Shown here one piece after another: positions 1 to 57,808 of a stretch of DNA of 57,808 nucleotides. The DNA comes from Comamonadaceae bacterium OH2545_COT-014. Lineage in GTDB: Bacteria > Pseudomonadota > Gammaproteobacteria > Burkholderiales > Burkholderiaceae_C. The position numbers and the translations under genes are program-made. The stretch is from assembly GCA_003859965.1 (NCBI GenBank), contig RQYR01000020.1, positions 1 through 57,808 on the forward strand, in the 5' to 3' direction. The first letter of the stretch is position 1. Each line of letters opens with the position of its first letter. The notes beneath the pieces are model-generated. The model was not told the origin of the DNA. It saw only the letters and a list, made by a program, of their open reading frames with translations, and ran no database searches.

Positions 1-1017
1 GCAGTTGCCCGTCGCCAGCATGGTGACCACGCCGGTATTGGCATCAACGGTGCAAACGCCGGGCGTGGTGCTGGCGTATTGCAGCGGCTGGCCTGACGCG
101 CCGCCGGTGACGCCGTTCAGTGCATAGGTGGCGTTGGCGGCAAAAGGTGGCACAGGCGCTTGCGCCGGCACGGTGATGGTTTGCGGCAGCTTGCAGGTGT
201 CGCTCAGGCGCAGCTTCAGGCTGGCTTCAGCCAGTTGGCGGCCTTGCAGCGGGCTGTTTTCAAAGGGGTTGGCGTCGCCAGTGAGCATGACACAGGCGCC
301 TGCGCCGCCGTTGACTTGCTCGCGCGGGGCAAACACGGTGTAGGCGGTGGTGGCACCCGCTGCCTGGGGCGAGGATATGCCAGTGTGCAGATACACGGCG
401 TTGGCCGCAGGGGTGTCGGTCAGCGCCAGATAATCATGCCCGCGCAGTGTGGGGTTGATGTTGGCTCCTGTGAAGTGCGCGCTGTAGGGTGAGCCGGCGT
501 TCAGTGCCAGCGAGGTAACGGCGGGGGGCGCAGCGTAGTAGCGTTGCAGGCCCAGGTTCCAGCCGGTGGCGCGGTTGAGCATGTCCTTGACGCGGGTGAC
601 GTTGAAGGTCTCCGCCCCGACGTGAGGCTTCAGGGCGGCACTGTCGCAGCAACCGTCGGTAATGAATACGAAAGACAGCAGCCGGTCGCTGGCGCGGGTT
701 CTGACAGCGGTTTCGAGGGCCTGCAAGTCAGCGTCATCAACCGTTTTCTGCACGCTCGCCACCACCACCATGTCCTGGTTGGCAAACAGTGCGGGATCGA
801 GGGCAGTGCCGTCGTTGAGCAAGCCCGCCTGGTGGGTGACAGTAGCGCCCGCGTCAGTGTAGGCCTTGGCAATGCGGTCGATGTAGCCAGTTTGCGCGTA
901 GCCGGCTTCGGCTGTGGACAACAGCAGCACGTTTTGCGCTGCAGCGGGCAGGGCCAGCAGGCCAGCGGCGGCCAGCAGGGTCAGGCGGGCGCGGCGGGGC
1001 TTGACATGTGAATGCAT
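1..1017 (-). CDS. Secreted protein with C-terminal Ig-like segment, partial (runs off left edge)
   Basis: The minus frame is open from ATG at 1017 to the window edge (339 codons, no stop), so the C-terminus is missing. The start is supported by an AAAGGAAA ribosome site six bases upstream. Residues 1-28 form a signal peptide (basic MHSHVKPRRAR, then a hydrophobic LLAAAGLLALPAAAQ, cleavage after AAA/Q). The next ~230 residues resemble no family I can name; they contain a VVVASVQKT and a VFITDGCCDSA segment. The visible end (TYALNGVTGGASGQP ... GVCTVDANTGVV) resembles the Ig-like repeats found in Comamonadaceae exported proteins that end in an IPTL-CTERM sorting tail; the tail itself would lie outside the window. 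It is downstream of, and co-oriented with, the Dpp genes, but 173 bp away. Function unknown. Confidence 0.75.
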   Translation of the reverse strand, partial: MHSHVKPRRARLTLLAAAGLLALPAAAQNVLLLSTAEAGYAQTGYIDRIAKAYTDAGATVTHQAGLLNDGTALDPALFANQDMVVVASVQKTVDDADLQALETAVRTRASDRLLSFVFITDGCCDSAALKPHVGAETFNVTRVKDMLNRATGWNLGLQRYYAAPPAVTSLALNAGSPYSAHFTGANINPTLRGHDYLALTDTPAANAVYLHTGISSPQAAGATTAYTVFAPREQVNGGAGACVMLTGDANPFENSPLQGRQLAEASLKLRLSDTCKLPQTITVPAQAPVPPFAANATYALNGVTGGASGQPLQYASTTPGVCTVDANTGVVTMLATGNC

Positions 1018-1190
1018 GTTTTTCCTTTCTTCTTTTGTGGTCGTCATTGATCGCATGTGCGTGCAAGTATGTACGCGCAAGTGCGCGGGTTATCACCACG
1101 AAGGCCGCACAGGCAAGACTTTGGCGGTTTTCGCGCAAAAAGCGCTTCGCCTGCGGTCATGCAGTCATGCGCGCTCATGCGCACCGGCGC

Positions 1191-2252
1191 TCACACACGC
1201 CCTTCCTCCACCGCATGGCAGGCCACGCGGATGTGGCCCGGCAGGGTGCGCATGGCTGGGCGTTCGTGCTTGCAGCGTTCGTTGGCGTGCGGGCAGCGCG
1301 GGTGGAAGGTGCAGCCGCTGGGCGGGTTCAGGGGGTTGGGCACTTCGCCCTGCACGGGGGTGCGGGCGCGGCCGGTGTCGTGCATCTTGGGGATGGCGTC
1401 CAGCAGCATGCGCGTGTAAGGGTGGCGCGGGCGGCTGAACAGTTCGTGGCGCGGCGCCAGCTCGACGATGCGGCCCAGGTACATCACGCCCACGTGGTCG
1501 CTGACGTGGCGTACCACGGCCAGGTTGTGGCTGATGAACAGGTAGGTCAGCCCGCGCTCGCGCTGCAGGTTCTTCATGATGTTGAGCACCTGCGCCTGCA
1601 CCGACACGTCGAGCGCGCTGGTGGGCTCGTCGCACACCAGGAATTCCGGCTCGGTGGCCAGCGCGCGCGCGATGGAGATGCGCTGGCGCTGGCCGCCGCT
1701 GAACTGGTGCGGGTACTTGGCCATGTCCTGCGGCGACAAGCCCACCGATTGCAGCAGCTCGCCCACGCGCGCTTTCAGCGCGGCCTTGCCGCTGAGCATG
1801 CCGTGCTCGCGCAGCGGCTCGGCGATGATGTCCTCCACCAGCCAGCGCGGGTTGAGGCTGGCGTAGGGGTCCTGGAAGATCATCTGGATGCTGCGGCGCA
1901 GGTGGTGCCCGCCCTTGCCCTTGAAGGCGGCGTGCGCGTCCTGCCCCTTGAAGTGGAAGCTGCCGCGCGTGGGCTCGTACAGGCCCACCAGCAGGCGCGC
2001 GACGGTGCTTTTGCCGCAGCCGGATTCGCCCACCAGCGCCAGGGTCTGGCCGCGTTCGATCTCGAAGCTGGCCTCGTCCACCGCGCGCAGCAGCAGGCGC
2101 GGCTTGCGCTCCAGCAGGCGGTTGAGCAGCGGGGGCGAGACGTCGAAGGTTTTGGCCAGGCCCTGGGCCTGCACGAGCGGGGCGGCAGCCGGCGCGGCGG
2201 CGTCTGTGGGAGCGGAGGCGGTGTGTTCTGCGGTCATGGCGTGGGCGTTCAT
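1191..2252 (-). CDS. dppF: Peptide/nickel-type ABC transporter ATP-binding protein, DppF-like
   Basis: This 353-residue protein is the second ATPase of a Dpp/Opp-type importer and hydrolyses ATP at the inner membrane to drive uptake of peptides or related solutes. Walker A GESGCGKST lies near residue 95, the signature is FSGGQRQR, and Walker B is LVCDEP. The C-terminal oligopeptide-transporter extension with its cysteine pattern (PSGCTFHPRCPHANERC) is complete; in this family those cysteines bind an iron-sulfur cluster. The start overlaps the stop of the upstream ATPase gene by 4 bp, so the two are translationally coupled. It is the last gene of the B-A-C-D-F operon. The substrate cannot be read from the sequence. 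Confidence 0.92.
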   Translation of the reverse strand: MNAHAMTAEHTASAPTDAAAPAAAPLVQAQGLAKTFDVSPPLLNRLLERKPRLLLRAVDEASFEIERGQTLALVGESGCGKSTVARLLVGLYEPTRGSFHFKGQDAHAAFKGKGGHHLRRSIQMIFQDPYASLNPRWLVEDIIAEPLREHGMLSGKAALKARVGELLQSVGLSPQDMAKYPHQFSGGQRQRISIARALATEPEFLVCDEPTSALDVSVQAQVLNIMKNLQRERGLTYLFISHNLAVVRHVSDHVGVMYLGRIVELAPRHELFSRPRHPYTRMLLDAIPKMHDTGRARTPVQGEVPNPLNPPSGCTFHPRCPHANERCKHERPAMRTLPGHIRVACHAVEEGRV

Positions 2253-3223
2253 GCCGCCACCTCGTGGGTGGCGTGCAGCCAGCAGGCGGCGCGGGTGGCG
2301 CCGGCGGGCATGAGGTCGGGGCGCTGCTGGCGGCAGCGGTCAAAGGCTTGCGGGCAGCGCGGGTTGAAGGCGCAGCCGGGCGGAATGGCGTTCAGGCGCG
2401 GCATGGCGCCGTCGATCTGGTTGAGCGTGTCGCGCTCGCTTTCCATGTCGGGGATGGAGGCCATCAGCCCGGCGGTGTAGGGATGGGCCGGGTGGTTGAT
2501 GACTTCGTGCACGGGGCCGATTTCGGCGATGCGGCCGGCGTACATCACGGCCACGCGGTCGCAGGTTTCGGCGATCACGCCCATGTCGTGCGTGATGAGC
2601 ATGACGGCGGCGCCGCGCTCGCGGCACACGCGCTTGAGCAGGCTGATGATTTGCGCCTGGATGGACACATCCAGCGCGGTGGTCGGCTCGTCGGCGACGA
2701 TGAGCTTGGGCTCGGCCGCCAAGGCCAGCGCGATCACCACGCGCTGGCGCATGCCGCCGGAGAACTGGTGCGGGTAGTGGTCGATGCGCTGCTCGGCGGC
2801 GGGGATGCCGGTGTCCTTGAGCAGGTCGATGGCGCGCTGGCGCGCCTCGGCGGCGCTGACAGGCAGGTGCGTCTGGATGGTTTCCACCAGCTGGCGGCCC
2901 ACGGTGTAGAGCGGGTTGAGCGAGGTCAGCGGGTCTTGAAAAATGGCGCCGATCTTGCGGCCGCGAATGGGGCGCATGGCCGCCTGCGGGAGGTTGTCGA
3001 TGCGCTCGCCCTCCAGCCGGATCTCGCCGGCGGCCACGCGGCCGGGCGGCTCCAGCAGGCCGATGATGGACGCACCGGTGAGCGACTTGCCCGCGCCGGA
3101 TTCGCCCACCACGCCCAGGATTTCGCCAGGGGCGATGTCGAACGAGATGTCGTCCAGCGCGCGCAGGGTGCCGCGCCGGTTGGGAAATTCGACGACGAGG
3201 TTCTTGACTTCAAGCAGTGACAT
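2249..3223 (-). CDS. dppD: Peptide/nickel-type ABC transporter ATP-binding protein, DppD-like
   Basis: First ATPase of the Dpp-type importer, 324 residues. Walker [11 protein letters not shown]-loop [11 protein letters not shown], signature FSGGMRQRV, Walker [13 protein letters not shown] and the H-loop ITHDMG are all visible. The C-terminal oligo_HPY extension [17 protein letters not shown] is present as in DppD/OppD. It precedes dppF with a 4-bp overlap and follows the permease gene dppC after a 137-bp gap that holds a copy of the dispersed repeat. Family membership is firm; the peptide label is generic. Confidence 0.92.
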
Positions 3224-3246
3224 GGGCGTGGGTCGTGTGTTTACTC

Positions 3247-3300
3247 ATTTTTTGATAGCTGCCCAGGCCGTATGTACGGCCTGAACTGCCTTTTTGACTG
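3247..3300. repeat. Dispersed ~60-bp repeat, copy in the dppC-dppD gap
   Basis: The A/T-rich start TTTTTGATAGCTGCC followed by the perfect 20-bp palindrome CAGGCCGTATGTACGGCCTG and a GCCTTTTTGAC tail resembles six other copies in this window (9902, 32264, 40909, 43508, 47840, 49765). It sits inside the dpp operon transcript and would fold as an RNA hairpin between the permease and ATPase genes. Confidence 0.6.
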
Positions 3301-3360
3301 CCATACCGTGCGATCTGCCGTTGCATACCGGCAATACCGGCGCGGCACGCGCGCGCGCTT

Positions 3361-4272
3361 TCAGCGCAGCTTGGGGTTGAGCGCATCGCGCAGCCAGTCG
3401 CCCAGCAGGTTCACGGAAAGCGCGATCAGCACCAGCATCACGCCGGGGAAGATGGTGATCCACCACTCGCCGGAGAACAGGTAGTCGTTGCCCACGCGGA
3501 TCAGCGTGCCCAGCGAGGGCGAGGTGGGCGGCACGCCCACGCCCAGGAAGGAGAGCGTGGCCTCGGTGATGATGGCCGTGGCCACCTGGATGGTGGCCAG
3601 CACCAGCACCGGCCCCAGCACGTTGGGCAGCACGTGCTTGACCATGATGCGCCAGGCGGACACGCCGGTCACGCGCGCGGCCTGCACGTATTCCTTGTTG
3701 CGCTCCACCAGCGTGGAGCCGCGCACCGTGCGCGCGTACTGCACCCAGCCGGTGAGCGAGATGGCGATGATGAGCACGCCGAAGGCCAGCGATTCGTGCG
3801 CGTCGGGAAACAGCGCGCGGCCCACGCCGGCGATGAGCAGCGCCACCAAAATGGCGGGAAACGAGAGCATCACGTCGCACAGACGCATCAGGAAGGCATC
3901 GACCCAGCCGCCCTTGAAGCCGGCCAGCAACCCCAGCGCCACGCCCACAACAACGGAGATGACCACAGAGGCCAGGCCCACCACCAGCGAGATGCGGGCG
4001 CCGTAGATCAGCGCCGAAAGAATGTCTCGCCCCTGGTCGTCCGTGCCCAGCAGGTACTTCCACTGGCCGCCTTCCTGCCAGGCCGGGGGCAGGCGCGCGT
4101 CGGACAGCTCCAGCGTGGTCAGGTCGAACGGGTTGTGCGGCGACACCCAGCCCGCAAACAGCGCGCAGAAGATGCAGACGAAGGCGATGACCGCCGCCAC
4201 GATGGCCGTGGGCGAGGTGCGGAAGCTGTAGCCGACGTCACTGTCGAGCCAGCGGGAAACGAAGTTGCTCAT
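3361..4272 (-). CDS. dppC: Peptide/nickel-type ABC transporter permease, DppC-like
   Basis: Inner-membrane permease, 303 residues. An N-terminal transmembrane helix (IVAAVIAFVCIFCALFAG) is followed by the OppC-type periplasmic segment and a five-helix BPD_transp_1 domain. The cytoplasmic EAA loop, which docks on the ATPases, is seen around EATLSFLGVGVPPTSPS. The segment LLGTDDQGRDILSALIYGAR is the hallmark of DppC/OppC proteins. It lies between the binding-protein gene and the two ATPase genes and pairs with the dppB-like permease. Confidence 0.92.
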   Translation of the reverse strand: MSNFVSRWLDSDVGYSFRTSPTAIVAAVIAFVCIFCALFAGWVSPHNPFDLTTLELSDARLPPAWQEGGQWKYLLGTDDQGRDILSALIYGARISLVVGLASVVISVVVGVALGLLAGFKGGWVDAFLMRLCDVMLSFPAILVALLIAGVGRALFPDAHESLAFGVLIIAISLTGWVQYARTVRGSTLVERNKEYVQAARVTGVSAWRIMVKHVLPNVLGPVLVLATIQVATAIITEATLSFLGVGVPPTSPSLGTLIRVGNDYLFSGEWWITIFPGVMLVLIALSVNLLGDWLRDALNPKLR

Positions 4273-4348
4273 GAAAATGTGGCTATGAACACACTAGAAA
4301 AGGGCCGCTGGGGCATTTGGGATGCATGCCCCGCGGCAACCAGGCGCA

Positions 4349-5932
4349 TCACTTCTTGACGGTGATCCACTTGTAGTACATGGCGTTGTCGGCCAGTTGC
4401 ACCAGATCGACCTTCTTGCTCACGCCCCAGGCCAGCGATTGCTGGTGCAGCGGCAGGTGGCCAATGTCGTCCATGTGGAGCTGAAAGGCTTGCTGGATCA
4501 TGGCGTCGCGCGTGGCCTTGTCGTTTTCGGCGGCGATTTTCAGCGTCAGCTCATCCACCTTGGGGTTGCAGTAGCGGCCCAGGTTGAACTGGCCGGAGCC
4601 GGCCTTTTCGTCCACGCAGCGCATCAGCGCGTTCAGCGGGTTGAGCGAGTCGTAGGTGGAGGGCGCCCAGCCCAGCAGGTAGAAGCTGGTGTCGCGCCGC
4701 AGCACCTTGGGGAAGTAGGTGCCCTTGGTTTCGGCCTGCAGGTTGATCTTGACGCCCACGCGCGCCAGGTTGGCGGCCACGGCCTGGCAAATCTGCACGT
4801 CGTTCACGTAGCGGTCGTTCGGGCAGTTCATGGCCACTTCAAAACCCTGCGGGTAGCCGGCCTCGGCCAGCAGCTTCTTGGCGGCCTCGGGGTCATAGGG
4901 CAGGCGCTTGTCCTGCTTTTCCGTCCAGCCGTTGATGCCCGGACCCACCAGCAGGCCCGCAGGGCGGGAGGCGCCGCGCATCACGGTTTTCTTGATGCCT
5001 TCGATGTCGATGGCCTGGTAGAAAGCCTGGCGCACGCGCTTGTCCTTGAAGGGGTTTTTGCCCTTCACGTTGCTGAACTGCAGCTCGTCGCGATGCTGGT
5101 CCATGCCCAGGAAGATGGTGCGCAACTCGGGCAGCACCATGGTGCGCGTGCCTGCATGGCCGTTGACGCGCGGAATGTCCTGCACGGGCACCGGCTCCAT
5201 CACGTCCACCTGGCCTGACAGCAGCGCAGCCACGCGGGTGGCGGGGCTGGCGATGGGAGTGAAGATGACCTCGGTCACGTTACCGCCGGGTTTGTCCCAG
5301 TAGTTGGCATGGCGCTCGAACACGGTGCGCACGCCGGGCTGGCGCTCGCGCACGCGATAAGGGCCGGTGCCGTTGACCTTGAAGGAGGCGGTGTTTTCCA
5401 GCCCCTTGCGGCGGTCCACCGGGCGCACGGCGTTGTTTTCCTCGCACCACTTCTTGCTCATGATGAGCATGTGCGCCAGGCTGTTGGGAAACACGAGCTG
5501 GGGAGACTTGGTTTCGATCTCGACCGTGTGGTCGTCGATCTTGCGCACCTCTTTCACCTCGTTGGTGTAAGACTTCATGTCGCTGCCCTCGCCCGCCATG
5601 CGGGCGAAGCTGAACACCACGTCGTCGGCCGTGAAGGGCGTGCCATCGTGAAACACCACGCCTTTGCGCAGCTCGAAACGCCACACCGTGGGGGAGGTTT
5701 GCTTCCATGCCGTGGCCAGCGCTGGCGCCAGCTGCATCTTCTTGTCGCGCCCCACCAGCGGCTCGTATACGTTGGCCAGAATGCTGACCTGCAATGACTC
5801 ATTGAGCGAGTGCGGATCCAGCGAAAGCGCGTCGCCCTGGTTGGCGATGCGCACGGTTTCAGCTTGCGCTGCCGCCGTCAGCAAGGCGGCACACAAGGCC
5901 ACGGCCGAAAGGGTGTGACGTTGGGCGTTCAT
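4349..5932 (-). CDS. dppA: Periplasmic substrate-binding protein of the Dpp-type importer (SBP family 5)
   Basis: A 527-residue family-5 solute-binding protein that delivers its ligand to the DppBC permease. ATG at 5932 is chosen because it has a GGAGA ribosome site eight bases upstream and begins a clear signal peptide (MNAQRHTLSAVALCAALLTA, cleaved after AQA). The frame stays open further upstream but that stretch is not protein-like. Family motifs LDPHSLNES, YEPLVGRDKK, WRFELRKGVVFHDGTPFTAD and the late LLGWAPSTYDSLNPL are present. The gene is unusually placed between the two permease genes. No residue visible by eye separates dipeptide from other ligands such as glutathione or opines. Confidence 0.92.
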   Translation of the reverse strand: MNAQRHTLSAVALCAALLTAAAQAETVRIANQGDALSLDPHSLNESLQVSILANVYEPLVGRDKKMQLAPALATAWKQTSPTVWRFELRKGVVFHDGTPFTADDVVFSFARMAGEGSDMKSYTNEVKEVRKIDDHTVEIETKSPQLVFPNSLAHMLIMSKKWCEENNAVRPVDRRKGLENTASFKVNGTGPYRVRERQPGVRTVFERHANYWDKPGGNVTEVIFTPIASPATRVAALLSGQVDVMEPVPVQDIPRVNGHAGTRTMVLPELRTIFLGMDQHRDELQFSNVKGKNPFKDKRVRQAFYQAIDIEGIKKTVMRGASRPAGLLVGPGINGWTEKQDKRLPYDPEAAKKLLAEAGYPQGFEVAMNCPNDRYVNDVQICQAVAANLARVGVKINLQAETKGTYFPKVLRRDTSFYLLGWAPSTYDSLNPLNALMRCVDEKAGSGQFNLGRYCNPKVDELTLKIAAENDKATRDAMIQQAFQLHMDDIGHLPLHQQSLAWGVSKKVDLVQLADNAMYYKWITVKK

Positions 5933-5974
5933 GGAAAGCGTCTCCTTTTCATAGGTTGGACAAAGGCAGTAAGT

Positions 5975-5995
5975 GGCAACGCCCAGAGCGTTGCC
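5975..5995. other. Perfect inverted repeat in the dppB-dppA gap
   Basis: GGCAACGC and GCGTTGCC flank a 5-nt loop (8-bp stem) in the 128-bp space between the permease gene and the binding-protein gene. There is no T-run, so it is not a simple terminator. Such hairpins often mark RNA processing sites that let the binding protein be made in excess of the permease; that role is inferred. Confidence 0.5.
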
Positions 5996-6060
5996 GCAAG
6001 CGGCATGGGGCCACGGAAAACCAGGCGCCAAGAAGGGCGGCGGGCAGCGGCTGAAATGGT

Positions 6061-7041
6061 TCAGTGCCCGCCCGATTTGGCAACGCGCAGGCGCGGATCC
6101 ACCACGGCGTAGAGCATGTCCACGATGAGGTTGATCACCACGAAGATCAGCGCGATCAGACACAGGTAGGCCGCCATCACCGGCACATCGGCGAACGTGA
6201 CCGCCTGAATGAACAGCAGCCCCATGCCCGGCCACTGGAACACCGTCTCGGTGATGATGGCAAAGGCGATCAGGCCGCCCAGCTGCAAGCCAGTGATGGT
6301 CATCACCGGCACCAGCGTGTTCTTGAGCGCGTGGCCAAAGTAGATGGTGCGGTCTGTCAGGCCGCGTGCACGGGCAAACTTGATGTAGTCGGTGCGCAGC
6401 ACCTCCAGCATCTCGGCACGCACCAGACGCATGATGAGCGTGAGCTGGAAAATCGCCAGCGTGATGGCGGGCAGCACGATGTGCTTCCAGCCATTGGCGG
6501 TGAGCAGACCCGTGCTCCACCAGCCAATCTGCACCGTCTCGCCACGGCCAAAGCTGGGCATCCAGCCCAGCCACACCGAGAACACCAGAATCAGCAAGAT
6601 ACCAATGAGGAAGGTGGGCAGCGACACCCCCAGCAGCGACACCGTCATGAACACCTGGCTGAGAAACGTGCCGCGCTTGAGCGCCGCATAAACCCCCATG
6701 GGAATGCCCACCAGCAGCGCCAGCACGGCGGCCACCAGCGCAAGCTCCAGCGTGGCGGGGAAACGCTCCCCAATCAGGCGTGAAACCTTGGCCCCCTGGC
6801 GCAAGCTCAAGCCAAACTCGCCTTGCACCGCGTTCACCAGGAAGTGCCAGAACTGCACGAAGAACGGCTGATCCAGCCCCAGATCGGCCCGCAGCTCCCG
6901 AATCTGCTCCGGCGTGGCATCCTGCCCCAGCAAAAACACCACGGGATCACCCACGTACTGAAACAGCAGGAACGCAACAAAAGCCACCGACACCATGACG
7001 ATGACAGCCTGGATCAGGCGCTGGAAAACGAAGGCAAGCAT
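6061..7041 (-). CDS. dppB: Peptide/nickel-type ABC transporter permease, DppB-like
   Basis: First gene of the importer operon, 326 residues. It starts MLAFVFQRLIQAVIVMVSVA, the N-terminal helix of DppB/OppB proteins, followed by the family segment DPVVFLLGQDATPEQIRELR and a five-helix permease domain. The EAA-type loop is near VFQWPGMGLLFIQAV. The end LYAVVDPRLR is typical. Transcription must start in the 500-bp gap upstream; no convincing -35/-10 pair is visible apart from a GATAAT at 7093-7098 on the minus strand. Confidence 0.92.
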   Translation of the reverse strand: MLAFVFQRLIQAVIVMVSVAFVAFLLFQYVGDPVVFLLGQDATPEQIRELRADLGLDQPFFVQFWHFLVNAVQGEFGLSLRQGAKVSRLIGERFPATLELALVAAVLALLVGIPMGVYAALKRGTFLSQVFMTVSLLGVSLPTFLIGILLILVFSVWLGWMPSFGRGETVQIGWWSTGLLTANGWKHIVLPAITLAIFQLTLIMRLVRAEMLEVLRTDYIKFARARGLTDRTIYFGHALKNTLVPVMTITGLQLGGLIAFAIITETVFQWPGMGLLFIQAVTFADVPVMAAYLCLIALIFVVINLIVDMLYAVVDPRLRVAKSGGH

Positions 7042-7542
7042 GAAAACGTGGGATCAGAAAGTGAACTGACGCAGCCTCGAAGGCAATCGCGCATTATCTT
7101 CCGAGCAGAAAAACATGGGAATAGCCCCGCGTAGGGGTCTACCCCCAACCCATGGGCGTCCTGCCGGCCTCTCAAGGGCTCCCGCAGTCTGCCTTGACAC
7201 AGATGGCTAGAGAGACTTTGGGGAATCCGTTCAAAAAGACGGGTTAGTGGGAGATGTGGAGAGCCAAAGAGGCGCACCAACCATCAGTCACGCAAAGATT
7301 TGCAGTGCCATCAGGAGCACCTCACATCGCTTGATATTTCTGCCAACCACAAAAGAGTGATGAAAAAGCTCTTTTTCTTCCGTACGACTGTAGGGACAAA
7401 AATCCCTCCGCCCAACAACCCTTATTCCGAACTGCACGGCCCCAAGCCACATAGCCAAAAACCATGCTGGATCATAGAAAAAGCCGCCCAAAGGCGGCTT
7501 TTTCATCTTGATGAAAGCGCAGCCACAAGGACTGCCGACTCA
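7042..7542. other. Intergenic region between the porin and dpp genes
   Basis: About 500 bp with no credible gene. It is noticeably lower in GC than its surroundings. The left part must hold the dpp operon promoter; the right end holds the porin terminator at 7478-7503. The remainder shows no recognisable signal. Confidence 0.5.
7478..7503. terminator. Rho-independent terminator downstream of the porin gene
   Basis: AAAAAGCCGCC and GGCGGCTTTTT flank a 4-nt loop, giving an 11-bp stem with A- and T-runs on both sides. It lies 40 bp past the porin stop codon and is shaped to work in both directions. Confidence 0.85.
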
Positions 7543-8496
7543 TCAGAAGTTGTGGCGCAGACCAACACCGTAGTTGTTGGTGTCGTCCAGACGCAGGTAG
7601 TCAGCGTACACGAATGTGCGCTTGGACAGGGCGTACTTGAACTCGAACACACCGTTGGTGAACTTCTTGCCCTTGTAGACAACGTTGCCCACTTGCACTT
7701 CACGCTTGGTGTCACGGGTCACGTCCAGAGCGAAGCTCATAGCGCCAAGGTTCATCATGCCACCCAGCGAGAAGCCGGTGCGACGGCCATTGTTGTAGTT
7801 GATGCCGTTAGCCAGCGTGCCCGCCCAGTTGCGGCCATCGTTGTAGCTGGCAGCCAGGGTGAAGGAGCCGAAGTTGTACTTAGCGCCCAAGGAGTAGTTC
7901 GCCTTGGCACCGCTAACTTTGTTGTAGGACACACCAGCGCCCAGAGGACCATTCACGTAGGTCAGACCCAGGTCAAACTTGTTAGCACCCAGGTCACCCT
8001 TGGCCACGTAACCGATTTCAACGCCAAAACCGCCGAAGCTGGGAGTTTTGTAGCTGAATTGGCTGTCATTACGTGCAGACAGGTTACCAACGAAGCCGTA
8101 AGTGTTGCCAACCACGGAGTAGTTGGGGGCGCCCAGCAACTCCCAAGCAGCCATACCGTTGTAGCTAGGAGCAAAGGCACGACCCATTTTGAATGTACCC
8201 CAACCACCGCCAACCCAAACGTTGGCCTGACGCTGATAGCCACCAGCAGCACCCGTTTCAGCGTTGATACCCTGCTCGAAGTTGAAACCAACCTTCAGAC
8301 CACCACCCAAATCTTCCACACCACGGAAGCCAATACGGCTAGTACCGTTGGTCACTTTGCTGCTTTGCATGCCGACTTTTTCGCCATCCAGCTTGCCGAG
8401 ACCCAGATCAACAACGCCGTACAGAGTCACGGAAGATTGGGCCATTGCGGCACCGGAAGCAGCCAGCACAGCCAGAGCAATCAGGGATTTTTTCAT
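7543..8496 (-). CDS. Gram-negative general porin (Omp32-like)
   Basis: A 317-residue outer-membrane porin forming a trimeric 16-strand beta barrel for diffusion of small, mostly anionic solutes. ATG at 8496 is preceded by GGAGAA and begins a signal peptide MKKSLIALAVLAASGAAMAQ. The mature protein starts SSVTLYGVVDLGL, the near-invariant first strand of betaproteobacterial porins; RIGFRGVEDLGGGLKVGFNF and the terminal phenylalanine (YGVGLRHNF) needed for BAM assembly are present. Codon use is less GC-rich than in neighbours, as expected of a very highly expressed gene. It is a single-gene unit with its own terminator. Confidence 0.93.
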   Translation of the reverse strand: MKKSLIALAVLAASGAAMAQSSVTLYGVVDLGLGKLDGEKVGMQSSKVTNGTSRIGFRGVEDLGGGLKVGFNFEQGINAETGAAGGYQRQANVWVGGGWGTFKMGRAFAPSYNGMAAWELLGAPNYSVVGNTYGFVGNLSARNDSQFSYKTPSFGGFGVEIGYVAKGDLGANKFDLGLTYVNGPLGAGVSYNKVSGAKANYSLGAKYNFGSFTLAASYNDGRNWAGTLANGINYNNGRRTGFSLGGMMNLGAMSFALDVTRDTKREVQVGNVVYKGKKFTNGVFEFKYALSKRTFVYADYLRLDDTNNYGVGLRHNF

Positions 8497-8599
8497 TGCA
8501 AATTCTCCAAGGTTAAACATGGGGCGCCGGTATGAAGGGGCTGCGTTACCAACCGCGCCAGCTACCCGGGCCAACCTCCCCTTTTGGGAAGTTGACGCT

Positions 8600-8628
8600 A
8601 TTGCAACAGACCCGCTTGGAAACTGCAA
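8600..8628 (-). promoter_or_regulatory. Possible sigma-70 promoter of the porin gene
   Basis: On the minus strand TTGCAG (8628-8623) is followed after 17 bp by TGCAAT (8605-8600). That leaves a 5' leader of about 100 nt before the porin ATG. The matches to consensus are moderate, so this is tentative. Confidence 0.3.
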
Positions 8629-8735
8629 AGCCTGCGTGCCCGATTTTCTGAGAAGGCAGTCGATTTGTTGCCTGTTCGCAACAAACGAGCCAGCAGCGTT
8701 GCCGTCATACAACAACCGCCTGCCACTTCTATTAC

Positions 8736-9830
8736 TCAAACGTTGAACAGGAAGTTCATCACGTCGCCGTCCTTGACGACGTATTCCTTGCCTTCGCTGC
8801 GCATCTTGCCGGCATCCTTGGCGCCTTGCTCACCCTTGTATTGAATGAAGTCGTCGAAGGCGATGGTCTGGGCGCGGATGAAGCCGCGCTCGAAGTCGCC
8901 GTGGATCACGCCGGCAGCTTGCGGCGCGGTATCGCCAATGCGGATCGTCCAGGCGCGCACTTCCTTGACCCCGGCGGTGAAGTAGGTTTGCAGGCCCAGC
9001 AGGCGGAAGGCGGCGCGGATCAGGCGGTTCAGGCCCGGCTCGTCCTGCCCCATTTCGGCCAGGAACAGCGCCTTGTCCTCGTCCGTCATGTCGGCCATCT
9101 CGGATTCGATCTTGGCGCAGATGGCCACCACGGGGGCGTTCTGGCTGGCGGCGTAGTCCTTCAGGCGGTCAAGCAGCGGGTTGTTCTCGAAGCCGTCCTC
9201 GGCCACGTTGCCCACGAACATGGCGGGCTTGGCGGTGATGAGGCACAGCGGCTTGAGCAAAGCCTTGTCCTCCTTGCTCAGATCCAGCGTGCGCACGGGC
9301 CGGCCTTCGTTCAGCGCGGCCTGCACGGGGGCCAGCACCTTCAGCATGGCCGCCGCTTCCTTGTCGTTGCCGCTCTTGGCCGCCTTGGTGTAGCGCTGCA
9401 CGGCTTTTTCCACCGTGCCCAGGTCGGCCAGGCACAGCTCGGTCTGGATGACCTCGATGTCGGCGATGGGGTCCACCTTGCCCGCCACGTGCACCACGTT
9501 GGGGTCTTCAAAGCAGCGCACCACGTTGACGATGGCGTCTGTCTCGCGGATGTGGGCCAGGAACTGGTTGCCCAGGCCCTCACCCTTGCTGGCGCCGGCC
9601 ACCAGGCCAGCGATGTCCACGAACTCGACGATGGCGGGCACCACGCGCTCAGGGCTGATGATTTCAGCCAGCTGCGCCAGGCGCGGGTCGGGCACTTCCA
9701 CCACGCCGGTATTCGGCTCGATGGTGCAAAACGGGTAGTTCTCGGCGGCAATGCCCGCCTTGGTCAGCGCATTGAAAAGGGTGGACTTGCCCACGTTGGG
9801 CAGGCCGACGATGCCGCATTGGAGGCTCAT
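8736..9830 (-). CDS. ychF: Redox-regulated ATPase YchF (Obg/OLA1 family)
   Basis: A 364-residue P-loop NTPase of the OLA1/YchF group, which prefers ATP to GTP, binds ribosomes and is linked to stress responses and translation-start control. G1 is GLPNVGKS at residues 9-16; the start [15 protein letters not shown] is typical. [19 protein letters not shown] is the G3/switch region. The C-terminal TGS domain ends in the family-typical [12 protein letters not shown]. Length matches the usual 363-364. It is divergent from exonuclease I. Confidence 0.96.
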
Positions 9831-9901
9831 GGCAGGGCTTTCAGGTTCTAAGAAGACAGACAGAAACAGGGGTCGGATTCTAATGCCGCCCCCACAGAAT
9901 C

Positions 9902-9966
9902 CATCAAAAAAACGCCTTTAAGGCACATCCCAAAAGGATTTTTAGCTACAAATAACGTAGCAATTG
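9902..9966. repeat. Dispersed ~60-bp repeat, copy in the ychF-sbcB divergent gap
   Basis: A degenerate copy in the 186-bp divergent promoter region. It keeps the CCATCAAAAAAACGCC start and a GCTAC/GTAGC hairpin (TAGCTACAAATAACGTAGCA). Its orientation is inverse to the copy at 3247. Confidence 0.45.
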
Positions 9967-10016
9967 TTGAGTGCCTGCCCGGCCGCGCCGCCGGCGCTTC
10001 GCTATGCTCGCCGGCC

Positions 10017-11465
10017 ATGAGCGGCTCCACCACCTTTCTCTGGCACGACTACGAAACTTTTGGCGCCCACCCGCGCCGCGACCGCCCCGCGCAGTTCGCC
10101 GCCATCCGCACCGACGCCGCGCTGAACGAAGTGGGCGAACCGCTCATGCTCTATTGCCAGCCCGCCACCGACACGCTGCCCGACCCGCAAAGCTGCCTCA
10201 TCACCGGCCTCACCCCGCAGGCCTGCCTGGAAAAAGGCCTGCCCGAGCACGCCTTCGCCGCGCGCATCCACGCCGCCCTGGCCGCGCCCGGCACCATTGG
10301 CGTGGGCTACAACAGCATCCGGTTCGACGACGAAGTCACGCGCCACCTGTTCTGGCGCAACCTCATCGACCCCTACGGGCGCGAATGGCAAAACGGCAAC
10401 GGCCGCTGGGACTTGCTGGACGTGGTGCGCTGCGCCCACGCGCTGCGCCCCGAGGGCATCGAATGGCCGCTGGGCGACGACGGCCTGCCCAGCTTCCGCC
10501 TGGAGAAGCTCACCGCCGCCAACGGCCTGGCGCACGACGCCGCGCACGACGCCCTGTCCGACGTGCGCGCCACCATCGCCCTGGCCCGCCTGCTGCGCCA
10601 GCGCCAGCCGCGCCTGTTCGACTTCTGCCTGGCCCTGCACAAGAAAGACCGCGTGGTTCAGGAGCTGGGGCTGCCCGCCACGCTGCAAGACGCGCGGCCC
10701 TTTCTGCACATCAGCGGCATGTTCGGCGCCGCCCGCGGTTGCCTGGCCGTGATGTGGCCGCTGGCCATGCACCCCGTCAACAAGAACGAACTGCTGGCCT
10801 GGGATCTGGCCGCCGACCCGGCCGAGCTGGCCGACCGGCGCCCCGAACAGGTGCGCCAGCGCCTGTTCACCCCCGCCGCCGAGCTGCCCGAAGGCATGAC
10901 CCGCCTGCCCATCAAGGGCGTGCACCTGAACAAATCGCCCATCGTCATCGCCAACCTCAAGACCCTGCGCCCGGAGATGGCCGAGAAATGGGGCATTGAC
11001 CTGGCCCAGGCCGCCCGTCACGCCGAGCGCCTGCGCGCCCTGCCCGACCTCAGCGCCCTGTGGCCCGAAGTCTTTGCCCGCCCGGCGCCCGACACCGCGC
11101 CCGACGTGGACGAAGACCTCTACGGCGGCTTCATCGGCCCCGCCGACCGCCGCCGCCTGGACCAGTGGCGCGCCCTGCCCCCGCACGATTTGCCGCACGC
11201 GCGCACCGGCTTTGACGACCCGCGCCTGCAAGCGCTGACCTGGCGCTGGCGCGCCCGCAACTTCCCCGACACCCTGAGCGACGAGGAAGCCGCCCGCTGG
11301 CAGGCCCACCGCCACGCCCGCCTGATGGACGGCGAAGGCGGCGCACTCACCCTGCAAGCCTTTTTCGACCGCATCGACACGCTGGCCGAAACCCATGACG
11401 ACGAGCGCAGCCAGGCGCTGCTGGAAGCCCTGTATGAGTGGGGCGAAGCGCTGGCGCCCGCATAA
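10017..11465 (+). CDS. sbcB: Exodeoxyribonuclease I
   Basis: A 482-residue DnaQ-fold nuclease that digests single-stranded DNA 3' to 5' in recombination and mismatch repair. The DEDD metal-binding motif begins at HDYETFG (residues 10-16); SCLITGLTPQ, the GVGYNSIRFDDE segment and HDALSDVRATIALA (ExoIII site) follow. The ExoI-specific domain carries LGLPATLQDARPFLHISGMF and the KGVHLNKSPIV strand. Length is close to E. coli SbcB (475). A -10-like TATGCT sits only 8 nt before the ATG, so the transcript may be leaderless. Confidence 0.95.
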   Translation: MSGSTTFLWHDYETFGAHPRRDRPAQFAAIRTDAALNEVGEPLMLYCQPATDTLPDPQSCLITGLTPQACLEKGLPEHAFAARIHAALAAPGTIGVGYNSIRFDDEVTRHLFWRNLIDPYGREWQNGNGRWDLLDVVRCAHALRPEGIEWPLGDDGLPSFRLEKLTAANGLAHDAAHDALSDVRATIALARLLRQRQPRLFDFCLALHKKDRVVQELGLPATLQDARPFLHISGMFGAARGCLAVMWPLAMHPVNKNELLAWDLAADPAELADRRPEQVRQRLFTPAAELPEGMTRLPIKGVHLNKSPIVIANLKTLRPEMAEKWGIDLAQAARHAERLRALPDLSALWPEVFARPAPDTAPDVDEDLYGGFIGPADRRRLDQWRALPPHDLPHARTGFDDPRLQALTWRWRARNFPDTLSDEEAARWQAHRHARLMDGEGGALTLQAFFDRIDTLAETHDDERSQALLEALYEWGEALAPA

Positions 11466-11468
11466 GCG

Positions 11469-11504
11469 CCTGTTCAAAGCCGCTGCACAGGGGCTTTGAA
11501 CAGG
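11469..11504. terminator. Perfect 13-bp hairpin between convergent sbcB and zinc-ribbon genes
   Basis: CCTGTTCAAAGCC and GGCTTTGAACAGG flank a 10-nt loop, 3 bp after the sbcB stop and 3 bp before the end of the opposite gene. The position between two 3' ends fits a two-way terminator, though no long T-run follows. The arm sequence is close to the IS-end-like 14-mer found at 27369 and 57722. Confidence 0.7.
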
Positions 11505-11507
11505 TTC

Positions 11508-12257
11508 TCAAGGCCGCAGCACGCGCCACACCAGCTCCAGCCCGGCAGCCCACAAATCGCCGCCGCCCAGCATGTCCAGGGGCGAGGTGTGGCGGGCCTC
11601 CTTCATCTCCTCGCGCCGGGCGCGCTCGCGGTCGCGCGCAATGCTGACCAGCGCATCGGCCAACGCCTCGGAGCGCGGCCCCTCGGCCTTTTGGCGCGCC
11701 GCCTGGTGAAAGCCTGCCAGCGCCCGCTCCACGGCTTGCGGGTCCAGCAGCGAAAAAGCCGAGCGGCAATACGGGCACGCATCGTGCTGCCGCAAATCCA
11801 CCGGCGCGCCGCAACCGGTGCACTGGATCACGCGCACGCGCTCGGCCAGGTCGGCAATTTCCGGCTGCGTGAGCTGGCGCACAAAGCCTTTTTCCACCAT
11901 GAACGCGGCAAACGTGGCAAAGCGACCGTGGTGCTGCGGGCAGCGGTAGGTGAAGTAACGCCCCGAGCGCACCACATCCACCCCTTGCGCCAGCGTGCGG
12001 CGGCAGCGCGGGCAGCCCAGCCGTGCGGCCAGCGGCTGGTGGGCGTCGTTGCGGTGCGCGTGCAAGTCGCCAAACAGGGCCAGCACGCCTTCGGGCGCCA
12101 GTTGCAGGTTTTCGCGCGCGTCAAACCACAGCCCCTGGCAGGCGTGGCACAAATCCAGCGCCAGCGTGCCGCCGCCTGTGCGGGCGTAATGCCGCACCTC
12201 CATCGGCTGGCGGCAGGACGGGCAGGCCGTGGGCGGCGGCGCAAGACGGGAAACCAT
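11508..12257 (-). CDS. Multi-zinc-ribbon protein of unknown function
   Basis: A 249-residue protein from ATG at 12257 (MVSRLAPPPTACPSC). An earlier in-frame ATG at 12362 would add 35 unlikely residues, and no strong ribosome site marks either. At least five CxxC knuckles are visible: CPSC, CHAC, CPRC, CTGC and CPYC, arranged as three ribbons resembling the TFIIB-type/DUF zinc-binding domains near membrane proteases. HHGRFATFAAFMVEKGFVR lies between ribbons two and three. The C-terminus is a charged helix (RDRERARREEMKEARH). It converges with sbcB and is co-oriented with the DUF2339/DUF3999 genes 240 bp upstream. Function unknown. Confidence 0.75.
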   Translation of the reverse strand: MVSRLAPPPTACPSCRQPMEVRHYARTGGGTLALDLCHACQGLWFDARENLQLAPEGVLALFGDLHAHRNDAHQPLAARLGCPRCRRTLAQGVDVVRSGRYFTYRCPQHHGRFATFAAFMVEKGFVRQLTQPEIADLAERVRVIQCTGCGAPVDLRQHDACPYCRSAFSLLDPQAVERALAGFHQAARQKAEGPRSEALADALVSIARDRERARREEMKEARHTSPLDMLGGGDLWAAGLELVWRVLRP

Positions 12258-12451
12258 GGTGTCAATGAAATCACGAGCCCCGCGCCATTCAGCGGAGCCG
12301 GGCAGCGGAAAGCCATGCCTCCAGCCGGGAAAACCGATGAAAAAACAGGCAGGCCGATGCACTGCCGAGAAAGCGCTGATTGTGTCTTAACGCGCCGCGG
12401 CGGAACGCGGTCAAGCCCGCCAGGCACGGGCCGAGCGGCGCCGCTGCCTTG

Positions 12452-12472
12452 CCTTTGCCCTTTGCCCTTTGC
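12452..12472. repeat. Three tandem copies of a 7-bp unit (CCTTTGC)
   Basis: CCTTTGC is repeated three times exactly in the gap after the DUF3999 gene. It differs at two positions from the 7-bp unit CCACTGC repeated nine times at 44323. Confidence 0.6.
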
Positions 12473-12497
12473 CGCGCCGTCTTGACCGGCCTACGCA

Positions 12498-14006
12498 TCA
12501 GGCCGGCGGCCGCCGGTCCAGCTGGCGCAGCAGCGCCCACGCCATGCCGCCCAGGGCCAGCGCCCCCAGTACCAGCACAGCCCACAACAGCATCTGGCGC
12601 AGCGGAGGCGGGCCGCTGCGGGGCGGCTGCACCACCACGGCCTGCACTTGGCCCGCCGGCGGCGAGGCGGCGCTGGCCGGGGCCGCCGTTTCCTGCCCGT
12701 TGGCCAACGGGCTTTCCAGCCGGGCCAGCGGCAAGCGCTGTGCGGCGCCCGTGGCATGGTCCGGCAGCAGGCTGGACAGCGGCAGGGCCGCCGCGGGCGC
12801 CTGGGTCTGGCCGGCCGCCAGCGTGTAGGGGCCGGGGCCGCTGGCCATAAAAATCACCTGCATCGGCGTCAGCAATGCCGTCAACTGCGGCCGTTCGGCC
12901 CCACCGGGCCAGCCGGGGGCAGCGGCCTCGGCCTCAATGCGCCACTGCCGCCAGCTGGCCTGCCCCAGCTCCACCGGCGGGCTGTGGCGCACCTGGCCGC
13001 GCTCCGTCAGCGTGAAGGCCACGTGGCGCGCCAGCGGCGTCCACGGCTGGCCGCGCTGCTGGCGCGCCAGCACGCGCAGCGGCGCCAGGTGGTTGGGGCC
13101 AGGCAGGCGGATGTCGAGCGCGGCCAGCGGCGTGGCGAAAGGCAGGGTGAATTCCACCGCCTGCGGCGTTTGCCCTGCCTGCGCCGGGGCGGGGGCGGGC
13201 AGTTGCAACGGCACCGCCACGCGCGGCGCGGGCGCGGCCTCGGCCGTGGCGGCCGGTTGCAGGCGCGCGCCACGTACCGTGACCGCGCCCGCCTCGCCTT
13301 GCCCTTGCCAGGTCACGCGCAGGTAACGCCCGGCCAGCCGCGCGCCAGGCAGCGCCAGCCGCGCCGGGGCGCTGAACGCGCCGTGGCGGTACGCCGTCAC
13401 GCTGCCCAGCGGCTGCCATTGGCGCAGGTCATCGCTGGCGTGGACGTGAAAGGTGACGGGGCGACTTTCCGGCCACTCGGCCTCCAGCGTCAGCGCGGTC
13501 ACGGCGGGCTGCACGGCGCGCGCATCCAGCAGCACGCCGGGCAACGGCTGCGGCGCGCCGTCTTCCGGGGCGGGCGGCATTTGCGGCGCCTGCTGCACCT
13601 GCAATTGCACGGCGCGGCCCGGCGCTGGCTCCACGCGCAATGACAAGGGCGCACGCGCCGCCGCGTCCGCGCCATCCATGCCGTCGTGCCACGGCAGGGC
13701 CGCCAGCGTGATGGGGGGCGGCGCGGTTGCCGCAGCAGCGTGGCTGGCCGCGCGCGCCAGCGCCATTGGCACCGGCTGGCCCGCGGCGTTGAAGATGCGC
13801 AGGTCATGCCCGTCAGCGCTTTGCAGCCGGGTCAGCACGGCGGCGGGCAGCGGCAGGCGCAGCAAGCTGGCGTCCGCCGGGGTATGCAGCGGCCAGCGGT
13901 CGGCATCGCCTGCCGCGGGCGGGGCGGCCGCCGCGGGCGTGATCAGCGGCAGCCCCAGGGCCAGTGCGGCAGCCACGGCCTGAAGGCGCTTGAGGGTGAG
14001 GTTCAT
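12498..14006 (-). CDS. DUF3999 domain membrane-anchored periplasmic protein
   Basis: A 502-residue exported protein from ATG at 14006, which overlaps the stop of the DUF2339 gene by 4 bp. A signal peptide (RLQAVAAALALGLPLITPAAAA) leads into a beta-rich periplasmic region with repeated carbohydrate-binding-like strands (RYLRVTWQGQGE, RQWRIEAEA). A C-terminal transmembrane helix (MLLWAVLVLGALALGGMAWA) ends in a short basic tail. DUF3999 proteins are regularly encoded directly after DUF2339 proteins, so the two probably act together in the cell envelope. No enzymatic motif is visible. The frame continues upstream of 14006, but that is antisense to nothing known and lies inside the preceding gene. 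Confidence 0.85.
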   Translation of the reverse strand: MNLTLKRLQAVAAALALGLPLITPAAAAPPAAGDADRWPLHTPADASLLRLPLPAAVLTRLQSADGHDLRIFNAAGQPVPMALARAASHAAAATAPPPITLAALPWHDGMDGADAAARAPLSLRVEPAPGRAVQLQVQQAPQMPPAPEDGAPQPLPGVLLDARAVQPAVTALTLEAEWPESRPVTFHVHASDDLRQWQPLGSVTAYRHGAFSAPARLALPGARLAGRYLRVTWQGQGEAGAVTVRGARLQPAATAEAAPAPRVAVPLQLPAPAPAQAGQTPQAVEFTLPFATPLAALDIRLPGPNHLAPLRVLARQQRGQPWTPLARHVAFTLTERGQVRHSPPVELGQASWRQWRIEAEAAAPGWPGGAERPQLTALLTPMQVIFMASGPGPYTLAAGQTQAPAAALPLSSLLPDHATGAAQRLPLARLESPLANGQETAAPASAASPPAGQVQAVVVQPPRSGPPPLRQMLLWAVLVLGALALGGMAWALLRQLDRRPPA

Positions 14007-16945
14007 GGCGTTGTCTCCCCGGTGGCGGCGCGCACGGGGGCGCCGGTTTTGGGCGGCAGCGGGGCGATGTAGCCCATCACCAGCATCAGCACGCCCACGC
14101 CAATGAAGGCCACGATGCGCTCGGCCCCGCCGCTGTTGGCCAGGTCCACCAGCACCAGCTTGGCCACCACCAACGCCAGCAGCGCGGCCCCGGCCAGCCA
14201 TGGCGGGCGCTGGGCGCGCCGGTGGGCGCCCACCATCAGCGCCAGCGCCAGCAGCGTCCACAAGATGGAGTAGCCGGTTTGCACCACGAAGCTGGCAAAC
14301 AGCGCGCGGGCCGTCCACGCCACGTCAAAGAAGTGGTGCGCCACGCGCAGCCACACGGTGCTCAGGGCCACCAGCGCCAGCAGGCCCAGGCCGGCCCAGA
14401 AGGCGGGCCGCGTCAGCGCGGCGCTGCCCGCCGGCGGATGGGCGGCGGCCAGCACGGCGCGCCGCCACAGCAGCACGCTGCCCAGCGCCAGCGCCACGGC
14501 CAGATCGGTCGGGTTGAGCAGGGGCACATAAGGCAGCGGCGCGCTGTGGCCGGGCGAGGTCCACGCCAGCGCCAGGGCGCCGGCCAGCACCAGCACGGCC
14601 AGCGGCAGCGCCGCCGTCCACAGGTAGCCCAGCGCGTGCGGGCGCAGCGGCCAGCCGGCCGTGGCGCGCGTGGCATGCACGCCGGCCCGCGCGGCCAGGC
14701 CGGCCCAGCGCGTGATGGCGGCCAGCACGGCGGTGGCGGCCACCAGCCCGATCACGCTGGCCCAGGCGGTGTGCCAGAGCTGGGCGCGGTCCACCAGCGC
14801 CCACAGGGCGTCACCCAGCAGCAGCATGAGCAGCCAGGCCGTGCCGGGGTGCTGGGCCGCCAGCCAGCGGCGCACGGCCAGGGGCCAGCCAGCGGCCAGC
14901 GGGCCGTTTTCGTTGCGGTGCAGGTACAGGCCATGCAGCGCCAGCGCCAGCGGCCAGGCCAGCGGGCCCAGGCCGTCCAGCACCCAGACGCCGTGATCCC
15001 ACTGGTGCAGCAGGGTGAGCAGCATCAGCGGCAGCGCCGCCATGCTGGGCCAGGCGGCCACCGGCCAGCGCGCGCGCCGGGCCAGCCAGAGCGCGGCCCC
15101 GGCCGACAGCAGCAGCGCCAGCATGGTCAGCAGGCTGGCCGTGGCGGGCGCCCACACGGGCCGGGCCAGCTCTCCGGCCACCTGCGCGGGCAGGCGGCGC
15201 TGCATTTCCAGCGCCCAGGCGACGCACCACGCGGCAAAGCCGTAGAGAAACAGCGGTGCGGCCAGCTGGCGTTCCAGCTCCGCCCATCGCTGCGCCCAGT
15301 GCGAACCGCTGTGCGCCAGCGGCTGCCGCGCCCACCAGGCGCAGGCCAGCGCGGCCAGCGCCAGCAGCAACGCGCCCAGGAAGCCGGGGTGCGCCAGCGG
15401 CCAGTGGCTCAGGGGCGGCAGGTTCAGGCTGTCCAGCCAGGCCAGCAGCGCCACGCCTTGCAGGGCCAGGCCAAAGGCGCGCGGCATCCAGCGCGCCTGC
15501 CGCGCGCCCACCCAGAAGGCAGCCGCGCCCTCCAGCGCCCAGACGGCGCTGGTCCAGCGCGCATCCAGCGCCAGCGGCACGGCCAGCGTGGCAAAGCCCA
15601 CGCCCAGCGCCAAAAAGCTCTCCACCAGCAGGCGCCAGCGGCCCAGGGCATGGTCATCCGCGCGGGAACGACGCGCCAACGCGGCGGCCAGCAGCAAATA
15701 GGCCGCGCCAAAGCCCAGCGCCGAAAACGCCGCGCCGTGGGCAAACGGCTGCACCAGCCCGGCCTGCAGGCCAAAGCCCGCCAGCGGGGTGCCAAACACC
15801 AGCGTGGCATCCACCGCATTGCCGCGCGCCGTGGGCGAACGGCGGGCATAAAGCACGGCCGCTGCCACATAAATGGCCACAAAGCCCAGCAAAAAAGCCT
15901 GCGCCGTGGCGTAGTGCGCCGGCTCATAACGCAGCACGCCCCACAGCGTGGCCACGCCAAAGGTGGCCACGAAGCCCAGCAGGTTCAGCGCCCGCCAGGC
16001 GCGCTGGCTGGCAATGAACACAATGCCCAGGTTCAGCAGCATGTAATAGCTGAACAGGGCCACATGGCTGCCCCCGCCGCTGGACAGCAGCAGCGGCACG
16101 GCAAAGCCCCCGGCAAAGGCCAGCAGCGCCAGCGCCCGGGCGTTTTGCAGCAGCGCCAGCGCGCAGCCGCCCGCGCACACGGCCACCATCAGCACAAAAG
16201 CGGCCAGTGGCGGCACCAGCGCATAAAAACGGAACGCGCCAAACACGGTGAGATACAGCACCGCCACGCCCGCGCCCTGCAGCGACAGGCCAAAACCCGG
16301 CCGCGCCAGCCGCTGGCGAAAGCCCACCGCCAGCAGCGCCAGACCGGCCGCGCCAATGGCGCTCAGGCGCAGCTCCACCGGCAGCAGGCCGGCCTGCGCC
16401 GCGTAGCGCGCCAGAAACGACAGGCCCACGAACAAAATCACCAGCCCCACGCGCACGATGGTGTTACCGCCCAGCAGCCATGCGCGGGCGGCGACCAGGC
16501 CTTCTTGCACCATCCCGCCAGCCGGTGCGGGCGCGGGAGCTGGCGACGAAGGTGCTTGCCCGTCGAAGAACGAATCCTCGAACCCCGCCGCTTGCCGGCC
16601 CGGCATGGCGTCGTCGGCAGGGGTCTGCACCGCCGCAGCCACCGCCGGGGCAGGCAGGGGCGCGGGGGCGGTATCGCGCCAGGCGGGCGCCGCGTCTGCA
16701 TCTGGGCCCCGGTCTGGCGCGGCCGGGGCAACCGCAGGCTCCGCGGCCACCGGTCTGGCGCGCCGCCTGGGCCGTGGCGCGTCCTCACGGGCCGCGGCGG
16801 CCAGCTCCGCGCGAATCAGCTTGCGCAGCGTGCGCGCCAGCGTCAGCCCCATGCCAGCGCCCAGCATGGCGCCCAGGATCAGGCCCAACGTGCCTTCCAG
16901 AAACGCCCCTAGCAGCATGCCCCACACCAATCCCCAAATCACCAT
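14003..16945 (-). CDS. DUF2339 polytopic membrane protein
   Basis: A very large (980-residue) inner-membrane protein with more than twenty hydrophobic helices. It starts MVIWGLVWGMLLGAFLEGTL, a glycine-rich helix pair resembling glycine-zipper domains, followed by a proline/alanine-rich cytoplasmic linker (residues ~60-150), then the DUF2339 domain starting near AWLLGGNTIVRVGLVILFVG. This GGN-x-I-V/L-R-x-G segment is typical of the family. Gene order with DUF3999 is conserved among proteobacteria. The activity is unknown; no catalytic motif is evident. Confidence 0.9.
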   Translation of the reverse strand: MVIWGLVWGMLLGAFLEGTLGLILGAMLGAGMGLTLARTLRKLIRAELAAAAREDAPRPRRRARPVAAEPAVAPAAPDRGPDADAAPAWRDTAPAPLPAPAVAAAVQTPADDAMPGRQAAGFEDSFFDGQAPSSPAPAPAPAGGMVQEGLVAARAWLLGGNTIVRVGLVILFVGLSFLARYAAQAGLLPVELRLSAIGAAGLALLAVGFRQRLARPGFGLSLQGAGVAVLYLTVFGAFRFYALVPPLAAFVLMVAVCAGGCALALLQNARALALLAFAGGFAVPLLLSSGGGSHVALFSYYMLLNLGIVFIASQRAWRALNLLGFVATFGVATLWGVLRYEPAHYATAQAFLLGFVAIYVAAAVLYARRSPTARGNAVDATLVFGTPLAGFGLQAGLVQPFAHGAAFSALGFGAAYLLLAAALARRSRADDHALGRWRLLVESFLALGVGFATLAVPLALDARWTSAVWALEGAAAFWVGARQARWMPRAFGLALQGVALLAWLDSLNLPPLSHWPLAHPGFLGALLLALAALACAWWARQPLAHSGSHWAQRWAELERQLAAPLFLYGFAAWCVAWALEMQRRLPAQVAGELARPVWAPATASLLTMLALLLSAGAALWLARRARWPVAAWPSMAALPLMLLTLLHQWDHGVWVLDGLGPLAWPLALALHGLYLHRNENGPLAAGWPLAVRRWLAAQHPGTAWLLMLLLGDALWALVDRAQLWHTAWASVIGLVAATAVLAAITRWAGLAARAGVHATRATAGWPLRPHALGYLWTAALPLAVLVLAGALALAWTSPGHSAPLPYVPLLNPTDLAVALALGSVLLWRRAVLAAAHPPAGSAALTRPAFWAGLGLLALVALSTVWLRVAHHFFDVAWTARALFASFVVQTGYSILWTLLALALMVGAHRRAQRPPWLAGAALLALVVAKLVLVDLANSGGAERIVAFIGVGVLMLVMGYIAPLPPKTGAPVRAATGETTP

Positions 16946-17145
16946 GACCGGCCTCCCTTCATGCGCCTTGTCTCATCGCTGCGGCACTGTGTGCCATCAC
17001 TGTCATGCATGCGCCGCCTGTGCGGCCACGGCCCGGCATTGTGCAGCGGCCCTGCCCATGGGCAAGGCGAAAACGCCGTGCATCGCGCCATGCGCCCGCC
17101 GGTATCGCCGCATTGGCCGCCGTTGCCCCCACCACTGCCGCTAAC

Positions 17146-18708
17146 ATGCCGCCCGCCATGCCGCCTGCCTCACCGCCCTCACCGCCGCCGTCCCGCCTGC
17201 CGCTGGAAGCGGGCGGCATCCTGGCGCTGGCGGCGCGCTCCATGTTCGACCTGTTCGGCAGCGCCAGCCAGGGCATGCTGCTGGTAGACCGCGACGCGCG
17301 CGTGGTGTGGATCAACGAGCAGTACCGGCGCTTTCTGCCCGCGCTGGGCTTTGCGCGCGAGGAGGACTTCGTGGGCCACCCGGTGGCCGGCGTGGTGCAC
17401 AACACGCTGATGCACCAGGTGCTGGCCAGCGGCCAGCCCATCTTGCTGGACTTGCTGACCAACCGCGCGGGCACTTTCGTCGTCAGCCGCATTCCGCTGC
17501 GCGACGAGGCGGGCGCGGTGATTGGCGCGCTGGGCATCGTGCTGTTCGACCAGCCGGCGGCCAATTTGCAGCCGCTGATCGCCAAGTTCGCCCGCCTGCA
17601 AGACGAGCTGGACGCCGCGCGGCGCGAGCTGGCGCGCCAGCGCAGCCGGCCCAGCGCGCCCGGCCAGCGCCAGGCGCGGCACAGCTTTGCCAGCTTCATT
17701 GGCAGCAGCAGCGCGGCGGTGGCCGTCAAGCGCCAGGCGCGGCGCGCGGCGCAGTCGGCCAGCCCGGTGCTGCTGCTGGGCGAAACCGGCACCGGCAAGG
17801 AGCTGCTGGCGCACGCCATCCACGCCGCATCGGCCCGCGCGGACGGGCCGCTGGTGAGCGTGAACATCGCCGCCGTGCCCGACACGCTGCTGGAGGCCGA
17901 GTTCTTTGGCGTGGCCCCCGGCGCCTACACCGGCGCGGGCAGCAAGGGCCGCACCGGCAAGTTCAAGCTGGCCGATGGCGGCACGCTGTTTCTGGACGAG
18001 ATTGGCGACATGCCGCCCGGCCTGCAGGCCAAGCTGCTGCGTGCGCTGCAGGAGGGCGAGATCGAGCCGCTGGGCAGCAACCAGATTCAGCCCTTCGACG
18101 CCCGCATCATCGCCGCCACCAGCCGCGACCTGCCCGCGCTGGTGCGCGCCGGGCGCTTCCGCGAAGACCTGTACTACCGCCTGAACGTGCTGCCCATTCA
18201 CGTGCCGCCGCTGCGCGCGCGCCGCGCCGACGTGCCCGCGCTGGTGGAGGCCCTGGGCGACGACATGGCCCAGCGCGGCACGCCCGCCCCCGAGCTGACG
18301 CCCGCCGCACTGGCGCTGCTGGCCGCGCAGCACTGGCGCGGCAACATCCGCGAGCTGCGCAACGTGCTGGAACAGGCCGCGCTGGCCAGCGACGGCGGCC
18401 TGCTGGACGCGCCGCAACTGGCCCTTGTTTTGCGCCAGTCGGGCCTGCACGAGCTGGCCCCCGCCGCCCCGCTGCCGCCCGCCGGGGACACCCCGGACGC
18501 CGCCCCGCCCGGTGCCGCGCCACCCGATGCCACCCACGCCCTGCTGCGCCCGCTGGCCGAGCAGGTGGCCGAACTGGAGCAGCGCGCCATTGCCGCCGCC
18601 CTGGCCGCCAGCGGCGGCAACAAGCTGGCTGCCGCGCGCCGCCTGGGCATCTCGCGCGCCAAGCTGTACGACCGTCTGGAAAACCCTGATTCCGCGCCAG
18701 ACAAGTGA
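17146..18708 (+). CDS. Sigma-54-dependent transcriptional activator with N-terminal PAS domain
   Basis: A 520-residue enhancer-binding protein that remodels RNA polymerase-sigma54. The frame is open from 17005, but ATG 17146 (or 17158) gives a sensible N-terminus; the earlier residues are low-complexity. A PAS sensor ([20 protein letters not shown] ...) spans about 30-145 and a coiled linker about 150-175. The AAA+ domain has Walker A GETGTGKE (~212), the sigma54-contact loop GAYTGA (~259), Walker [10 protein letters not shown] (~280) and the arginine-finger region [10 protein letters not shown]. The C-terminal Fis-type helix-turn-helix [20 protein letters not shown] is intact. It directly precedes an operon with a sigma-54 promoter at 18846, its likely target. 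PAS-EBPs of this shape include regulators of 3-hydroxybutyrate and short-acid use; the ligand here is unknown. Confidence 0.92.
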
Positions 18709-18711
18709 CTG

Positions 18712-18740
18712 AAAACCAGACAGTTCACCTGTCTGGTTTT
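18712..18740. promoter_or_regulatory. Perfect 12-bp inverted repeat after the activator gene (terminator or enhancer site)
   Basis: AAAACCAGACAG and CTGTCTGGTTTT flank a 5-nt loop, 3 bp past the activator's stop codon. The A/T flanks allow a rho-independent terminator in either direction. The centre is also ~117 bp upstream of the -24 element of the operon promoter, the usual distance for an activator's upstream site; CCAGACA is repeated just before it at 18698-18704. Both roles are possible. Confidence 0.7.
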
Positions 18741-18800
18741 AAGACACCTGCCGCCATTCCCAAGGCTCGTCCATGCCAGACCCGGCACGGCGCATGTCCC

Positions 18801-18829
18801 CGCAACGCCTTGCCCGCCAAGGCGTTGCG
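18801..18829. promoter_or_regulatory. Second perfect 12-bp inverted repeat upstream of the sigma-54 promoter
   Basis: CGCAACGCCTTG and CAAGGCGTTGCG flank a 5-nt loop and are not followed by a T-run. The centre lies about 33 bp upstream of the -24 GG. It is unlikely to be a terminator; an operator or activator site is more plausible, but nothing shows what binds it. Confidence 0.6.
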
Positions 18830-18845
18830 CCCGCCCCTCCCAGCG

Positions 18846-18862
18846 TTGGCACGGCTTGTGCA
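18846..18862 (+). promoter_or_regulatory. Sigma-54 (-24/-12) promoter of the ABC importer operon
   Basis: TTGGCACGGCTTGTGCA matches the sigma-54 consensus YTGGCACG-N4-TTGCW with a single mismatch, and the invariant GG (18848-18849) and GC (18860-18861) are exactly 10 bp apart. Transcription would begin near 18873, about 40 nt before the ATG at 18912. The neighbouring activator with an intact GAYTGA loop is the obvious regulator. Confidence 0.85.
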
Positions 18863-18911
18863 TCTGCTTGTGCATTTCCCGGCACGCCCAACACACACTA
18901 GGAGACACCGC

Positions 18912-20099
18912 ATGCAACGCCGCACCCTCGTTCACCTGAGCGCCCTGGCCGCGCTCGCCACCCTGGCCGCCCCGGCGCTGGCCGCGGGCGAAATCAAGAT
19001 CGCCCACGTCTACAGCAAGACCGGCCCGCTGGAAGCCTATGGCAAGCAAACGCACACCGGCCTGCTGATGGGCCTGCGCCACGCCACCGGCGGCACGATG
19101 GAAGTGGCGGGCAAGAAGCTGGTGGTGATCGAAAAAGACGACCAGGGCAAGCCCGACCTGGGCAAGAGCCAGCTCGCCACCGCCTACGCCGACGACAAGG
19201 CCGACCTGGCCGTCGGCCCCACCTCCAGCGGCGTGGCCCTGGCCATGCTGCCCGTGGCCGAGGAATACAAGAAGGTGCTGCTGGTCGAGCCCGCCGTGGC
19301 CGACAGCATCACCGGCGACAAGTGGAACAAGTACATCTTCCGCACCGGCCGCAACTCCAGCCAGGATGCCATCAGCAACGCCGTGGCGCTGGACAAGCCC
19401 GGCACCGCCATCGCCACGTTGGCGCAGGACTACGCCTTTGGCCGCGACGGCGTGAAGGCTTTCAAGGGCGCGCTCAAGAACGCCAAGCTGGTGCACGAGG
19501 AATACCTGCCCACCAACACCACCGACTTCACCGCCGGCGCGCAGCGCCTGATCGACAAGCTCAAGGGCGAGCCGGGGCGCAAGATCATCTTCGTCATCTG
19601 GGCCGGCGCGGGCAACCCGTTCAAGATCGCCGACCTGGACCTGAAGCGCCACGGCATCGAGATCGCCAGCGGCGGCAACATCCTGCCCGCCATGGCCGCC
19701 TACAAGAACCTGCCGGGCATGGAAGGCGCCACCTACTACTACCACGGCATCCCCAAGAACCCGCTGAACGACGCGCTGGTGGCCGAGCACCAGAAGCAGT
19801 TCAACGCCCCGCCCGACTTCTTCACCGCCGGGGGCTTTTCAGCCGCCATGGCCATCGTCACTGCGCTGAAAAACACGGGCGGCGACACCGGCGCCAACAA
19901 GCTGATCAAGACCATGGAAGGCATGCGCTTTGACACGCCCAAGGGTAAGATGACCTTCCGCAAGGAAGACCACCAGGCCATGCAAAGCATGTACCACTTC
20001 AAGATCAAGGTGGACCCGGCCCTGGCCTGGGGCGTGCCCGAGCTGGTGCGCGAGATCAAACCTGAGGAGATGAACGTGCCCGTGCGCAACGGGCGCTGA
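18912..20099 (+). CDS. LIV-type ABC transporter periplasmic substrate-binding protein
   Basis: A 395-residue periplasmic binding protein of the type I (LivJ/Peripla_BP_6) fold. ATG 18912 has an AGGAG box seven bases upstream and begins a signal peptide ([20 protein letters not shown], cleaved after ALA). The mature start [20 protein letters not shown] is typical; [18 protein letters not shown] and [19 protein letters not shown] are ligand-domain segments. It is the first gene after the sigma-54 promoter. The ligand is unknown; in this subfamily it is often an acid or aromatic compound rather than a branched-chain amino acid. Confidence 0.92.
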
Positions 20100-20166
20100 C
20101 ACAGCCGCCCCCCCGCGACCATCCGCCCAGCCTGCTCCGCAGCTCAGGGATCCAAGCGCGTCCGCC

Positions 20167-21645
20167 ATGCCTGCCAGAAAACCTCCCGGGCGACACGCCA
20201 GCGCCACCACGTTCGGGTGGCCCGCTTGGCTGCTGACCATCGCCTGCATGACCGTTTCGGCCGCCACGCACGCGGCCCAGCCACTGCCGTCTCTGCGGAT
20301 CGACCCCGCGCAGACCAGTGTCTCCGGCGTGTCTTCTGGCGGCTACATGGCCGTGCAACTGCATGTGGCTTACTCGGCCACATTCAAGAAAGGGGCAGGG
20401 GTCATCGCGGCGGGGCCATTTCACTGTGCGCAAGGCGCCGTGGCGCACGCCCTGGGGCGCTGCATGACGAATCCGTCAGCCATTCCGGTGGCGCAGCTCG
20501 TCCGCGCCACCCGCGACTGGTCAGCCAGCGGCCATCTGGATGCCACGGCCCACCTGGCCAGCAGCCGGGTTTACCTGTTTTCGGGCGCGCAAGACAGCGT
20601 GGTCAAGCCTGGCGTCGTGCAAGCCCTGCGGGACTACTACCTGCACTTCGTGCCGCCCGCTCAGCTCACCTATGTGAACACCGTGGCCGCCGAACACGCC
20701 ATGGTGACCGACGACCACGGCGCGGCCTGCGCCACCAAGGCCGATCCCTACATCAACGATTGCGATTACGACCTGGCTGGCGCCATCCTCCAGCACCTCT
20801 ACGGCCCGCTGGCGCCACGCAATGAAGGCGCGCCCGCCGGCCAGCTGACCGAGTTTGACCAGACCGGCTTCACCACCGGCCATGCCATGGGCCGAAGCGG
20901 CTGGATTTACGTGCCCGCCCTCTGCGCCAGCGGCCAGCAGCCCTGCCGCCTGCACGTGGCGTTGCATGGCTGCCGGCAGAACACCGCCGCCGTGGGCGCG
21001 CAGTACGCGCGGCACGCGGGTTACAACCGCTGGGCGGACAGCAACCGCCTCGTCGTGCTCTACCCGCAAACAGGCGACACCGCCCCCAACGGCTGCTGGG
21101 ACTGGTGGGGCTATGGCAGCGCCGATTACGCCCGCCAGTCGGCCCCGCAAATGCAGGCCATCAAGGCCATGGTGGACCAGTTGACCAGCGGCACGCCTGC
21201 AGGCGCGCTGCCTGCCCCCACCAGCGTGGCCGCGTCCGCCACCCACCAGGGCATGACCTTGGACTGGCCCGCCGTGGCGGGCGCGCTCGGCTACCACGTC
21301 TACCGCAACGGCGCCCGGGCCACGGCCCAGCCCATCACCGCAACACGCTTCACCGACCGCGCGCTCAATCCCGGCACCCCGTATCGCTGGCGCGTCAAAA
21401 CCGTGGACGCCGCCGGACACGAGAGCGGCTTTTCTCCGGCCGCCACCGCCAGCACCACGGGCTTTGCCCCGCGCTGCCACGTGGCCAACAACGTCAGCCA
21501 CGTTCTCATGGGACGCGCCTACGCGCTGTTCGGATACACCTTCGCCCGGGGCTCGAACGAAGCCCTGGGGCTTTGGAACGTGCTTACCTCCACCACCCTG
21601 CGGCAAACCGGGCCGGGCCATTACCGCATGGGCACCTGCTACTGA
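20167..21645 (+). CDS. Secreted poly(3-hydroxyalkanoate) depolymerase-like esterase (type 2 catalytic domain) with fibronectin type III domain
   Basis: A 492-residue exported serine hydrolase. A signal peptide (~residues 18-37, ending THAAQP) precedes the catalytic domain. The lipase box GVSSG lies at 54-58 near the N-terminus, as in type 2 extracellular short-chain PHA depolymerases; the later HVALHGCRQN segment resembles the oxyanion region, and NGCWDWWGYGSADYARQSAP is typical. A fibronectin III module (PAPTSVAASATHQGMTLDWP ... YRWRVKTVDAAGHESGFS) links to a C-terminal module of about 50 residues (CHVANNVSHVLMGRAYALFG) that may bind polymer. The gene is embedded in the ABC operon: 67 bp after the binding-protein gene and only 3 bp before the first ATPase gene. 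Catalysis on polyester is inferred from family. Confidence 0.85.
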   Translation: MPARKPPGRHASATTFGWPAWLLTIACMTVSAATHAAQPLPSLRIDPAQTSVSGVSSGGYMAVQLHVAYSATFKKGAGVIAAGPFHCAQGAVAHALGRCMTNPSAIPVAQLVRATRDWSASGHLDATAHLASSRVYLFSGAQDSVVKPGVVQALRDYYLHFVPPAQLTYVNTVAAEHAMVTDDHGAACATKADPYINDCDYDLAGAILQHLYGPLAPRNEGAPAGQLTEFDQTGFTTGHAMGRSGWIYVPALCASGQQPCRLHVALHGCRQNTAAVGAQYARHAGYNRWADSNRLVVLYPQTGDTAPNGCWDWWGYGSADYARQSAPQMQAIKAMVDQLTSGTPAGALPAPTSVAASATHQGMTLDWPAVAGALGYHVYRNGARATAQPITATRFTDRALNPGTPYRWRVKTVDAAGHESGFSPAATASTTGFAPRCHVANNVSHVLMGRAYALFGYTFARGSNEALGLWNVLTSTTLRQTGPGHYRMGTCY

Positions 21646-21648
21646 CCG

Positions 21649-22416
21649 ATGAACGGCCTCTCCACCGAAAACCTCACCATCCGCTTTGGCGGCCACGTGG
21701 CCGTGAACGCGGTCACCTGCCAGTTCGCGCCGGGCACGCTGACGGCCATCGTCGGCCCCAACGGCGCGGGCAAGACGACGTACTTCAACCTCATCTCCGG
21801 CCAGCTCAAGGCCACGGCGGGGCGGGTGCGGCTGGGCGGGCGCGATCTGTCGGACCTGCCGCCTTCGGCGCGCACGCGCGCCGGGCTGGGGCGGGCCTTT
21901 CAGCTCACCAACCTGTTTCCCAACCTGTCGGTTCTGGAAAACGTGCGCCTGGCGGTGCAGGCCACGCGCCACGCGGGCCTGAGCCTGCTGAGCATCTGGA
22001 GCGACCACCGCGCGCTGACGCGGCGCGCGCACGAGATTCTGGAGGCCGTGGCCCTGGCCGAGCGCCAGCACATGCCGGTGGCCAGCCTGCCGCACGGCGA
22101 CCAGCGCAAGCTGGAGGTGGCGCTGCTGATGGCGCTGGACCCGCAGGTCTACATGTTCGACGAACCCACGGCCGGCATGAGCCATGACGAGGCGCCCGTG
22201 ATCCTGAACCTGATCCGCGCCCTGAAGCAAGACAAAAGCAAGACCATCCTGCTGGTGGAGCACAAGATGGACGTGGTGCGCGAGCTGGCCGACCGCATCA
22301 TCGTGCTGACCAACGGCACCCTGGTGGCCGATGGCGAGCCGGCCGAGGTGATTGCCTCGCCCGTGGTGCAACAGGCCTACCTGGGCGTGGCGCCGGGACA
22401 GGAGACAGCGGCATGA
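21649..22416 (+). CDS. LIV-type ABC transporter ATP-binding protein (LivG-like)
   Basis: A 255-residue ATPase with Walker A GPNGAGKT, Q-loop region GLGRAFQLTNLFPNLSVLEN, Walker B VYMFDEPTAG and H-loop LLVEHKMD. The signature segment is LPHGDQRKLE instead of the classical LSGGQ; this H-G-D/E-Q form is normal for LivG-type proteins. The start is 3 bp after the depolymerase stop, and the stop overlaps the next gene by 4 bp, so it is translationally coupled. Confidence 0.93.
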   Translation: MNGLSTENLTIRFGGHVAVNAVTCQFAPGTLTAIVGPNGAGKTTYFNLISGQLKATAGRVRLGGRDLSDLPPSARTRAGLGRAFQLTNLFPNLSVLENVRLAVQATRHAGLSLLSIWSDHRALTRRAHEILEAVALAERQHMPVASLPHGDQRKLEVALLMALDPQVYMFDEPTAGMSHDEAPVILNLIRALKQDKSKTILLVEHKMDVVRELADRIIVLTNGTLVADGEPAEVIASPVVQQAYLGVAPGQETAA

Positions 22417-23168
22417 ACCGTGACATGAATGGCGGCATGAACCATGACGACGCCCTGCTGCGGCTTGAAGGCGTGCACACGCACATTGGCGCGTACCACA
22501 TCCTGCACGGGGTCGATCTGCACGTGCCGCGCGGGCAGCTGACCATGCTGCTGGGCCGCAACGGCGCGGGCAAGACGACCACGCTGCGCACCATCATGGG
22601 CCTGTGGCGCGCCAGCGCGGGGCGCATCACCTTCCAGGGGCAAGACATCACCGCCTGGCCCACGCCGCGCATCGCGCAGCAGGGCGTGGCCTACGTGCCA
22701 GAGAACATGGGCATCTTCGCCGACCTGACGGTGAAGGAAAACATGCTGCTGGCCGCGCGCGGCGCGCAACGCGCCACGCAGCTGGATGCGGCGCGGCTGC
22801 AATGGATCTTCTCGCTCTTTCCCGCCGTGGAAAAGTTCTGGAACTGGCCGGCGGGCAAGCTCAGCGGCGGGCAAAAGCAGATGCTGGCCGTCAGCCGCGC
22901 CATTGCCGAGCCGCGCGAGCTGCTCATCATCGACGAACCCAGCAAGGGCCTGGCGCCCGCCATCATCAACAACATGATCGACGCATTTCAAAAGCTCAAG
23001 GAAAGCGGCGTGACGATTCTGCTGGTGGAGCAGAACATCAACTTCGCCAAGCGCCTGGGCGACCAGGTGGCCGTGATGGACGATGGCCGCGTGGTGCACG
23101 CCGGCCCCATGCAGGCGCTGGCGCAGGACGAGGCATTGCAGCAATCGCTGCTGGGGCTGTCGCTATGA
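22413..23168 (+). CDS. LIV-type ABC transporter ATP-binding protein (LivF-like)
   Basis: A 251-residue partner ATPase with Walker A GRNGAGKT, YVPENMGIFADLTVKENM, signature LSGGQKQML, Walker B LLIIDEPSKGLAP and H-loop LLVEQNIN, all typical LivF features. It overlaps the genes on each side by 4 bp (ATGA). A second methionine 10 codons in (MNHDDALL) is an alternative start. Confidence 0.93.
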   Translation: MNRDMNGGMNHDDALLRLEGVHTHIGAYHILHGVDLHVPRGQLTMLLGRNGAGKTTTLRTIMGLWRASAGRITFQGQDITAWPTPRIAQQGVAYVPENMGIFADLTVKENMLLAARGAQRATQLDAARLQWIFSLFPAVEKFWNWPAGKLSGGQKQMLAVSRAIAEPRELLIIDEPSKGLAPAIINNMIDAFQKLKESGVTILLVEQNINFAKRLGDQVAVMDDGRVVHAGPMQALAQDEALQQSLLGLSL

Positions 23169-24172
23169 GCGCCGCCAACAACCACTCGCTGAACGCCACC
23201 CGGCTGGACTGGAAGCCGCTGGCGCTGGTGCCGCTGACGGCGCTGGCCGCGCTGCCGCTCATCGGCTCGGGCAGCACCTGGCTCACGCTCACGGTAGCGG
23301 GCCTGGCCATGGGCATGATCATCTTCATCATTGCCTCGGGGCTGACGCTCGTCTTTGGCCTGATGGACGTGCTCAACTTCGGCCATGGCGTGTTCATCGC
23401 CCTGGGCGCCTTCGTGGCCGCCAGCGTGCTGGGTCTGATGCACGACTGGACCGGCAGCGCCAGCCTGTGGCGCAACCTGCTGGCGGTGCTGCCGGCCATG
23501 CTGGTGGCCATGCTGGCGGCGGGCGCGCTGGGGCTGGCGTTCGAGCGCTTCATCGTGCGCCCGGTGTACGGCCAGCACCTCAAGCAGATCCTCATCACCA
23601 TGGGCGGCATGATCATTGGCGAGGAGCTGATCAAGGTCATCTGGGGGCCGCAGCAGATTCCGCTGCCGCTGCCCGAGGGCATGCGCGGCGCGGTGCTGCT
23701 GGGCGACGCGGCGGTGGAGAAGTACCGCCTGATCGCCGTGGCCGTGGGCGCGGCGGTGTTCGCGGCGCAGGTCTGGGTGCTCACGCGCACCAAGGTGGGC
23801 CTGCTGATCCGCGCCGGCGTGCAGGACGGCGAAATGGTCGAGGCCTTGGGCTACCGCATCCGCCGCCTGTTCGTGGGCGTGTTCGCCGCCGGCAGCGCGC
23901 TGGCCGGGCTGGGCGGGGTGATGTGGGGGCTGTACCAGCAAAGCCTGGTGCCGCAGATGGGCGCACAGGTCAACGTGCTGATCTTCATCGTCATCATCAT
24001 CGGCGGCCTGGGCAGCACGCTGGGCGCGCTGATCGGCGCGTTGCTGGTGGGGCTGATGGCCAACTACACCGGCTTTCTGGCCCCCAAGGTGGCGCTGTTT
24101 TCCAACATCGCGCTGATGGTGGCCATTTTGTTGTGGCGTCCGCAGGGCGTGTACCCGGTGGCCAACCGCTGA
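23165..24172 (+). CDS. LIV-type ABC transporter permease (LivH-like)
   Basis: A 335-residue inner-membrane permease. ATG 23165 overlaps the upstream stop (ATGA) and is preferred although the frame stays open far upstream. Eight or more hydrophobic helices are visible; GLTLVFGLMDVLNFGHGVFI is the LivH hallmark, and IIIGGLGSTLGALIGALLVG is the EAA-type coupling loop. It pairs with the LivM-like gene 99 bp downstream. Confidence 0.92.
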   Translation: MSAANNHSLNATRLDWKPLALVPLTALAALPLIGSGSTWLTLTVAGLAMGMIIFIIASGLTLVFGLMDVLNFGHGVFIALGAFVAASVLGLMHDWTGSASLWRNLLAVLPAMLVAMLAAGALGLAFERFIVRPVYGQHLKQILITMGGMIIGEELIKVIWGPQQIPLPLPEGMRGAVLLGDAAVEKYRLIAVAVGAAVFAAQVWVLTRTKVGLLIRAGVQDGEMVEALGYRIRRLFVGVFAAGSALAGLGGVMWGLYQQSLVPQMGAQVNVLIFIVIIIGGLGSTLGALIGALLVGLMANYTGFLAPKVALFSNIALMVAILLWRPQGVYPVANR

Positions 24173-24185
24173 AAGGACGCCTGGC

Positions 24186-24278
24186 ATGAAAATCATCCAG
24201 TTCATGATGGCCCGGGCATGCGCCTTCTGCCCCCGGATCGCCTTTTCACCCAGCCCATTGGGAGGTGCGTCATGCTGA
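24186..24278 (+). CDS. Possible 30-residue leader ORF before the LivM-like gene
   Basis: MKIIQFMMARACAFCPRIAF and ten further residues are read from ATG 24186, which has an AAGGA box eight bases upstream. The stop codon (24276-24278) falls just past the LivM ATG (24272), so ribosomes ending here would reach the LivM start. It may serve translational coupling across the only sizeable gap among the transport genes. No homology is recognised; it may be fortuitous. Confidence 0.3.
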   Translation: MKIIQFMMARACAFCPRIAFSPSPLGGASC

Positions 24279-25360
24279 GCCGCCTGCTCTCGCACGACTG
24301 GCCGCGCTCGCGCGTGCTCGCCGTCATTCTGGCGGCCATCTTCATTGGCCTGGCCTTTGCGCCTTTTTTGTTTCCCGGTGTCAAGGCGCTGAACGTGGCG
24401 GCCAAGATCCTGATCTTTGTCGTGCTGGTGGCCGCGTTCGATCTGCTGCTGGGCTACACCGGCATCGTCAGCTTTGCGCACACCATGTTCTTTGGCATAG
24501 GCGCTTACGGCGTGGCCATTGCGTCCAGCCGCCTGGGCGCCGGCTGGGGCGCGCTGGGCCTGGGCGTGGCGGCGGCGCTGGCGGTGTCCTTGTTGCTGTC
24601 GGTGCTGATCGGGCTGTTTTCGCTGCGCGTGCGGGCCATCTTCTTTGCCATGATCACGCTGGCCGTGGCGGCGGCGTTCCAGACGCTGGCCTCGCAACTG
24701 TCGGCGCTGACCGGCGGCGAGGACGGCCTGACCTTCCGCCTGCCCGAGTGGCTGTCGCCCAGCTTCGAGCCGTTCGAGCGCGAATTCCTCGGCGTGCTGA
24801 TCGACGGGCGCATCCTCAGCTACTACCTGCTGTTCGTCTGCGCCACGCTGCTGGTGCTGGCGCTGCTGCGCATCGTCAACTCGCCCTTTGGCCGCGTGCT
24901 GCAAGCCATCCGCGAAAACGAGTTCCGCGCCGAGGCCATTGGCTACCGCGTGGTGGTCTACCGCACGCTGGCCAGCGTGCTGTCGGCCCTGTTCGCCTGC
25001 CTGGCTGGCTGCATGCTGGCCATCTGGCTGCGCTACAACGGGCCGGACACCTCGCTGAGCTTCGAGATCATGATGGACGTGCTGCTCATCGTCGTCATCG
25101 GCGGCATGGGCACGATGTACGGCGCCGTCATCGGCTCGGTGCTGTTCGTGGTGGCGCAAAGCTACCTGCAAGACCTGCTGCGCCTGGGCCACGAGGCCAC
25201 GGCCGCCTGGCCGCTGCTGCCCGCGCTGCTCTCGCCCGACCGCTGGCTGCTGTGGCTGGGCCTGCTGTTCGTGCTCTCCGTCTATTACTTTCCCACCGGC
25301 GTGGTGGGCCGCCTGCGCGCCAGCGCCGCGCGGCGCCACCCCGCCCAGCCCGCACGCTGA
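24272..25360 (+). CDS. LIV-type ABC transporter permease (LivM-like)
   Basis: A 362-residue permease. ATG 24272 is chosen over 24218 because GGGAGGTG sits five bases before it and the first helix then starts properly (SRVLAVILAAIFIGLAFAPF). GYTGIVSFAHTMFFGIGAYG and SLRVRAIFFAMITLAVAAAF are LivM signatures; VVIGGMGTMYGAVIGSVLFV is the coupling loop. The C-terminus extends into a basic tail after YYFPTGVVGRLR. Confidence 0.92.
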   Translation: MLSRLLSHDWPRSRVLAVILAAIFIGLAFAPFLFPGVKALNVAAKILIFVVLVAAFDLLLGYTGIVSFAHTMFFGIGAYGVAIASSRLGAGWGALGLGVAAALAVSLLLSVLIGLFSLRVRAIFFAMITLAVAAAFQTLASQLSALTGGEDGLTFRLPEWLSPSFEPFEREFLGVLIDGRILSYYLLFVCATLLVLALLRIVNSPFGRVLQAIRENEFRAEAIGYRVVVYRTLASVLSALFACLAGCMLAIWLRYNGPDTSLSFEIMMDVLLIVVIGGMGTMYGAVIGSVLFVVAQSYLQDLLRLGHEATAAWPLLPALLSPDRWLLWLGLLFVLSVYYFPTGVVGRLRASAARRHPAQPAR

Positions 25361-25384
25361 GGCTTTTCACGAAAGCGCGCCGCC

Positions 25385-26317
25385 ATGAACCCACTGCCCA
25401 CTCCCACCTCGCTCTACCTGCACTGCGCCGGCCACGAAATCCACGTGACCGACTGGGCGCCCGCCCCCGGCGCCACGCCGCGCGGCCACGTCGTGGCCTG
25501 GCACGGCCTGGCCCGCACCGGGCGCGACATGGACCCGCTGGCCGCCCACCTGGCCGCGCGCGGCTGGCGCGTGGTCTGCCCCGACACCATTGGCCGCGGC
25601 CTCTCGCAATGGGCCGCCCGCCCGCAAGAAGCCTATTGCCTGGCCTTTTACGCGCGGCTGGCGCGCGAGCTGCTGGCGCAGCTGGACATCACGCGCTGCC
25701 ACTGGGTGGGCACCTCCATGGGCGGCGCCATCGGCACCGTGGCCGCCGCCGGGCAGGTGGAGCCGGCGCTGCGCGAGGCCATCGCCAGCCTGGTGCTCAA
25801 CGACAACGCGCCCGAGCTGGCCGCCCCGGCGCTGGAGCGCATCAAGGCCTACGCGGGCCAGCCGCCGGCCTTTGCCACCGTGACCGAGCTGGAAGCCTTC
25901 TTCCGCCAAGCCTACGCACCCTACGGCTACCTGCCCGACGCGCAATGGCGCCAGCTCACCGAAACCTCTACGCGCCGCCTGCCCGACGGCCGCGTCACCC
26001 CGCACTACGACCCGGCCATCATCGGCCAGTTCATCCACCACCCGCAGGACTACCTGATCTGGCCGCACTACGACGCGCTGCGCATCCCCGTGCTGCTGCT
26101 GCGCGGCGAAAGCAGCGACCTGGTGCTGCCCGAGGTGGTGGCGCGCATGCGCACGCGCGGCCCCGGCGCGGCCGGCCTGCTGCAAGTGGAGGAAGTGCCC
26201 GGCTGCGGGCACGCCCCGGCGCTGAACGTGCCCACGCAGCTGGACCGCGTGACCGCCTTTCTGGAGCAAGCCGCCGGGCTGCCCCCGCCATCTGCCGCCT
26301 GCCCCTCCGCAGCCTGA
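25385..26317 (+). CDS. Cytoplasmic alpha/beta hydrolase, last gene of the ABC operon
   Basis: A 310-residue hydrolase with no signal peptide. The nucleophile elbow is GTSMGG (Ser111), the oxyanion motif is WHGLART near residue 40, and the late histidine is in GCGHAPALN; VLLLRGESSDLV carries the usual acid region. It follows the LivM-like gene by 24 bp and so is very likely co-transcribed. Together with the secreted depolymerase and importer it suggests that an ester or oligomer is cleaved after uptake; the substrate is inferred only from context. Confidence 0.88.
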   Translation: MNPLPTPTSLYLHCAGHEIHVTDWAPAPGATPRGHVVAWHGLARTGRDMDPLAAHLAARGWRVVCPDTIGRGLSQWAARPQEAYCLAFYARLARELLAQLDITRCHWVGTSMGGAIGTVAAAGQVEPALREAIASLVLNDNAPELAAPALERIKAYAGQPPAFATVTELEAFFRQAYAPYGYLPDAQWRQLTETSTRRLPDGRVTPHYDPAIIGQFIHHPQDYLIWPHYDALRIPVLLLRGESSDLVLPEVVARMRTRGPGAAGLLQVEEVPGCGHAPALNVPTQLDRVTAFLEQAAGLPPPSAACPSAA

Positions 26318-26730
26318 TTGCGTGCGCCCTGCCCCGCTCCGCACACGGGCTGCCTGCCGGCTGCTGTCTGCCAAACCACACGCGGCGCATGCCGCAGGCC
26401 AGCGGCGCAAACCTGCGCCCCAATGCACCAGCCCCCTGAACGCTGGCTGCCCACAGGCCAGCAAGGCAGCTACAGTGGCGCCAGCCAGAGCCTGTTCAAG
26501 ATTTCGGTGCGCGTGGGCAAACAGCGGTTTGGGATGGAATGCCCGTTTTTGCAACGGAAGCAGACCGCCCGACTCCGGGAACGCGTGCGACGCGAGGACT
26601 TTGAAGACAGGCGCTTACAGCGGCTACAGTGTGGCGCAGGCCCGGGGCCATACTGAAGGCCTGCCGCCCGTTTTCCAGAGTTAGCCATTACTTTCACATG
26701 CCCCCTGCACCGGAAAAGAGGATCAAGGAC
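26318..26730. other. Intergenic region with IS-end-like trace
   Basis: About 410 bp with no credible gene. At 26488-26503 AGCCTGTTCAAGATTT resembles the 17-mer at 27369 and 57722. The stretch after it (to ~26660) has a different base composition from its surroundings and could be a decayed insertion. No clear terminator for the ABC operon is visible. Confidence 0.4.
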
Positions 26731-27369
26731 ATGCCCACCCCATCGCATTGCGTCACCATCGCTCCCAGCCGTTGGCGTGCCACCGGCGCCCTCAGCCTGG
26801 CCGCCCTGCTGGCCGCCTGCTCTACCGTGGACTTGGGCCCGCGCTACGACCCGCCGCCCGTGCGCATGCCCGGCAGCGCCGAGCCGCCACCCCCGGCCGC
26901 CATGCCTCAGCCGCTGCCGCCGCAAAGCCAGCCTGTGCCGCCCGCGCAGCCCGTGCCCCAGCCACTGCCGCCGGTCGGACAGGCCGACCCGGCCGACCCC
27001 AACGCCCACATCGTCACCTTCACCACCCGGCTGGACGGCGCCAGCGCCATTCCGCCCGCCCGCAGCGGCGCCAGCGGCCAGCTGGACGCGATCTACAACG
27101 CCCATACCCGCCTGCTGCGCTGGAAAGCCTCGTGGAACGGCCTCAGCGGCCCCATCACCGGCGTGGCCTTCTACGGGCCGGCCCACGAAGGACAGGTAGG
27201 CCCGGCCACCATGATCTGGCCCGCGCCCTTTGGCCCGCGCTATGAAGGCCGCGCCACCCTCACCCCGCAGCAGGCGGCCGATCTGCTGCAAGGCAGCTGG
27301 TATCTGGGCGTGACCACCCAGGCCTACCCCGCAGGCGAAATCCGCGGCCAAGTGCGCGTGGTGCGCTGA
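26731..27369 (+). CDS. CHRD-domain lipoprotein
   Basis: A 212-residue envelope lipoprotein. ATG 26731 has AAGGA four bases upstream; an in-frame ATG at 26698 is less likely. The lipobox LLAAC places the lipidated cysteine at residue 30. A proline-rich linker (about 40-85) leads to a CHRD domain (TFTTRLDGASAIPPARSGAS, WNGLSGPITGVAFYGPAHEG, YPAGEIRGQVRVVR). CHRD domains are beta-sandwiches first seen in chordin and common in bacterial surface proteins; the role is unknown. Confidence 0.85.
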   Translation: MPTPSHCVTIAPSRWRATGALSLAALLAACSTVDLGPRYDPPPVRMPGSAEPPPPAAMPQPLPPQSQPVPPAQPVPQPLPPVGQADPADPNAHIVTFTTRLDGASAIPPARSGASGQLDAIYNAHTRLLRWKASWNGLSGPITGVAFYGPAHEGQVGPATMIWPAPFGPRYEGRATLTPQQAADLLQGSWYLGVTTQAYPAGEIRGQVRVVR

Positions 27370-27385
27370 GAACCTGTTCAAAATC
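27369..27385. repeat. IS-end-like 17-mer after the CHRD gene
   Basis: AGAACCTGTTCAAAATC overlaps the CHRD stop codon and is identical to the 17-mer at 57722-57738, which borders a transposase C-terminus. Its first 14 bases recur inverted at 11495-11508. A GC-rich hairpin (CGGCCCGGCGGGCCG) follows directly and may end transcription. Confidence 0.6.
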
Positions 27386-27430
27386 CCGGCCCGGCGGGCC
27401 GCCAAGCGGATTGGGGCGGCCTGCCACGTC

Positions 27431-29656
27431 TTACCACGTGTAGCGCAGGCTGGCGCTCCAGTGCCGGCCCGGGCCGGCAAAGCAGCTCAGGCCACGGCCG
27501 GCGGGGGCACAGCTGGCCAGGTACTGGCGGTTGCCCAGGTTGCTGACGTTCAGGGCCAGCTGCAGGCCGTTCAGCGCGGGTTGCCAGTGGCCCAGGTGGT
27601 AGCGCAGGCCGGCGTCCAGCAAGGTGTGGCCAGGCACGCGCTGGGTGTTGGTTACGTCGGCCCAGGTGCTGGCCACATGCCGCGCCCCCAGTGACAGGCC
27701 CAGCTGGCCTTGCAGCAGGCGCCAGTCGAGCCAGGCGGAGGCCGTCAGGCGCGGCACGCCCACGGGGCTGTGGCCCTGCTCGCCGGGGATGTGGCTGCGC
27801 GTGACCTCGGCGTCCAGCCAGGTGAGTGCGCCGATGGCGCTCACGCTGCGCGTCAGCGCCGCACGGCCTTCCAGCTCCAGGCCGCGCACCTTGACTTCGC
27901 CGGTCTGCACCTGCTTGGTGGGCGGCGCGCCGGGCGTGGGGTCTTTGGTCAGCACGTTGCGGCGCGTGAGCTCGAAGGCCGCCGCGCTGAACAGCCAGGG
28001 CCGGCCGGCCGGCTGGTACTTGGCGCCCAGCTCGATCTGCCGCGCGGTGCCGGGCTTGAACGGGTCGCCATGCAGGTTGACGGCGGTGGTCGGCTCGAAC
28101 GAGGTGGCATAGCTGACGTAGGGCGACCAGCCATTGCCCAGGCGGTACATCAGGCTGGCGCTGCCGCTGGTCTTGCGGTTGACCTGCTCATGCACCGTGA
28201 CGCGGCCCTGGGGCAGCGCGGTGATGCGGTCATGGTGGCTGGCGCGGTCATGCCGCAGCCCCAGCTGGGCCAGCCAGGGGCCGGCTTCGAGCTGGTCTTG
28301 CAGGTACACGCCCGTTTGGCCCTGGCGGCGGCGCGCGTCGGAGCTGAAAGGCGGCGTGGCCACGGCCACGCCATAGACGGGCCGGCGCAGATCCAGCGGC
28401 AAGCCGGGCTGGCCGCTGCCGAACTGGCGCTCGGCCGTGCTGCGCTGCCAGTCCAGCCCGGCCAGCAGGGTGTGGCGCACCGGGCCGCTGTGCAGGCGCC
28501 AGCGCAGCTGGGTGTCGGTGTTCACGCCGCGCAGGCTTTCGTCGGCCGCGCTGGCCTGCCGCAGCATGACGGGGGAGGCCGGGCGGGGCAGCCCGCCGGA
28601 GAGGTTGCGGAAGCGCGAATCGGCGTCGAACCAGCGGCCCTGGTGTTGCAGGCTGAAAGTGTCGCTGAAGGCATGCTCCAGCCGCCAGCCCAGGCTGTTT
28701 TGGTCGCGGTCGAAGCGTTCGTAGCCCGGTTCGGTGGTCAGCAGGTGATACGGCAGGCGGCCCAGCACCGGGTGCGGCCGCAGGGTGCCTTCGGCGGGCA
28801 GGCCGTTGTAATGGCCGCTTTCCGGGTCGCGCTGCAGGTAGGCCTGCACCGTGAGGCGGGTTTGCGCGCGCGGGCGCCAGGTGAAAGAGGGGGCGAGCAG
28901 ATAGCGCCGCTCGCCCAGGCCGCTGGCGCTGCCAGCGTCGCGCGCCAGCGCGGTCAGACGCCAGGCCCAGGTTTGGTCTGCCCCGGCCACGCCGCCCAGG
29001 TCGGCGGCCAGCTCGCGCAACTGGTGGCTGCCCACGCGCAGTTGCACGTCGCGCACGGTGTCGAACACCGGGCGGCGGCTGATCTGGTTGACCAGCCCGC
29101 CGGGGTTGACCTGGCCGTACAGCACGGAGTTGGGGCCGCGCACCACGTCAATGCGCTCCAGCGCCCAAGGGTCGATGCCGGCAATCAGGTAGGACAGCCC
29201 GCGCGGCAGGCGCAGCCCGTCCAGGTAGCCGACGTAGTTGGCCGTCTGGCCGAAGCCGCCAAAACCGCGAATGAACACCGTGTCGTAACGCGGCGAGGCC
29301 CGCGCCTCGGACACCACGCCGGGCGTGTAGCGCAGCGCCTGCGCCACGCTGGCGGCGGCCTGGTCTTCCATTTGCGTGCGCGTGACGGTGGAAATGGAGG
29401 CGGGCGTGTCCGCCAGCCGGGTGTCGGTCTTGGTGGCCGTGGCGCTGCGGCGCGCCACGTAGCCGGGTGGCGACTGCCACTCCTCGCTGGTGGACGTGAC
29501 GGTCACGGCAGGCAGCTCGCGCGCTGCGTCCTCGTCATCAGCCGCCGGGGCTACGACCTGGGCAGACGTTGACGAGGAAACGGCCAGTAAGCCGGCCAGC
29601 AAGCAGGCGCGGGCCAGCGGATGGAGAAGATAAGGGATTGATGTCGTCATAAGCAT
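27431..29656 (-). CDS. TonB-dependent siderophore receptor
   Basis: A 741-residue outer-membrane gated channel of the FhuA/FpvA type. After a signal peptide (ending SSSTSAQ) a TonB-box-like ELPAVTVTSTS segment precedes the plug domain (TPASISTVTRTQMEDQAAAS, VFIRGFGGFGQTANYVGYLD, IDVVRGPNSVLYGQVNPGGL). The 22-strand barrel follows and ends in the aromatic SASLRYTW needed for assembly. A single cysteine pair (CAPAGRGLSC) lies near the C-terminus. It is divergent from a PchR-like regulator, so induction by its own siderophore is likely. The specific ligand is not readable. Confidence 0.92.
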   Translation of the reverse strand: MLMTTSIPYLLHPLARACLLAGLLAVSSSTSAQVVAPAADDEDAARELPAVTVTSTSEEWQSPPGYVARRSATATKTDTRLADTPASISTVTRTQMEDQAAASVAQALRYTPGVVSEARASPRYDTVFIRGFGGFGQTANYVGYLDGLRLPRGLSYLIAGIDPWALERIDVVRGPNSVLYGQVNPGGLVNQISRRPVFDTVRDVQLRVGSHQLRELAADLGGVAGADQTWAWRLTALARDAGSASGLGERRYLLAPSFTWRPRAQTRLTVQAYLQRDPESGHYNGLPAEGTLRPHPVLGRLPYHLLTTEPGYERFDRDQNSLGWRLEHAFSDTFSLQHQGRWFDADSRFRNLSGGLPRPASPVMLRQASAADESLRGVNTDTQLRWRLHSGPVRHTLLAGLDWQRSTAERQFGSGQPGLPLDLRRPVYGVAVATPPFSSDARRRQGQTGVYLQDQLEAGPWLAQLGLRHDRASHHDRITALPQGRVTVHEQVNRKTSGSASLMYRLGNGWSPYVSYATSFEPTTAVNLHGDPFKPGTARQIELGAKYQPAGRPWLFSAAAFELTRRNVLTKDPTPGAPPTKQVQTGEVKVRGLELEGRAALTRSVSAIGALTWLDAEVTRSHIPGEQGHSPVGVPRLTASAWLDWRLLQGQLGLSLGARHVASTWADVTNTQRVPGHTLLDAGLRYHLGHWQPALNGLQLALNVSNLGNRQYLASCAPAGRGLSCFAGPGRHWSASLRYTW

Positions 29657-30144
29657 GGTGAAAGCACTTTCCAGAAGTCTGCTTTGAACTCAGGGGGATG
29701 GTCAGCCTGGGCCGCGCCCGCACGCGCGTCCAAAGCCATGCGCAGGCATGCGGCGACGAGGCGCCGCACCAGTCGCACCAGTTCCAAGGGCTGTTCAGCG
29801 GCCTGGCACCCATGGGCAAGCCGCTGTCTGGAATGAGCCGCCAAGCGGCGCCCCGTCTTTTGTGCGCAGCGCATGTCGGGCCTGATGGCCCGGCGAGGCT
29901 TTGCAAGCGCTGCCAACCACCCCGATCTGCTGGACAGCCTGCCGTGCAGAAACGTTGCGCCAACGCTCAAGGCCCGAAGCGCCCCACGCGCCCTGCCGCC
30001 CCTGCGAGCGATGCCCTCCCTCCGTCGCTCTCCCTGAGCGTTGCGATTTGATAATCTTTCTTATTCATTTTAGGAACGCCCATCCCGCCAACTTTTGCGC
30101 CAAACGCAAAAAGATTTGCGCCATCGTCAACCACGCCAACCGCC
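29657..30144. other. Divergent regulatory gap between receptor and AraC-type regulator
   Basis: About 490 bp. I see no gene in it. The right third (30040-30120) is markedly A/T-rich, unlike the rest of the window, and holds the candidate Fur site at 30052. The left part has ordinary composition and no clear signal. Confidence 0.5.
30052..30070. promoter_or_regulatory. Possible Fur box
   Basis: GATAATCTTTCTTATTCAT matches about 11 of 19 positions of the Fur consensus, including the complete left GATAAT. It is placed ~75 bp before the regulator ATG and ~400 bp before the receptor ATG. Fur control fits the gene pair but the match is weak. Confidence 0.3.
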
Positions 30145-31185
30145 ATGCCCCAGCCGCCAGCGCCCGCGCTGATCGACCCTAGCCATCTCGACGCCCAAAG
30201 CCGCCATGCCGGCCACGCGTACCGCCTGCAAAGCCGCCACGCCGCGCGGCCCTTCGCCCTGCGCGGACAGGTGCAAACCCACGCCATGCCGGCTGGCGCC
30301 ACCTTGCATCTGGTGAACGTTCGGGACGAGCAAGCCCAGCAAGTGCAAATGCAGCTCAAGCCAGGCATCCGCATGGCCTGGGTGCTGCACGGCCGGGCGG
30401 ACGTGAGCTACGGCCCGCGCCACTTCACGCTGGGGCCGGCCGCGCACGCGCCCCGCCCGCGCCCGCTGGCCGCCAACGTGGTGGCGCTGGCAGAGGCCGA
30501 CCAGTTCACCCGCCGCGCCCGCGCGGGCGAACGTGAAGCCACCGTCAGCCTGTGCCTCACGCCGGAATGGCTGGACAGCCTGGGCGCGGCCGCGCCCAGC
30601 TCTGACGCCTTGCGCTCCGCGCAGGCATTTGCCAAGCAGCACCTGCGGCACGGCCAATGCCCAGTGCCGCCTGCGCTCCAGCCCCTGCTGGGCAGCCTGC
30701 TGGCGCCGCCCGTGCTGGAGCCCGCGCTGCACGCCCTTTATCTGGAAAGCGCCTTTCAGTTATTGGCCTGCCATGCCGTGCAGTCCATGCACGAGCTGGC
30801 CACGCGCACCCACAACGCCCCACCCGCCTCCCCGCCTCGCCTGACAGGCGCCCGCAGGCGGCAGATGGCGCAAGTGCGCGAGCTGCTGGACAGCGGCGCA
30901 GCCGACCGCTGGAGCCTGCATGCCATTGCGCGCGAGCACCACATGAGCGCTGCCACCTTGCAACGCCACTTTCAGCAAGTTCACGGGCAAAGCGTTTTCG
31001 AATACCAGCGCCAGCGCCGCTTGCAGCTGGCGCTGCACAGTCTGCAGCAAGGCGAAGCCGACATCGCCCAAGCCGCCGCCTTGGCGGGCTACCGCCACAC
31101 GGCCAACTTTTCCACGGCCTTTCGCAAGGCATTCGGCATCAGCCCCCGCCAGGCGTTGCGGCACATCCCGCCCGGCAGCCGCTGA
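30145..31185 (+). CDS. AraC/PchR-type transcriptional regulator
   Basis: A 346-residue regulator. The N-terminal ~200 residues resemble the PchR ligand domain (MQLKPGIRMAWVLHGRADVS, FTLGPAAHAPRPRP). The C-terminal AraC domain has two helix-turn-helix units: WSLHAIAREHHMSAATLQRH and DIAQAAALAGYRHTANFSTA, ending FRKAFGISPRQALR. PchR relatives sense ferric siderophores and activate receptor genes. Its position, divergent from the receptor, supports the same role here. The start lacks a strong ribosome site. Confidence 0.85.
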   Translation: MPQPPAPALIDPSHLDAQSRHAGHAYRLQSRHAARPFALRGQVQTHAMPAGATLHLVNVRDEQAQQVQMQLKPGIRMAWVLHGRADVSYGPRHFTLGPAAHAPRPRPLAANVVALAEADQFTRRARAGEREATVSLCLTPEWLDSLGAAAPSSDALRSAQAFAKQHLRHGQCPVPPALQPLLGSLLAPPVLEPALHALYLESAFQLLACHAVQSMHELATRTHNAPPASPPRLTGARRRQMAQVRELLDSGAADRWSLHAIAREHHMSAATLQRHFQQVHGQSVFEYQRQRRLQLALHSLQQGEADIAQAAALAGYRHTANFSTAFRKAFGISPRQALRHIPPGSR

Positions 31186-31234
31186 AATGGCGCCGCGCGC
31201 CTTCTGGCAAGAGGGGCGAAAAACCCATGCCCCG

Positions 31235-32599
31235 TTACCCGTCTCTGGCCGGCCCTCCGCCGCAGGCCACCGCCTGCGCACGGGCCGCGGCAATGGCCTG
31301 GCCGATCTGCGGGCCGCGCGCGCCTTGCGCGGCCGCCTGGCGGGCCACGGCGGCTGTATCCACCGCCTGCGCCACAGCCAGCGCCCCCAGCAGGCGGCCA
31401 CGCGGGGGATATGGAAGATGTGGGAAATGCGGCGCTTGCTCCCCCCCACTCGCGCCGACCTCCTCGACCTCCCCCACCGCGCGCCCATGCGCATCACATT
31501 CACATGCCAGCAGGGCATCGGCAAAGCGGGCGGGGCGGCGGAAAGCATCGCAGCGCTCCAGCAGCGCCACCAACCCGGCCGGGGTGAGCGCACCGCTGCC
31601 GTGGATGGCACGGTGTTCACGCGCCACCAGTTCCGCCAGTGCCTGGCAATCGGCTGGCACGCGCAGCCGGGCGCTGGCTGCGGCCAGCCAGGCCGTGTCT
31701 GGCGGCATGGGGGCGGATGACGCCGGCAGCGCTGGTGGCGCGGCAACCGCGCCGCTATCAATGCCATCGGCCAAGCCCACGCCGGAGGCCGCCTCCGCCT
31801 GCACCGGAAGCCGTGCCTGGGCCGGCGCCAGCATGAGGCAGGCGTAGCGCACGGCCAGCGGCGCCTGCAGGGCGGCCGCCACATCCAGCGTGCGCAGCAG
31901 GCGCCGCCCTGCCTGGACCCAGGGCGCCAGCGCCGCCACTTCAGGCAAAACCACGGCTAGCGCACCGCATGCGTGCAGCACTTCCAGCATGCGCGACGGG
32001 CGCGCCTGCATAAGCCCGCGCGACAGTTCCTGCCACACCCGCTCCGCCACCAAATGGGCCGCCTCGCCGTCAGCCACCATCTCGCGCAGCAGCGACTGGG
32101 TTTCCGGGGCAATGCGGAAATGATGGAAACGCGCGGCAAAACGCGCCAGCCGCAAGATGCGAACGGGGTCTTCGCGAAACGCGCCGGTCACATGGCGCAG
32201 CACGCCGGCGCGCAAGTCGCGCACGCCGTCAAAGGGATCAATGAGGCCAGAGGAGAGATCAACACATTTCAAGCCTTCAGGGCAATCCCAGTCTGCCTGA
32301 GCAGCTATTGAATTAATAGTAAGGTCACGCCGTGCCAAGTCTTCTTCCAGCGTCACATCGGGGCTGGCCAGCACCGTAAAGCCCTTGTAGCCGCGGCCGC
32401 TTTTGCGTTCGGTGCGGGCCAGCGCGTATTCCTCATGCGTTTGCGGGTGGAGGAACACAGGGAAATCCTTGCCCACGGGCACGAAGCCGCGCGCCACCAT
32501 GTCTTCCGGCGTAGCGCCCACCACCACCCAGTCGCGGTCTTGCACCGGTAAACCCAGAAGGCGGTCCCGCACCGCACCGCCCACCATGTAGATTTGCAT
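31235..32599 (-). CDS. cca: CCA-adding tRNA nucleotidyltransferase
   Basis: A 454-residue class II nucleotidyltransferase that adds or repairs the tRNA 3' CCA end. ATG 32599 gives the conserved start [16 protein letters not shown]; an upstream in-frame start adds 16 unlikely residues. DRDWVVVG carries the metal-binding aspartates; [30 protein letters not shown] and [11 protein letters not shown] follow. In E. coli the C-terminal HD phosphohydrolase has HPEID and an HD pair; the matching region here ([29 protein letters not shown]) lacks them, so phosphatase activity is probably lost. A dispersed-repeat copy lies inside the frame at 32264-32323 and encodes a ~20-residue insert after TINSI. Confidence 0.9.
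32264..32323. repeat. Dispersed ~60-bp repeat inside cca, in frame
   Basis: Read on the minus strand, ACTATTAATTCAATAGCTGC is followed by TCAGGCAGA and GAAGGCTTGAAATG, matching the copies at 47840 and 49765. It encodes an extra segment [19 protein letters not shown] placed between the conserved RDLTINSI and [12 protein letters not shown] motifs. Confidence 0.65.
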
Positions 32600-32846
32600 G
32601 AGGCCAAGTGTAGAACCGCGCCACCGCCGGCCCCGCGGCACCGCCACAGCGCGACCAAGACGCTCAGCCCTGTGCCCAGACGTTTGCGCCCACGCGAAGC
32701 AGCCGCCTGAAACGTGCGACAGCCCTCACAGCCACCTGCACGGGCGCTGGCTAGAATGGCCGGTTTTCTTGTTTTGCGGCCTGCGCCACGCTTACACCGT
32801 TTGGCCGGTTGCGTTCTCTACTGTTCTTACCTACGGTTTTTTCCTC

Positions 32847-34115
32847 ATGGCATTGATCGTTCACAAATACGGCGGCACCTCGATGGGATCGACCGAGCGC
32901 ATCGCCAATGTGGCCAAGCGCGTCGCCAAATGGGCGCGCGCCGGCCACCAGATGGTGGTGGTGCCCAGCGCCATGAGCGGCGAAACCAACCGCCTGCTCG
33001 GGCTAGCCAAGGAACTGGCCCCGGCCCGGCAGGACGCCAGCTACCTGCGTGAGCTGGACATGCTGGCCTCCACCGGCGAACAGGTTTCCGTGGGCCTGCT
33101 GGCCATCGCCTTGCAGGCCGAAGGCGTACCCGCTGTCAGCTATGCGGGCTGGCAAGTGCCCATCAAGACCAGCAACGCCTACACCAAGGCCCGCATCGAC
33201 AGCATTGACGACCGCAAGGTGCGCGCCGACCTGGCCGCCGGCAAGGTGGTCATCATCACCGGCTTTCAGGGCGTGGACGCGGGCGGCAACGTGACCACGC
33301 TGGGCCGCGGCGGCTCCGACACCTCGGCCGTGGCCGTGGCGGCCGCGCTCAAGGCCGACGAATGCCTGATCTACACCGACGTGGACGGCGTTTACACCAC
33401 CGACCCGCGCGTGGTTCCCGAGGCGCGCCGCCTGCAAACGGTGAGCTTTGAAGAAATGCTGGAAATGGCCAGCCTGGGCAGCAAGGTGCTGCAAATCCGC
33501 TCAGTGGAATTCGCGGGCAAATACAAGGTGCCCATGCGCGTGCTCTCCAGCTTCACGCCTTGGGACATCGACATCAACGAGGAAGCCAAGTCCGGCACCC
33601 TGATCACTTTCGAGGAAGACGAACAAATGGAACAAGCTGTCGTTTCCGGCATTGCCTTCAACCGCGACGAAGCCAAGATCTCCGTGCTCGGCGTACCCGA
33701 CACCCCCGGCATCGCCTTCCAGATTCTGGGCGCGGTGGCTGACGCCAACATCGAGGTGGACGTCATCATCCAAAACTTGAGCAAGGACGGCAAAACCGAC
33801 TTCAGCTTCACCGTCCACCGCAACGACTACGCGCGCGCCATGGATCTGCTGAAGGAAAAAGTGCTGCCCGCCCTGGGCGCCGCCGAAGTGGTGGGCGACA
33901 CCCGCATCTGCAAAGTCAGTATCGTGGGCATCGGCATGCGCAGCCATGTGGGCGTGGCCAGCAAGATGTTCCGCGTGTTGGCCGAAGAAGGCATCAACAT
34001 CCAGATGATCTCCACCAGCGAGATCAAGACCTCCGTCGTCATCGACGAGAAATACATGGAACTGGCCGTGCGCGCCCTGCACCGCGCCTTCGGTCTTGAC
34101 CAAGCCAGCGCCTGA
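32847..34115 (+). CDS. lysC: Aspartate kinase
   Basis: A 422-residue aspartokinase catalysing the first step to lysine, threonine and methionine. ATG 32847 begins [19 protein letters not shown] with the conserved K-[FY]-G-G-[ST]-S motif. [20 protein letters not shown] and [14 protein letters not shown] are catalytic/nucleotide segments. Two C-terminal ACT domains (about 265-335 and 345-415, including [18 protein letters not shown]) mediate feedback by lysine and/or threonine. The length is normal for betaproteobacteria. It is transcribed away from cca and runs towards tRNA-Ser. Confidence 0.96.
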
Positions 34116-34173
34116 GCCGAGAAAAATACGCTTCATCCACGCATTCTTTCTGGCATAATGCGAGCTTGTTTCA

Positions 34174-34266
34174 GGAAACGTGACCGAGTGGCCGAAGGTG
34201 CTCCCCTGCTAAGGGAGTATGGGGTGTAGAGCCTCATCGAGGGTTCGAATCCCTCCGTTTCCGCCA
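34174..34266 (+). tRNA. tRNA-Ser (GCU)
   Basis: A 93-nt class II tRNA with encoded CCA. The acceptor stem pairs GGAAACG with CGTTTCC, the anticodon arm is CTCCC-CTGCTAA-GGGAG (anticodon GCT), there is a long variable arm (TATGGGGTGTAGAGCCTCATC), and the T-loop is GGGTTCGAATCCC. A CATAAT -10-like box lies at 34154-34159. Its 3' end is shared with the reading frame of the phage repressor on the other strand, marking the integration point. Confidence 0.96.
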
Positions 34267-34575
34267 ATCCCCTTCCGGGAAAGCCGCCAGGATGGCCTTG
34301 AAGCCATCGGCGGCTTTTTTTTCGTCCTCGCGCTCGGACGATTCGAGGTCTTCAACCAGCGCCTTCATGAACGCGCGTGCGGGCTCTTCGCCCAGGATCG
34401 CGCGCAGCTTTCCGCGCACGCGCCAGTTAGCAGGCCGCTTGCCTTGTTTCATTTGAATGAGTGTTGGGCCTGTCGTGCCTATTGTTCGCGCCAGCTTGTT
34501 TAGCCCTCCGCACATTTCAGATGCGTTGTCAATTAGTTGACTGATTTGGTCAAGTGATTGCATTTTGCTATTCAT
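34234..34575 (-). CDS. Small phage repressor-like DNA-binding protein
   Basis: A 113-residue protein with a helix-turn-helix around residues 24-55 (GLNKLARTIGTTGPTLIQMK, then QGKRPANWRVRGKLRAIL), as in the Cro/CI-like regulators of filamentous phages. A charged C-terminal helix follows. The last ten codons (WRKRRDSNPR) are read from the complement of the tRNA-Ser T-arm and acceptor stem. A second start at 34563 (MQSLDQ) is possible; neither has a clear ribosome site. Paired TTGCAA repeats lie just upstream and probably form its operator. Confidence 0.75.
   Translation of the reverse strand: MNSKMQSLDQISQLIDNASEMCGGLNKLARTIGTTGPTLIQMKQGKRPANWRVRGKLRAILGEEPARAFMKALVEDLESSEREDEKKAADGFKAILAAFPEGDWRKRRDSNPR
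34280..34322 (+). terminator. Rho-independent terminator of tRNA-Ser inside the antisense repressor gene
   Basis: AAAGCCGCC (34280-34288) pairs with GGCGGCTTT (34309-34317); an inner GATGGC/GCCATC helix and a 6-nt loop complete the stem, and eight T follow. It starts 14 nt after the tRNA CCA. The same bases encode residues of the repressor on the minus strand. Confidence 0.85.
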
Positions 34576-34590
34576 TGAGATAGGCTACGA

Positions 34591-34620
34591 TTGCAATTTG
34601 CAATTAGTTGCAAGTTGCAT
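34591..34620. promoter_or_regulatory. Operator-like TTGCAA repeats between repressor and Rep genes
   Basis: TTGCAA occurs at 34591, 34598 and 34608, and TTGCAT at 34615. They form two 13-bp units (TTGCAATTTGCAA and TTGCAAGTTGCAT) 17 bp apart, 16 bp upstream of the repressor ATG. The layout fits binding by a dimeric phage repressor to its own promoter. Confidence 0.6.
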
Positions 34621-34951
34621 TTATCTTACCGGAGCCTGCATGCCCCCCTCAATTACGCCCGCCCCCTGTCCAAATCCCAGTGATCCGGCTGCCGTCGTCA
34701 TGCAGGCTCCGGCAGCCACCCGCAGCGGGGCGGGCACCCATTCTTGGCAACACATCCACACGGCAGCCCGTCGTGAATTGCTGACACGCGGCTTTTGGCT
34801 GAGCCGCCAGTTTGACTTTTTTGGCTACGGCCCATCGTTGCGCCAAGACGCCGCCCCTGCTGGGAGCGCTTGCGCGCACGGCGGGGGCGGCGTCCAAGCG
34901 CTCCCCGATGGTAATCACGGGAATCACGGGGAATCACGGGGAGAACCTCAA
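34621..34951. other. Phage intergenic region with candidate replication origin
   Basis: The Rep frame is open here but the translation is low-complexity, so I treat it as non-coding. It holds a perfect 14-bp inverted repeat (CCGGAGCCTGCATG at 34629-34642, its complement at 34699-34712) and three direct AATCACGGG repeats at 34913-34940 just before Rep. Such structures suit a rolling-circle origin and Rep binding; this is inferred. Confidence 0.45.
34913..34940 (+). repeat. Three direct AATCACGGG repeats upstream of rep
   Basis: Copies start at 34913, 34922 and 34932, so the spacing is 9 and 10 bp. They end 11 bp before the Rep ATG and overlap its GGGGAGA ribosome site. They may be Rep-binding iterons. 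Confidence 0.6.
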
Positions 34952-36121
34952 ATGACCCGTCCAACCCTTTCAGCCCTCGTCCTTGACGGCCAAAAAATCA
35001 AGCTGCGCCTCATGGCCGAAAGAAGCCAAGGCCAAAGCGTCTGTCACGTCGACTGGCTCCGGTTCACCACCAACCTGAGAGACGCCCCCCTTGATCTGGA
35101 CATCCTCTTTCCGCATGCGGCGGATGGCAACTACTGGGACATCAAACGCCATCAAGTCGCTCAGCACCTGCAAAAGCTGGAAGCCCAGCAATTCCAGCCC
35201 GCCGCACAAGCCTACAGCTTGGCAACCCGCATCGCGGAACAACTCGGCGAAGGCTTCGACGTTGACCCCGAAGTCAAGAAAGGCCACGACTTCTACGCCA
35301 AACGCTGGGTCATCACCCTGAACGGCAAAGAAGTGGGCTGGGTCGGCTTCGGAGCCAGCAGCGACAGCCCGAAGCAGAAAAAGCAAGCCGGGACGATCCA
35401 TGCCAACCTGTACGGCACTGCCTGCACCTTCGCCCGTCCAGGCTGGCGCACGTCCATCAGCCACCTCATCCGCGAAGTTCAGGCCACTATCACCCGTATT
35501 GACATCGCACTTGACTTCTTCGATGGCCGCCAAGGCGGCATTGACGCCATCAAGAGCGACTACATGGCCGGACTTTGCGACGTGGGCGGCAAGCGCCCCA
35601 AATGCAGCATGAACGGCGACTGGTGCAACGGCGCGGAACGCTCCTTCTACATCGGCAGCAAGGAAGCGGGCAAGCAAACCAACGTCTACGAAAAAGGCCA
35701 TCAGCTCTTTGGCCGTGACAGCGGCAGCAACTGGCTGCGCTTCGAACTGCGCTACGGCAACAAGCTGCGCGAAATCCCGGCCGATGCCCTCGAAGACCCG
35801 GACGCCTACTTTGCCGGTGCCAGCCAATGGCACGCCAGCGTACTGAGCGAGCAAAAGGCCCTGCAAGCAGTCAAGCCCATCCCCTGCGAAACCGAGCTTG
35901 CCCTGCAAAACGTCGAAGCCGAAGTCCGCCGAAAGGTCAACTGGTTTGAGCGAGTAGCTGGGGCCACCTTCAGCGTCAGCGCCTTGCCGGGTGATGTCCT
36001 TGCCCTGTTCTTGATGGCTGGGGGCGGCGTCGCGATCAACCTTTGGTTCGCGGCTATTTCGTTCAGGCTGGCCTATTGGTCTTTGACCAGGGTCACGCGA
36101 ATTGTGGGGGTGCAGTCGTGA
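34952..36121 (+). CDS. Inovirus replication initiation protein with a fused membrane-protein tail
   Basis: A 389-residue protein. ATG 34952 has GGAGA eight bases upstream and starts MTRPTLSALVLDGQKIKL. Segments CHVDWLRFTTNL, TITRIDIALDFFDG, and FYIGSKEAGKQTNVYEKGHQ followed by WLRFELRYGNK are those of the Rep_trans/RstA family, which nicks phage DNA to start rolling-circle replication. From about residue 350 the sequence changes character: DVLALFLMAGGGVAINLWFA and the following ISFRLAYWSLTRVTRIVG are hydrophobic and resemble the C-terminus of the small DUF2523 (pVI-like) protein that normally sits directly upstream of zot. The stop overlaps the zot start (GTGA). This suggests a deletion that removed the coat genes. 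The RstA core appears intact. Confidence 0.85.
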   Translation: MTRPTLSALVLDGQKIKLRLMAERSQGQSVCHVDWLRFTTNLRDAPLDLDILFPHAADGNYWDIKRHQVAQHLQKLEAQQFQPAAQAYSLATRIAEQLGEGFDVDPEVKKGHDFYAKRWVITLNGKEVGWVGFGASSDSPKQKKQAGTIHANLYGTACTFARPGWRTSISHLIREVQATITRIDIALDFFDGRQGGIDAIKSDYMAGLCDVGGKRPKCSMNGDWCNGAERSFYIGSKEAGKQTNVYEKGHQLFGRDSGSNWLRFELRYGNKLREIPADALEDPDAYFAGASQWHASVLSEQKALQAVKPIPCETELALQNVEAEVRRKVNWFERVAGATFSVSALPGDVLALFLMAGGGVAINLWFAAISFRLAYWSLTRVTRIVGVQS

Positions 36122-37279
36122 TCACTCTCATCACGGGCGCGCCAGGCAGCGGCAAGACCCTCTACTGCATTGACAAGATCCTGCGTCCCGTTCTGGGCAC
36201 TACAGTCTCGGGCACCGATGATGAGGGAAACGCTGCTGTCTACGACAGGCGCATCTACACCAATATCAACGGCCTGCTACTGGATCATGAACTGATTGAC
36301 AGGGACTGGCTTGAAAACATCCATGATCGAAAAACCACCGGCGCATTCGTCGTTTTTGACGAGGTACAGCGCGTGTGGCCCAACAGGCCAAACGGCAGCA
36401 AGAAGCCGCCCTCTGTTGAGTACTTGGAGACTCACCGGCACGATGGCATCGACATCGTGCTGCTTACCCAAAGCCCGCAGCTTTTGGATCCGGCAGTCCG
36501 TGCTTTGGTGGGCCGTCACCTGCACATGCGCAGGCTGGGTTCAATGGGCGCGGCAGTGGTCTATGAGTGGGACGCTTGCAGCAACGCGCTCAACTACAAG
36601 AACGCATTCACCAAGACGCCTTATCGCTACAGCAGGCAGGTGTTCAAGCTCTACAAAAGTTCTCGCGCTCACACCAAACAAACACGCCGGCTACCGGCTG
36701 CTGTCTATTTTGGTGTGGCGGGGTTGCTGGCCGCTGCCTACATGTGGCCGCAATTGATCGGGCGCATCACGGGCCAGCAAGACCAAGCCGTGCAGCAGGC
36801 AGAGACAAAGACAGCCAGCGTGCCAGATGCGAAGCCTTTGGCCGCTGCTTCTGCGCTGCCGACAGCTGCGGGTGCAGCTGGCGAAGTCCATGACCAAGGC
36901 CCAATACATAGAGAGCTTCCAGCCCCGATCCATGCTGCCGCACAGCGCGCCGCGCTACGACAAGTTGACCCAGCCAGTGCGTGTGCCCGTTCCTGCGGCC
37001 TGCATCAGCATGAGCAGCAAGGGTTGCAAGTGCTTCACCCAGCGAGGCACGCCCATGGAAGTGCGATATGACATGTGCATGCAGATCGTTGAACGAGGCA
37101 TCTTCTTGGACTTTGACCCGGAACCACAGCAGCAAGCCAAACAGCCACCTGTGCGAGCCGATGACCGGCCACCACAGCAAGCGGCTGGGCCGCAACCCTA
37201 TCTTGACTTCACCGGCGCAGTGATCAGTGCGCCCCTTCCACAAACCGCCGTTCAGGCCGTTCGGGCCGCAGCGTCATGA
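36118..37279 (+). pseudogene. Zot-family phage assembly ATPase, frameshifted
   Basis: GTG 36118 (overlapping the Rep stop) starts MITLITGAPGSGKTLYCIDK with a Walker A at residues 6-13; FVVFDEVQRVWPNRP is the Walker B. A transmembrane helix (AAVYFGVAGLLAAAYMWPQL) near residue 210 completes the N-terminal part. The original frame ends at 37071 with a tail unlike Zot. The true Zot C-terminus (SMLPHSAPRYDKLTQPVRVP, ACISMSSKGCKCFTQRGTPM) is read in the next frame to 37279. A one-base shift therefore lies at about 36860-36900. Zot (gpI-like) proteins export filamentous phage through the inner membrane. It may be a decayed gene, a sequencing error or, less likely, programmed frameshifting. Confidence 0.8.
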
Positions 37280-37288
37280 AGCCACAAA

Positions 37289-37310
37289 AAAGCCGCCCGA
37301 AGGCGGCTTT
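37289..37310. terminator. Rho-independent terminator between zot and the coiled-coil gene
   Basis: AAAGCCGCC and GGCGGCTTT flank a CGAA tetraloop. On the minus strand a TTTTTT run follows, so it best ends the gene at 37328; the plus-strand T-run is shorter. Confidence 0.85.
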
Positions 37311-37327
37311 GCTTTGAGTGGCCAGTG

Positions 37328-37588
37328 TCACGAAAGCAGCTTGACGATGGCAATCGTCATGCCCGCAGAGCCAAAAATGGCTCCCATGCACCATTTGATG
37401 ATTTCGGCCTGCGCCTTGGCGATTTCTGACTTGACAGCCTCGACATCACCACGCGTCGCCAGCTGCTTCGCGTGCAACTCGTAGCGCCGATCAATCGCAG
37501 CGTCAATAGCGGCGGCAACGGCTTTCGCCTTCTCCGGCGTCACATTGGCTTCAGTCAGTGCTTCGTAGATTTCCAGTTCCATGTTCAT
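37328..37588 (-). CDS. Small coiled-coil protein with C-terminal membrane helix (DUF1640/CCDC90-like)
   Basis: An 86-residue protein with an ideal AAGGAG box five bases before ATG 37588. MNMELEIYEALTEANVTPEK leads into a helical region (AVAAAIDAAIDRRYELHAKQ, ATRGDVEAVKSEIAKAQAEI) with coiled-coil heptads and ends in a hydrophobic helix (CMGAIFGSAGMTIAIVKLL). Proteins of this DUF1640-like design are common in Comamonadaceae and often lie near mobile elements. Function unknown. It may be cargo of the phage island or host DNA beside it. Confidence 0.75.
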   Translation of the reverse strand: MNMELEIYEALTEANVTPEKAKAVAAAIDAAIDRRYELHAKQLATRGDVEAVKSEIAKAQAEIIKWCMGAIFGSAGMTIAIVKLLS

Positions 37589-38363
37589 GGCGGCTCCTTA
37601 AGGTTGAGTATGCCCGGATTTCTCCGTTGGGGATGGCCGGCAGCGGCACGCTGGGGGCCATCCCCATAGGAGACACCTGCACAGCGCCTGGCCAAAGCAG
37701 TCAAGGGGCCGCGCGCAAGCCGCAGCCCGGAACGGAGCGAAGCGCAGTGCAGGGACCGGGTGAGCACGGCGGCGAAGCCCTTGCCCTTGAGTGATTTGGT
37801 CAGGTGCGGTACCCGGGCACGTCGCCAAAACGGAGCCCGCAAACATTTTTCTCTTTTAGCAAGAACCTTGTCTCTGATTTGGGCCTGTGGAGTAGCCTTC
37901 CTGCGAAGTAGGTAGGCTGCGCAGCAGGGGGAAAGTTCGCGCAGTGGGTGGGCGCGTTAGGGATCGTTAGTCGCGCAGCGATTGAGACTTGCCGTGCTGC
38001 CTGGCGGGCAGTGTGTCCAGCTTGCTGCCAGTGCCAGTGCGTGCCAGCGCGTGCCAGTGCCAGCGCCAGTGCGTGCCAGTGCCGATGCCAGCGCGTGCCA
38101 GCGCCAGCGCCAGTGCGTGCCAGTGCTGACAGACACGGGACGCGGGACTCAGCTAGGCACCGCTTTATCCATGGCCAACTCGGCATTTGCCCAAACCGCC
38201 GCCAAACGAGGGGATCTACGCCCCGCGCACTTATGAGATGAGTGGAAAGATGCCACGCGGTTACGCTGTTGTTCCACCACTTTGATTGTCAATTTCCATA
38301 GAAAACCCGCCCAGAATGAAAAACGCCCCAGAACCCGAGCTAGGTGCTGGAGCGCATGAATGC
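37589..38363. other. Intergenic region right of the phage island
   Basis: About 775 bp without a convincing gene. Short frames on both strands have biased, repetitive translations. It contains the GTGCCA/GCGCCA repeat tract at 38026-38127. No duplicate of the tRNA-Ser 3' end is visible here. Confidence 0.5.
38026..38127. repeat. Imperfect short tandem repeats of GTGCCA/GCGCCA type
   Basis: Roughly 100 bp made of 6- and 8-bp blocks such as GTGCCA, GCGCCA and GCGTGCCA in irregular order. The higher-order block GCCAGTGCGTGCCAG recurs three times. No gene crosses it. Confidence 0.75.
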
Positions 38364-38437
38364 TGGAGGCGCGTGGCGGAGTCGAACCGCCCTAGACGGA
38401 TTTGCAATCCGTTGCATAACCGCTTTGCTAACGCGCC
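38364..38437 (-). tRNA. tRNA-Cys (GCA)
   Basis: A 74-nt tRNA including encoded CCA. The acceptor pairs GGCGCGT with ACGCGCC, the anticodon arm is CGGATTGCAAATCCG (GCA), and the T-arm is GGCGGTTCGACTCCGCC. It lies downstream of tRNA-Gly on the same strand, with a terminator-like hairpin between them. Confidence 0.96.
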
Positions 38438-38452
38438 TTGGAAGGCTTTTCC

Positions 38453-38481
38453 GACAAAAAAGGGAAGCATTGCTTCCCTTT
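38453..38481 (-). terminator. Terminator-like hairpin between tRNA-Gly and tRNA-Cys
   Basis: On the minus strand AAAGGGAAGC and GCTTCCCTTT enclose a 3-nt loop and run into TTTTTT. It would end a transcript coming from tRNA-Gly before it reaches tRNA-Cys, or act as partial attenuator or processing signal. Confidence 0.75.
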
Positions 38482-38516
38482 CAAGGCAGCTTGTTTGGTG
38501 CAAGCTGCAAATTATC

Positions 38517-38592
38517 TGGAGCGGGAAACGAGGCTCGAACTCGCGACCTCAACCTTGGCAAGGTTGCGCTCTACCAACTGAGCTATTCCCGC
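38517..38592 (-). tRNA. tRNA-Gly (GCC)
   Basis: A 76-nt tRNA including encoded CCA. The acceptor is GCGGGAA/TTCCCGC, the D-loop AGCTCAGTTGGTAGAGC, the anticodon arm CAACCTTGCCAAGGTTG (GCC), and the T-loop GAGTTCGAGCCTC. The promoter is at 38615-38644. Confidence 0.96.
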
Positions 38593-38614
38593 GTTGTGTT
38601 TTGCAACAGAGCGA

Positions 38615-38644
38615 AGTATAACCTGTTTTTTTGGTTCTTGGCAA
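38615..38644 (-). promoter_or_regulatory. Sigma-70 promoter of the tRNA-Gly transcript
   Basis: On the minus strand TTGCCA (38644-38639) and TATACT (38620-38615) are separated by 18 bp; each matches five of six consensus bases. Transcription would start about 15 nt before the mature tRNA. Confidence 0.65.
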
Positions 38645-38838
38645 CTGCCTGCGAAAAATTTTTTAGACTCCCCAGATTCGCCTTTGGAACCTCTCCAATA
38701 GCGCACGCTGCACGGCTCACAGCAACATGCGGTACTTGGATGGAGGAAGAAGGTATGCCGAATGCCTTGGCTTAGACAATCGCCCTGGCTCTGCAAGCCA
38801 AGGAATGCAGCCCACTATCCGCATGATGTGGGGCTTAT

Positions 38839-40053
38839 CTACCCCTCGAACCGGCGCAGTACCAGTGTGGCGTTGGTGCCGCCAAAGCCGAAGCTGTTGG
38901 ACAGCACGGTGCGCAGATCCGCCGGGCGCGAGGCGGTGACCAGCGGCAGGCCTTCGGCCGCCGGGTCGGGGGTGTCCACGTTGATGTTGCCGGCAATGAA
39001 ACCGTGCTTGAGCATGTAGAGGCAGTAAATGGCCTCTTGCACGCCAGTGGCGCCTTGGGAATGGCCGGTAAGCGACTTGGTGGACGAAAACGGCGGCACG
39101 GCCTCGCCGAACACGGCGCGCAGCGCGCGCAGTTCGGGCACGTCGCCCACGGGCGTGGAGGTGCCGTGGGTGTTGATGTAGTCGATGGGCGTGTCCACGT
39201 TGGCGATGGCCTGGCGCATGCAGGCGATGGCGCCGTCGCCCGAGGGCGCCACCATGTCCTCGCCATCGGAAGACAGGCCGAAACCCACCACTTCCGCCAG
39301 AATCGGCGCGCCGCGCGCCTGGGCGTGTTCCAGGCTTTCCAGCACCACGGCGCCGCCGCCGCCGCCGATCACGAAGCCGTCGCGCGCCGCGTCATAGGGG
39401 CGGGAGGCTTTTTCCGGCGTGGCGTTGTAGGCGCTGGACATGGCGCCCATGGCATCGAACAGCGTGGCCAGGCCCCAGCCCAGCTCTTCCCCGCCGCCGG
39501 CGAACATCACATCTTGCTGGCCCCAGGCGATTTGCTGCGCCGAGGCGCCGATGCAGTGCGCCGAGGTGCTGCACGCGGAGGTGATGGTGTAGTTGATGCC
39601 CTTGATGCCAAAGGCGGTGGACAGGTTGGCCGAGACGGTGGAGCCCATGCAGCGCGTGACCTGGTACGGCCCCACGCGGCGAATGCCCTTGCTGCGCAGG
39701 ATATCGGCCGCCTCGATCTGGTTGGCGGGCGATGCGCCGCCCGATCCCATGATGAGGCCGGTGCGCGGGTGCGACACCTGCGCCGGTGTCAGCCCCGCGT
39801 GGGCGATGGCGTCAGCCAGGGCCACGTAGGCGTAGGCCGCCGCATCGCCCATGAAGCGGCGCAGTTTGCGGTCGATGCGGGCGTCCAGGTCGATCTCGGG
39901 CACGCCGGCCACCTGGCTGCGCAGGCCCATTTCAGCGAACACCGGCATCGCGCGTATGCCCGAGCGGCCTTCGCGCAGCGAAGCCACCACGCTGGCTTCG
40001 TCATTGCCAATGCAGGACACGATGCCTGCGCCCGTGATGACGACTCGTCGCAT
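38839..40053 (-). CDS. fabB: Beta-ketoacyl-ACP synthase I
   Basis: A 404-residue condensing enzyme of fatty-acid elongation, needed for unsaturated fatty acids. ATG 40053 gives [18 protein letters not shown], the standard FabB start. The active cysteine is in [12 protein letters not shown] (Cys161); the two catalytic histidines are in [11 protein letters not shown] and [26 protein letters not shown] is the C-terminal motif. It follows fabA by 8 bp, the classic fabAB operon. Confidence 0.96.
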
Positions 40054-40061
40054 ATGCGTGC

Positions 40062-40586
40062 TCACTTCCCGTTGACAGCCGTGGCTTCTTCGCGCTGGAA
40101 CAGGCCCACGCGCAGATCGGATGCGGTGTAAATCTCCTTGCCATCGGCCAGCAGGCGCGCATCGCCAATGGCCATGACCAGTTTGCGCTTGATGACGCGC
40201 TTGATGTCGATTTCGTAAACCACGCGCTTCACGTCCGGCCCCACTTCGCCGGTGAATTTCACCTCGCCTGCGCCCAGCGCGCGCCCGCGCCCGGGCAGCT
40301 TCAGCCAGGTCAGGTAAAAGCCGATGAGCTGCCACATGGCATCCAGCCCCAGGCAGCCGGGCATGACCGGGTCGCCCTGGAAGTGGCAGGCAAAGAACCA
40401 GAGATCGGGCTTGACGTCCAGCTCGGCGCGGATATGGCCCAGCCCATGCGCGCCGCCGTCGTCGTCAATATGGGTGATGCGGTCGAACATCAGCATGGGC
40501 GGCAGCGGCAGGCGCCCGCTTTCGGGCGTGAACAGCCGCCCCTCGCCCGAAGCAATCAGCTGTTCATAGGAAAAGGACTCAACCAT
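40062..40586 (-). CDS. fabA: Bifunctional 3-hydroxydecanoyl-ACP dehydratase/isomerase
   Basis: A 174-residue enzyme making trans-2- and cis-3-decenoyl-ACP, the branch point of anaerobic unsaturated fatty-acid synthesis. ATG 40586 gives [19 protein letters not shown], and GAAAGA lies upstream; an in-frame ATG 27 bases earlier is less likely. The catalytic residues are His68 in [14 protein letters not shown] and Asp82 in LGLDAMWQL. Length fits the family (171-175). A long leader contains a perfect 14-bp hairpin (40623-40660). Confidence 0.96.
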
Positions 40587-40622
40587 GGACGATCTTTCTC
40601 TTGTGTTCGGCAAAACGGGCTG

Positions 40623-40660
40623 GCATCAGGCGTGCGTCCCAGCGGGCGCACGCCTGATGC
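40623..40660. promoter_or_regulatory. Perfect 14-bp inverted repeat in the fabA leader
   Basis: GCATCAGGCGTGCG and CGCACGCCTGATGC flank a 10-nt loop, 37 bp before the fabA ATG. There is no T-run. It could be a protein operator or an RNA structure that tunes fabAB expression. Confidence 0.6.
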
Positions 40661-40908
40661 AAGTATGCCAGCAGCCCCTGCGCCAGCCGCCCCGCCGCAC
40701 GGCCAATGCGCCCTGTGCGTGACGGTGCGCACGGCCCCGTTCTCGGCCATGGCCGGGGAGCGCGCCTCACGCGGGACGCGGGCCTAAGCCTCCCGCCATC
40801 GCCTGGACGCATACCGGTGGTCGCCCCGGCCCCGCACCCAGCCGGCTGCCACGCCAGAGGCATGTCTGCCTGCAGACCCGGGCGCCCCGCGCCCATGCGC
40901 CTGAAAAA

Positions 40909-40968
40909 GCATCAAAAACGTCTTTCAGGCCGTCAATAAGGCCCAAGAAGCTATTCTTTTTGAAGCAA
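40909..40968. repeat. Dispersed ~60-bp repeat, copy upstream of folC
   Basis: GCATCAAAAACGTCTTTCAG, then GCCGTCAATAAGGCCCAAG, then AAGCTATTCTTTTTGAAGCA. It is nearly collinear with the copy at 43508, sharing the start, the CTTTCAGGCC block and the AAGCT..TCTTTTT end. Confidence 0.65.
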
Positions 40969-41028
40969 CAGCCACCTTGGCCACGGGCTGGCGGATTGCC
41001 GCAGCCCGTGCGCGACAATCCGCCGCCT

Positions 41029-42366
41029 ATGTCTGAATCCGCCGCCCCCACCACGCCCGCCACCCTGGCCGACTGGCTCGCGCATGCCGAGCGTTTGCAC
41101 CCGCAAAACATCGACATGGGGCTGGAGCGCCTGCGCGCCGTGGCCGCGCGCATGGCGCTGCGTTTTGACGGCCCGGTCATCACCGTGGCCGGCACCAACG
41201 GCAAAGGCTCCACCTGCGCCATGCTGGAGGCCATCCTCACCCATGCGGGCTACCGTACGGGCGTTTACACCTCGCCGCACCTGGTGCATTTCGAAGAACG
41301 CTGCCGCCTGCGCGGCGAACCCGCCAGCGCCGCCACGCTGGCCGCCGCCTGCGCCGAGGTGGAGCGCGCCCGGGGCGACGTGGCGCTGACCTATTTCGAA
41401 TTCACCACCCTGGCCATCCTGCACGTGCTGGCCCGCGCCGGGCTGGACGCGGTGATCCTGGAAGTGGGCCTGGGCGGCCGGCTCGACGCCGTGAACCTGG
41501 TAGATACCGACTGCGCCGTCATCACCAGCATCGACGTGGACCACACCGCCTGGCTGGGCGAGACGCGCGAAGCCATCGGGCGTGAAAAAGCCGGCATCAT
41601 GCGGCCGGGCCGGCCCGCCATCGTCAGCGACCCCGTGCCGCCGCACAGCGTGACGGCGCACGCCGCCGCCATCGGCGCCGACCTGTGGCTGTGCGGGCGC
41701 GACTTCAACGTCAGCGGCGACAAGCAGCAATGGGCTTGGGCCGGGCGCGGGCGGCGCTACAGCGGCCTGGCCTACCCGGCGCTGCGCGGCGCCAACCAGC
41801 TCGTCAACGCCGCCGGCGTACTGGCCGCGCTGGAGGCGCTGCGCCCGCGCCTGCCCGTTACCGCGCAGGCCGTGCGCAACGGCCTGGCCCACGTGGCGCT
41901 GCCCGGGCGCTTCCAGATCGTGCCTGGCCAGCCTGCCCTGGTTCTGGACGTGGCGCACAACCCGCACGCCGCCGCCGCGCTGGCCGCCAACCTGGACGCC
42001 ATGGGCTTTTACCCCGCCACGCACGCCGTCTTCGGCGCCATGGGCGACAAGGAACTGGCCCCCATGCTGGCGCGGCTCGACCCCCTCGTCGATCACTGGC
42101 ACTTCACCGACCTGCCCACGCCGCGCGCCCTGTCCGCCGCCGCGCTGCAAGCCGCCTGGCAGGCGCAAACCCAGCGCCCCGACGCCACCAGCGCCACCCA
42201 CGCCAGCCCAGCCCAGGCCCTGCGCGCCGCCGCGGCCGCCGCCCGGGCCACCGATAGAATTGTTGTCTTTGGCTCGTTCTACACCGTGGGCGGCGTGCTT
42301 GAAAATGGCGTGCCCCGGCTGCAACCCGGCCAGCCCGCCGACGGCACGGCCCGTCAGCGCCTTTAA
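41029..42366 (+). CDS. folC: Bifunctional folylpolyglutamate/dihydrofolate synthase
   Basis: A 445-residue Mur-ligase-fold enzyme that makes dihydrofolate from dihydropteroate and adds glutamates to folates. ATG 41029 is 9 nt behind a GACAAT box; the frame extends upstream but that translation is poor. The P-loop AGTNGKGST is at ~54-62; EVGLGGRLDAVN, SIDVDHTAWLG and LDVAHNPHAA are family motifs. The C-terminus has a short alanine-rich stretch. It begins the folC-SPOR-cvpA block. Confidence 0.95.
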   Translation: MSESAAPTTPATLADWLAHAERLHPQNIDMGLERLRAVAARMALRFDGPVITVAGTNGKGSTCAMLEAILTHAGYRTGVYTSPHLVHFEERCRLRGEPASAATLAAACAEVERARGDVALTYFEFTTLAILHVLARAGLDAVILEVGLGGRLDAVNLVDTDCAVITSIDVDHTAWLGETREAIGREKAGIMRPGRPAIVSDPVPPHSVTAHAAAIGADLWLCGRDFNVSGDKQQWAWAGRGRRYSGLAYPALRGANQLVNAAGVLAALEALRPRLPVTAQAVRNGLAHVALPGRFQIVPGQPALVLDVAHNPHAAAALAANLDAMGFYPATHAVFGAMGDKELAPMLARLDPLVDHWHFTDLPTPRALSAAALQAAWQAQTQRPDATSATHASPAQALRAAAAAARATDRIVVFGSFYTVGGVLENGVPRLQPGQPADGTARQRL

Positions 42367-42429
42367 AAGCCCGTGGCCGCCGCCCCTAGAAGCAGCCCCT
42401 GCCCGCGCCCTCCGCCCACACGCACCACC

Positions 42430-43482
42430 ATGGCTTTCTTCAAGTTCCGCCTGCCCGGACGGGCCGAGCCCGCCGCCGAAGACCCTCAGCGCCCGGCCGC
42501 ACGCCGCCGCGCCGCTGCTGCCGCCGCCCCCGCGGAATCGGTGGAAAGCCTGCGCCGCCGCGCGCGCCACCGCCTGCTGGGCGCTGCGGTGCTGGTGGCC
42601 GCCGCCATCATCGGCTTTCCGCTGCTGTTCGACACGCAACCGCGCCCCGTGGCCGTGCAGGCGCCCATCGACATCCCGGATCGCCAAACCGCCGCGCCCC
42701 TGCGCATTCCCGATCAGCCCGGCGACAACCCCATCACCACCCAAGACAGCCTGGACGAGCGCGAAGAAGTCGTGCCCCCCCCCAGCAGTGGCACTGGGAG
42801 CGCCAGCGCGCCGCGCCAGCCAGCGCCCCCCGCTGCCGCCCCCGCCCGCCCGCGCGCGGATGACCGCCCCCCCCCGGAGCGCGCCGCCACCCGCAGCGAA
42901 CGCACGCCCCGAGCCGCCGAGCCGCCGCCGGCCACACCCGCCAAAGCCGCAGACAAACCACCGGCCAAAACCACCGACAAACCGGCTGATAAGCCGGCCC
43001 CAAGGCCTGCCACCAAACCGGCGGAAAAGCCGGCGGAAAAACCCGCGCCCCGCACGGCTGACAAGCCTGCCCCCCGGCCCGCCGAAAAGCCCGCGGCCGA
43101 AAAGCCCGCCGCCAAACCCGCGCCCCGCCCGGCCGAGGCCAAACCCGCTGCGCGCGACAGCCGCAAGGACGACGGCGCCCGCGCCCGCGCCTTGCTGGAA
43201 GGGCGCGCCACCAGCGCCAAACCCGCAGCCGACGCCAAGCCTGCCGCCAGCGGCAGCCGCTTCATCATCCAGATTGGCGCCTTCTCCGACGACGCCAGCG
43301 TGCGCAGCGCCCGCCAGCGTGCCGAACGCGCGGGCGTGCGCACCTACACCCAAGTGCTCAACACCTCGTCAGGCAAACGCACGCGCGTGCGCGCCGGCCC
43401 CTTCGCCTCGCGCGAAGAAGCGGACAAAGCCGCCGCCTCGCTGCGCAAGGCCGGGCTGCCGTCGGCCGTGCAATCGTTCTGA
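42430..43482 (+). CDS. SPOR-domain inner-membrane protein (DedD-like)
   Basis: A 350-residue protein with a cytoplasmic N-terminus, one transmembrane helix (HRLLGAAVLVAAAIIGFPLL, about 48-67), a long lysine/proline/alanine-rich periplasmic spacer with repeated KPAEKPA and KPAPRPA units (about 130-260), and a C-terminal SPOR domain (FIIQIGAFSDDASVRSARQR ... RVRAGPFASREEADKAAASL). SPOR domains bind denuded septal peptidoglycan. Between folC and cvpA this is the normal neighbour in proteobacteria. The repetitive spacer could vary in length between strains. Confidence 0.92.
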   Translation: MAFFKFRLPGRAEPAAEDPQRPAARRRAAAAAAPAESVESLRRRARHRLLGAAVLVAAAIIGFPLLFDTQPRPVAVQAPIDIPDRQTAAPLRIPDQPGDNPITTQDSLDEREEVVPPPSSGTGSASAPRQPAPPAAAPARPRADDRPPPERAATRSERTPRAAEPPPATPAKAADKPPAKTTDKPADKPAPRPATKPAEKPAEKPAPRTADKPAPRPAEKPAAEKPAAKPAPRPAEAKPAARDSRKDDGARARALLEGRATSAKPAADAKPAASGSRFIIQIGAFSDDASVRSARQRAERAGVRTYTQVLNTSSGKRTRVRAGPFASREEADKAAASLRKAGLPSAVQSF

Positions 43483-43507
43483 ACCGCTGCGCCAGCGTCC
43501 AGACCAG

Positions 43508-43569
43508 GCATCAAAAATGGCTTTCAGGCCCAAAGAACAAGGCTTTAAAGCTCTCTTTTTAGGAGCAAT
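43508..43569. repeat. Dispersed ~60-bp repeat, copy between the SPOR gene and cvpA
   Basis: GCATCAAAAATGGCTTTCAG, GCCCAAAGAACAAGGCTTTA and AAGCTCTCTTTTTAGGAGCA follow each other. It matches the copy at 40909 over its whole length with a few substitutions, and has the same orientation. Confidence 0.65.
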
Positions 43570-43677
43570 CTGCTCTTGCAGCCGGCCCTGCACGGCTGCG
43601 CCACGGCGCCGGGCGGGCCACGCCGCCAAGCTCGGCGGCTGCCTGCGCCCCATGGCCATGCCCGCGCCCGCCTTGCC

Positions 43678-44259
43678 ATGAGCTGGCTGACCACGCTGGA
43701 CTGGGTGGCGCTGGCGTTGCTCGCCGCCTCGCTGCTCATGGGGGCATGGCGCGGGCTGCTGTACGAAGCCCTGTCGCTCGCCGGCTGGGTGGCGGCCTTC
43801 TTTGCGGCCAGCTGGCTGGGCCGCGACCTGGGCGCGGCATTGCCGGTGGGGGAAACGCCTGAACTCGTGCGCCATGGGGCGGGCATGGCGCTGGTCTTCA
43901 TTGGCGTGGTCTTCATCGCCGGTTTCGTGGCCTGGCTGGTGCGGCGGCTGGCCAGCGCCGTGGGCCTGCGGCCCGCCGACCGCGTGCTGGGCGCGGTGTT
44001 TGGCCTGCTGCGCGGGCTGGCACTGCTGCTGGCCGCCGTGGCCCTGGCGCGCCTGACGCCGCTGCACCAGGCTCCCTGGTGGCAGGCCGCCATTAGCGTG
44101 CAATGGCTGGAGCAAGCGCTGCCCCTGCTGCGCCCCGTGCTGCCCGAAGCCCTGTCGCCCGGCAGGCGGCCGGGCGCGCCCGAGGCGCCCAACGCACCGC
44201 CCGCCCCCCCGGCAGCATCCGCCGCGCCTGCCATGGGCGCGCCCCCCGGCGCCCGTTGA
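43678..44259 (+). CDS. cvpA: CvpA family membrane protein
   Basis: A 193-residue protein with four helices (LDWVALALLAASLLMGAWRG, LSLAGWVAAFFAASWLG, ALVFIGVVFIAGFVAWLVRR, VFGLLRGLALLLAAVALARL). ATG 43678 matches the usual start MSWLTTLDWVALALL; longer in-frame starts give no sensible sequence. CvpA is required for colicin V export in E. coli and affects envelope integrity. The C-terminus is a proline/alanine tail. In most relatives purF follows; here it does not. Confidence 0.92.
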   Translation: MSWLTTLDWVALALLAASLLMGAWRGLLYEALSLAGWVAAFFAASWLGRDLGAALPVGETPELVRHGAGMALVFIGVVFIAGFVAWLVRRLASAVGLRPADRVLGAVFGLLRGLALLLAAVALARLTPLHQAPWWQAAISVQWLEQALPLLRPVLPEALSPGRRPGAPEAPNAPPAPPAASAAPAMGAPPGAR

Positions 44260-44322
44260 GCGCACGGCCCACGGCGCCAGACACACGGGCCGTGCACGCG
44301 GCCGCCAAGCGGCACTGGCCCG

Positions 44323-44385
44323 CCACTGCCCACTGCCCACTGCCCACTGCCCACTGCCCACTGCCCACTGCCCACTGCCCACTGC
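44323..44385. repeat. Nine perfect tandem copies of a 7-bp unit (CCACTGC)
   Basis: CCACTGC is repeated exactly nine times (63 bp) between the convergent 3' ends of cvpA (44259) and the RND pump gene (44441). The perfect repetition marks a recent expansion and a likely variable-number locus. Confidence 0.95.
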
Positions 44386-44440
44386 CAGCGCCTGAAGGGC
44401 GCGGGCAGGACGCATGGCCCGGCGCACCAGCAAGCCGTGA

Positions 44441-47400
44441 TTACTGCACCGTGGGCGCGGGCGGCCGGATGCGGAACCAGGCCGCGTACATGGCGGGCAG
44501 CGCCAGCAGCGTGAGCGCGGTGGCCACGATCAGCCCGCCCATGATGGCCACCGCCATCGGCCCCCAGAACACGCTGCGCGAGAGCGGGATCATGGCCAGC
44601 ACGGCGGCGGCGGCGGTGAGCGCAATAGGGCGCAGGCGGCGCACGGCGGCTTCGACGATGGCGTCCCACGCGGGCACGCCGCGCGCGCGGTCCTGCTCGA
44701 TCTGGTCGATCAGGATGACCGAGTTGCGCTGGATCATGCCCATCAGCGCGATCACGCCCAGCAGCGCCACGAAGCCGAAGGGCCGGTTCAGCGCCAGCAG
44801 CGCCGCCGCCACGCCCGCCATGCCCAGCGGGCCGGTCAGAAACACCAGCATGGCTCGGCTGAACGATTGCAGTTGCAGCATCAGCAGCGTGAAGGTGATG
44901 AACAGCATGATGGGCACGCCCGCGGCAATGGAGGCCGAGCCTTTGCTGCTTTCTTCCACCGCGCCCGCCACCTCGATGCGGTAGGCCGCGCCGCCCGCCT
45001 GCGCCCATTGCGCTTGCAGCGCCTGCAGCGCGGGCTGCAGCGCGGCGGTGACGGTGGCGCCCTGCACGCCGTCCACCACGTCGCCCTGCACGGTCACGGC
45101 GTATTCGCGGTTTTCGCGCCACATCACGCCCGGCTCCCAGGCAAAGACGGGCCGCGCGATCTGCGCCAGCGGAATGCTCTGGCCGCTGGCCGTGCTCACG
45201 TAAGCGCCGGCCAGCGCGTCCAGGCGGTGGCTTTCGCCGGGCGGGTGGCGCAGCACGATGTCGATGAGCTTGTCGCCCTCGCGGTACTGGCCCACGGGCA
45301 CGCCGTCCAGCATGACGCGGGTGGCCTGCGCGATGGACTGGCTGGACACGCCCAGCGCGCGCGCCTTGGCCTGGTCCACCTCCAGGCGCAGGGTCTTGAC
45401 CGGCTCGTTCCAGTTGTCGTTGACGCCGCGCAGGCGCGCGTCGGCGCGCAACAGCGCCTTCACCTCGTCCGCGCGGGCGCGCAGCGTGGCGGGGTCGGGG
45501 CCGATCACGCGGAACTGCACCGGGTAGGGCACGGGCGGCCCGTTGGGCAGCAGCTTGACGCGCCCGCGCGCCTCGGGAAACTCGGCCGCCAGCAGCGCGG
45601 GCAGCGTCTGCATGAGGCGCGCGCGGGCGTCCAGGCTCTCAGGCGCCAAGATGAGCTGCGACACATTGGTTTGCGGAAACACCTGGTCCAGCGGCAGGTA
45701 AAAGCGCGGCACGCCGGAGCCTACCCACTGGCTCACGCCGCGCACGCCCGGCTCGGCCATCAGGCGCTGTTCCACGCGCCGCGCCACGGCCTCGTTGGCG
45801 GCAAAGCTCGTGCCTTCGGGGAACCACAAATCCACCAGGATTTCGGGCCGGCTGGAATCGGGAAAGAACTGCTGCTGCACCTTGCCCATGCCCAGCATGC
45901 CCAGCGCGAACAGCGCGGCCGTGGCGCCAATGGTGAGCCAGCGGTGCACCACGCACCAGCGCACCAGGCGCCGGAAGCTCGCGTAAAACGGCGTATCGAA
46001 CACCTCGTGCGGCTCCTCGTCGTGCGCGGCCAGCGCGCCGGGCGCGGGCGCATCGCCCCCGGCCGCCTGCGCTCCGTTCAACCGCGCCTGGGCCGCCTGC
46101 GCCACGTGCGGCGGTGTGCGCAGCAGCCAGGCGCCCAGCAGCGGCACGAACACGACCGAGGCGACCCAGCTCACCAGCAGCGCGATCACCGTCACCGCGA
46201 AGATGGCGAAGGTGTATTCGCCCACCGTGGACTTGGCCAGCCCGATGGGCAGAAAGCCCACCGCCGTGATGAGCGTGCCGGTGAGCATGGGCATGGCCGT
46301 GATCTCGTAGGCGAAGGTGGCGGCGCGCAGCTTGTCGTAGCCCTGCTCCATCTTGCGCACCATCATCTCCACGGCAATGATGGCGTCGTCCACCAGCAGG
46401 CCCAGCGCGATGATGAGCGAGCCGAGCGAGATCTTGTGCAGCCCGATGCCCCAGTACTGCATGGCCAGGAAGGTGACGGCCAGCACCAGCGGAATGGTGA
46501 TGCCCACCACCAGGCCGGGGCGCGTGTCCAGCGTCCAGCGCCGCCAGAACAGCCAGGGGCGGGCCGGCGGCGGGCCGGCGCGCTTGTGCAGCCCCAGGCT
46601 GAGAAAGCTCACCGCCAGCACGATGACCACGGCCTCGATCAGCACCTTGACGAATTCGTTGACGGAGCTGCTCACCGCCTGCGGCTGGTCCTGGATTTGC
46701 ACCAGCGTCACGCCCGCGGGCAGGCTCTGGCCGATGCGCGCGGCCGCTGCTTTCAGCGCCCGGCCCAGCGCAATGATGTCGCCGCCCTTGGCCATGGACA
46801 CGCCCAGCGCAATCACCTCCTGCCCGTCATGGCGCACCTTGACCTGCGGCGGATCGACGTAGCCGCGCCGCACCTGGGCCACGTCGCCCAGCCGCAGCTG
46901 CCGCCCGGAGGCGCCGCGGATCGGCATGGCGCGCAGTTCGTCGGGCGAGCCGAAAGCGCCGCTCACGCGCACCGGCACCACGTCCAGCGGGGTGTGCACA
47001 CGCCCGGCCGCGGCCACGGCGTTTTGCTGGCCCAGCTGCGCCAGCACGGCGTTCAAGTCCAGCCCCAGCTCGGCCAGGCGCTTGGGCTCGATCTCGATGT
47101 AGAGCTTTTCGTCCTGCACGCCAAACAGCTCCACCTTGGCCACGTCTTTCACGCGCAGCAGTTGCTGGCGCACGTCGTCGGCAAAGCTTTTCAGCTCGGC
47201 ATGGGTAAAGCCCGCGTCCGCGTGCAGGGCGTAGATCACGCCGTACACGTCGCCAAAGTCGTCATTGAAAAACGGCCCCAGCACGCCCTGGGGCAAGGCA
47301 TGGGCGGCATCGCCCACCTTCTTGCGCACCGTGTACCAGATGTGCGGCACCTCGCCCGGCGGCGAGGAGTCGTGCAGCTGAAAGATCACCTGCGACTCGC

Positions 47401-47707
47401 CCGGCTTGCTGTAGCTGCGGATCTTGTCGGCGTAGGGCACCTCTTGCAGCGTGCGCTCGATCTTGTCCGTCACCTGCTCGGCCACCTGCTGCGCCGTAGC
47501 GCCGGGCCAGTAGGTGCGCACCACCATGGCGCGGAAGGTGAAGGGCGGGTCTTCATCCTGCCCAAGCTGGAAGTACGCGGCCACGCCCAGCAGCATCAGC
47601 ACCACCATCAGGTAGCGCGTGAGCGCCGGGTGCTCCAGCGCCCAGCGAGAGAGGTTGAAACGCGAAGCCCGGCCAGCGGGCGTGGGGGTGGGCGAAGGCG
47701 AGGACAT
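44441..47707 (-). CDS. RND family efflux transporter permease
   Basis: A 1088-residue inner-membrane proton antiporter of the AcrB/HAE1-like superfamily. It has the standard 12 helices with two large periplasmic loops. FNLSRWALEHPALTRYLMVV starts helix 1; GLLVDDAIIAVEMMVRKMEQ carries the helix-4 aspartate pair for proton transfer; PDSSRPEILVDLWFPEGTSF opens the second loop; GMIQRNSVILIDQIEQD is the helix-10 region with the conserved asparagine. The sequence is closer to the less-studied VexF/CusA-like efflux branch than to AcrB. It is preceded on the same strand by its fusion protein (55-bp gap). No outer-membrane partner is in the window. Confidence 0.93.
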   Translation of the reverse strand: MSSPSPTPTPAGRASRFNLSRWALEHPALTRYLMVVLMLLGVAAYFQLGQDEDPPFTFRAMVVRTYWPGATAQQVAEQVTDKIERTLQEVPYADKIRSYSKPGESQVIFQLHDSSPPGEVPHIWYTVRKKVGDAAHALPQGVLGPFFNDDFGDVYGVIYALHADAGFTHAELKSFADDVRQQLLRVKDVAKVELFGVQDEKLYIEIEPKRLAELGLDLNAVLAQLGQQNAVAAAGRVHTPLDVVPVRVSGAFGSPDELRAMPIRGASGRQLRLGDVAQVRRGYVDPPQVKVRHDGQEVIALGVSMAKGGDIIALGRALKAAAARIGQSLPAGVTLVQIQDQPQAVSSSVNEFVKVLIEAVVIVLAVSFLSLGLHKRAGPPPARPWLFWRRWTLDTRPGLVVGITIPLVLAVTFLAMQYWGIGLHKISLGSLIIALGLLVDDAIIAVEMMVRKMEQGYDKLRAATFAYEITAMPMLTGTLITAVGFLPIGLAKSTVGEYTFAIFAVTVIALLVSWVASVVFVPLLGAWLLRTPPHVAQAAQARLNGAQAAGGDAPAPGALAAHDEEPHEVFDTPFYASFRRLVRWCVVHRWLTIGATAALFALGMLGMGKVQQQFFPDSSRPEILVDLWFPEGTSFAANEAVARRVEQRLMAEPGVRGVSQWVGSGVPRFYLPLDQVFPQTNVSQLILAPESLDARARLMQTLPALLAAEFPEARGRVKLLPNGPPVPYPVQFRVIGPDPATLRARADEVKALLRADARLRGVNDNWNEPVKTLRLEVDQAKARALGVSSQSIAQATRVMLDGVPVGQYREGDKLIDIVLRHPPGESHRLDALAGAYVSTASGQSIPLAQIARPVFAWEPGVMWRENREYAVTVQGDVVDGVQGATVTAALQPALQALQAQWAQAGGAAYRIEVAGAVEESSKGSASIAAGVPIMLFITFTLLMLQLQSFSRAMLVFLTGPLGMAGVAAALLALNRPFGFVALLGVIALMGMIQRNSVILIDQIEQDRARGVPAWDAIVEAAVRRLRPIALTAAAAVLAMIPLSRSVFWGPMAVAIMGGLIVATALTLLALPAMYAAWFRIRPPAPTVQ

Positions 47708-47762
47708 GGGCAGACTTTTCGTTGCGAACTTGTCGTGAACTCGTGGCGCGCGCGTTCGCGGC

Positions 47763-48992
47763 TCAGTTCGCCGCCGGCGCCGACGCGGATGCCGGCGCGG
47801 AAGCCGGGAGCGGTGCAGGCGCCGGCAAAGCAGCCGAATTTGCTACATTATTAATAGCTTTTAGCGCTTGACCCTCCTGCCCTGAAGCCGTTTTTGGCTC
47901 ATAAACACGGACCTTCTGCCCGGCCTCCAGCACATGCACGCCGCTGGCCACCACCCGCATGCCAGGCGTCAGCCCGCTGGCAATCAGCACCTCGTGCCCC
48001 GCCACGCCGCTCACCTGCACCGGCTGGGCGCGCACGGTCATGCTCGCCTCGTCCAGCAGCCACACGGCGGTTTGCCCGCCCTCTTGCCGCAGCGCGCTGG
48101 TGGGCAGGCGGATCACGGCGTCTTCAGCCGCCGCACCCGCCGCCCCGCCCGCCACGCCGTTCGCCGCCTCCGCTGTCACCGTGGCCGTGGCGCCCAGCGG
48201 CACGGCATCGGCCCGCGGGCCTTGCAGCGCCGCCTTCACGGCGAAAGTGCGCGTCACCGGGTCGGCGCTGGCCGCCACTTCGCGGATCTCGCCCTGCCAG
48301 CGCGCATCGCCCGCCCACAGGCGCACGGCCACCGGCTGGCCCACGGCCAGCGCCGCCACGCGGTCTTCGGGCACGGCAAACACCACGTCGCGCGCGCCAT
48401 CGCGCGCCAGCCACACCACGGGCTGGCCAGCGGCCACCACCTGGCCCGGCTCGGCCTCCACCGCCGTCACCACGCCATCGGCATCAGCCGCCAGCTGCGC
48501 GTAGGCCGCCTGGTTGCTCTGCGCCGCCAGCTGCGCGCGCGCCTGTTGCAAGCCCGACTCGGCGGCCTTCAGACCCGCGCTGCGGCGGTCCATCTCGGCG
48601 CTGCTGATGAAGCCCTTGTCGCGCAGCGCCTGAAAGCGCCGCAGCTCCGCCGCCGCCAGGTCGCGCTGCGTTTGCGCCGCCGTCACCTGCGCGCGCGCCG
48701 CGTCGGCCGCCAGCCGGTAGTCGCGCGCATCCAGCCGCGCCAGCACCTGCCCGGCCCGCACGCGCTGGCCCGGCTCCACCTGGCGCTCCACCACCTTGCC
48801 CGCCACGCGAAAGCCCAGGCGCGCCTGCACTCGCGCCTGCACCTGCCCGGCATATTCATGCCGAGCCACCGGGCGGCTTTCGGCCACCGTGACGAGCTTG
48901 ACAGCCCGCACCGGCGCCTCGGCCGGCGGCGCCTTGCCGCACGCCGCCAACAGCAGCGCGGCCACCAGGGGAAGGGCCAGAATCCATCGCAT
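47763..48992 (-). CDS. RND efflux periplasmic membrane-fusion lipoprotein
   Basis: A 409-residue adaptor bridging the pump to an outer-membrane channel. ATG 48992 has AAGGAAA upstream and starts MRWILALPLVAALLLAACGK with a lipobox cysteine at 18. Two half-lipoyl motifs (GFRVAGKVVERQVEPGQRVR and later ADADGVVTAVEAEPGQVVAA) bracket an alpha-hairpin (TAAQTQRDLAAAELRRFQAL ... LQQARAQLAAQSNQ). The C-terminal tail from ~378 is encoded by a dispersed repeat (ALKAINNVANSAALPA) and alanine/proline runs. It is first in the two-gene operon. Confidence 0.92.
   Translation of the reverse strand: MRWILALPLVAALLLAACGKAPPAEAPVRAVKLVTVAESRPVARHEYAGQVQARVQARLGFRVAGKVVERQVEPGQRVRAGQVLARLDARDYRLAADAARAQVTAAQTQRDLAAAELRRFQALRDKGFISSAEMDRRSAGLKAAESGLQQARAQLAAQSNQAAYAQLAADADGVVTAVEAEPGQVVAAGQPVVWLARDGARDVVFAVPEDRVAALAVGQPVAVRLWAGDARWQGEIREVAASADPVTRTFAVKAALQGPRADAVPLGATATVTAEAANGVAGGAAGAAAEDAVIRLPTSALRQEGGQTAVWLLDEASMTVRAQPVQVSGVAGHEVLIASGLTPGMRVVASGVHVLEAGQKVRVYEPKTASGQEGQALKAINNVANSAALPAPAPLPASAPASASAPAAN
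47840..47900. repeat. Dispersed ~60-bp repeat inside the fusion-protein gene
   Basis: TTGCTACATTATTAATAGCT, TTTAGCGCTTGACC, and CCTGAAGCCGTTTTTGGCTC in order: the best-preserved copy in the window. Read on the other strand it encodes the C-terminal GQALKAINNVANS region of the lipoprotein without breaking the frame. Confidence 0.7.
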
Positions 48993-49119
48993 AAGCAGTT
49001 TCCTTTCGCGCCGCGGGCAGGCGCCACGCTTCAGGCAGTCAACATCAAGAAATTCGGGCGCAAATTCTAAAAAGCCTGCATTGGCACGTGCAGAACGCTG
49101 TCCGCCACAATCGCCCGCC

Positions 49120-50001
49120 ATGCCCGCCGCCCCGCCCTCACCACCACCCGTCATACCCGCCCGCATCGACCACTACGAGAACTTTCCCGTGGCCTCGTGG
49201 CTGTGCCCGCCCCGGCTGCGCGCGCCCATTGCGGCCATCTACCACTTCGCGCGCACGGCCGACGACATTGCCGACGAAGGCAGCGCCGCGCCTGCCGCGC
49301 GCCTGGCCGATCTGGCGGCCTACCGGGCCGAACTGCACGCGGCGGCCTGCGGGCAGGCGCCCGCGCCGCGCTGGGCGCCGGTATTCGGGCCGCTGGCCGC
49401 GCAGATGCAGGCCCACGCCCTGCCCCTGGCGCCGCTGGAGGATTTGCTCAGCGCTTTCGAGCAGGACGTGGCCTTCACCCGCGACGGCGCCGCCTATGCC
49501 GACTGGCCCGCGCTGCTGGACTACTGCCGCCGCAGCGCCAACCCCGTGGGCCGGCTGCTGCTGCACCTGTACGGCGTGACGGACGAGGCCGCCCTGCGCG
49601 AGAGCGACGCCATCTGCACCGCGCTGCAACTCATCAACTTCTGGCAAGACCTGAGCGTGGACATTCCGCGCGGGCGCTACTACCTGCCGCTGGCCGAATG
49701 CGCGGCGCACGGCATCGCCATTACCCACCCGGCCACGCAGTTCGCCACCTTGCGCCCGGACGAGAAAGCTACCAAATTGATAGCTGCTTGCGCACACCAG
49801 GCGGGCGATCAAATGCAAAAAGGCTTGCCATTAGTGCACCGCATCCCGGGCCGCGCGGGCTGGGAGCTGCGCGCCGTGGCGCAGGGCGCGCTGTGCGTGC
49901 TGGGCCAGGTGCAGCGCCTGGGCGCGCAGGCGCTCGTGCGCCGCCCCACGCTGCGCAAAAGCCACCTGCCGGGCGTGGCCTGGCGCATGCTCTGGATGTG
50001 A
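49120..50001 (+). CDS. hpnC: Squalene synthase HpnC (hopanoid pathway)
   Basis: A 293-residue trans-isoprenyl diphosphate synthase-fold enzyme which, with HpnD and HpnE, makes squalene for hopanoids. ATG 49120 lies 8 nt behind CACAAT. HFARTADDIADEG is the first aspartate-rich motif (DDxxD-like); INFWQDLSVDIPRGRYYLP is the second. It normally converts presqualene-derived intermediate to hydroxysqualene. A dispersed repeat at 49765-49829 encodes the helix EKATKLIAACAHQAGDQMQK in frame. hpnD follows. Confidence 0.9.
   Translation: MPAAPPSPPPVIPARIDHYENFPVASWLCPPRLRAPIAAIYHFARTADDIADEGSAAPAARLADLAAYRAELHAAACGQAPAPRWAPVFGPLAAQMQAHALPLAPLEDLLSAFEQDVAFTRDGAAYADWPALLDYCRRSANPVGRLLLHLYGVTDEAALRESDAICTALQLINFWQDLSVDIPRGRYYLPLAECAAHGIAITHPATQFATLRPDEKATKLIAACAHQAGDQMQKGLPLVHRIPGRAGWELRAVAQGALCVLGQVQRLGAQALVRRPTLRKSHLPGVAWRMLWM
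49765..49829. repeat. Dispersed ~60-bp repeat inside hpnC, in frame
   Basis: AAAGCTACCAAATTGATAGC then TGCTTGCGCACACC and a TGCAAAAAGGCTTGCC end. The codons give KATKLIAACAHQAGDQMQKG, replacing the helix that in other HpnC proteins precedes the GAPL..LPGR.GWELR motif; that motif is preserved here as GLPLVHRIPGRAGWELR. Confidence 0.65.
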
Positions 50002-50033
50002 TGGCCCCGGCGGCAATGGGACAATCGCCCGCC

Positions 50034-50891
50034 GTGACCCACCCCGCCCCTCCGTCGCCGCAAGACTACGTTCAGCAAAAAGCTGCCGCCTCGGGCAGCA
50101 GCTTTTACTACGCCTTTCTCTTTTTGCCTGCGCCGCGCCGCGCCGCCATCACGGCTTTTTACGCCTTCTGCCGCGAGGTGGACGATGTGGTGGACGAGGT
50201 CAGCGATGCCGGCGTGGCCGCGCACAAGCTGGCCTGGTGGCGCACCGAAGTGGGCCGCGCCTTCGCCGGCCAGCCCACGCACCCGGCCATGCAGGCGCTG
50301 ATGCCGCACGCCGCCGCCCACGGCATCGAGGCGCGGCACCTGCTGGCCGTGATCGAGGGCTGCGAGATGGATTTGACGCAGACGCGCTACCTCGACTTCG
50401 CCGCCCTGCAAAAGTACTGCCACCTGGTGGCTGGCGTGGTGGGCGAAGTGGCAGCGCGCATCTTCGGCCCTGCCGACGAGGCCACCGTGGCCTACGCGCA
50501 CCGGCTGGGCCTGGCGCTGCAGCTGACCAACATCCTCCGCGACGTGGGCGAGGACGCGCGGCGCGGCCGCATCTACCTGCCGGTGGACGAGTTGCAGCGC
50601 TTCGACGTGAAGGCGCACGAAATCCTGAACGGCGTGCATTCCGACCGCTTCGTGCAGCTGATGCGGTTTCAGGCCGCGCGCGCCCACGCCTTGTACGACG
50701 AGGCCCTGGCCCTGCTGCCCGCCGCCGGGCGCCGCGCCCAGAAGCCGGGGCTAATGATGGCCAGCATCTACCGCACGCTGCTGCGCGAGATTGAGGCCGA
50801 CGGCTTTCACGTGCTCAGCCAGCGCATCGCCCTGACGCCGCTGCGCAAGCTGTGGCTGGCGTGGAAGATGCAGGCGCTGGGCCGGTTCTGA
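50034..50891 (+). CDS. hpnD: Presqualene diphosphate synthase HpnD
   Basis: A 285-residue enzyme joining two farnesyl diphosphates to presqualene diphosphate. GTG 50034 is preferred because GACAAT lies 8 nt before it, just as at hpnC and folC; ATG 50016 and ATG 50001 (overlapping the hpnC stop) are alternatives. YVQQKAAASGSSFYYAFLFL is the family start, FCREVDDVVDEV the first and NILRDVGEDARRGRIYLP the second aspartate-rich motif. hpnE is not in the window. Confidence 0.9.
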   Translation: MTHPAPPSPQDYVQQKAAASGSSFYYAFLFLPAPRRAAITAFYAFCREVDDVVDEVSDAGVAAHKLAWWRTEVGRAFAGQPTHPAMQALMPHAAAHGIEARHLLAVIEGCEMDLTQTRYLDFAALQKYCHLVAGVVGEVAARIFGPADEATVAYAHRLGLALQLTNILRDVGEDARRGRIYLPVDELQRFDVKAHEILNGVHSDRFVQLMRFQAARAHALYDEALALLPAAGRRAQKPGLMMASIYRTLLREIEADGFHVLSQRIALTPLRKLWLAWKMQALGRF

Positions 50892-50981
50892 CCCCCAACC
50901 TGACCTGGCCCCACGCCCGCACGCAGGCGGGGCTCCATGCGCAACCCTTGCGCCACGCATCCTCAATAATCGCCCCCACCC

Positions 50982-51389
50982 ATGAACACCGTTTTGCTCA
51001 TCGCCCACGCCCCGCTGGCCAGCGCGCTGCGCGCTGGCGCGCTGCATGTGTTTCCGGACGCTGGCGACGCCGTGCTCGCGCTCGACATTTCGCCCCATGA
51101 ACCGCCGGAAGACAGCCTGGCCGCCGCCCGCGCGCTTCTGGCCACAGCCCCGGCGGCCCGCAGCGTGCTGCTGCTGACCGATGTACTGGGCGCCACCCCT
51201 AGCAACGTGGCCCAACGCCTGGCCGCCGATGCGGGCGCCGCCCCCCTGCCGCTGCTGGCGGGCGTGAACCTGCCCATGCTGCTGCGCGCGCTGTGCTACC
51301 GGGCCGAGCCGCTGGCCGCCATGACCGAGCGCGCGCTGGCGGGCGGCACGCAGGGCATCGTGCGCGTGGCCGCAGCGCCAACCCCTTGA
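50982..51389 (+). CDS. PTS EIIA component of the mannose family
   Basis: A 135-residue phosphocarrier. The active histidine is His9 (MNTVLLIAHAPLA). VLLLTDVLGATPSNVAQRL is the typical EIIA-Man helix/loop. Betaproteobacteria keep this EIIA with HPr and EI but generally lack the sugar-specific membrane EIIBC of the family, so a regulatory rather than transport role is likely. A variant -10 (AATAAT) lies 10 nt before the ATG. HPr follows by 25 bp. Confidence 0.9.
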   Translation: MNTVLLIAHAPLASALRAGALHVFPDAGDAVLALDISPHEPPEDSLAAARALLATAPAARSVLLLTDVLGATPSNVAQRLAADAGAAPLPLLAGVNLPMLLRALCYRAEPLAAMTERALAGGTQGIVRVAAAPTP

Positions 51390-51414
51390 AGACATTCCCG
51401 CAGGCACACCACCC

Positions 51415-51684
51415 ATGATTCAGCAGCAAGCCACCATCGTCAACAAACTGGGGCTGCACGCCCGCGCCTCGGCCAAGCTCACCAAGCTGGCGGGCAGTTT
51501 TCCGTGCGAAGTCTGGATTGCGCGCGGCGACCGGCGCGTCAACGCCAAGAGCATCATGGGCGTGATGATGCTGGCCGCGGGCCTGGGCAGTACCGTCACG
51601 CTGGAAACCAGCGGTGAGCAGGAGCAGCAAGCCATGGACGCCCTGCTGGCTCTGCTGGCCGACAAGTTTGGCGAAGGCGAGTAG
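51415..51684 (+). CDS. ptsH: Phosphocarrier protein HPr
   Basis: An 89-residue HPr. His15 in NKLGLHARAS accepts phosphate from EI; Ser46 in NAKSIMGVMML is the site used by HPr kinase where that enzyme exists. Length and fold signature (VNAKSIMGVMMLAAGLGSTV) are standard. It lies between the EIIA and EI genes, 60 bp before the latter. Confidence 0.96.
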   Translation: MIQQQATIVNKLGLHARASAKLTKLAGSFPCEVWIARGDRRVNAKSIMGVMMLAAGLGSTVTLETSGEQEQQAMDALLALLADKFGEGE

Positions 51685-51744
51685 CCGCGCGCCCGCCATT
51701 CACGGCGGCGTGCAGCGGAAAAAACACAGGGAGGAGACAGCCGC

Positions 51745-53478
51745 ATGACACACACCATCCAGGGTTTGCCCGTGGCACGGGGCGTGGCCATCGGCCGCGC
51801 CGTGCTGGCGTCGTCCAGCCGCGTGGAGGTGCCCCACTATTTCATCCAGCCCGGCCAGGTGCCGGCCGAGCTGGCCCGCATGGGCGCGGCGCGCGACGCC
51901 GTCAAGGCCGAGTTGCAGCGCCTGCAGGCCGACATGCCCAAGGACACGCCACCCGAGCTGGCCGCCATGCTGGACGTGCACCTCATGCTGCTGCATGACG
52001 AGGTGCTGGGCGCCGAAATCCGACGCTGGGTCAAGGAACGCCTGTACAACGCCGAATGGGCCATCACCACGCAGCTGGAAATCGTCTCGCGCCAGTTCGA
52101 CGAAATGGAAGACCCCTACCTGCGCGAACGCAAGGCCGATCTGGAGCAGGTGGTCGAGCGCGTGCTGCGCCACCTCAAGGGCGCCCCCGCACCCGTGGCG
52201 CCGCCAGCGCCGGGCCGTGGCGCGCCCGGGCAGGACGATACGCCGCTGGTGCTGGTGGCGCACGACCTCTCCCCCGCCGACATGCTGCTGTTCAAGAAAA
52301 GCGTGTTCGCCGGTTTCGTGACCGACCTGGGCGGCAAAACCAGCCACACCGCCATCGTGGCGCGCAGCATGGACATTCCGGCCGTGGTCGGGGCGCGCAC
52401 CGCCAGCCACGTCGTGCGGCAGGACGACTGGGTCATCATCGACGGCGACGCGGGCGTGGTCATCGTGGACCCCGACCCGCCGCTGCTGCAAACCTACCGC
52501 GCGCGCCAGCGCCAAGCCGCGCAGGAACGCGGCCGCCTGGCCAAACTGAAAAACACGCCCTGCGTCACACAGGACGGCCAGCGCATCGAACTGCTGGCCA
52601 ACATCGAACAACCCGCCGACGCCGATGCCGCCCTGGCCGTGGGCGCCGTGGGCGTGGGACTGTTCCGCACGGAATTCCTGTTCATGGGCCGCCAGCACAA
52701 GCTGCCGGACGAAGAAGAGCAATACGCCGCCTACCGCGCCGCCGTGGAAGGTATGCACGGCCTGCCCGTCACCATCCGCACCATTGACGTGGGCGCCGAC
52801 AAACCGCTGGACGAGCGCCACGCCGCCGCCCACCTCAACCCCGCGCTGGGCCTGCGCGCCATTCGCTGGAGCCTGGCCGAGCCGGAGATGTTTCTGACAC
52901 AGCTGCGCGCCATCTTGCGCGCGGCGGCGCATGGCCGCGTCAACCTGCTGGTGCCCATGCTCGCGCATGCCCGGGAAATCCGGCAAACCCTGGCCCTGCT
53001 GGCCCAGGCCCGCGCCCAGCTTGACGCGCGCGCGCAAGCCTATGGCCCCGTGCAGGTGGGCGCCATGATCGAAGTGCCCGCCGCCGCGCTGTGCGTGCGC
53101 ATGTTCCTGCGGCACTTCGACTTTCTCTCCATTGGCACGAACGACCTGACGCAATACACCCTGGCCATCGACCGCGCCGACGAGGCCGTGGCCCATCTGT
53201 ACGACCCCTTGCACCCGGCCGTGCTGCAACTGCTGGCCCACACGCTGGCCGAAGGCCTGGCCCAGCACAAGCCGGTGAGCGTTTGCGGCGAAATGGCGGG
53301 CGATACGGCGATGACACGCCTGCTGCTGGGTCTGGGTCTGCGTCACTTTTCCATGCATCCGTCGCAGATCCTGGCCGTCAAGCAGGAAATCCTGCAAGCC
53401 GACACCCGCCGCCTGGCCCCCTGGGCCCAAACCGTGCTGCAAAGCGACGACCCCGCTGCCCTGCTGGCGAGCGCCTGA
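51745..53478 (+). CDS. ptsI: Phosphoenolpyruvate-protein phosphotransferase (enzyme I)
   Basis: A 577-residue enzyme I that takes phosphate from PEP and passes it to HPr. ATG 51745 follows a GGAGGAGACA box. The phosphohistidine is His201 in GGKTSHTAIVARSMDIPAVV; VGVGLFRTEFLFMGR and EVPAAALCVRMFLRHFDFLS belong to the PEP-binding barrel, and SVCGEMAGD holds the catalytic cysteine. It is last in the EIIA-HPr-EI operon. Confidence 0.96.
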   Translation: MTHTIQGLPVARGVAIGRAVLASSSRVEVPHYFIQPGQVPAELARMGAARDAVKAELQRLQADMPKDTPPELAAMLDVHLMLLHDEVLGAEIRRWVKERLYNAEWAITTQLEIVSRQFDEMEDPYLRERKADLEQVVERVLRHLKGAPAPVAPPAPGRGAPGQDDTPLVLVAHDLSPADMLLFKKSVFAGFVTDLGGKTSHTAIVARSMDIPAVVGARTASHVVRQDDWVIIDGDAGVVIVDPDPPLLQTYRARQRQAAQERGRLAKLKNTPCVTQDGQRIELLANIEQPADADAALAVGAVGVGLFRTEFLFMGRQHKLPDEEEQYAAYRAAVEGMHGLPVTIRTIDVGADKPLDERHAAAHLNPALGLRAIRWSLAEPEMFLTQLRAILRAAAHGRVNLLVPMLAHAREIRQTLALLAQARAQLDARAQAYGPVQVGAMIEVPAAALCVRMFLRHFDFLSIGTNDLTQYTLAIDRADEAVAHLYDPLHPAVLQLLAHTLAEGLAQHKPVSVCGEMAGDTAMTRLLLGLGLRHFSMHPSQILAVKQEILQADTRRLAPWAQTVLQSDDPAALLASA

Positions 53479-53493
53479 GCGGCTTGGCGCGCC

Positions 53494-53514
53494 GAGACCT
53501 TGAGCAAGGTTCTC
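53494..53514. terminator. Hairpin between convergent ptsI and dehydrogenase genes
   Basis: GAGACCTT and AAGGTTCTC pair around GAGC with one bulged base. It lies between two 3' ends and overlaps the last two bases of the opposite gene, but lacks a T-run, so termination is tentative. Confidence 0.45.
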
Positions 53515-54520
53515 AACGCCGCACTTGCAGCGCCCCCGGGTTGACGATGTGGGTGGGCGCGCCCCGGATGAAATTCACCACGTTGCTGAAGGCTTCGCTG
53601 AAGTACTGCTCGTAGCTGTCTTGTTCGACATAACCGATATGCGGCGTGCAAATGCAGTTTTCCAGCCGCAGCAGCGCATGTCCTTGCAAGATCGGTTCGC
53701 TTTCGAACACGTCCACGGCAGCCATGCCGGGCCGGCCCCGGTTGAGCGCGCTGACCAAGGCATCGGGTTGCAGCAGCTCCGCACGCGAAGTATTGACCAG
53801 CAAAGCCGTGGGTTTCATCCGCCCCAGGTCTTGCAGGCGGACGATGCCTTGCGTGGCCGGCGCCAGCCGCAAGTGCAGCGAAAGCACGTCGGCCTGCTCG
53901 AAAAGCGCTTCGCGGCCAGGGGCGGTCATGTGACCATCGGCCAGGGCGCGCGCGCGTGAGGCGTCGCTGCCCCACACCAGCACGGGCATGCCAAAGGCCC
54001 GGCCGTAGCTGGCCACCAGCTGGCCAATGCGGCCATAGCCCCAGATGCCCAGCGTGCGGCCGCGCAGCACATGGCCCAGCCCGAAATTGGGCGGCATGGC
54101 GGCCGACTTCAGCCCCGACTGTTGCCAGGCGCCATGCTTGAGGTTGCCAATGTATTGAGGCAGGCGGCGCGCCGCCGCCATGATGAGCGCCCAGGTCAGC
54201 TCGGCGGGCGCCACCGGCGAGCCTGCGCCCTCGGCCACGGCAATGCCGTGCTCGGTGCAGGCCGCCACGTCGATATGGCGGCCCACCCGGCCCGTCTGGG
54301 AAATCATTTTCAGGCGCGGCAGCTTTTCAATGAGCTGGCGCGTGATGTAGGTCCGTTCTCGAATCAGCACCAGCACATCGGCGTCGCGCAGGCGCATGGC
54401 CAGCTGGCTCAGCCCCTTGACGGTGTTCGTGTAAACCTTGGCGGGCCATGGCTCCAGCCAGGACGCACACGCCAGCTTGCGCACGGCGTCCTGGTAGTCG
54501 TCGAGGATCACGATGTTCAT
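53513..54520 (-). CDS. D-2-hydroxyacid dehydrogenase family protein
   Basis: A 335-residue NAD-dependent dehydrogenase. The Rossmann motif is GHVLRGRTLGIWGYGRIGQL (GxGxxG). The catalytic arginine is in LLVNTSRAELL, the glutamate in VDVFESEPIL and the histidine in CTPHIGYVEQDSYE. VAPAELTWALIMAAARRLP precedes the nucleotide domain. The protein is of the phosphoglycerate-dehydrogenase-like group with the start MNIVILDDYQDAVRKL. The substrate (2-hydroxyacid/2-oxoacid) is unknown, and no pathway neighbour identifies it. Confidence 0.88.
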   Translation of the reverse strand: MNIVILDDYQDAVRKLACASWLEPWPAKVYTNTVKGLSQLAMRLRDADVLVLIRERTYITRQLIEKLPRLKMISQTGRVGRHIDVAACTEHGIAVAEGAGSPVAPAELTWALIMAAARRLPQYIGNLKHGAWQQSGLKSAAMPPNFGLGHVLRGRTLGIWGYGRIGQLVASYGRAFGMPVLVWGSDASRARALADGHMTAPGREALFEQADVLSLHLRLAPATQGIVRLQDLGRMKPTALLVNTSRAELLQPDALVSALNRGRPGMAAVDVFESEPILQGHALLRLENCICTPHIGYVEQDSYEQYFSEAFSNVVNFIRGAPTHIVNPGALQVRR

Positions 54521-54569
54521 GCGCTCAAGACTCCCTTTGAAGCCGCCCTGGCCGCCACAGCCCGCCCCT

Positions 54570-55202
54570 TCACTGCCGTGGTTCGCGCGGCAGCCCCATC
54601 AGATCGGTCAGGCTCATGGAATCGGACGGCGCCTCCGCCGGGCTTTGCAAGGCGCCGGGCAGCGTCACGGGCGCTGGTTCGCTGTTCATGGTGGGCATGG
54701 GCGCAGGCGCGCCCACATCCAGCAGGCGGCTGCGCAACACATGGGGGGGCGGCATGTCGCGCACCGACTTTTTCAGCCGCAGCAAACGCACGCCCGCGCT
54801 GCCCAGGATGCGGTGCCGCAGCGCCGCCGTGCGGCGCGCTTCCTCGGCGTTGTTGACGTGGTAGGCATCCACCTGAAAGGCAAATTGCGGGGCGCCATCA
54901 TCCTGGCACACCACAAAATCAACCCAATGCCCCGCCAGGCGCGCCTGGGCGCGGCGCCGGTCATCGGCATGGCGAATCGTCACCACGTGCGACAGGGGTA
55001 CATTGAACAGCACGGGCTGGCCCGGAAACGCCTCTTGCAAATAAAGCATCAAGCTGTACTGCGCCGGGGTAATGGGCTCCTTGGCGCTGTAGCGGTCGTT
55101 GCGGCTGCTGGCCGGGTGGCGCTGTTGGCGCTGGCGGTAGAAAAAGAACGCGGCTGCCGCCAGCGCCGCCAGCAAAAGAACAAGCCATGCGATAGACATC
55201 AA
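54570..55202 (-). CDS. Membrane-anchored DUF2726 protein
   Basis: A 210-residue protein with one N-terminal transmembrane helix (SIAWLVLLLAALAAAAFFFY) and a cytoplasmic DUF2726 domain (~40-150). ITPAQYSLMLYLQEAFPGQP, LAGHWVDFVVCQDDGAPQFA and GSAGVRLLRLKKS follow the topology of restriction-endonuclease-like folds found in DUF2726 (DFV ... E/Q-D ... K), but the central acidic residue appears as glutamine (FQVDAYH), so nuclease activity is doubtful. It has a low-complexity C-terminus. Function unknown. ATG 55199 is an equal start. Confidence 0.8.
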   Translation of the reverse strand: MMSIAWLVLLLAALAAAAFFFYRQRQQRHPASSRNDRYSAKEPITPAQYSLMLYLQEAFPGQPVLFNVPLSHVVTIRHADDRRRAQARLAGHWVDFVVCQDDGAPQFAFQVDAYHVNNAEEARRTAALRHRILGSAGVRLLRLKKSVRDMPPPHVLRSRLLDVGAPAPMPTMNSEPAPVTLPGALQSPAEAPSDSMSLTDLMGLPREPRQ

Positions 55203-55366
55203 TTCATTGTCTCCCTGGGTTCACCCGGCCCGAAAAAGGGGCTGGGCGTGCTACCGAGCCGCCCGGGCTGTTCTTTGCGGCGGGCGCGAGGGCAGTATAG
55301 CCACGTCCCTCGCGGCGCCGGCGCATGGCTTCAGCAGGCGGCCCGTGCCGTGGCTCACAGACGTTT

Positions 55367-56860
55367 TCACGGCTGGCGCACGCCGCCCAGGCACAGGTAT
55401 TTCAGCTCCAGGTACTCGTCGATGCCGTGCGCCGAGCCTTCCCGGCCCAGGCCGGACTGCTTGATGCCGCCAAAAGGCACGTGCTCGGTGGCCAGAATGT
55501 CCACGTTGATGCCGACCATGCCGTATTCCAGCGCCTCGGCCACACGGAAGATGCGGCCCATGTCACGGCTGTAGAGGTAGCCGGCCAAGCCGTATTCGGT
55601 GGCATTGGCGGCGGCAATGGCCTCGGCCTCGGCGCTGAAGCGGAACACGGGCGCCAGCGGGCCAAAGGTTTCCTCGCGCGCGCACAGCATGTCGGCACGG
55701 GCGTTGGCGATCACGGTGGGCTCAAAAAACTGGCCGCTGCCCAGCTCCGGCAGGGCGTGGCCGCCAGTGGTCAGGCGCCCGCCCTTGTCCAGCGCGTCCT
55801 GCACGTGGCGCTGCACTTTCTGCACGGCCGCCGGCTCGATCAGCGGCCCCTGGGTCACGCCCTCGGCGAAGCCATTGCCCACTTTGGCGGCACGCACGCG
55901 GGCGGTGAATTTCTCGACGAAGGCGTCATACGCGCCGTCCTGCACATAAAAGCGGTTGGTGCAGACGCAGGTCTGGCCGGCGTTGCGGTACTTGCTGGCA
56001 AAGGCGCCTTCCACCGCCGCATCAATGTCGGCATCGTCGAACACGATGAAAGGCGCATTGCCGCCCAGCTCCAGCGCCAGCTTCTTGATGGTGGGCGCGC
56101 ACTGCGCCATGAGAATGCGCCCCACCTCGGTGCTGCCGGTGAAGCTGAGGTGGCGCACCACGTCGCTCTCGCACAGCGCCCGGCCCAGGCCAGGGCTGTC
56201 GGTGCCCGTCACCACGTTCAGCACGCCGGGCGGCATGCCCGCGCGCGCGGCCAGCTCGGCTGCGGCCAGGGCGCTCAGCGGCGTCAGCTCGGCCGGCTTG
56301 ATGACGACCGGGCAGCCCGCGGCCAGCGCGGGCGCTACCTTGCGGGTGATCATGGCCAGCGGAAAGTTCCACGGCGTGATGGCCGCGCACACGCCAATGG
56401 GCTGGCGCAGCACGAACAGGCGGCGGTCGTTGTCGAACGTGGGCAGGGTTTCGCCGTTGACGCGCTTGGCCTGCTCGGCGTACCACTCGACAAAGCTGGC
56501 GCCGTAAGCCACTTCGCCGCGCGCTTCGGCAAAGGGTTTGCCCTGCTCGGCCGTCATGATGCGGGCCAAGTCGTCGCGGTGCTGCATCAGCAGCTGAAAC
56601 CATTTCAGCAAGATGGCGTGGCGCTGCTTGGCCGTGTGCTCGCGCCACGCGGGCCAGGCGCTGGCGGCGGCGTCAATGGCGGCCTGCATGTCGCTGCTGG
56701 CCAGATCGGCCACGTCAGCGAGCTTGTGGCCGGTGGCGGGGTCGTGCACGTCAAAGCGGCGGGAGCCGGGCAGCCACTGGCCGTTGACGTAGGCATCGGT
56801 CTTGAGCAGGCCGGGGTCTTTGAGCTGGTCAAGCGGGCTGGCCGTGGCGGGCATGGGCAT
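55367..56860 (-). CDS. gabD: NAD(P)-dependent succinate-semialdehyde dehydrogenase
   Basis: A 497-residue aldehyde dehydrogenase that oxidises succinate semialdehyde to succinate in GABA and related catabolism. GVCAAITPWNFPLAMITRKV, VIKPAELTPLSALAAAELA, FTGSTEVGRILM, LELGGNAPFIVFDDADID (general-base glutamate) and KYRNAGQTCVCTNRFYVQDG (nucleophilic cysteine) fit the SSADH I group; the C-terminus is PFGGIKQSGLGREGSAHGID. No GABA transaminase gene is adjacent, so the semialdehyde source is unknown. Confidence 0.92.
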   Translation of the reverse strand: MPMPATASPLDQLKDPGLLKTDAYVNGQWLPGSRRFDVHDPATGHKLADVADLASSDMQAAIDAAASAWPAWREHTAKQRHAILLKWFQLLMQHRDDLARIMTAEQGKPFAEARGEVAYGASFVEWYAEQAKRVNGETLPTFDNDRRLFVLRQPIGVCAAITPWNFPLAMITRKVAPALAAGCPVVIKPAELTPLSALAAAELAARAGMPPGVLNVVTGTDSPGLGRALCESDVVRHLSFTGSTEVGRILMAQCAPTIKKLALELGGNAPFIVFDDADIDAAVEGAFASKYRNAGQTCVCTNRFYVQDGAYDAFVEKFTARVRAAKVGNGFAEGVTQGPLIEPAAVQKVQRHVQDALDKGGRLTTGGHALPELGSGQFFEPTVIANARADMLCAREETFGPLAPVFRFSAEAEAIAAANATEYGLAGYLYSRDMGRIFRVAEALEYGMVGINVDILATEHVPFGGIKQSGLGREGSAHGIDEYLELKYLCLGGVRQP

Positions 56861-56990
56861 GTCTCCTGAAGGGGGTTGATCGGACGCCGTGCACCGGCGC
56901 CGGCAAATTGTAGGCAGGCCCCCAAGGCTGGCATCCCAAAAGGCCGTTCAGGCAGAACCAAGCTTGGTTCACCGCTATATTAAATACAGC

Positions 56991-57027
56991 AAAGCCCCGC
57001 CAATGGAAAACCATTGGCGGGGCTTTT
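56991..57027. terminator. Strong rho-independent terminator
   Basis: AAAGCCCCGCCAATGG and CCATTGGCGGGGCTTT flank a 4-nt AAAA loop, a 16-bp perfect stem. It lies 20 bp past the end of the minus-strand frame at 57047 and upstream of gabD; it can work in both directions. Confidence 0.9.
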
Positions 57028-57046
57028 GGGCTGGTGGCGACGAGCC

Positions 57047-57412
57047 TTACTGCTTGGCGTTCTTCATCAGGAAATCCATCGCCAGTTTCTGCTCGCCATC
57101 ATCCAGGCTGGCACGCGGGAACATGCGCTGGGTGATGCCCAGCCACTGCTTCTGCGTGAACTGGCCGAAGCGCTTGGCATCCATTTTCAGATCGGTCTTG
57201 ATGATGATCTTCGGCGGCTCGAAAGCCTTTGTGCCGCCCGCGTCGGCATCCGTGCATTTACGCAGGCTGGCCAGGCAGCTACCTACGTTCGCCGTCCGCG
57301 TGCAAAGCCACTCCATGACCGCCCCCCGCCCATACCAGTTCCCGAAGGGAACAAACGTGGCTGGTGAACCCCACAACATCGAACCCCGCAACGGGGGCTT
57401 CGTAGTCGTCAT
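57047..57412 (-). pseudogene. 3' remnant of a hypothetical gene
   Basis: The frame reads 121 codons, but only the last ~65 (from about FEPPKIIIKTDLKMDAKRFG to LDDGEQKLAMDFLMKNAKQ) look like protein; the start is improbable and lies opposite another small frame. The C-terminal pattern (QWLGITQRMFPRASLDDGEQ) is reminiscent of the last helices of c-type-cytochrome-like domains, but no CxxCH is present. The strong terminator directly downstream supports a real gene end whose 5' part was replaced. Identity unknown. Confidence 0.4.
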
Positions 57413-57473
57413 GGATGCCGAAGATCATGGCGGACTGATCAACCGAGCAGATACCCCTTCGCCTTGCGTGTAG
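57315..57473 (+). CDS. Small hypothetical ORF in the fragment mosaic
   Basis: Reads 52 residues, MTAPRPYQFPKGTNVAGEPH and NIEPRNGGFVVVMDAEDHGG with a short tail. There is no ribosome site. About 80 bp further on, in another frame, PHIEPDDGDYVAALDRQSSG resembles it, as though the segment were duplicated and then decayed. It could be a phage-derived fragment; the call is weak. Confidence 0.3.
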   Translation: MTAPRPYQFPKGTNVAGEPHNIEPRNGGFVVVMDAEDHGGLINRADTPSPCV

Positions 57474-57721
57474 AGGGTGAGTCAATGGTCAACCCACTGG
57501 ACCCGCACAGCCTGTACGCCCTGCCAGACGAGACAGATGTGCTTATCAACCCCACATCGAACCTGACGACGGCGATTACGTGGCCGCCCTGGATCGCCAA
57601 AGCAGTGGTGGCGAGAGATCGTGAAAGCGTATGGCTGGGCGCCCGCAGACCTGCAAACCCGCCGGGGCCAAGGGAACGCGCCCTCAATTCCCTGAACCCG
57701 AGCCATGCGCCGTTGCTGCTT

Positions 57722-57738
57722 AGAACCTGTTCAAAATC
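57722..57738. repeat. IS-end-like 17-mer bordering the transposase fragment
   Basis: AGAACCTGTTCAAAATC is identical to 27369-27385. It contains the stop codon of the transposase frame, so it is likely the outer end of the insertion sequence or very close to it. Confidence 0.6.
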
Positions 57739-57808
57739 TTTTGAGGATGAGCGCCAGGAAAGCCAAGTGGATGAACTGCAAGCTGGTATTGAGCAGGCGC
57801 TCGCAGTT
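57731..57808 (-). CDS. C-terminus of an IS transposase (IS5-like), partial
   Basis: Read on the minus strand from the right edge: NCERLLNTSLQFIHLAFLAL, then ILKRF and a stop at 57731. An SLQF..LAF.AL.L.R ending is typical of IS5-family transposases. Only 25 residues are inside the window; the rest lies to the right. Confidence 0.7.
   Translation of the reverse strand, partial: NCERLLNTSLQFIHLAFLALILKRF

Follow-up and report, generated by a model that had tools for sequence, protein, structure and literature searches.

What does an ABC importer of the LIV class take up when the gene of a type 2 PHA depolymerase lies among its own genes? This question is raised by a locus in a window of 57,808 nucleotides (the whole stretch of DNA that was analysed, from Comamonadaceae bacterium OH2545_COT-014). 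Judging from the sequence, we think it probable that the locus serves the sigma-54-controlled scavenging of extracellular PHB with an importer, a secreted enzyme and an inner enzyme, and 3-hydroxybutyrate (3HB) or short oligomers produced outside the cell are the most likely imported ligand. The genes ACT, SBP, DEP, NBD1, NBD2, TM1, TM2 and HYD follow each other on the + strand, with these features:

17146..18708, + strand: ACT, PAS-AAA+-Fis enhancer-binding protein (sigma-54 activator; Pfam domains, GAYTGA)
18712..18740, no strand: perfect inverted repeat AAAACCAGACAG-5-CTGTCTGGTTTT, likely activator site (UAS), seen in the sequence
18846..18862, + strand: sigma-54 promoter TTGGCACGGCTTGTGCA (strict pattern match)
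18912..20099, + strand: SBP, LIV/HAAT-class periplasmic binding protein (Peripla_BP_6)
20167..21645, + strand: DEP, type 2 short-chain-length PHA depolymerase (NF050059)
21649..22416, + strand: NBD1, LivG-type ATPase (ABC_tran, BCA_ABC_TP_C)
22413..23168, + strand: NBD2, LivF-type ATPase (ABC_tran)
23165..24172, + strand: TM1, LivH-type permease (BPD_transp_2, 116.5 bits)
24218..25360, + strand: TM2, LivM-type permease (BPD_transp_2, 123.4 bits)
25385..26317, + strand: HYD, alpha/beta hydrolase (Abhydrolase_1)

The ACT start is uncertain (17146 or 17005), and SBP more probably starts at the ATG at 18912, with AGGAGA just 5' of it. Intergenic gaps are 200 bp (ACT-SBP), 67 bp (SBP-DEP), 3 bp (DEP-NBD1), 45 bp (TM1-TM2) and 24 bp (TM2-HYD), while NBD1/NBD2 and NBD2/TM1 overlap by 4 bp; we infer co-transcription. 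A preliminary description of this DNA had placed a PAS-AAA+-Fis activator before a sigma-54 promoter, followed by the binding protein, depolymerase, importer and hydrolase, and we confirmed this order and the single strand. Its 4-bp overlaps were also found, and the upper figure of its gap range (3-99 bp) was slightly off, with gaps of 3-67 bp measured from SBP on.

ACT carries PAS_4, Sigma54_activat (218.6 bits), AAA_lid_14 and HTH_8 domains in Pfam, and a GAYTGA loop corresponding to the GAFTGA loop of sigma-54 activators. An AAA+ interaction domain with this loop, a Fis-type HTH, an adjoining -24/-12 promoter and an RpoN encoded in the genome together identify it as a sigma-54 enhancer-binding protein. 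Of the 138 complete relatives, 117 have it. On both strands of the 57.8 kb window there is a single match to the strict sigma-54 pattern, at 18846. Across 147 different SBP-upstream regions (window included), the strict box was found in 65 and the loose box in 114, against 2 and 43 respectively of 730 random stretches from the same loci. The inverted repeat at 18712-18740 is absent from the preliminary description. Its core (CAGACA-N2-11-TGTCTG, at most 1 mismatch) was found in 46/147 upstream regions vs 14/730 random stretches; the exact dyad has 1 match in the whole 3.1 Mb genome, as does a backward control pattern. This dyad is a likely activator site. The conserved box, the conserved dyad and RpoN support the sigma-54 control proposed earlier.

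DEP matches profile NF050059 with 393.8 bits (curated cut-off 280) and PHB depolymerase 2d80 with an E-value of 6.6e-65. It has a lipase box (GVSSG) at position 54, near the N-terminus, a triad (S56, D143, H177) invariant in 11 sequences, a signal peptide recognised by eye, an fn3-like stretch (21.6 bits, beneath the Pfam cut-off of 25) and a C-terminal domain. By profile and triad it is a type 2 extracellular PHA depolymerase, with PHB as its predicted substrate. It is the sole type 2 match in the window's genome, where no type 1 depolymerase was matched at E 1e-40 or better. No other DEP in the tree is more than 58% identical to that of the window, which sits on a long branch, as might be expected if the locus acted on another polyester or imported a hydroxy acid other than 3HB (3-hydroxyvalerate, cutin-like esters). 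We find this improbable given a profile match far above cut-off, a conserved triad and a partner enzyme family in relatives that consists of 3HB-oligomer hydrolases.

SBP has a signal peptide recognised by eye and a Peripla_BP_6 match of 181.1 bits, and its nearest solved structure is 3n0x (E 1e-173, near-full-length match). Together with two BPD_transp_2 permeases and two ATPases it forms a cluster of the LIV/HAAT importer type; NBD1 is UrtD/LivG-like (ABC_tran and BCA_ABC_TP_C in Pfam) and NBD2 UrtE/LivF-like (ABC_tran), both with scores beneath the model cut-offs. For the ATPases and permeases the highest scores come from urea and LIV models, which would suit an ordinary branched-chain amino acid importer that happens to adjoin an unrelated depolymerase; yet none of the listed amino acid or urea (Liv/Urt) models reaches its curated cut-off for any of the five importer proteins (best 25 models for the ATPases). 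We also compared SBP with LivJ at what we take to be its amino-acid contact positions (Ser79, Thr102, Tyr202, Glu226). Ser79 is kept, Thr102 is replaced by Ala and Tyr202 by Ala/Gly/Pro/Ser. In the MAFFT alignment the Glu226 column is ambiguous; 9 of the 15 SBPs, including that of the window, have Glu there, and read literally this would suit an amino acid ligand. With Thr102 and Tyr202 of LivJ replaced, binding of amino acids only, named beforehand as an outcome that would refute the proposal, appears less likely, the Glu226 column remaining ambiguous. The conserved position of DEP and the second PHB enzyme of relatives further speak against the amino acid importer, which we regard as very improbable.

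HYD has no apparent signal peptide and a structure model with a pLDDT of 90.8; its probable triad (S111-D245-H276) consists of three residues invariant in 16 sequences. Its fold is a common one. Pfam matches are limited to Abhydrolase_1 and Hydrolase_4, and we rejected its assignment as a 3HB-oligomer hydrolase (no PF10605 match) or as an intracellular PHA depolymerase (NF050089, 27.5 bits vs a cut-off of 300). The 3HB-oligomer hydrolase itself (PF10605), unrelated to DEP, has no match in the window's genome and is encoded downstream of TM2 in 43/138 complete relatives, in line with the PHA/PHB theme of the preliminary description. A lipobox was detected with a simple pattern in 33 of 44 operon forms of this enzyme, and oligomers may therefore also be split on the envelope. 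At locus L227 it adjoins HYD, and tblastn found no LIV genes there.

Among the 138 complete relatives, DEP lies between SBP and NBD1 in 41 and at no other position within those loci, and neither DEP nor the 3HB-oligomer hydrolase is in the operon of 77. The same slot recurs in another family (loci L235 and L236, with no ACT and no HYD seen in the operon), and DEP distances correlate with transporter distances (Mantel r 0.48, p 0.0005, n=41). The depolymerase is thus neither a strain-specific insertion nor fixed in the operon, both of which had been raised earlier. For genome-level counts we used 150 genomes of the family and defined proximity as within 15 kb of SBP, the associations being uncorrected for kinship. 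In SBP-bearing genomes of this sample, 22 of 25 type 2 depolymerase places and 25 of 34 3HB-oligomer-hydrolase places were within this distance, whereas none of the 64 type 1 places was. Neither a type 1 nor a type 2 extracellular depolymerase was detected in 27 of 85 SBP-bearing genomes, and the two same-genus genomes of the sample had no type 2 match; with DEP not fixed either, calling the importer "dedicated", as had been done, is unsupported. Raw counts indicate co-occurrence of DEP and the 3HB-oligomer hydrolase (p 9e-5), which was not upheld when phylogenetically independent pairs were compared (median p 0.45 and 0.63).

Instead, the transporter could be a general one for short hydroxy or keto acids resembling lactate, 3HB or tetronate, the PHB enzymes being optional add-ons in some species. 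The genomes without a detected depolymerase would be expected in that case, as would the at least 23 state changes of DEP and at least 19 of the 3HB-oligomer hydrolase on the transporter tree. Distant orthologues, from other classes of the phylum, have neither DEP nor the 3HB-oligomer hydrolase, and some lie close to genes of the sugar-acid-kinase type or for an HpcH/HpaI aldolase or an acyl-CoA synthetase. In SBP-bearing genomes both PHB enzymes nevertheless occur mostly at the SBP operon, with no type 1 depolymerase within 15 kb, and HYD, of ester-hydrolase type, is present in 133/138 complete relatives. We consider the general importer rather unlikely; it is largely compatible with PHB scavenging, with a broader ligand range.

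For PHB scavenging, the preferred reading, we propose that the PAS activator would bind the upstream dyad and turn on the conserved -24/-12 promoter. Secreted DEP would cut PHB to 3HB and short oligomers, SBP would capture a PHB product and the LIV-class ABC importer would take it up with ATP. Cytoplasmic HYD would then cleave dimers or other short esters entering the cell, and a 3HB dehydrogenase (376.7 bits, encoded outside the locus) would pass 3HB into central metabolism; a PHA synthase is also present in the genome. In relatives the 3HB-oligomer hydrolase joins these enzymes. We infer the ligand, the inducer, the HYD substrate and the form imported (monomer or oligomer).

No named ABC importer for the uptake of extracellular PHB products is assigned in those parts of the literature covered by our search. 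We tentatively suggest that this is a polyester-utilisation locus, widespread in the window's family and also found in kin of the order. It would have a sigma-54 activator site of its own and would exchange additional enzymes at fixed positions, and its transporter would be the first of the ABC type to be assigned to the products of PHB breakdown, probably importing 3HB oligomers as well as the monomer. Should this hold, a function would be gained for a clade of LIV-type SBPs whose solved structure (3n0x) has none assigned, genomes could be scanned for PHB scavengers, including importer carriers without a detected depolymerase, and a sigma-54 promoter would become available together with a candidate sensor for what bioplastic breakdown releases. 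The cluster recurs in many relatives, in some of them together with a second enzyme for PHB fragments, so that uptake as a step of bioplastic breakdown can be tested directly.

Compared with known systems, LIV/HAAT importers (LivJ/LivKHMGF, UrtABCDE) likewise have one SBP, two permeases and two ATPases of the same families, whereas the window's proteins fall under every listed Liv/Urt cut-off, do not keep two LivJ contacts and have polyester enzymes as partners. DEP shares the catalytic domain, lipase box and triad of type 2 PHB depolymerases (2d80/2d81) but differs in the place of its gene, between binding-protein and ATPase genes. The 3HB-oligomer hydrolases (PF10605) are in the operon of relatives, often with a lipobox, whereas the H16 enzyme, of which C. 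metallidurans PhaY is termed an orthologue, degrades products of intracellular depolymerases according to passages of PMC2864759. SBP strongly matches 3n0x/3nnd, named "possible substrate binding protein of ABC transporter system", a name that carries no ligand or function. Polysaccharide utilisation loci combine a secreted depolymerase, a binding protein, an importer and an inner hydrolase under one regulator; by analogy only, the present locus has the same list of parts, with a polyester as the polymer and a LIV-class ABC transporter as the importer.

From their domain content we could firmly assign predicted products to the genes of the operon, which are given here with the control elements upstream.

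17146-18708, + strand: ACT, PAS-AAA+-Fis sigma-54 activator (Pfam PAS_4, Sigma54_activat, AAA_lid_14, HTH_8)
18712-18740: perfect inverted repeat, upstream of the sigma-54 box
18846: sigma-54 promoter TTGGCACGGCTTGTGCA, the sole strict-pattern match in the window, both strands searched
18912-20099, + strand: SBP, LIV/HAAT-class binding protein (Pfam Peripla_BP_6)
20167-21645, + strand: DEP, type 2 extracellular PHB depolymerase (NCBIfam type 2 short-chain-length PHA depolymerase)
21649-22416, + strand: NBD1, LivG-type ATPase (Pfam ABC_tran)
22413-23168, + strand: NBD2, LivF-type ATPase (Pfam ABC_tran)
23165-24172, + strand: TM1, LivH-type permease (Pfam BPD_transp_2)
24218-25360, + strand: TM2, LivM-type permease (Pfam BPD_transp_2)
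25385-26317, + strand: HYD, predicted cytoplasmic alpha/beta hydrolase (Pfam Abhydrolase_1)

Intergenic distances downstream of SBP are, in order, 67, 3, -4, -4, 45 and 24 bp. DEP scored 393.8 bits against its NCBIfam model (cut-off 280), is closest, among solved structures, to the PHB depolymerases 2d80 and 2d81, shows no variation at S56, D143 and H177 across an alignment of 11 DEP sequences, and begins with a signal-peptide-like N-terminus (judged by eye). HYD, with no apparent signal peptide, retained S111, D245 and H276 across 16 aligned sequences, and its predicted structure (pLDDT 90.8) has the common alpha/beta hydrolase fold, with 4ose, 3kxp and 3bwx as best structure matches. Upstream of the operon, on the opposite strand, DUF3999 and DUF2339 proteins are encoded side by side (12501-16945, -). 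A filamentous-phage-like pair, a Rep_trans replication protein and a Zot-family protein (in phages an assembly protein), lies at 34565-37068 within a GC dip (~0.60 vs 0.70) and is perhaps an integrated filamentous prophage.

We consider it reasonably likely that the operon is a sigma-54-controlled locus scavenging extracellular PHB. In this scheme, for which we infer the ligand, the HYD substrate and induction, DEP would cut PHB outside the cell, SBP and the ABC importer would bring in 3-hydroxybutyrate (3HB) or short oligomers, HYD would hydrolyse whatever enters as ester, and 3HB dehydrogenase would complete the breakdown. The window's genome encodes a 3HB dehydrogenase (376.7 bits), a PHA synthase and one type 2 depolymerase; searches of it gave no match for type 1 depolymerase at an E-value of 1e-40 and none for 3HB-oligomer hydrolase (PF10605), a second, unrelated PHB enzyme found in operons of relatives.

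The strict sigma-54 pattern was found in 65 and the loose one in 114 of 147 differing regions upstream of SBP, the window's own included, vs a mean of 0.04 strict and 2.0 loose matches in composition shuffles, 0 and 17 on the opposite strand, and 2 and 43 in 730 random 450-base stretches from the same loci. With RpoN encoded in the genome and GAYTGA present in ACT, these counts support the sigma-54 control proposed in the preliminary description and establish, at the level of prediction, that it is conserved. The dyad core CAGACA-N-TGTCTG occurred with at most one mismatch in 46/147 upstream regions vs 14/730 controls, exactly in 13 vs 1, and as half sites in 77 vs 33. The exact dyad occurs once in the 3.1 Mb genome, at the operon; a backward control pattern also matches once, so the position of the dyad, not its rarity, carries the argument.

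Of 150 genomes from the window's family, 85 carried an SBP orthologue, and the order ACT-SBP-[DEP]-NBD1-NBD2-TM1-TM2-[x]-HYD recurred among 80 retrieved loci. Combining these with 80 named loci (Acidovorax, Variovorax, Curvibacter, Comamonas, Hydrogenophaga, Roseateles, Ideonella, Cupriavidus and others) yielded 151 loci differing in SBP DNA, 138 of them complete. HYD almost always accompanied the importer (133/138 complete loci), followed by ACT (117), 3HB-oligomer hydrolase (43) and DEP (41). Ten proteins from operon gaps were scanned: three were 3HB-oligomer hydrolases (L035, L048, L098), others were a further binding protein (L032), a carboxylesterase (L085), a chemoreceptor (L039) and another alpha/beta hydrolase (L049), and three had no match, two of these being opposite in strand to the operon.

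Several variants recurred. A second, different LIV-type binding protein, which may widen the ligand range, was encoded after 3HB-oligomer hydrolase (or TM2) and before HYD in 15/138 complete relatives (L032, L035, L046, L047, L070, L073, L081, L099, L102, L134, L136, L140, L148, L204, L205), 13 of which also carried 3HB-oligomer hydrolase. SBP was present in two tandem copies in 5/138 (L036, L067, L132, L133, L140). A chemoreceptor gene resembling that of L039 stood between activator and SBP in 6/151 relatives (L039, L045, L053, L054, L064, L145), perhaps for chemotaxis toward the same compound; that of L039, the sole one scanned, has an sCache_2 domain. A carboxylesterase-family gene replaced 3HB-oligomer hydrolase between TM2 and HYD in two relatives (L085, L151).

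Linkage to PHB enzymes was selective. Among SBP-bearing genomes, 22/25 type 2 depolymerase places and 25/34 3HB-oligomer hydrolase places lay within 15 kb of SBP, as did 0/64 type 1 depolymerase places; the three genes occurred in 35, 42 and 70 of the 150 genomes, respectively. Presence anywhere in SBP-bearing vs other genomes, kinship uncorrected, was 32/85 vs 10/65 for 3HB-oligomer hydrolase (p 0.003), 25/85 vs 10/65 for type 2 (p 0.052), 46/85 vs 24/65 for type 1 (p 0.047) and 58/85 vs 27/65 for either depolymerase (p 0.0015). The same-genus genomes G015 and G146 gave no type 2 match, and G146 has 3HB-oligomer hydrolase. Beyond the family, 300 genomes of the order included 35 with type 2 DEP, 24 with SBP and 8 with both; DEP adjoined SBP in five of the eight, two of these from another family.

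The preliminary description had left it to comparison whether DEP is fixed in the operon or a strain-specific insertion, and it proved to be neither. On the transporter tree (139 rows) DEP underwent at least 23 state changes, so with its presence in a minority of complete loci it is not fixed. Its slot is nevertheless always between SBP and NBD1 (41/41), its distances correlate with those of the transporter (r 0.48, p 0.0005, n=41), and two second-family loci (L235, L236) have the order SBP-DEP-NBD1-NBD2-TM1-TM2, with neither ACT nor HYD found within the operon, all of which argues against a strain-specific insertion. 3HB-oligomer hydrolase underwent at least 19 changes, and the two enzymes behave as exchangeable modules. 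Their co-occurrence (raw p 9e-5) was lost when independent pairs on the transporter tree were compared. A quickly built DEP tree (59 rows; 45 operon, 14 outside), some of whose branches are long, including that of the window's DEP, required 8 changes of place vs 12.8 in shuffles, and outside copies were nested among operon ones.

A real alternative is a broader hydroxy-acid importer, favoured by 77/138 complete loci with neither PHB enzyme, by 27/85 importer genomes with no depolymerase detected, and by more distant orthologues (L113-L127, from genomes spread over the order, the class and the phylum), where neither enzyme was found. Among 20 proteins picked from fetched stretches of 11 distant loci were a gene with SBD_N/NBD_C domains (L123), those of the four-carbon-acid kinase family, together with acyl-CoA-synthetase-type genes (L119, L122) and an HpcH/HpaI aldolase (L118); other loci had glycosidase, decarboxylase or unrelated genes. 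HYD relatives immediately follow TM2 in L121 and L123 (49%) and immediately precede SBP in L241 and L242 (57-59%).

SBP strongly matched 3n0x, a binding protein whose name assigns no function. In 15 aligned SBPs, Ser79 of E. coli LivJ was conserved throughout, Thr102 was always Ala, and Tyr202 was Ala, Gly, Pro or Ser; in LivJ these residues and Glu226 contact the bound amino acid. The MAFFT column of Glu226 held Glu in 9/15, the window's included, and a tentative reading of the 4ey3 alignment would place invariant Gly256 there. On balance these aligned residues make an amino-acid site less likely, naming no ligand. The ambiguous Glu226 column and the second-family operons without ACT and HYD slightly lower our confidence in PHB scavenging and slightly raise that in two rival readings. 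A simple pattern found a lipobox in 33/44 operon 3HB-oligomer hydrolases of relatives, which suggests that these act on the envelope; in that case monomer could rank among the principal compounds imported in those relatives. At L227 (6654-9841) a HYD relative (67%) comes immediately after 3HB-oligomer hydrolase, and tblastn detected no LIV genes in 16 kb; HYD on its own may be part of 3HB-oligomer metabolism. At L112 (2201-6027, -), which belongs to a different family within the order, TM2 and 3HB-oligomer hydrolase are separated by an AMP-binding gene of acyl-CoA-synthetase type, suggesting that the acid taken up is processed by way of CoA.

We recognised no ABC importer assigned to PHB products in the portions of the open literature available to us, including PMC2864759, PMC2842291, PMC3430594, PMC7147478 and PMC11332829. 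Every part of the operon is a member of a known family, and in R. eutropha sigma-N sites are predicted for every phasin, depolymerase and hydrolase gene except phaP3 (PMC11332829), which means that placing genes of this kind under sigma-54 is not in itself new.
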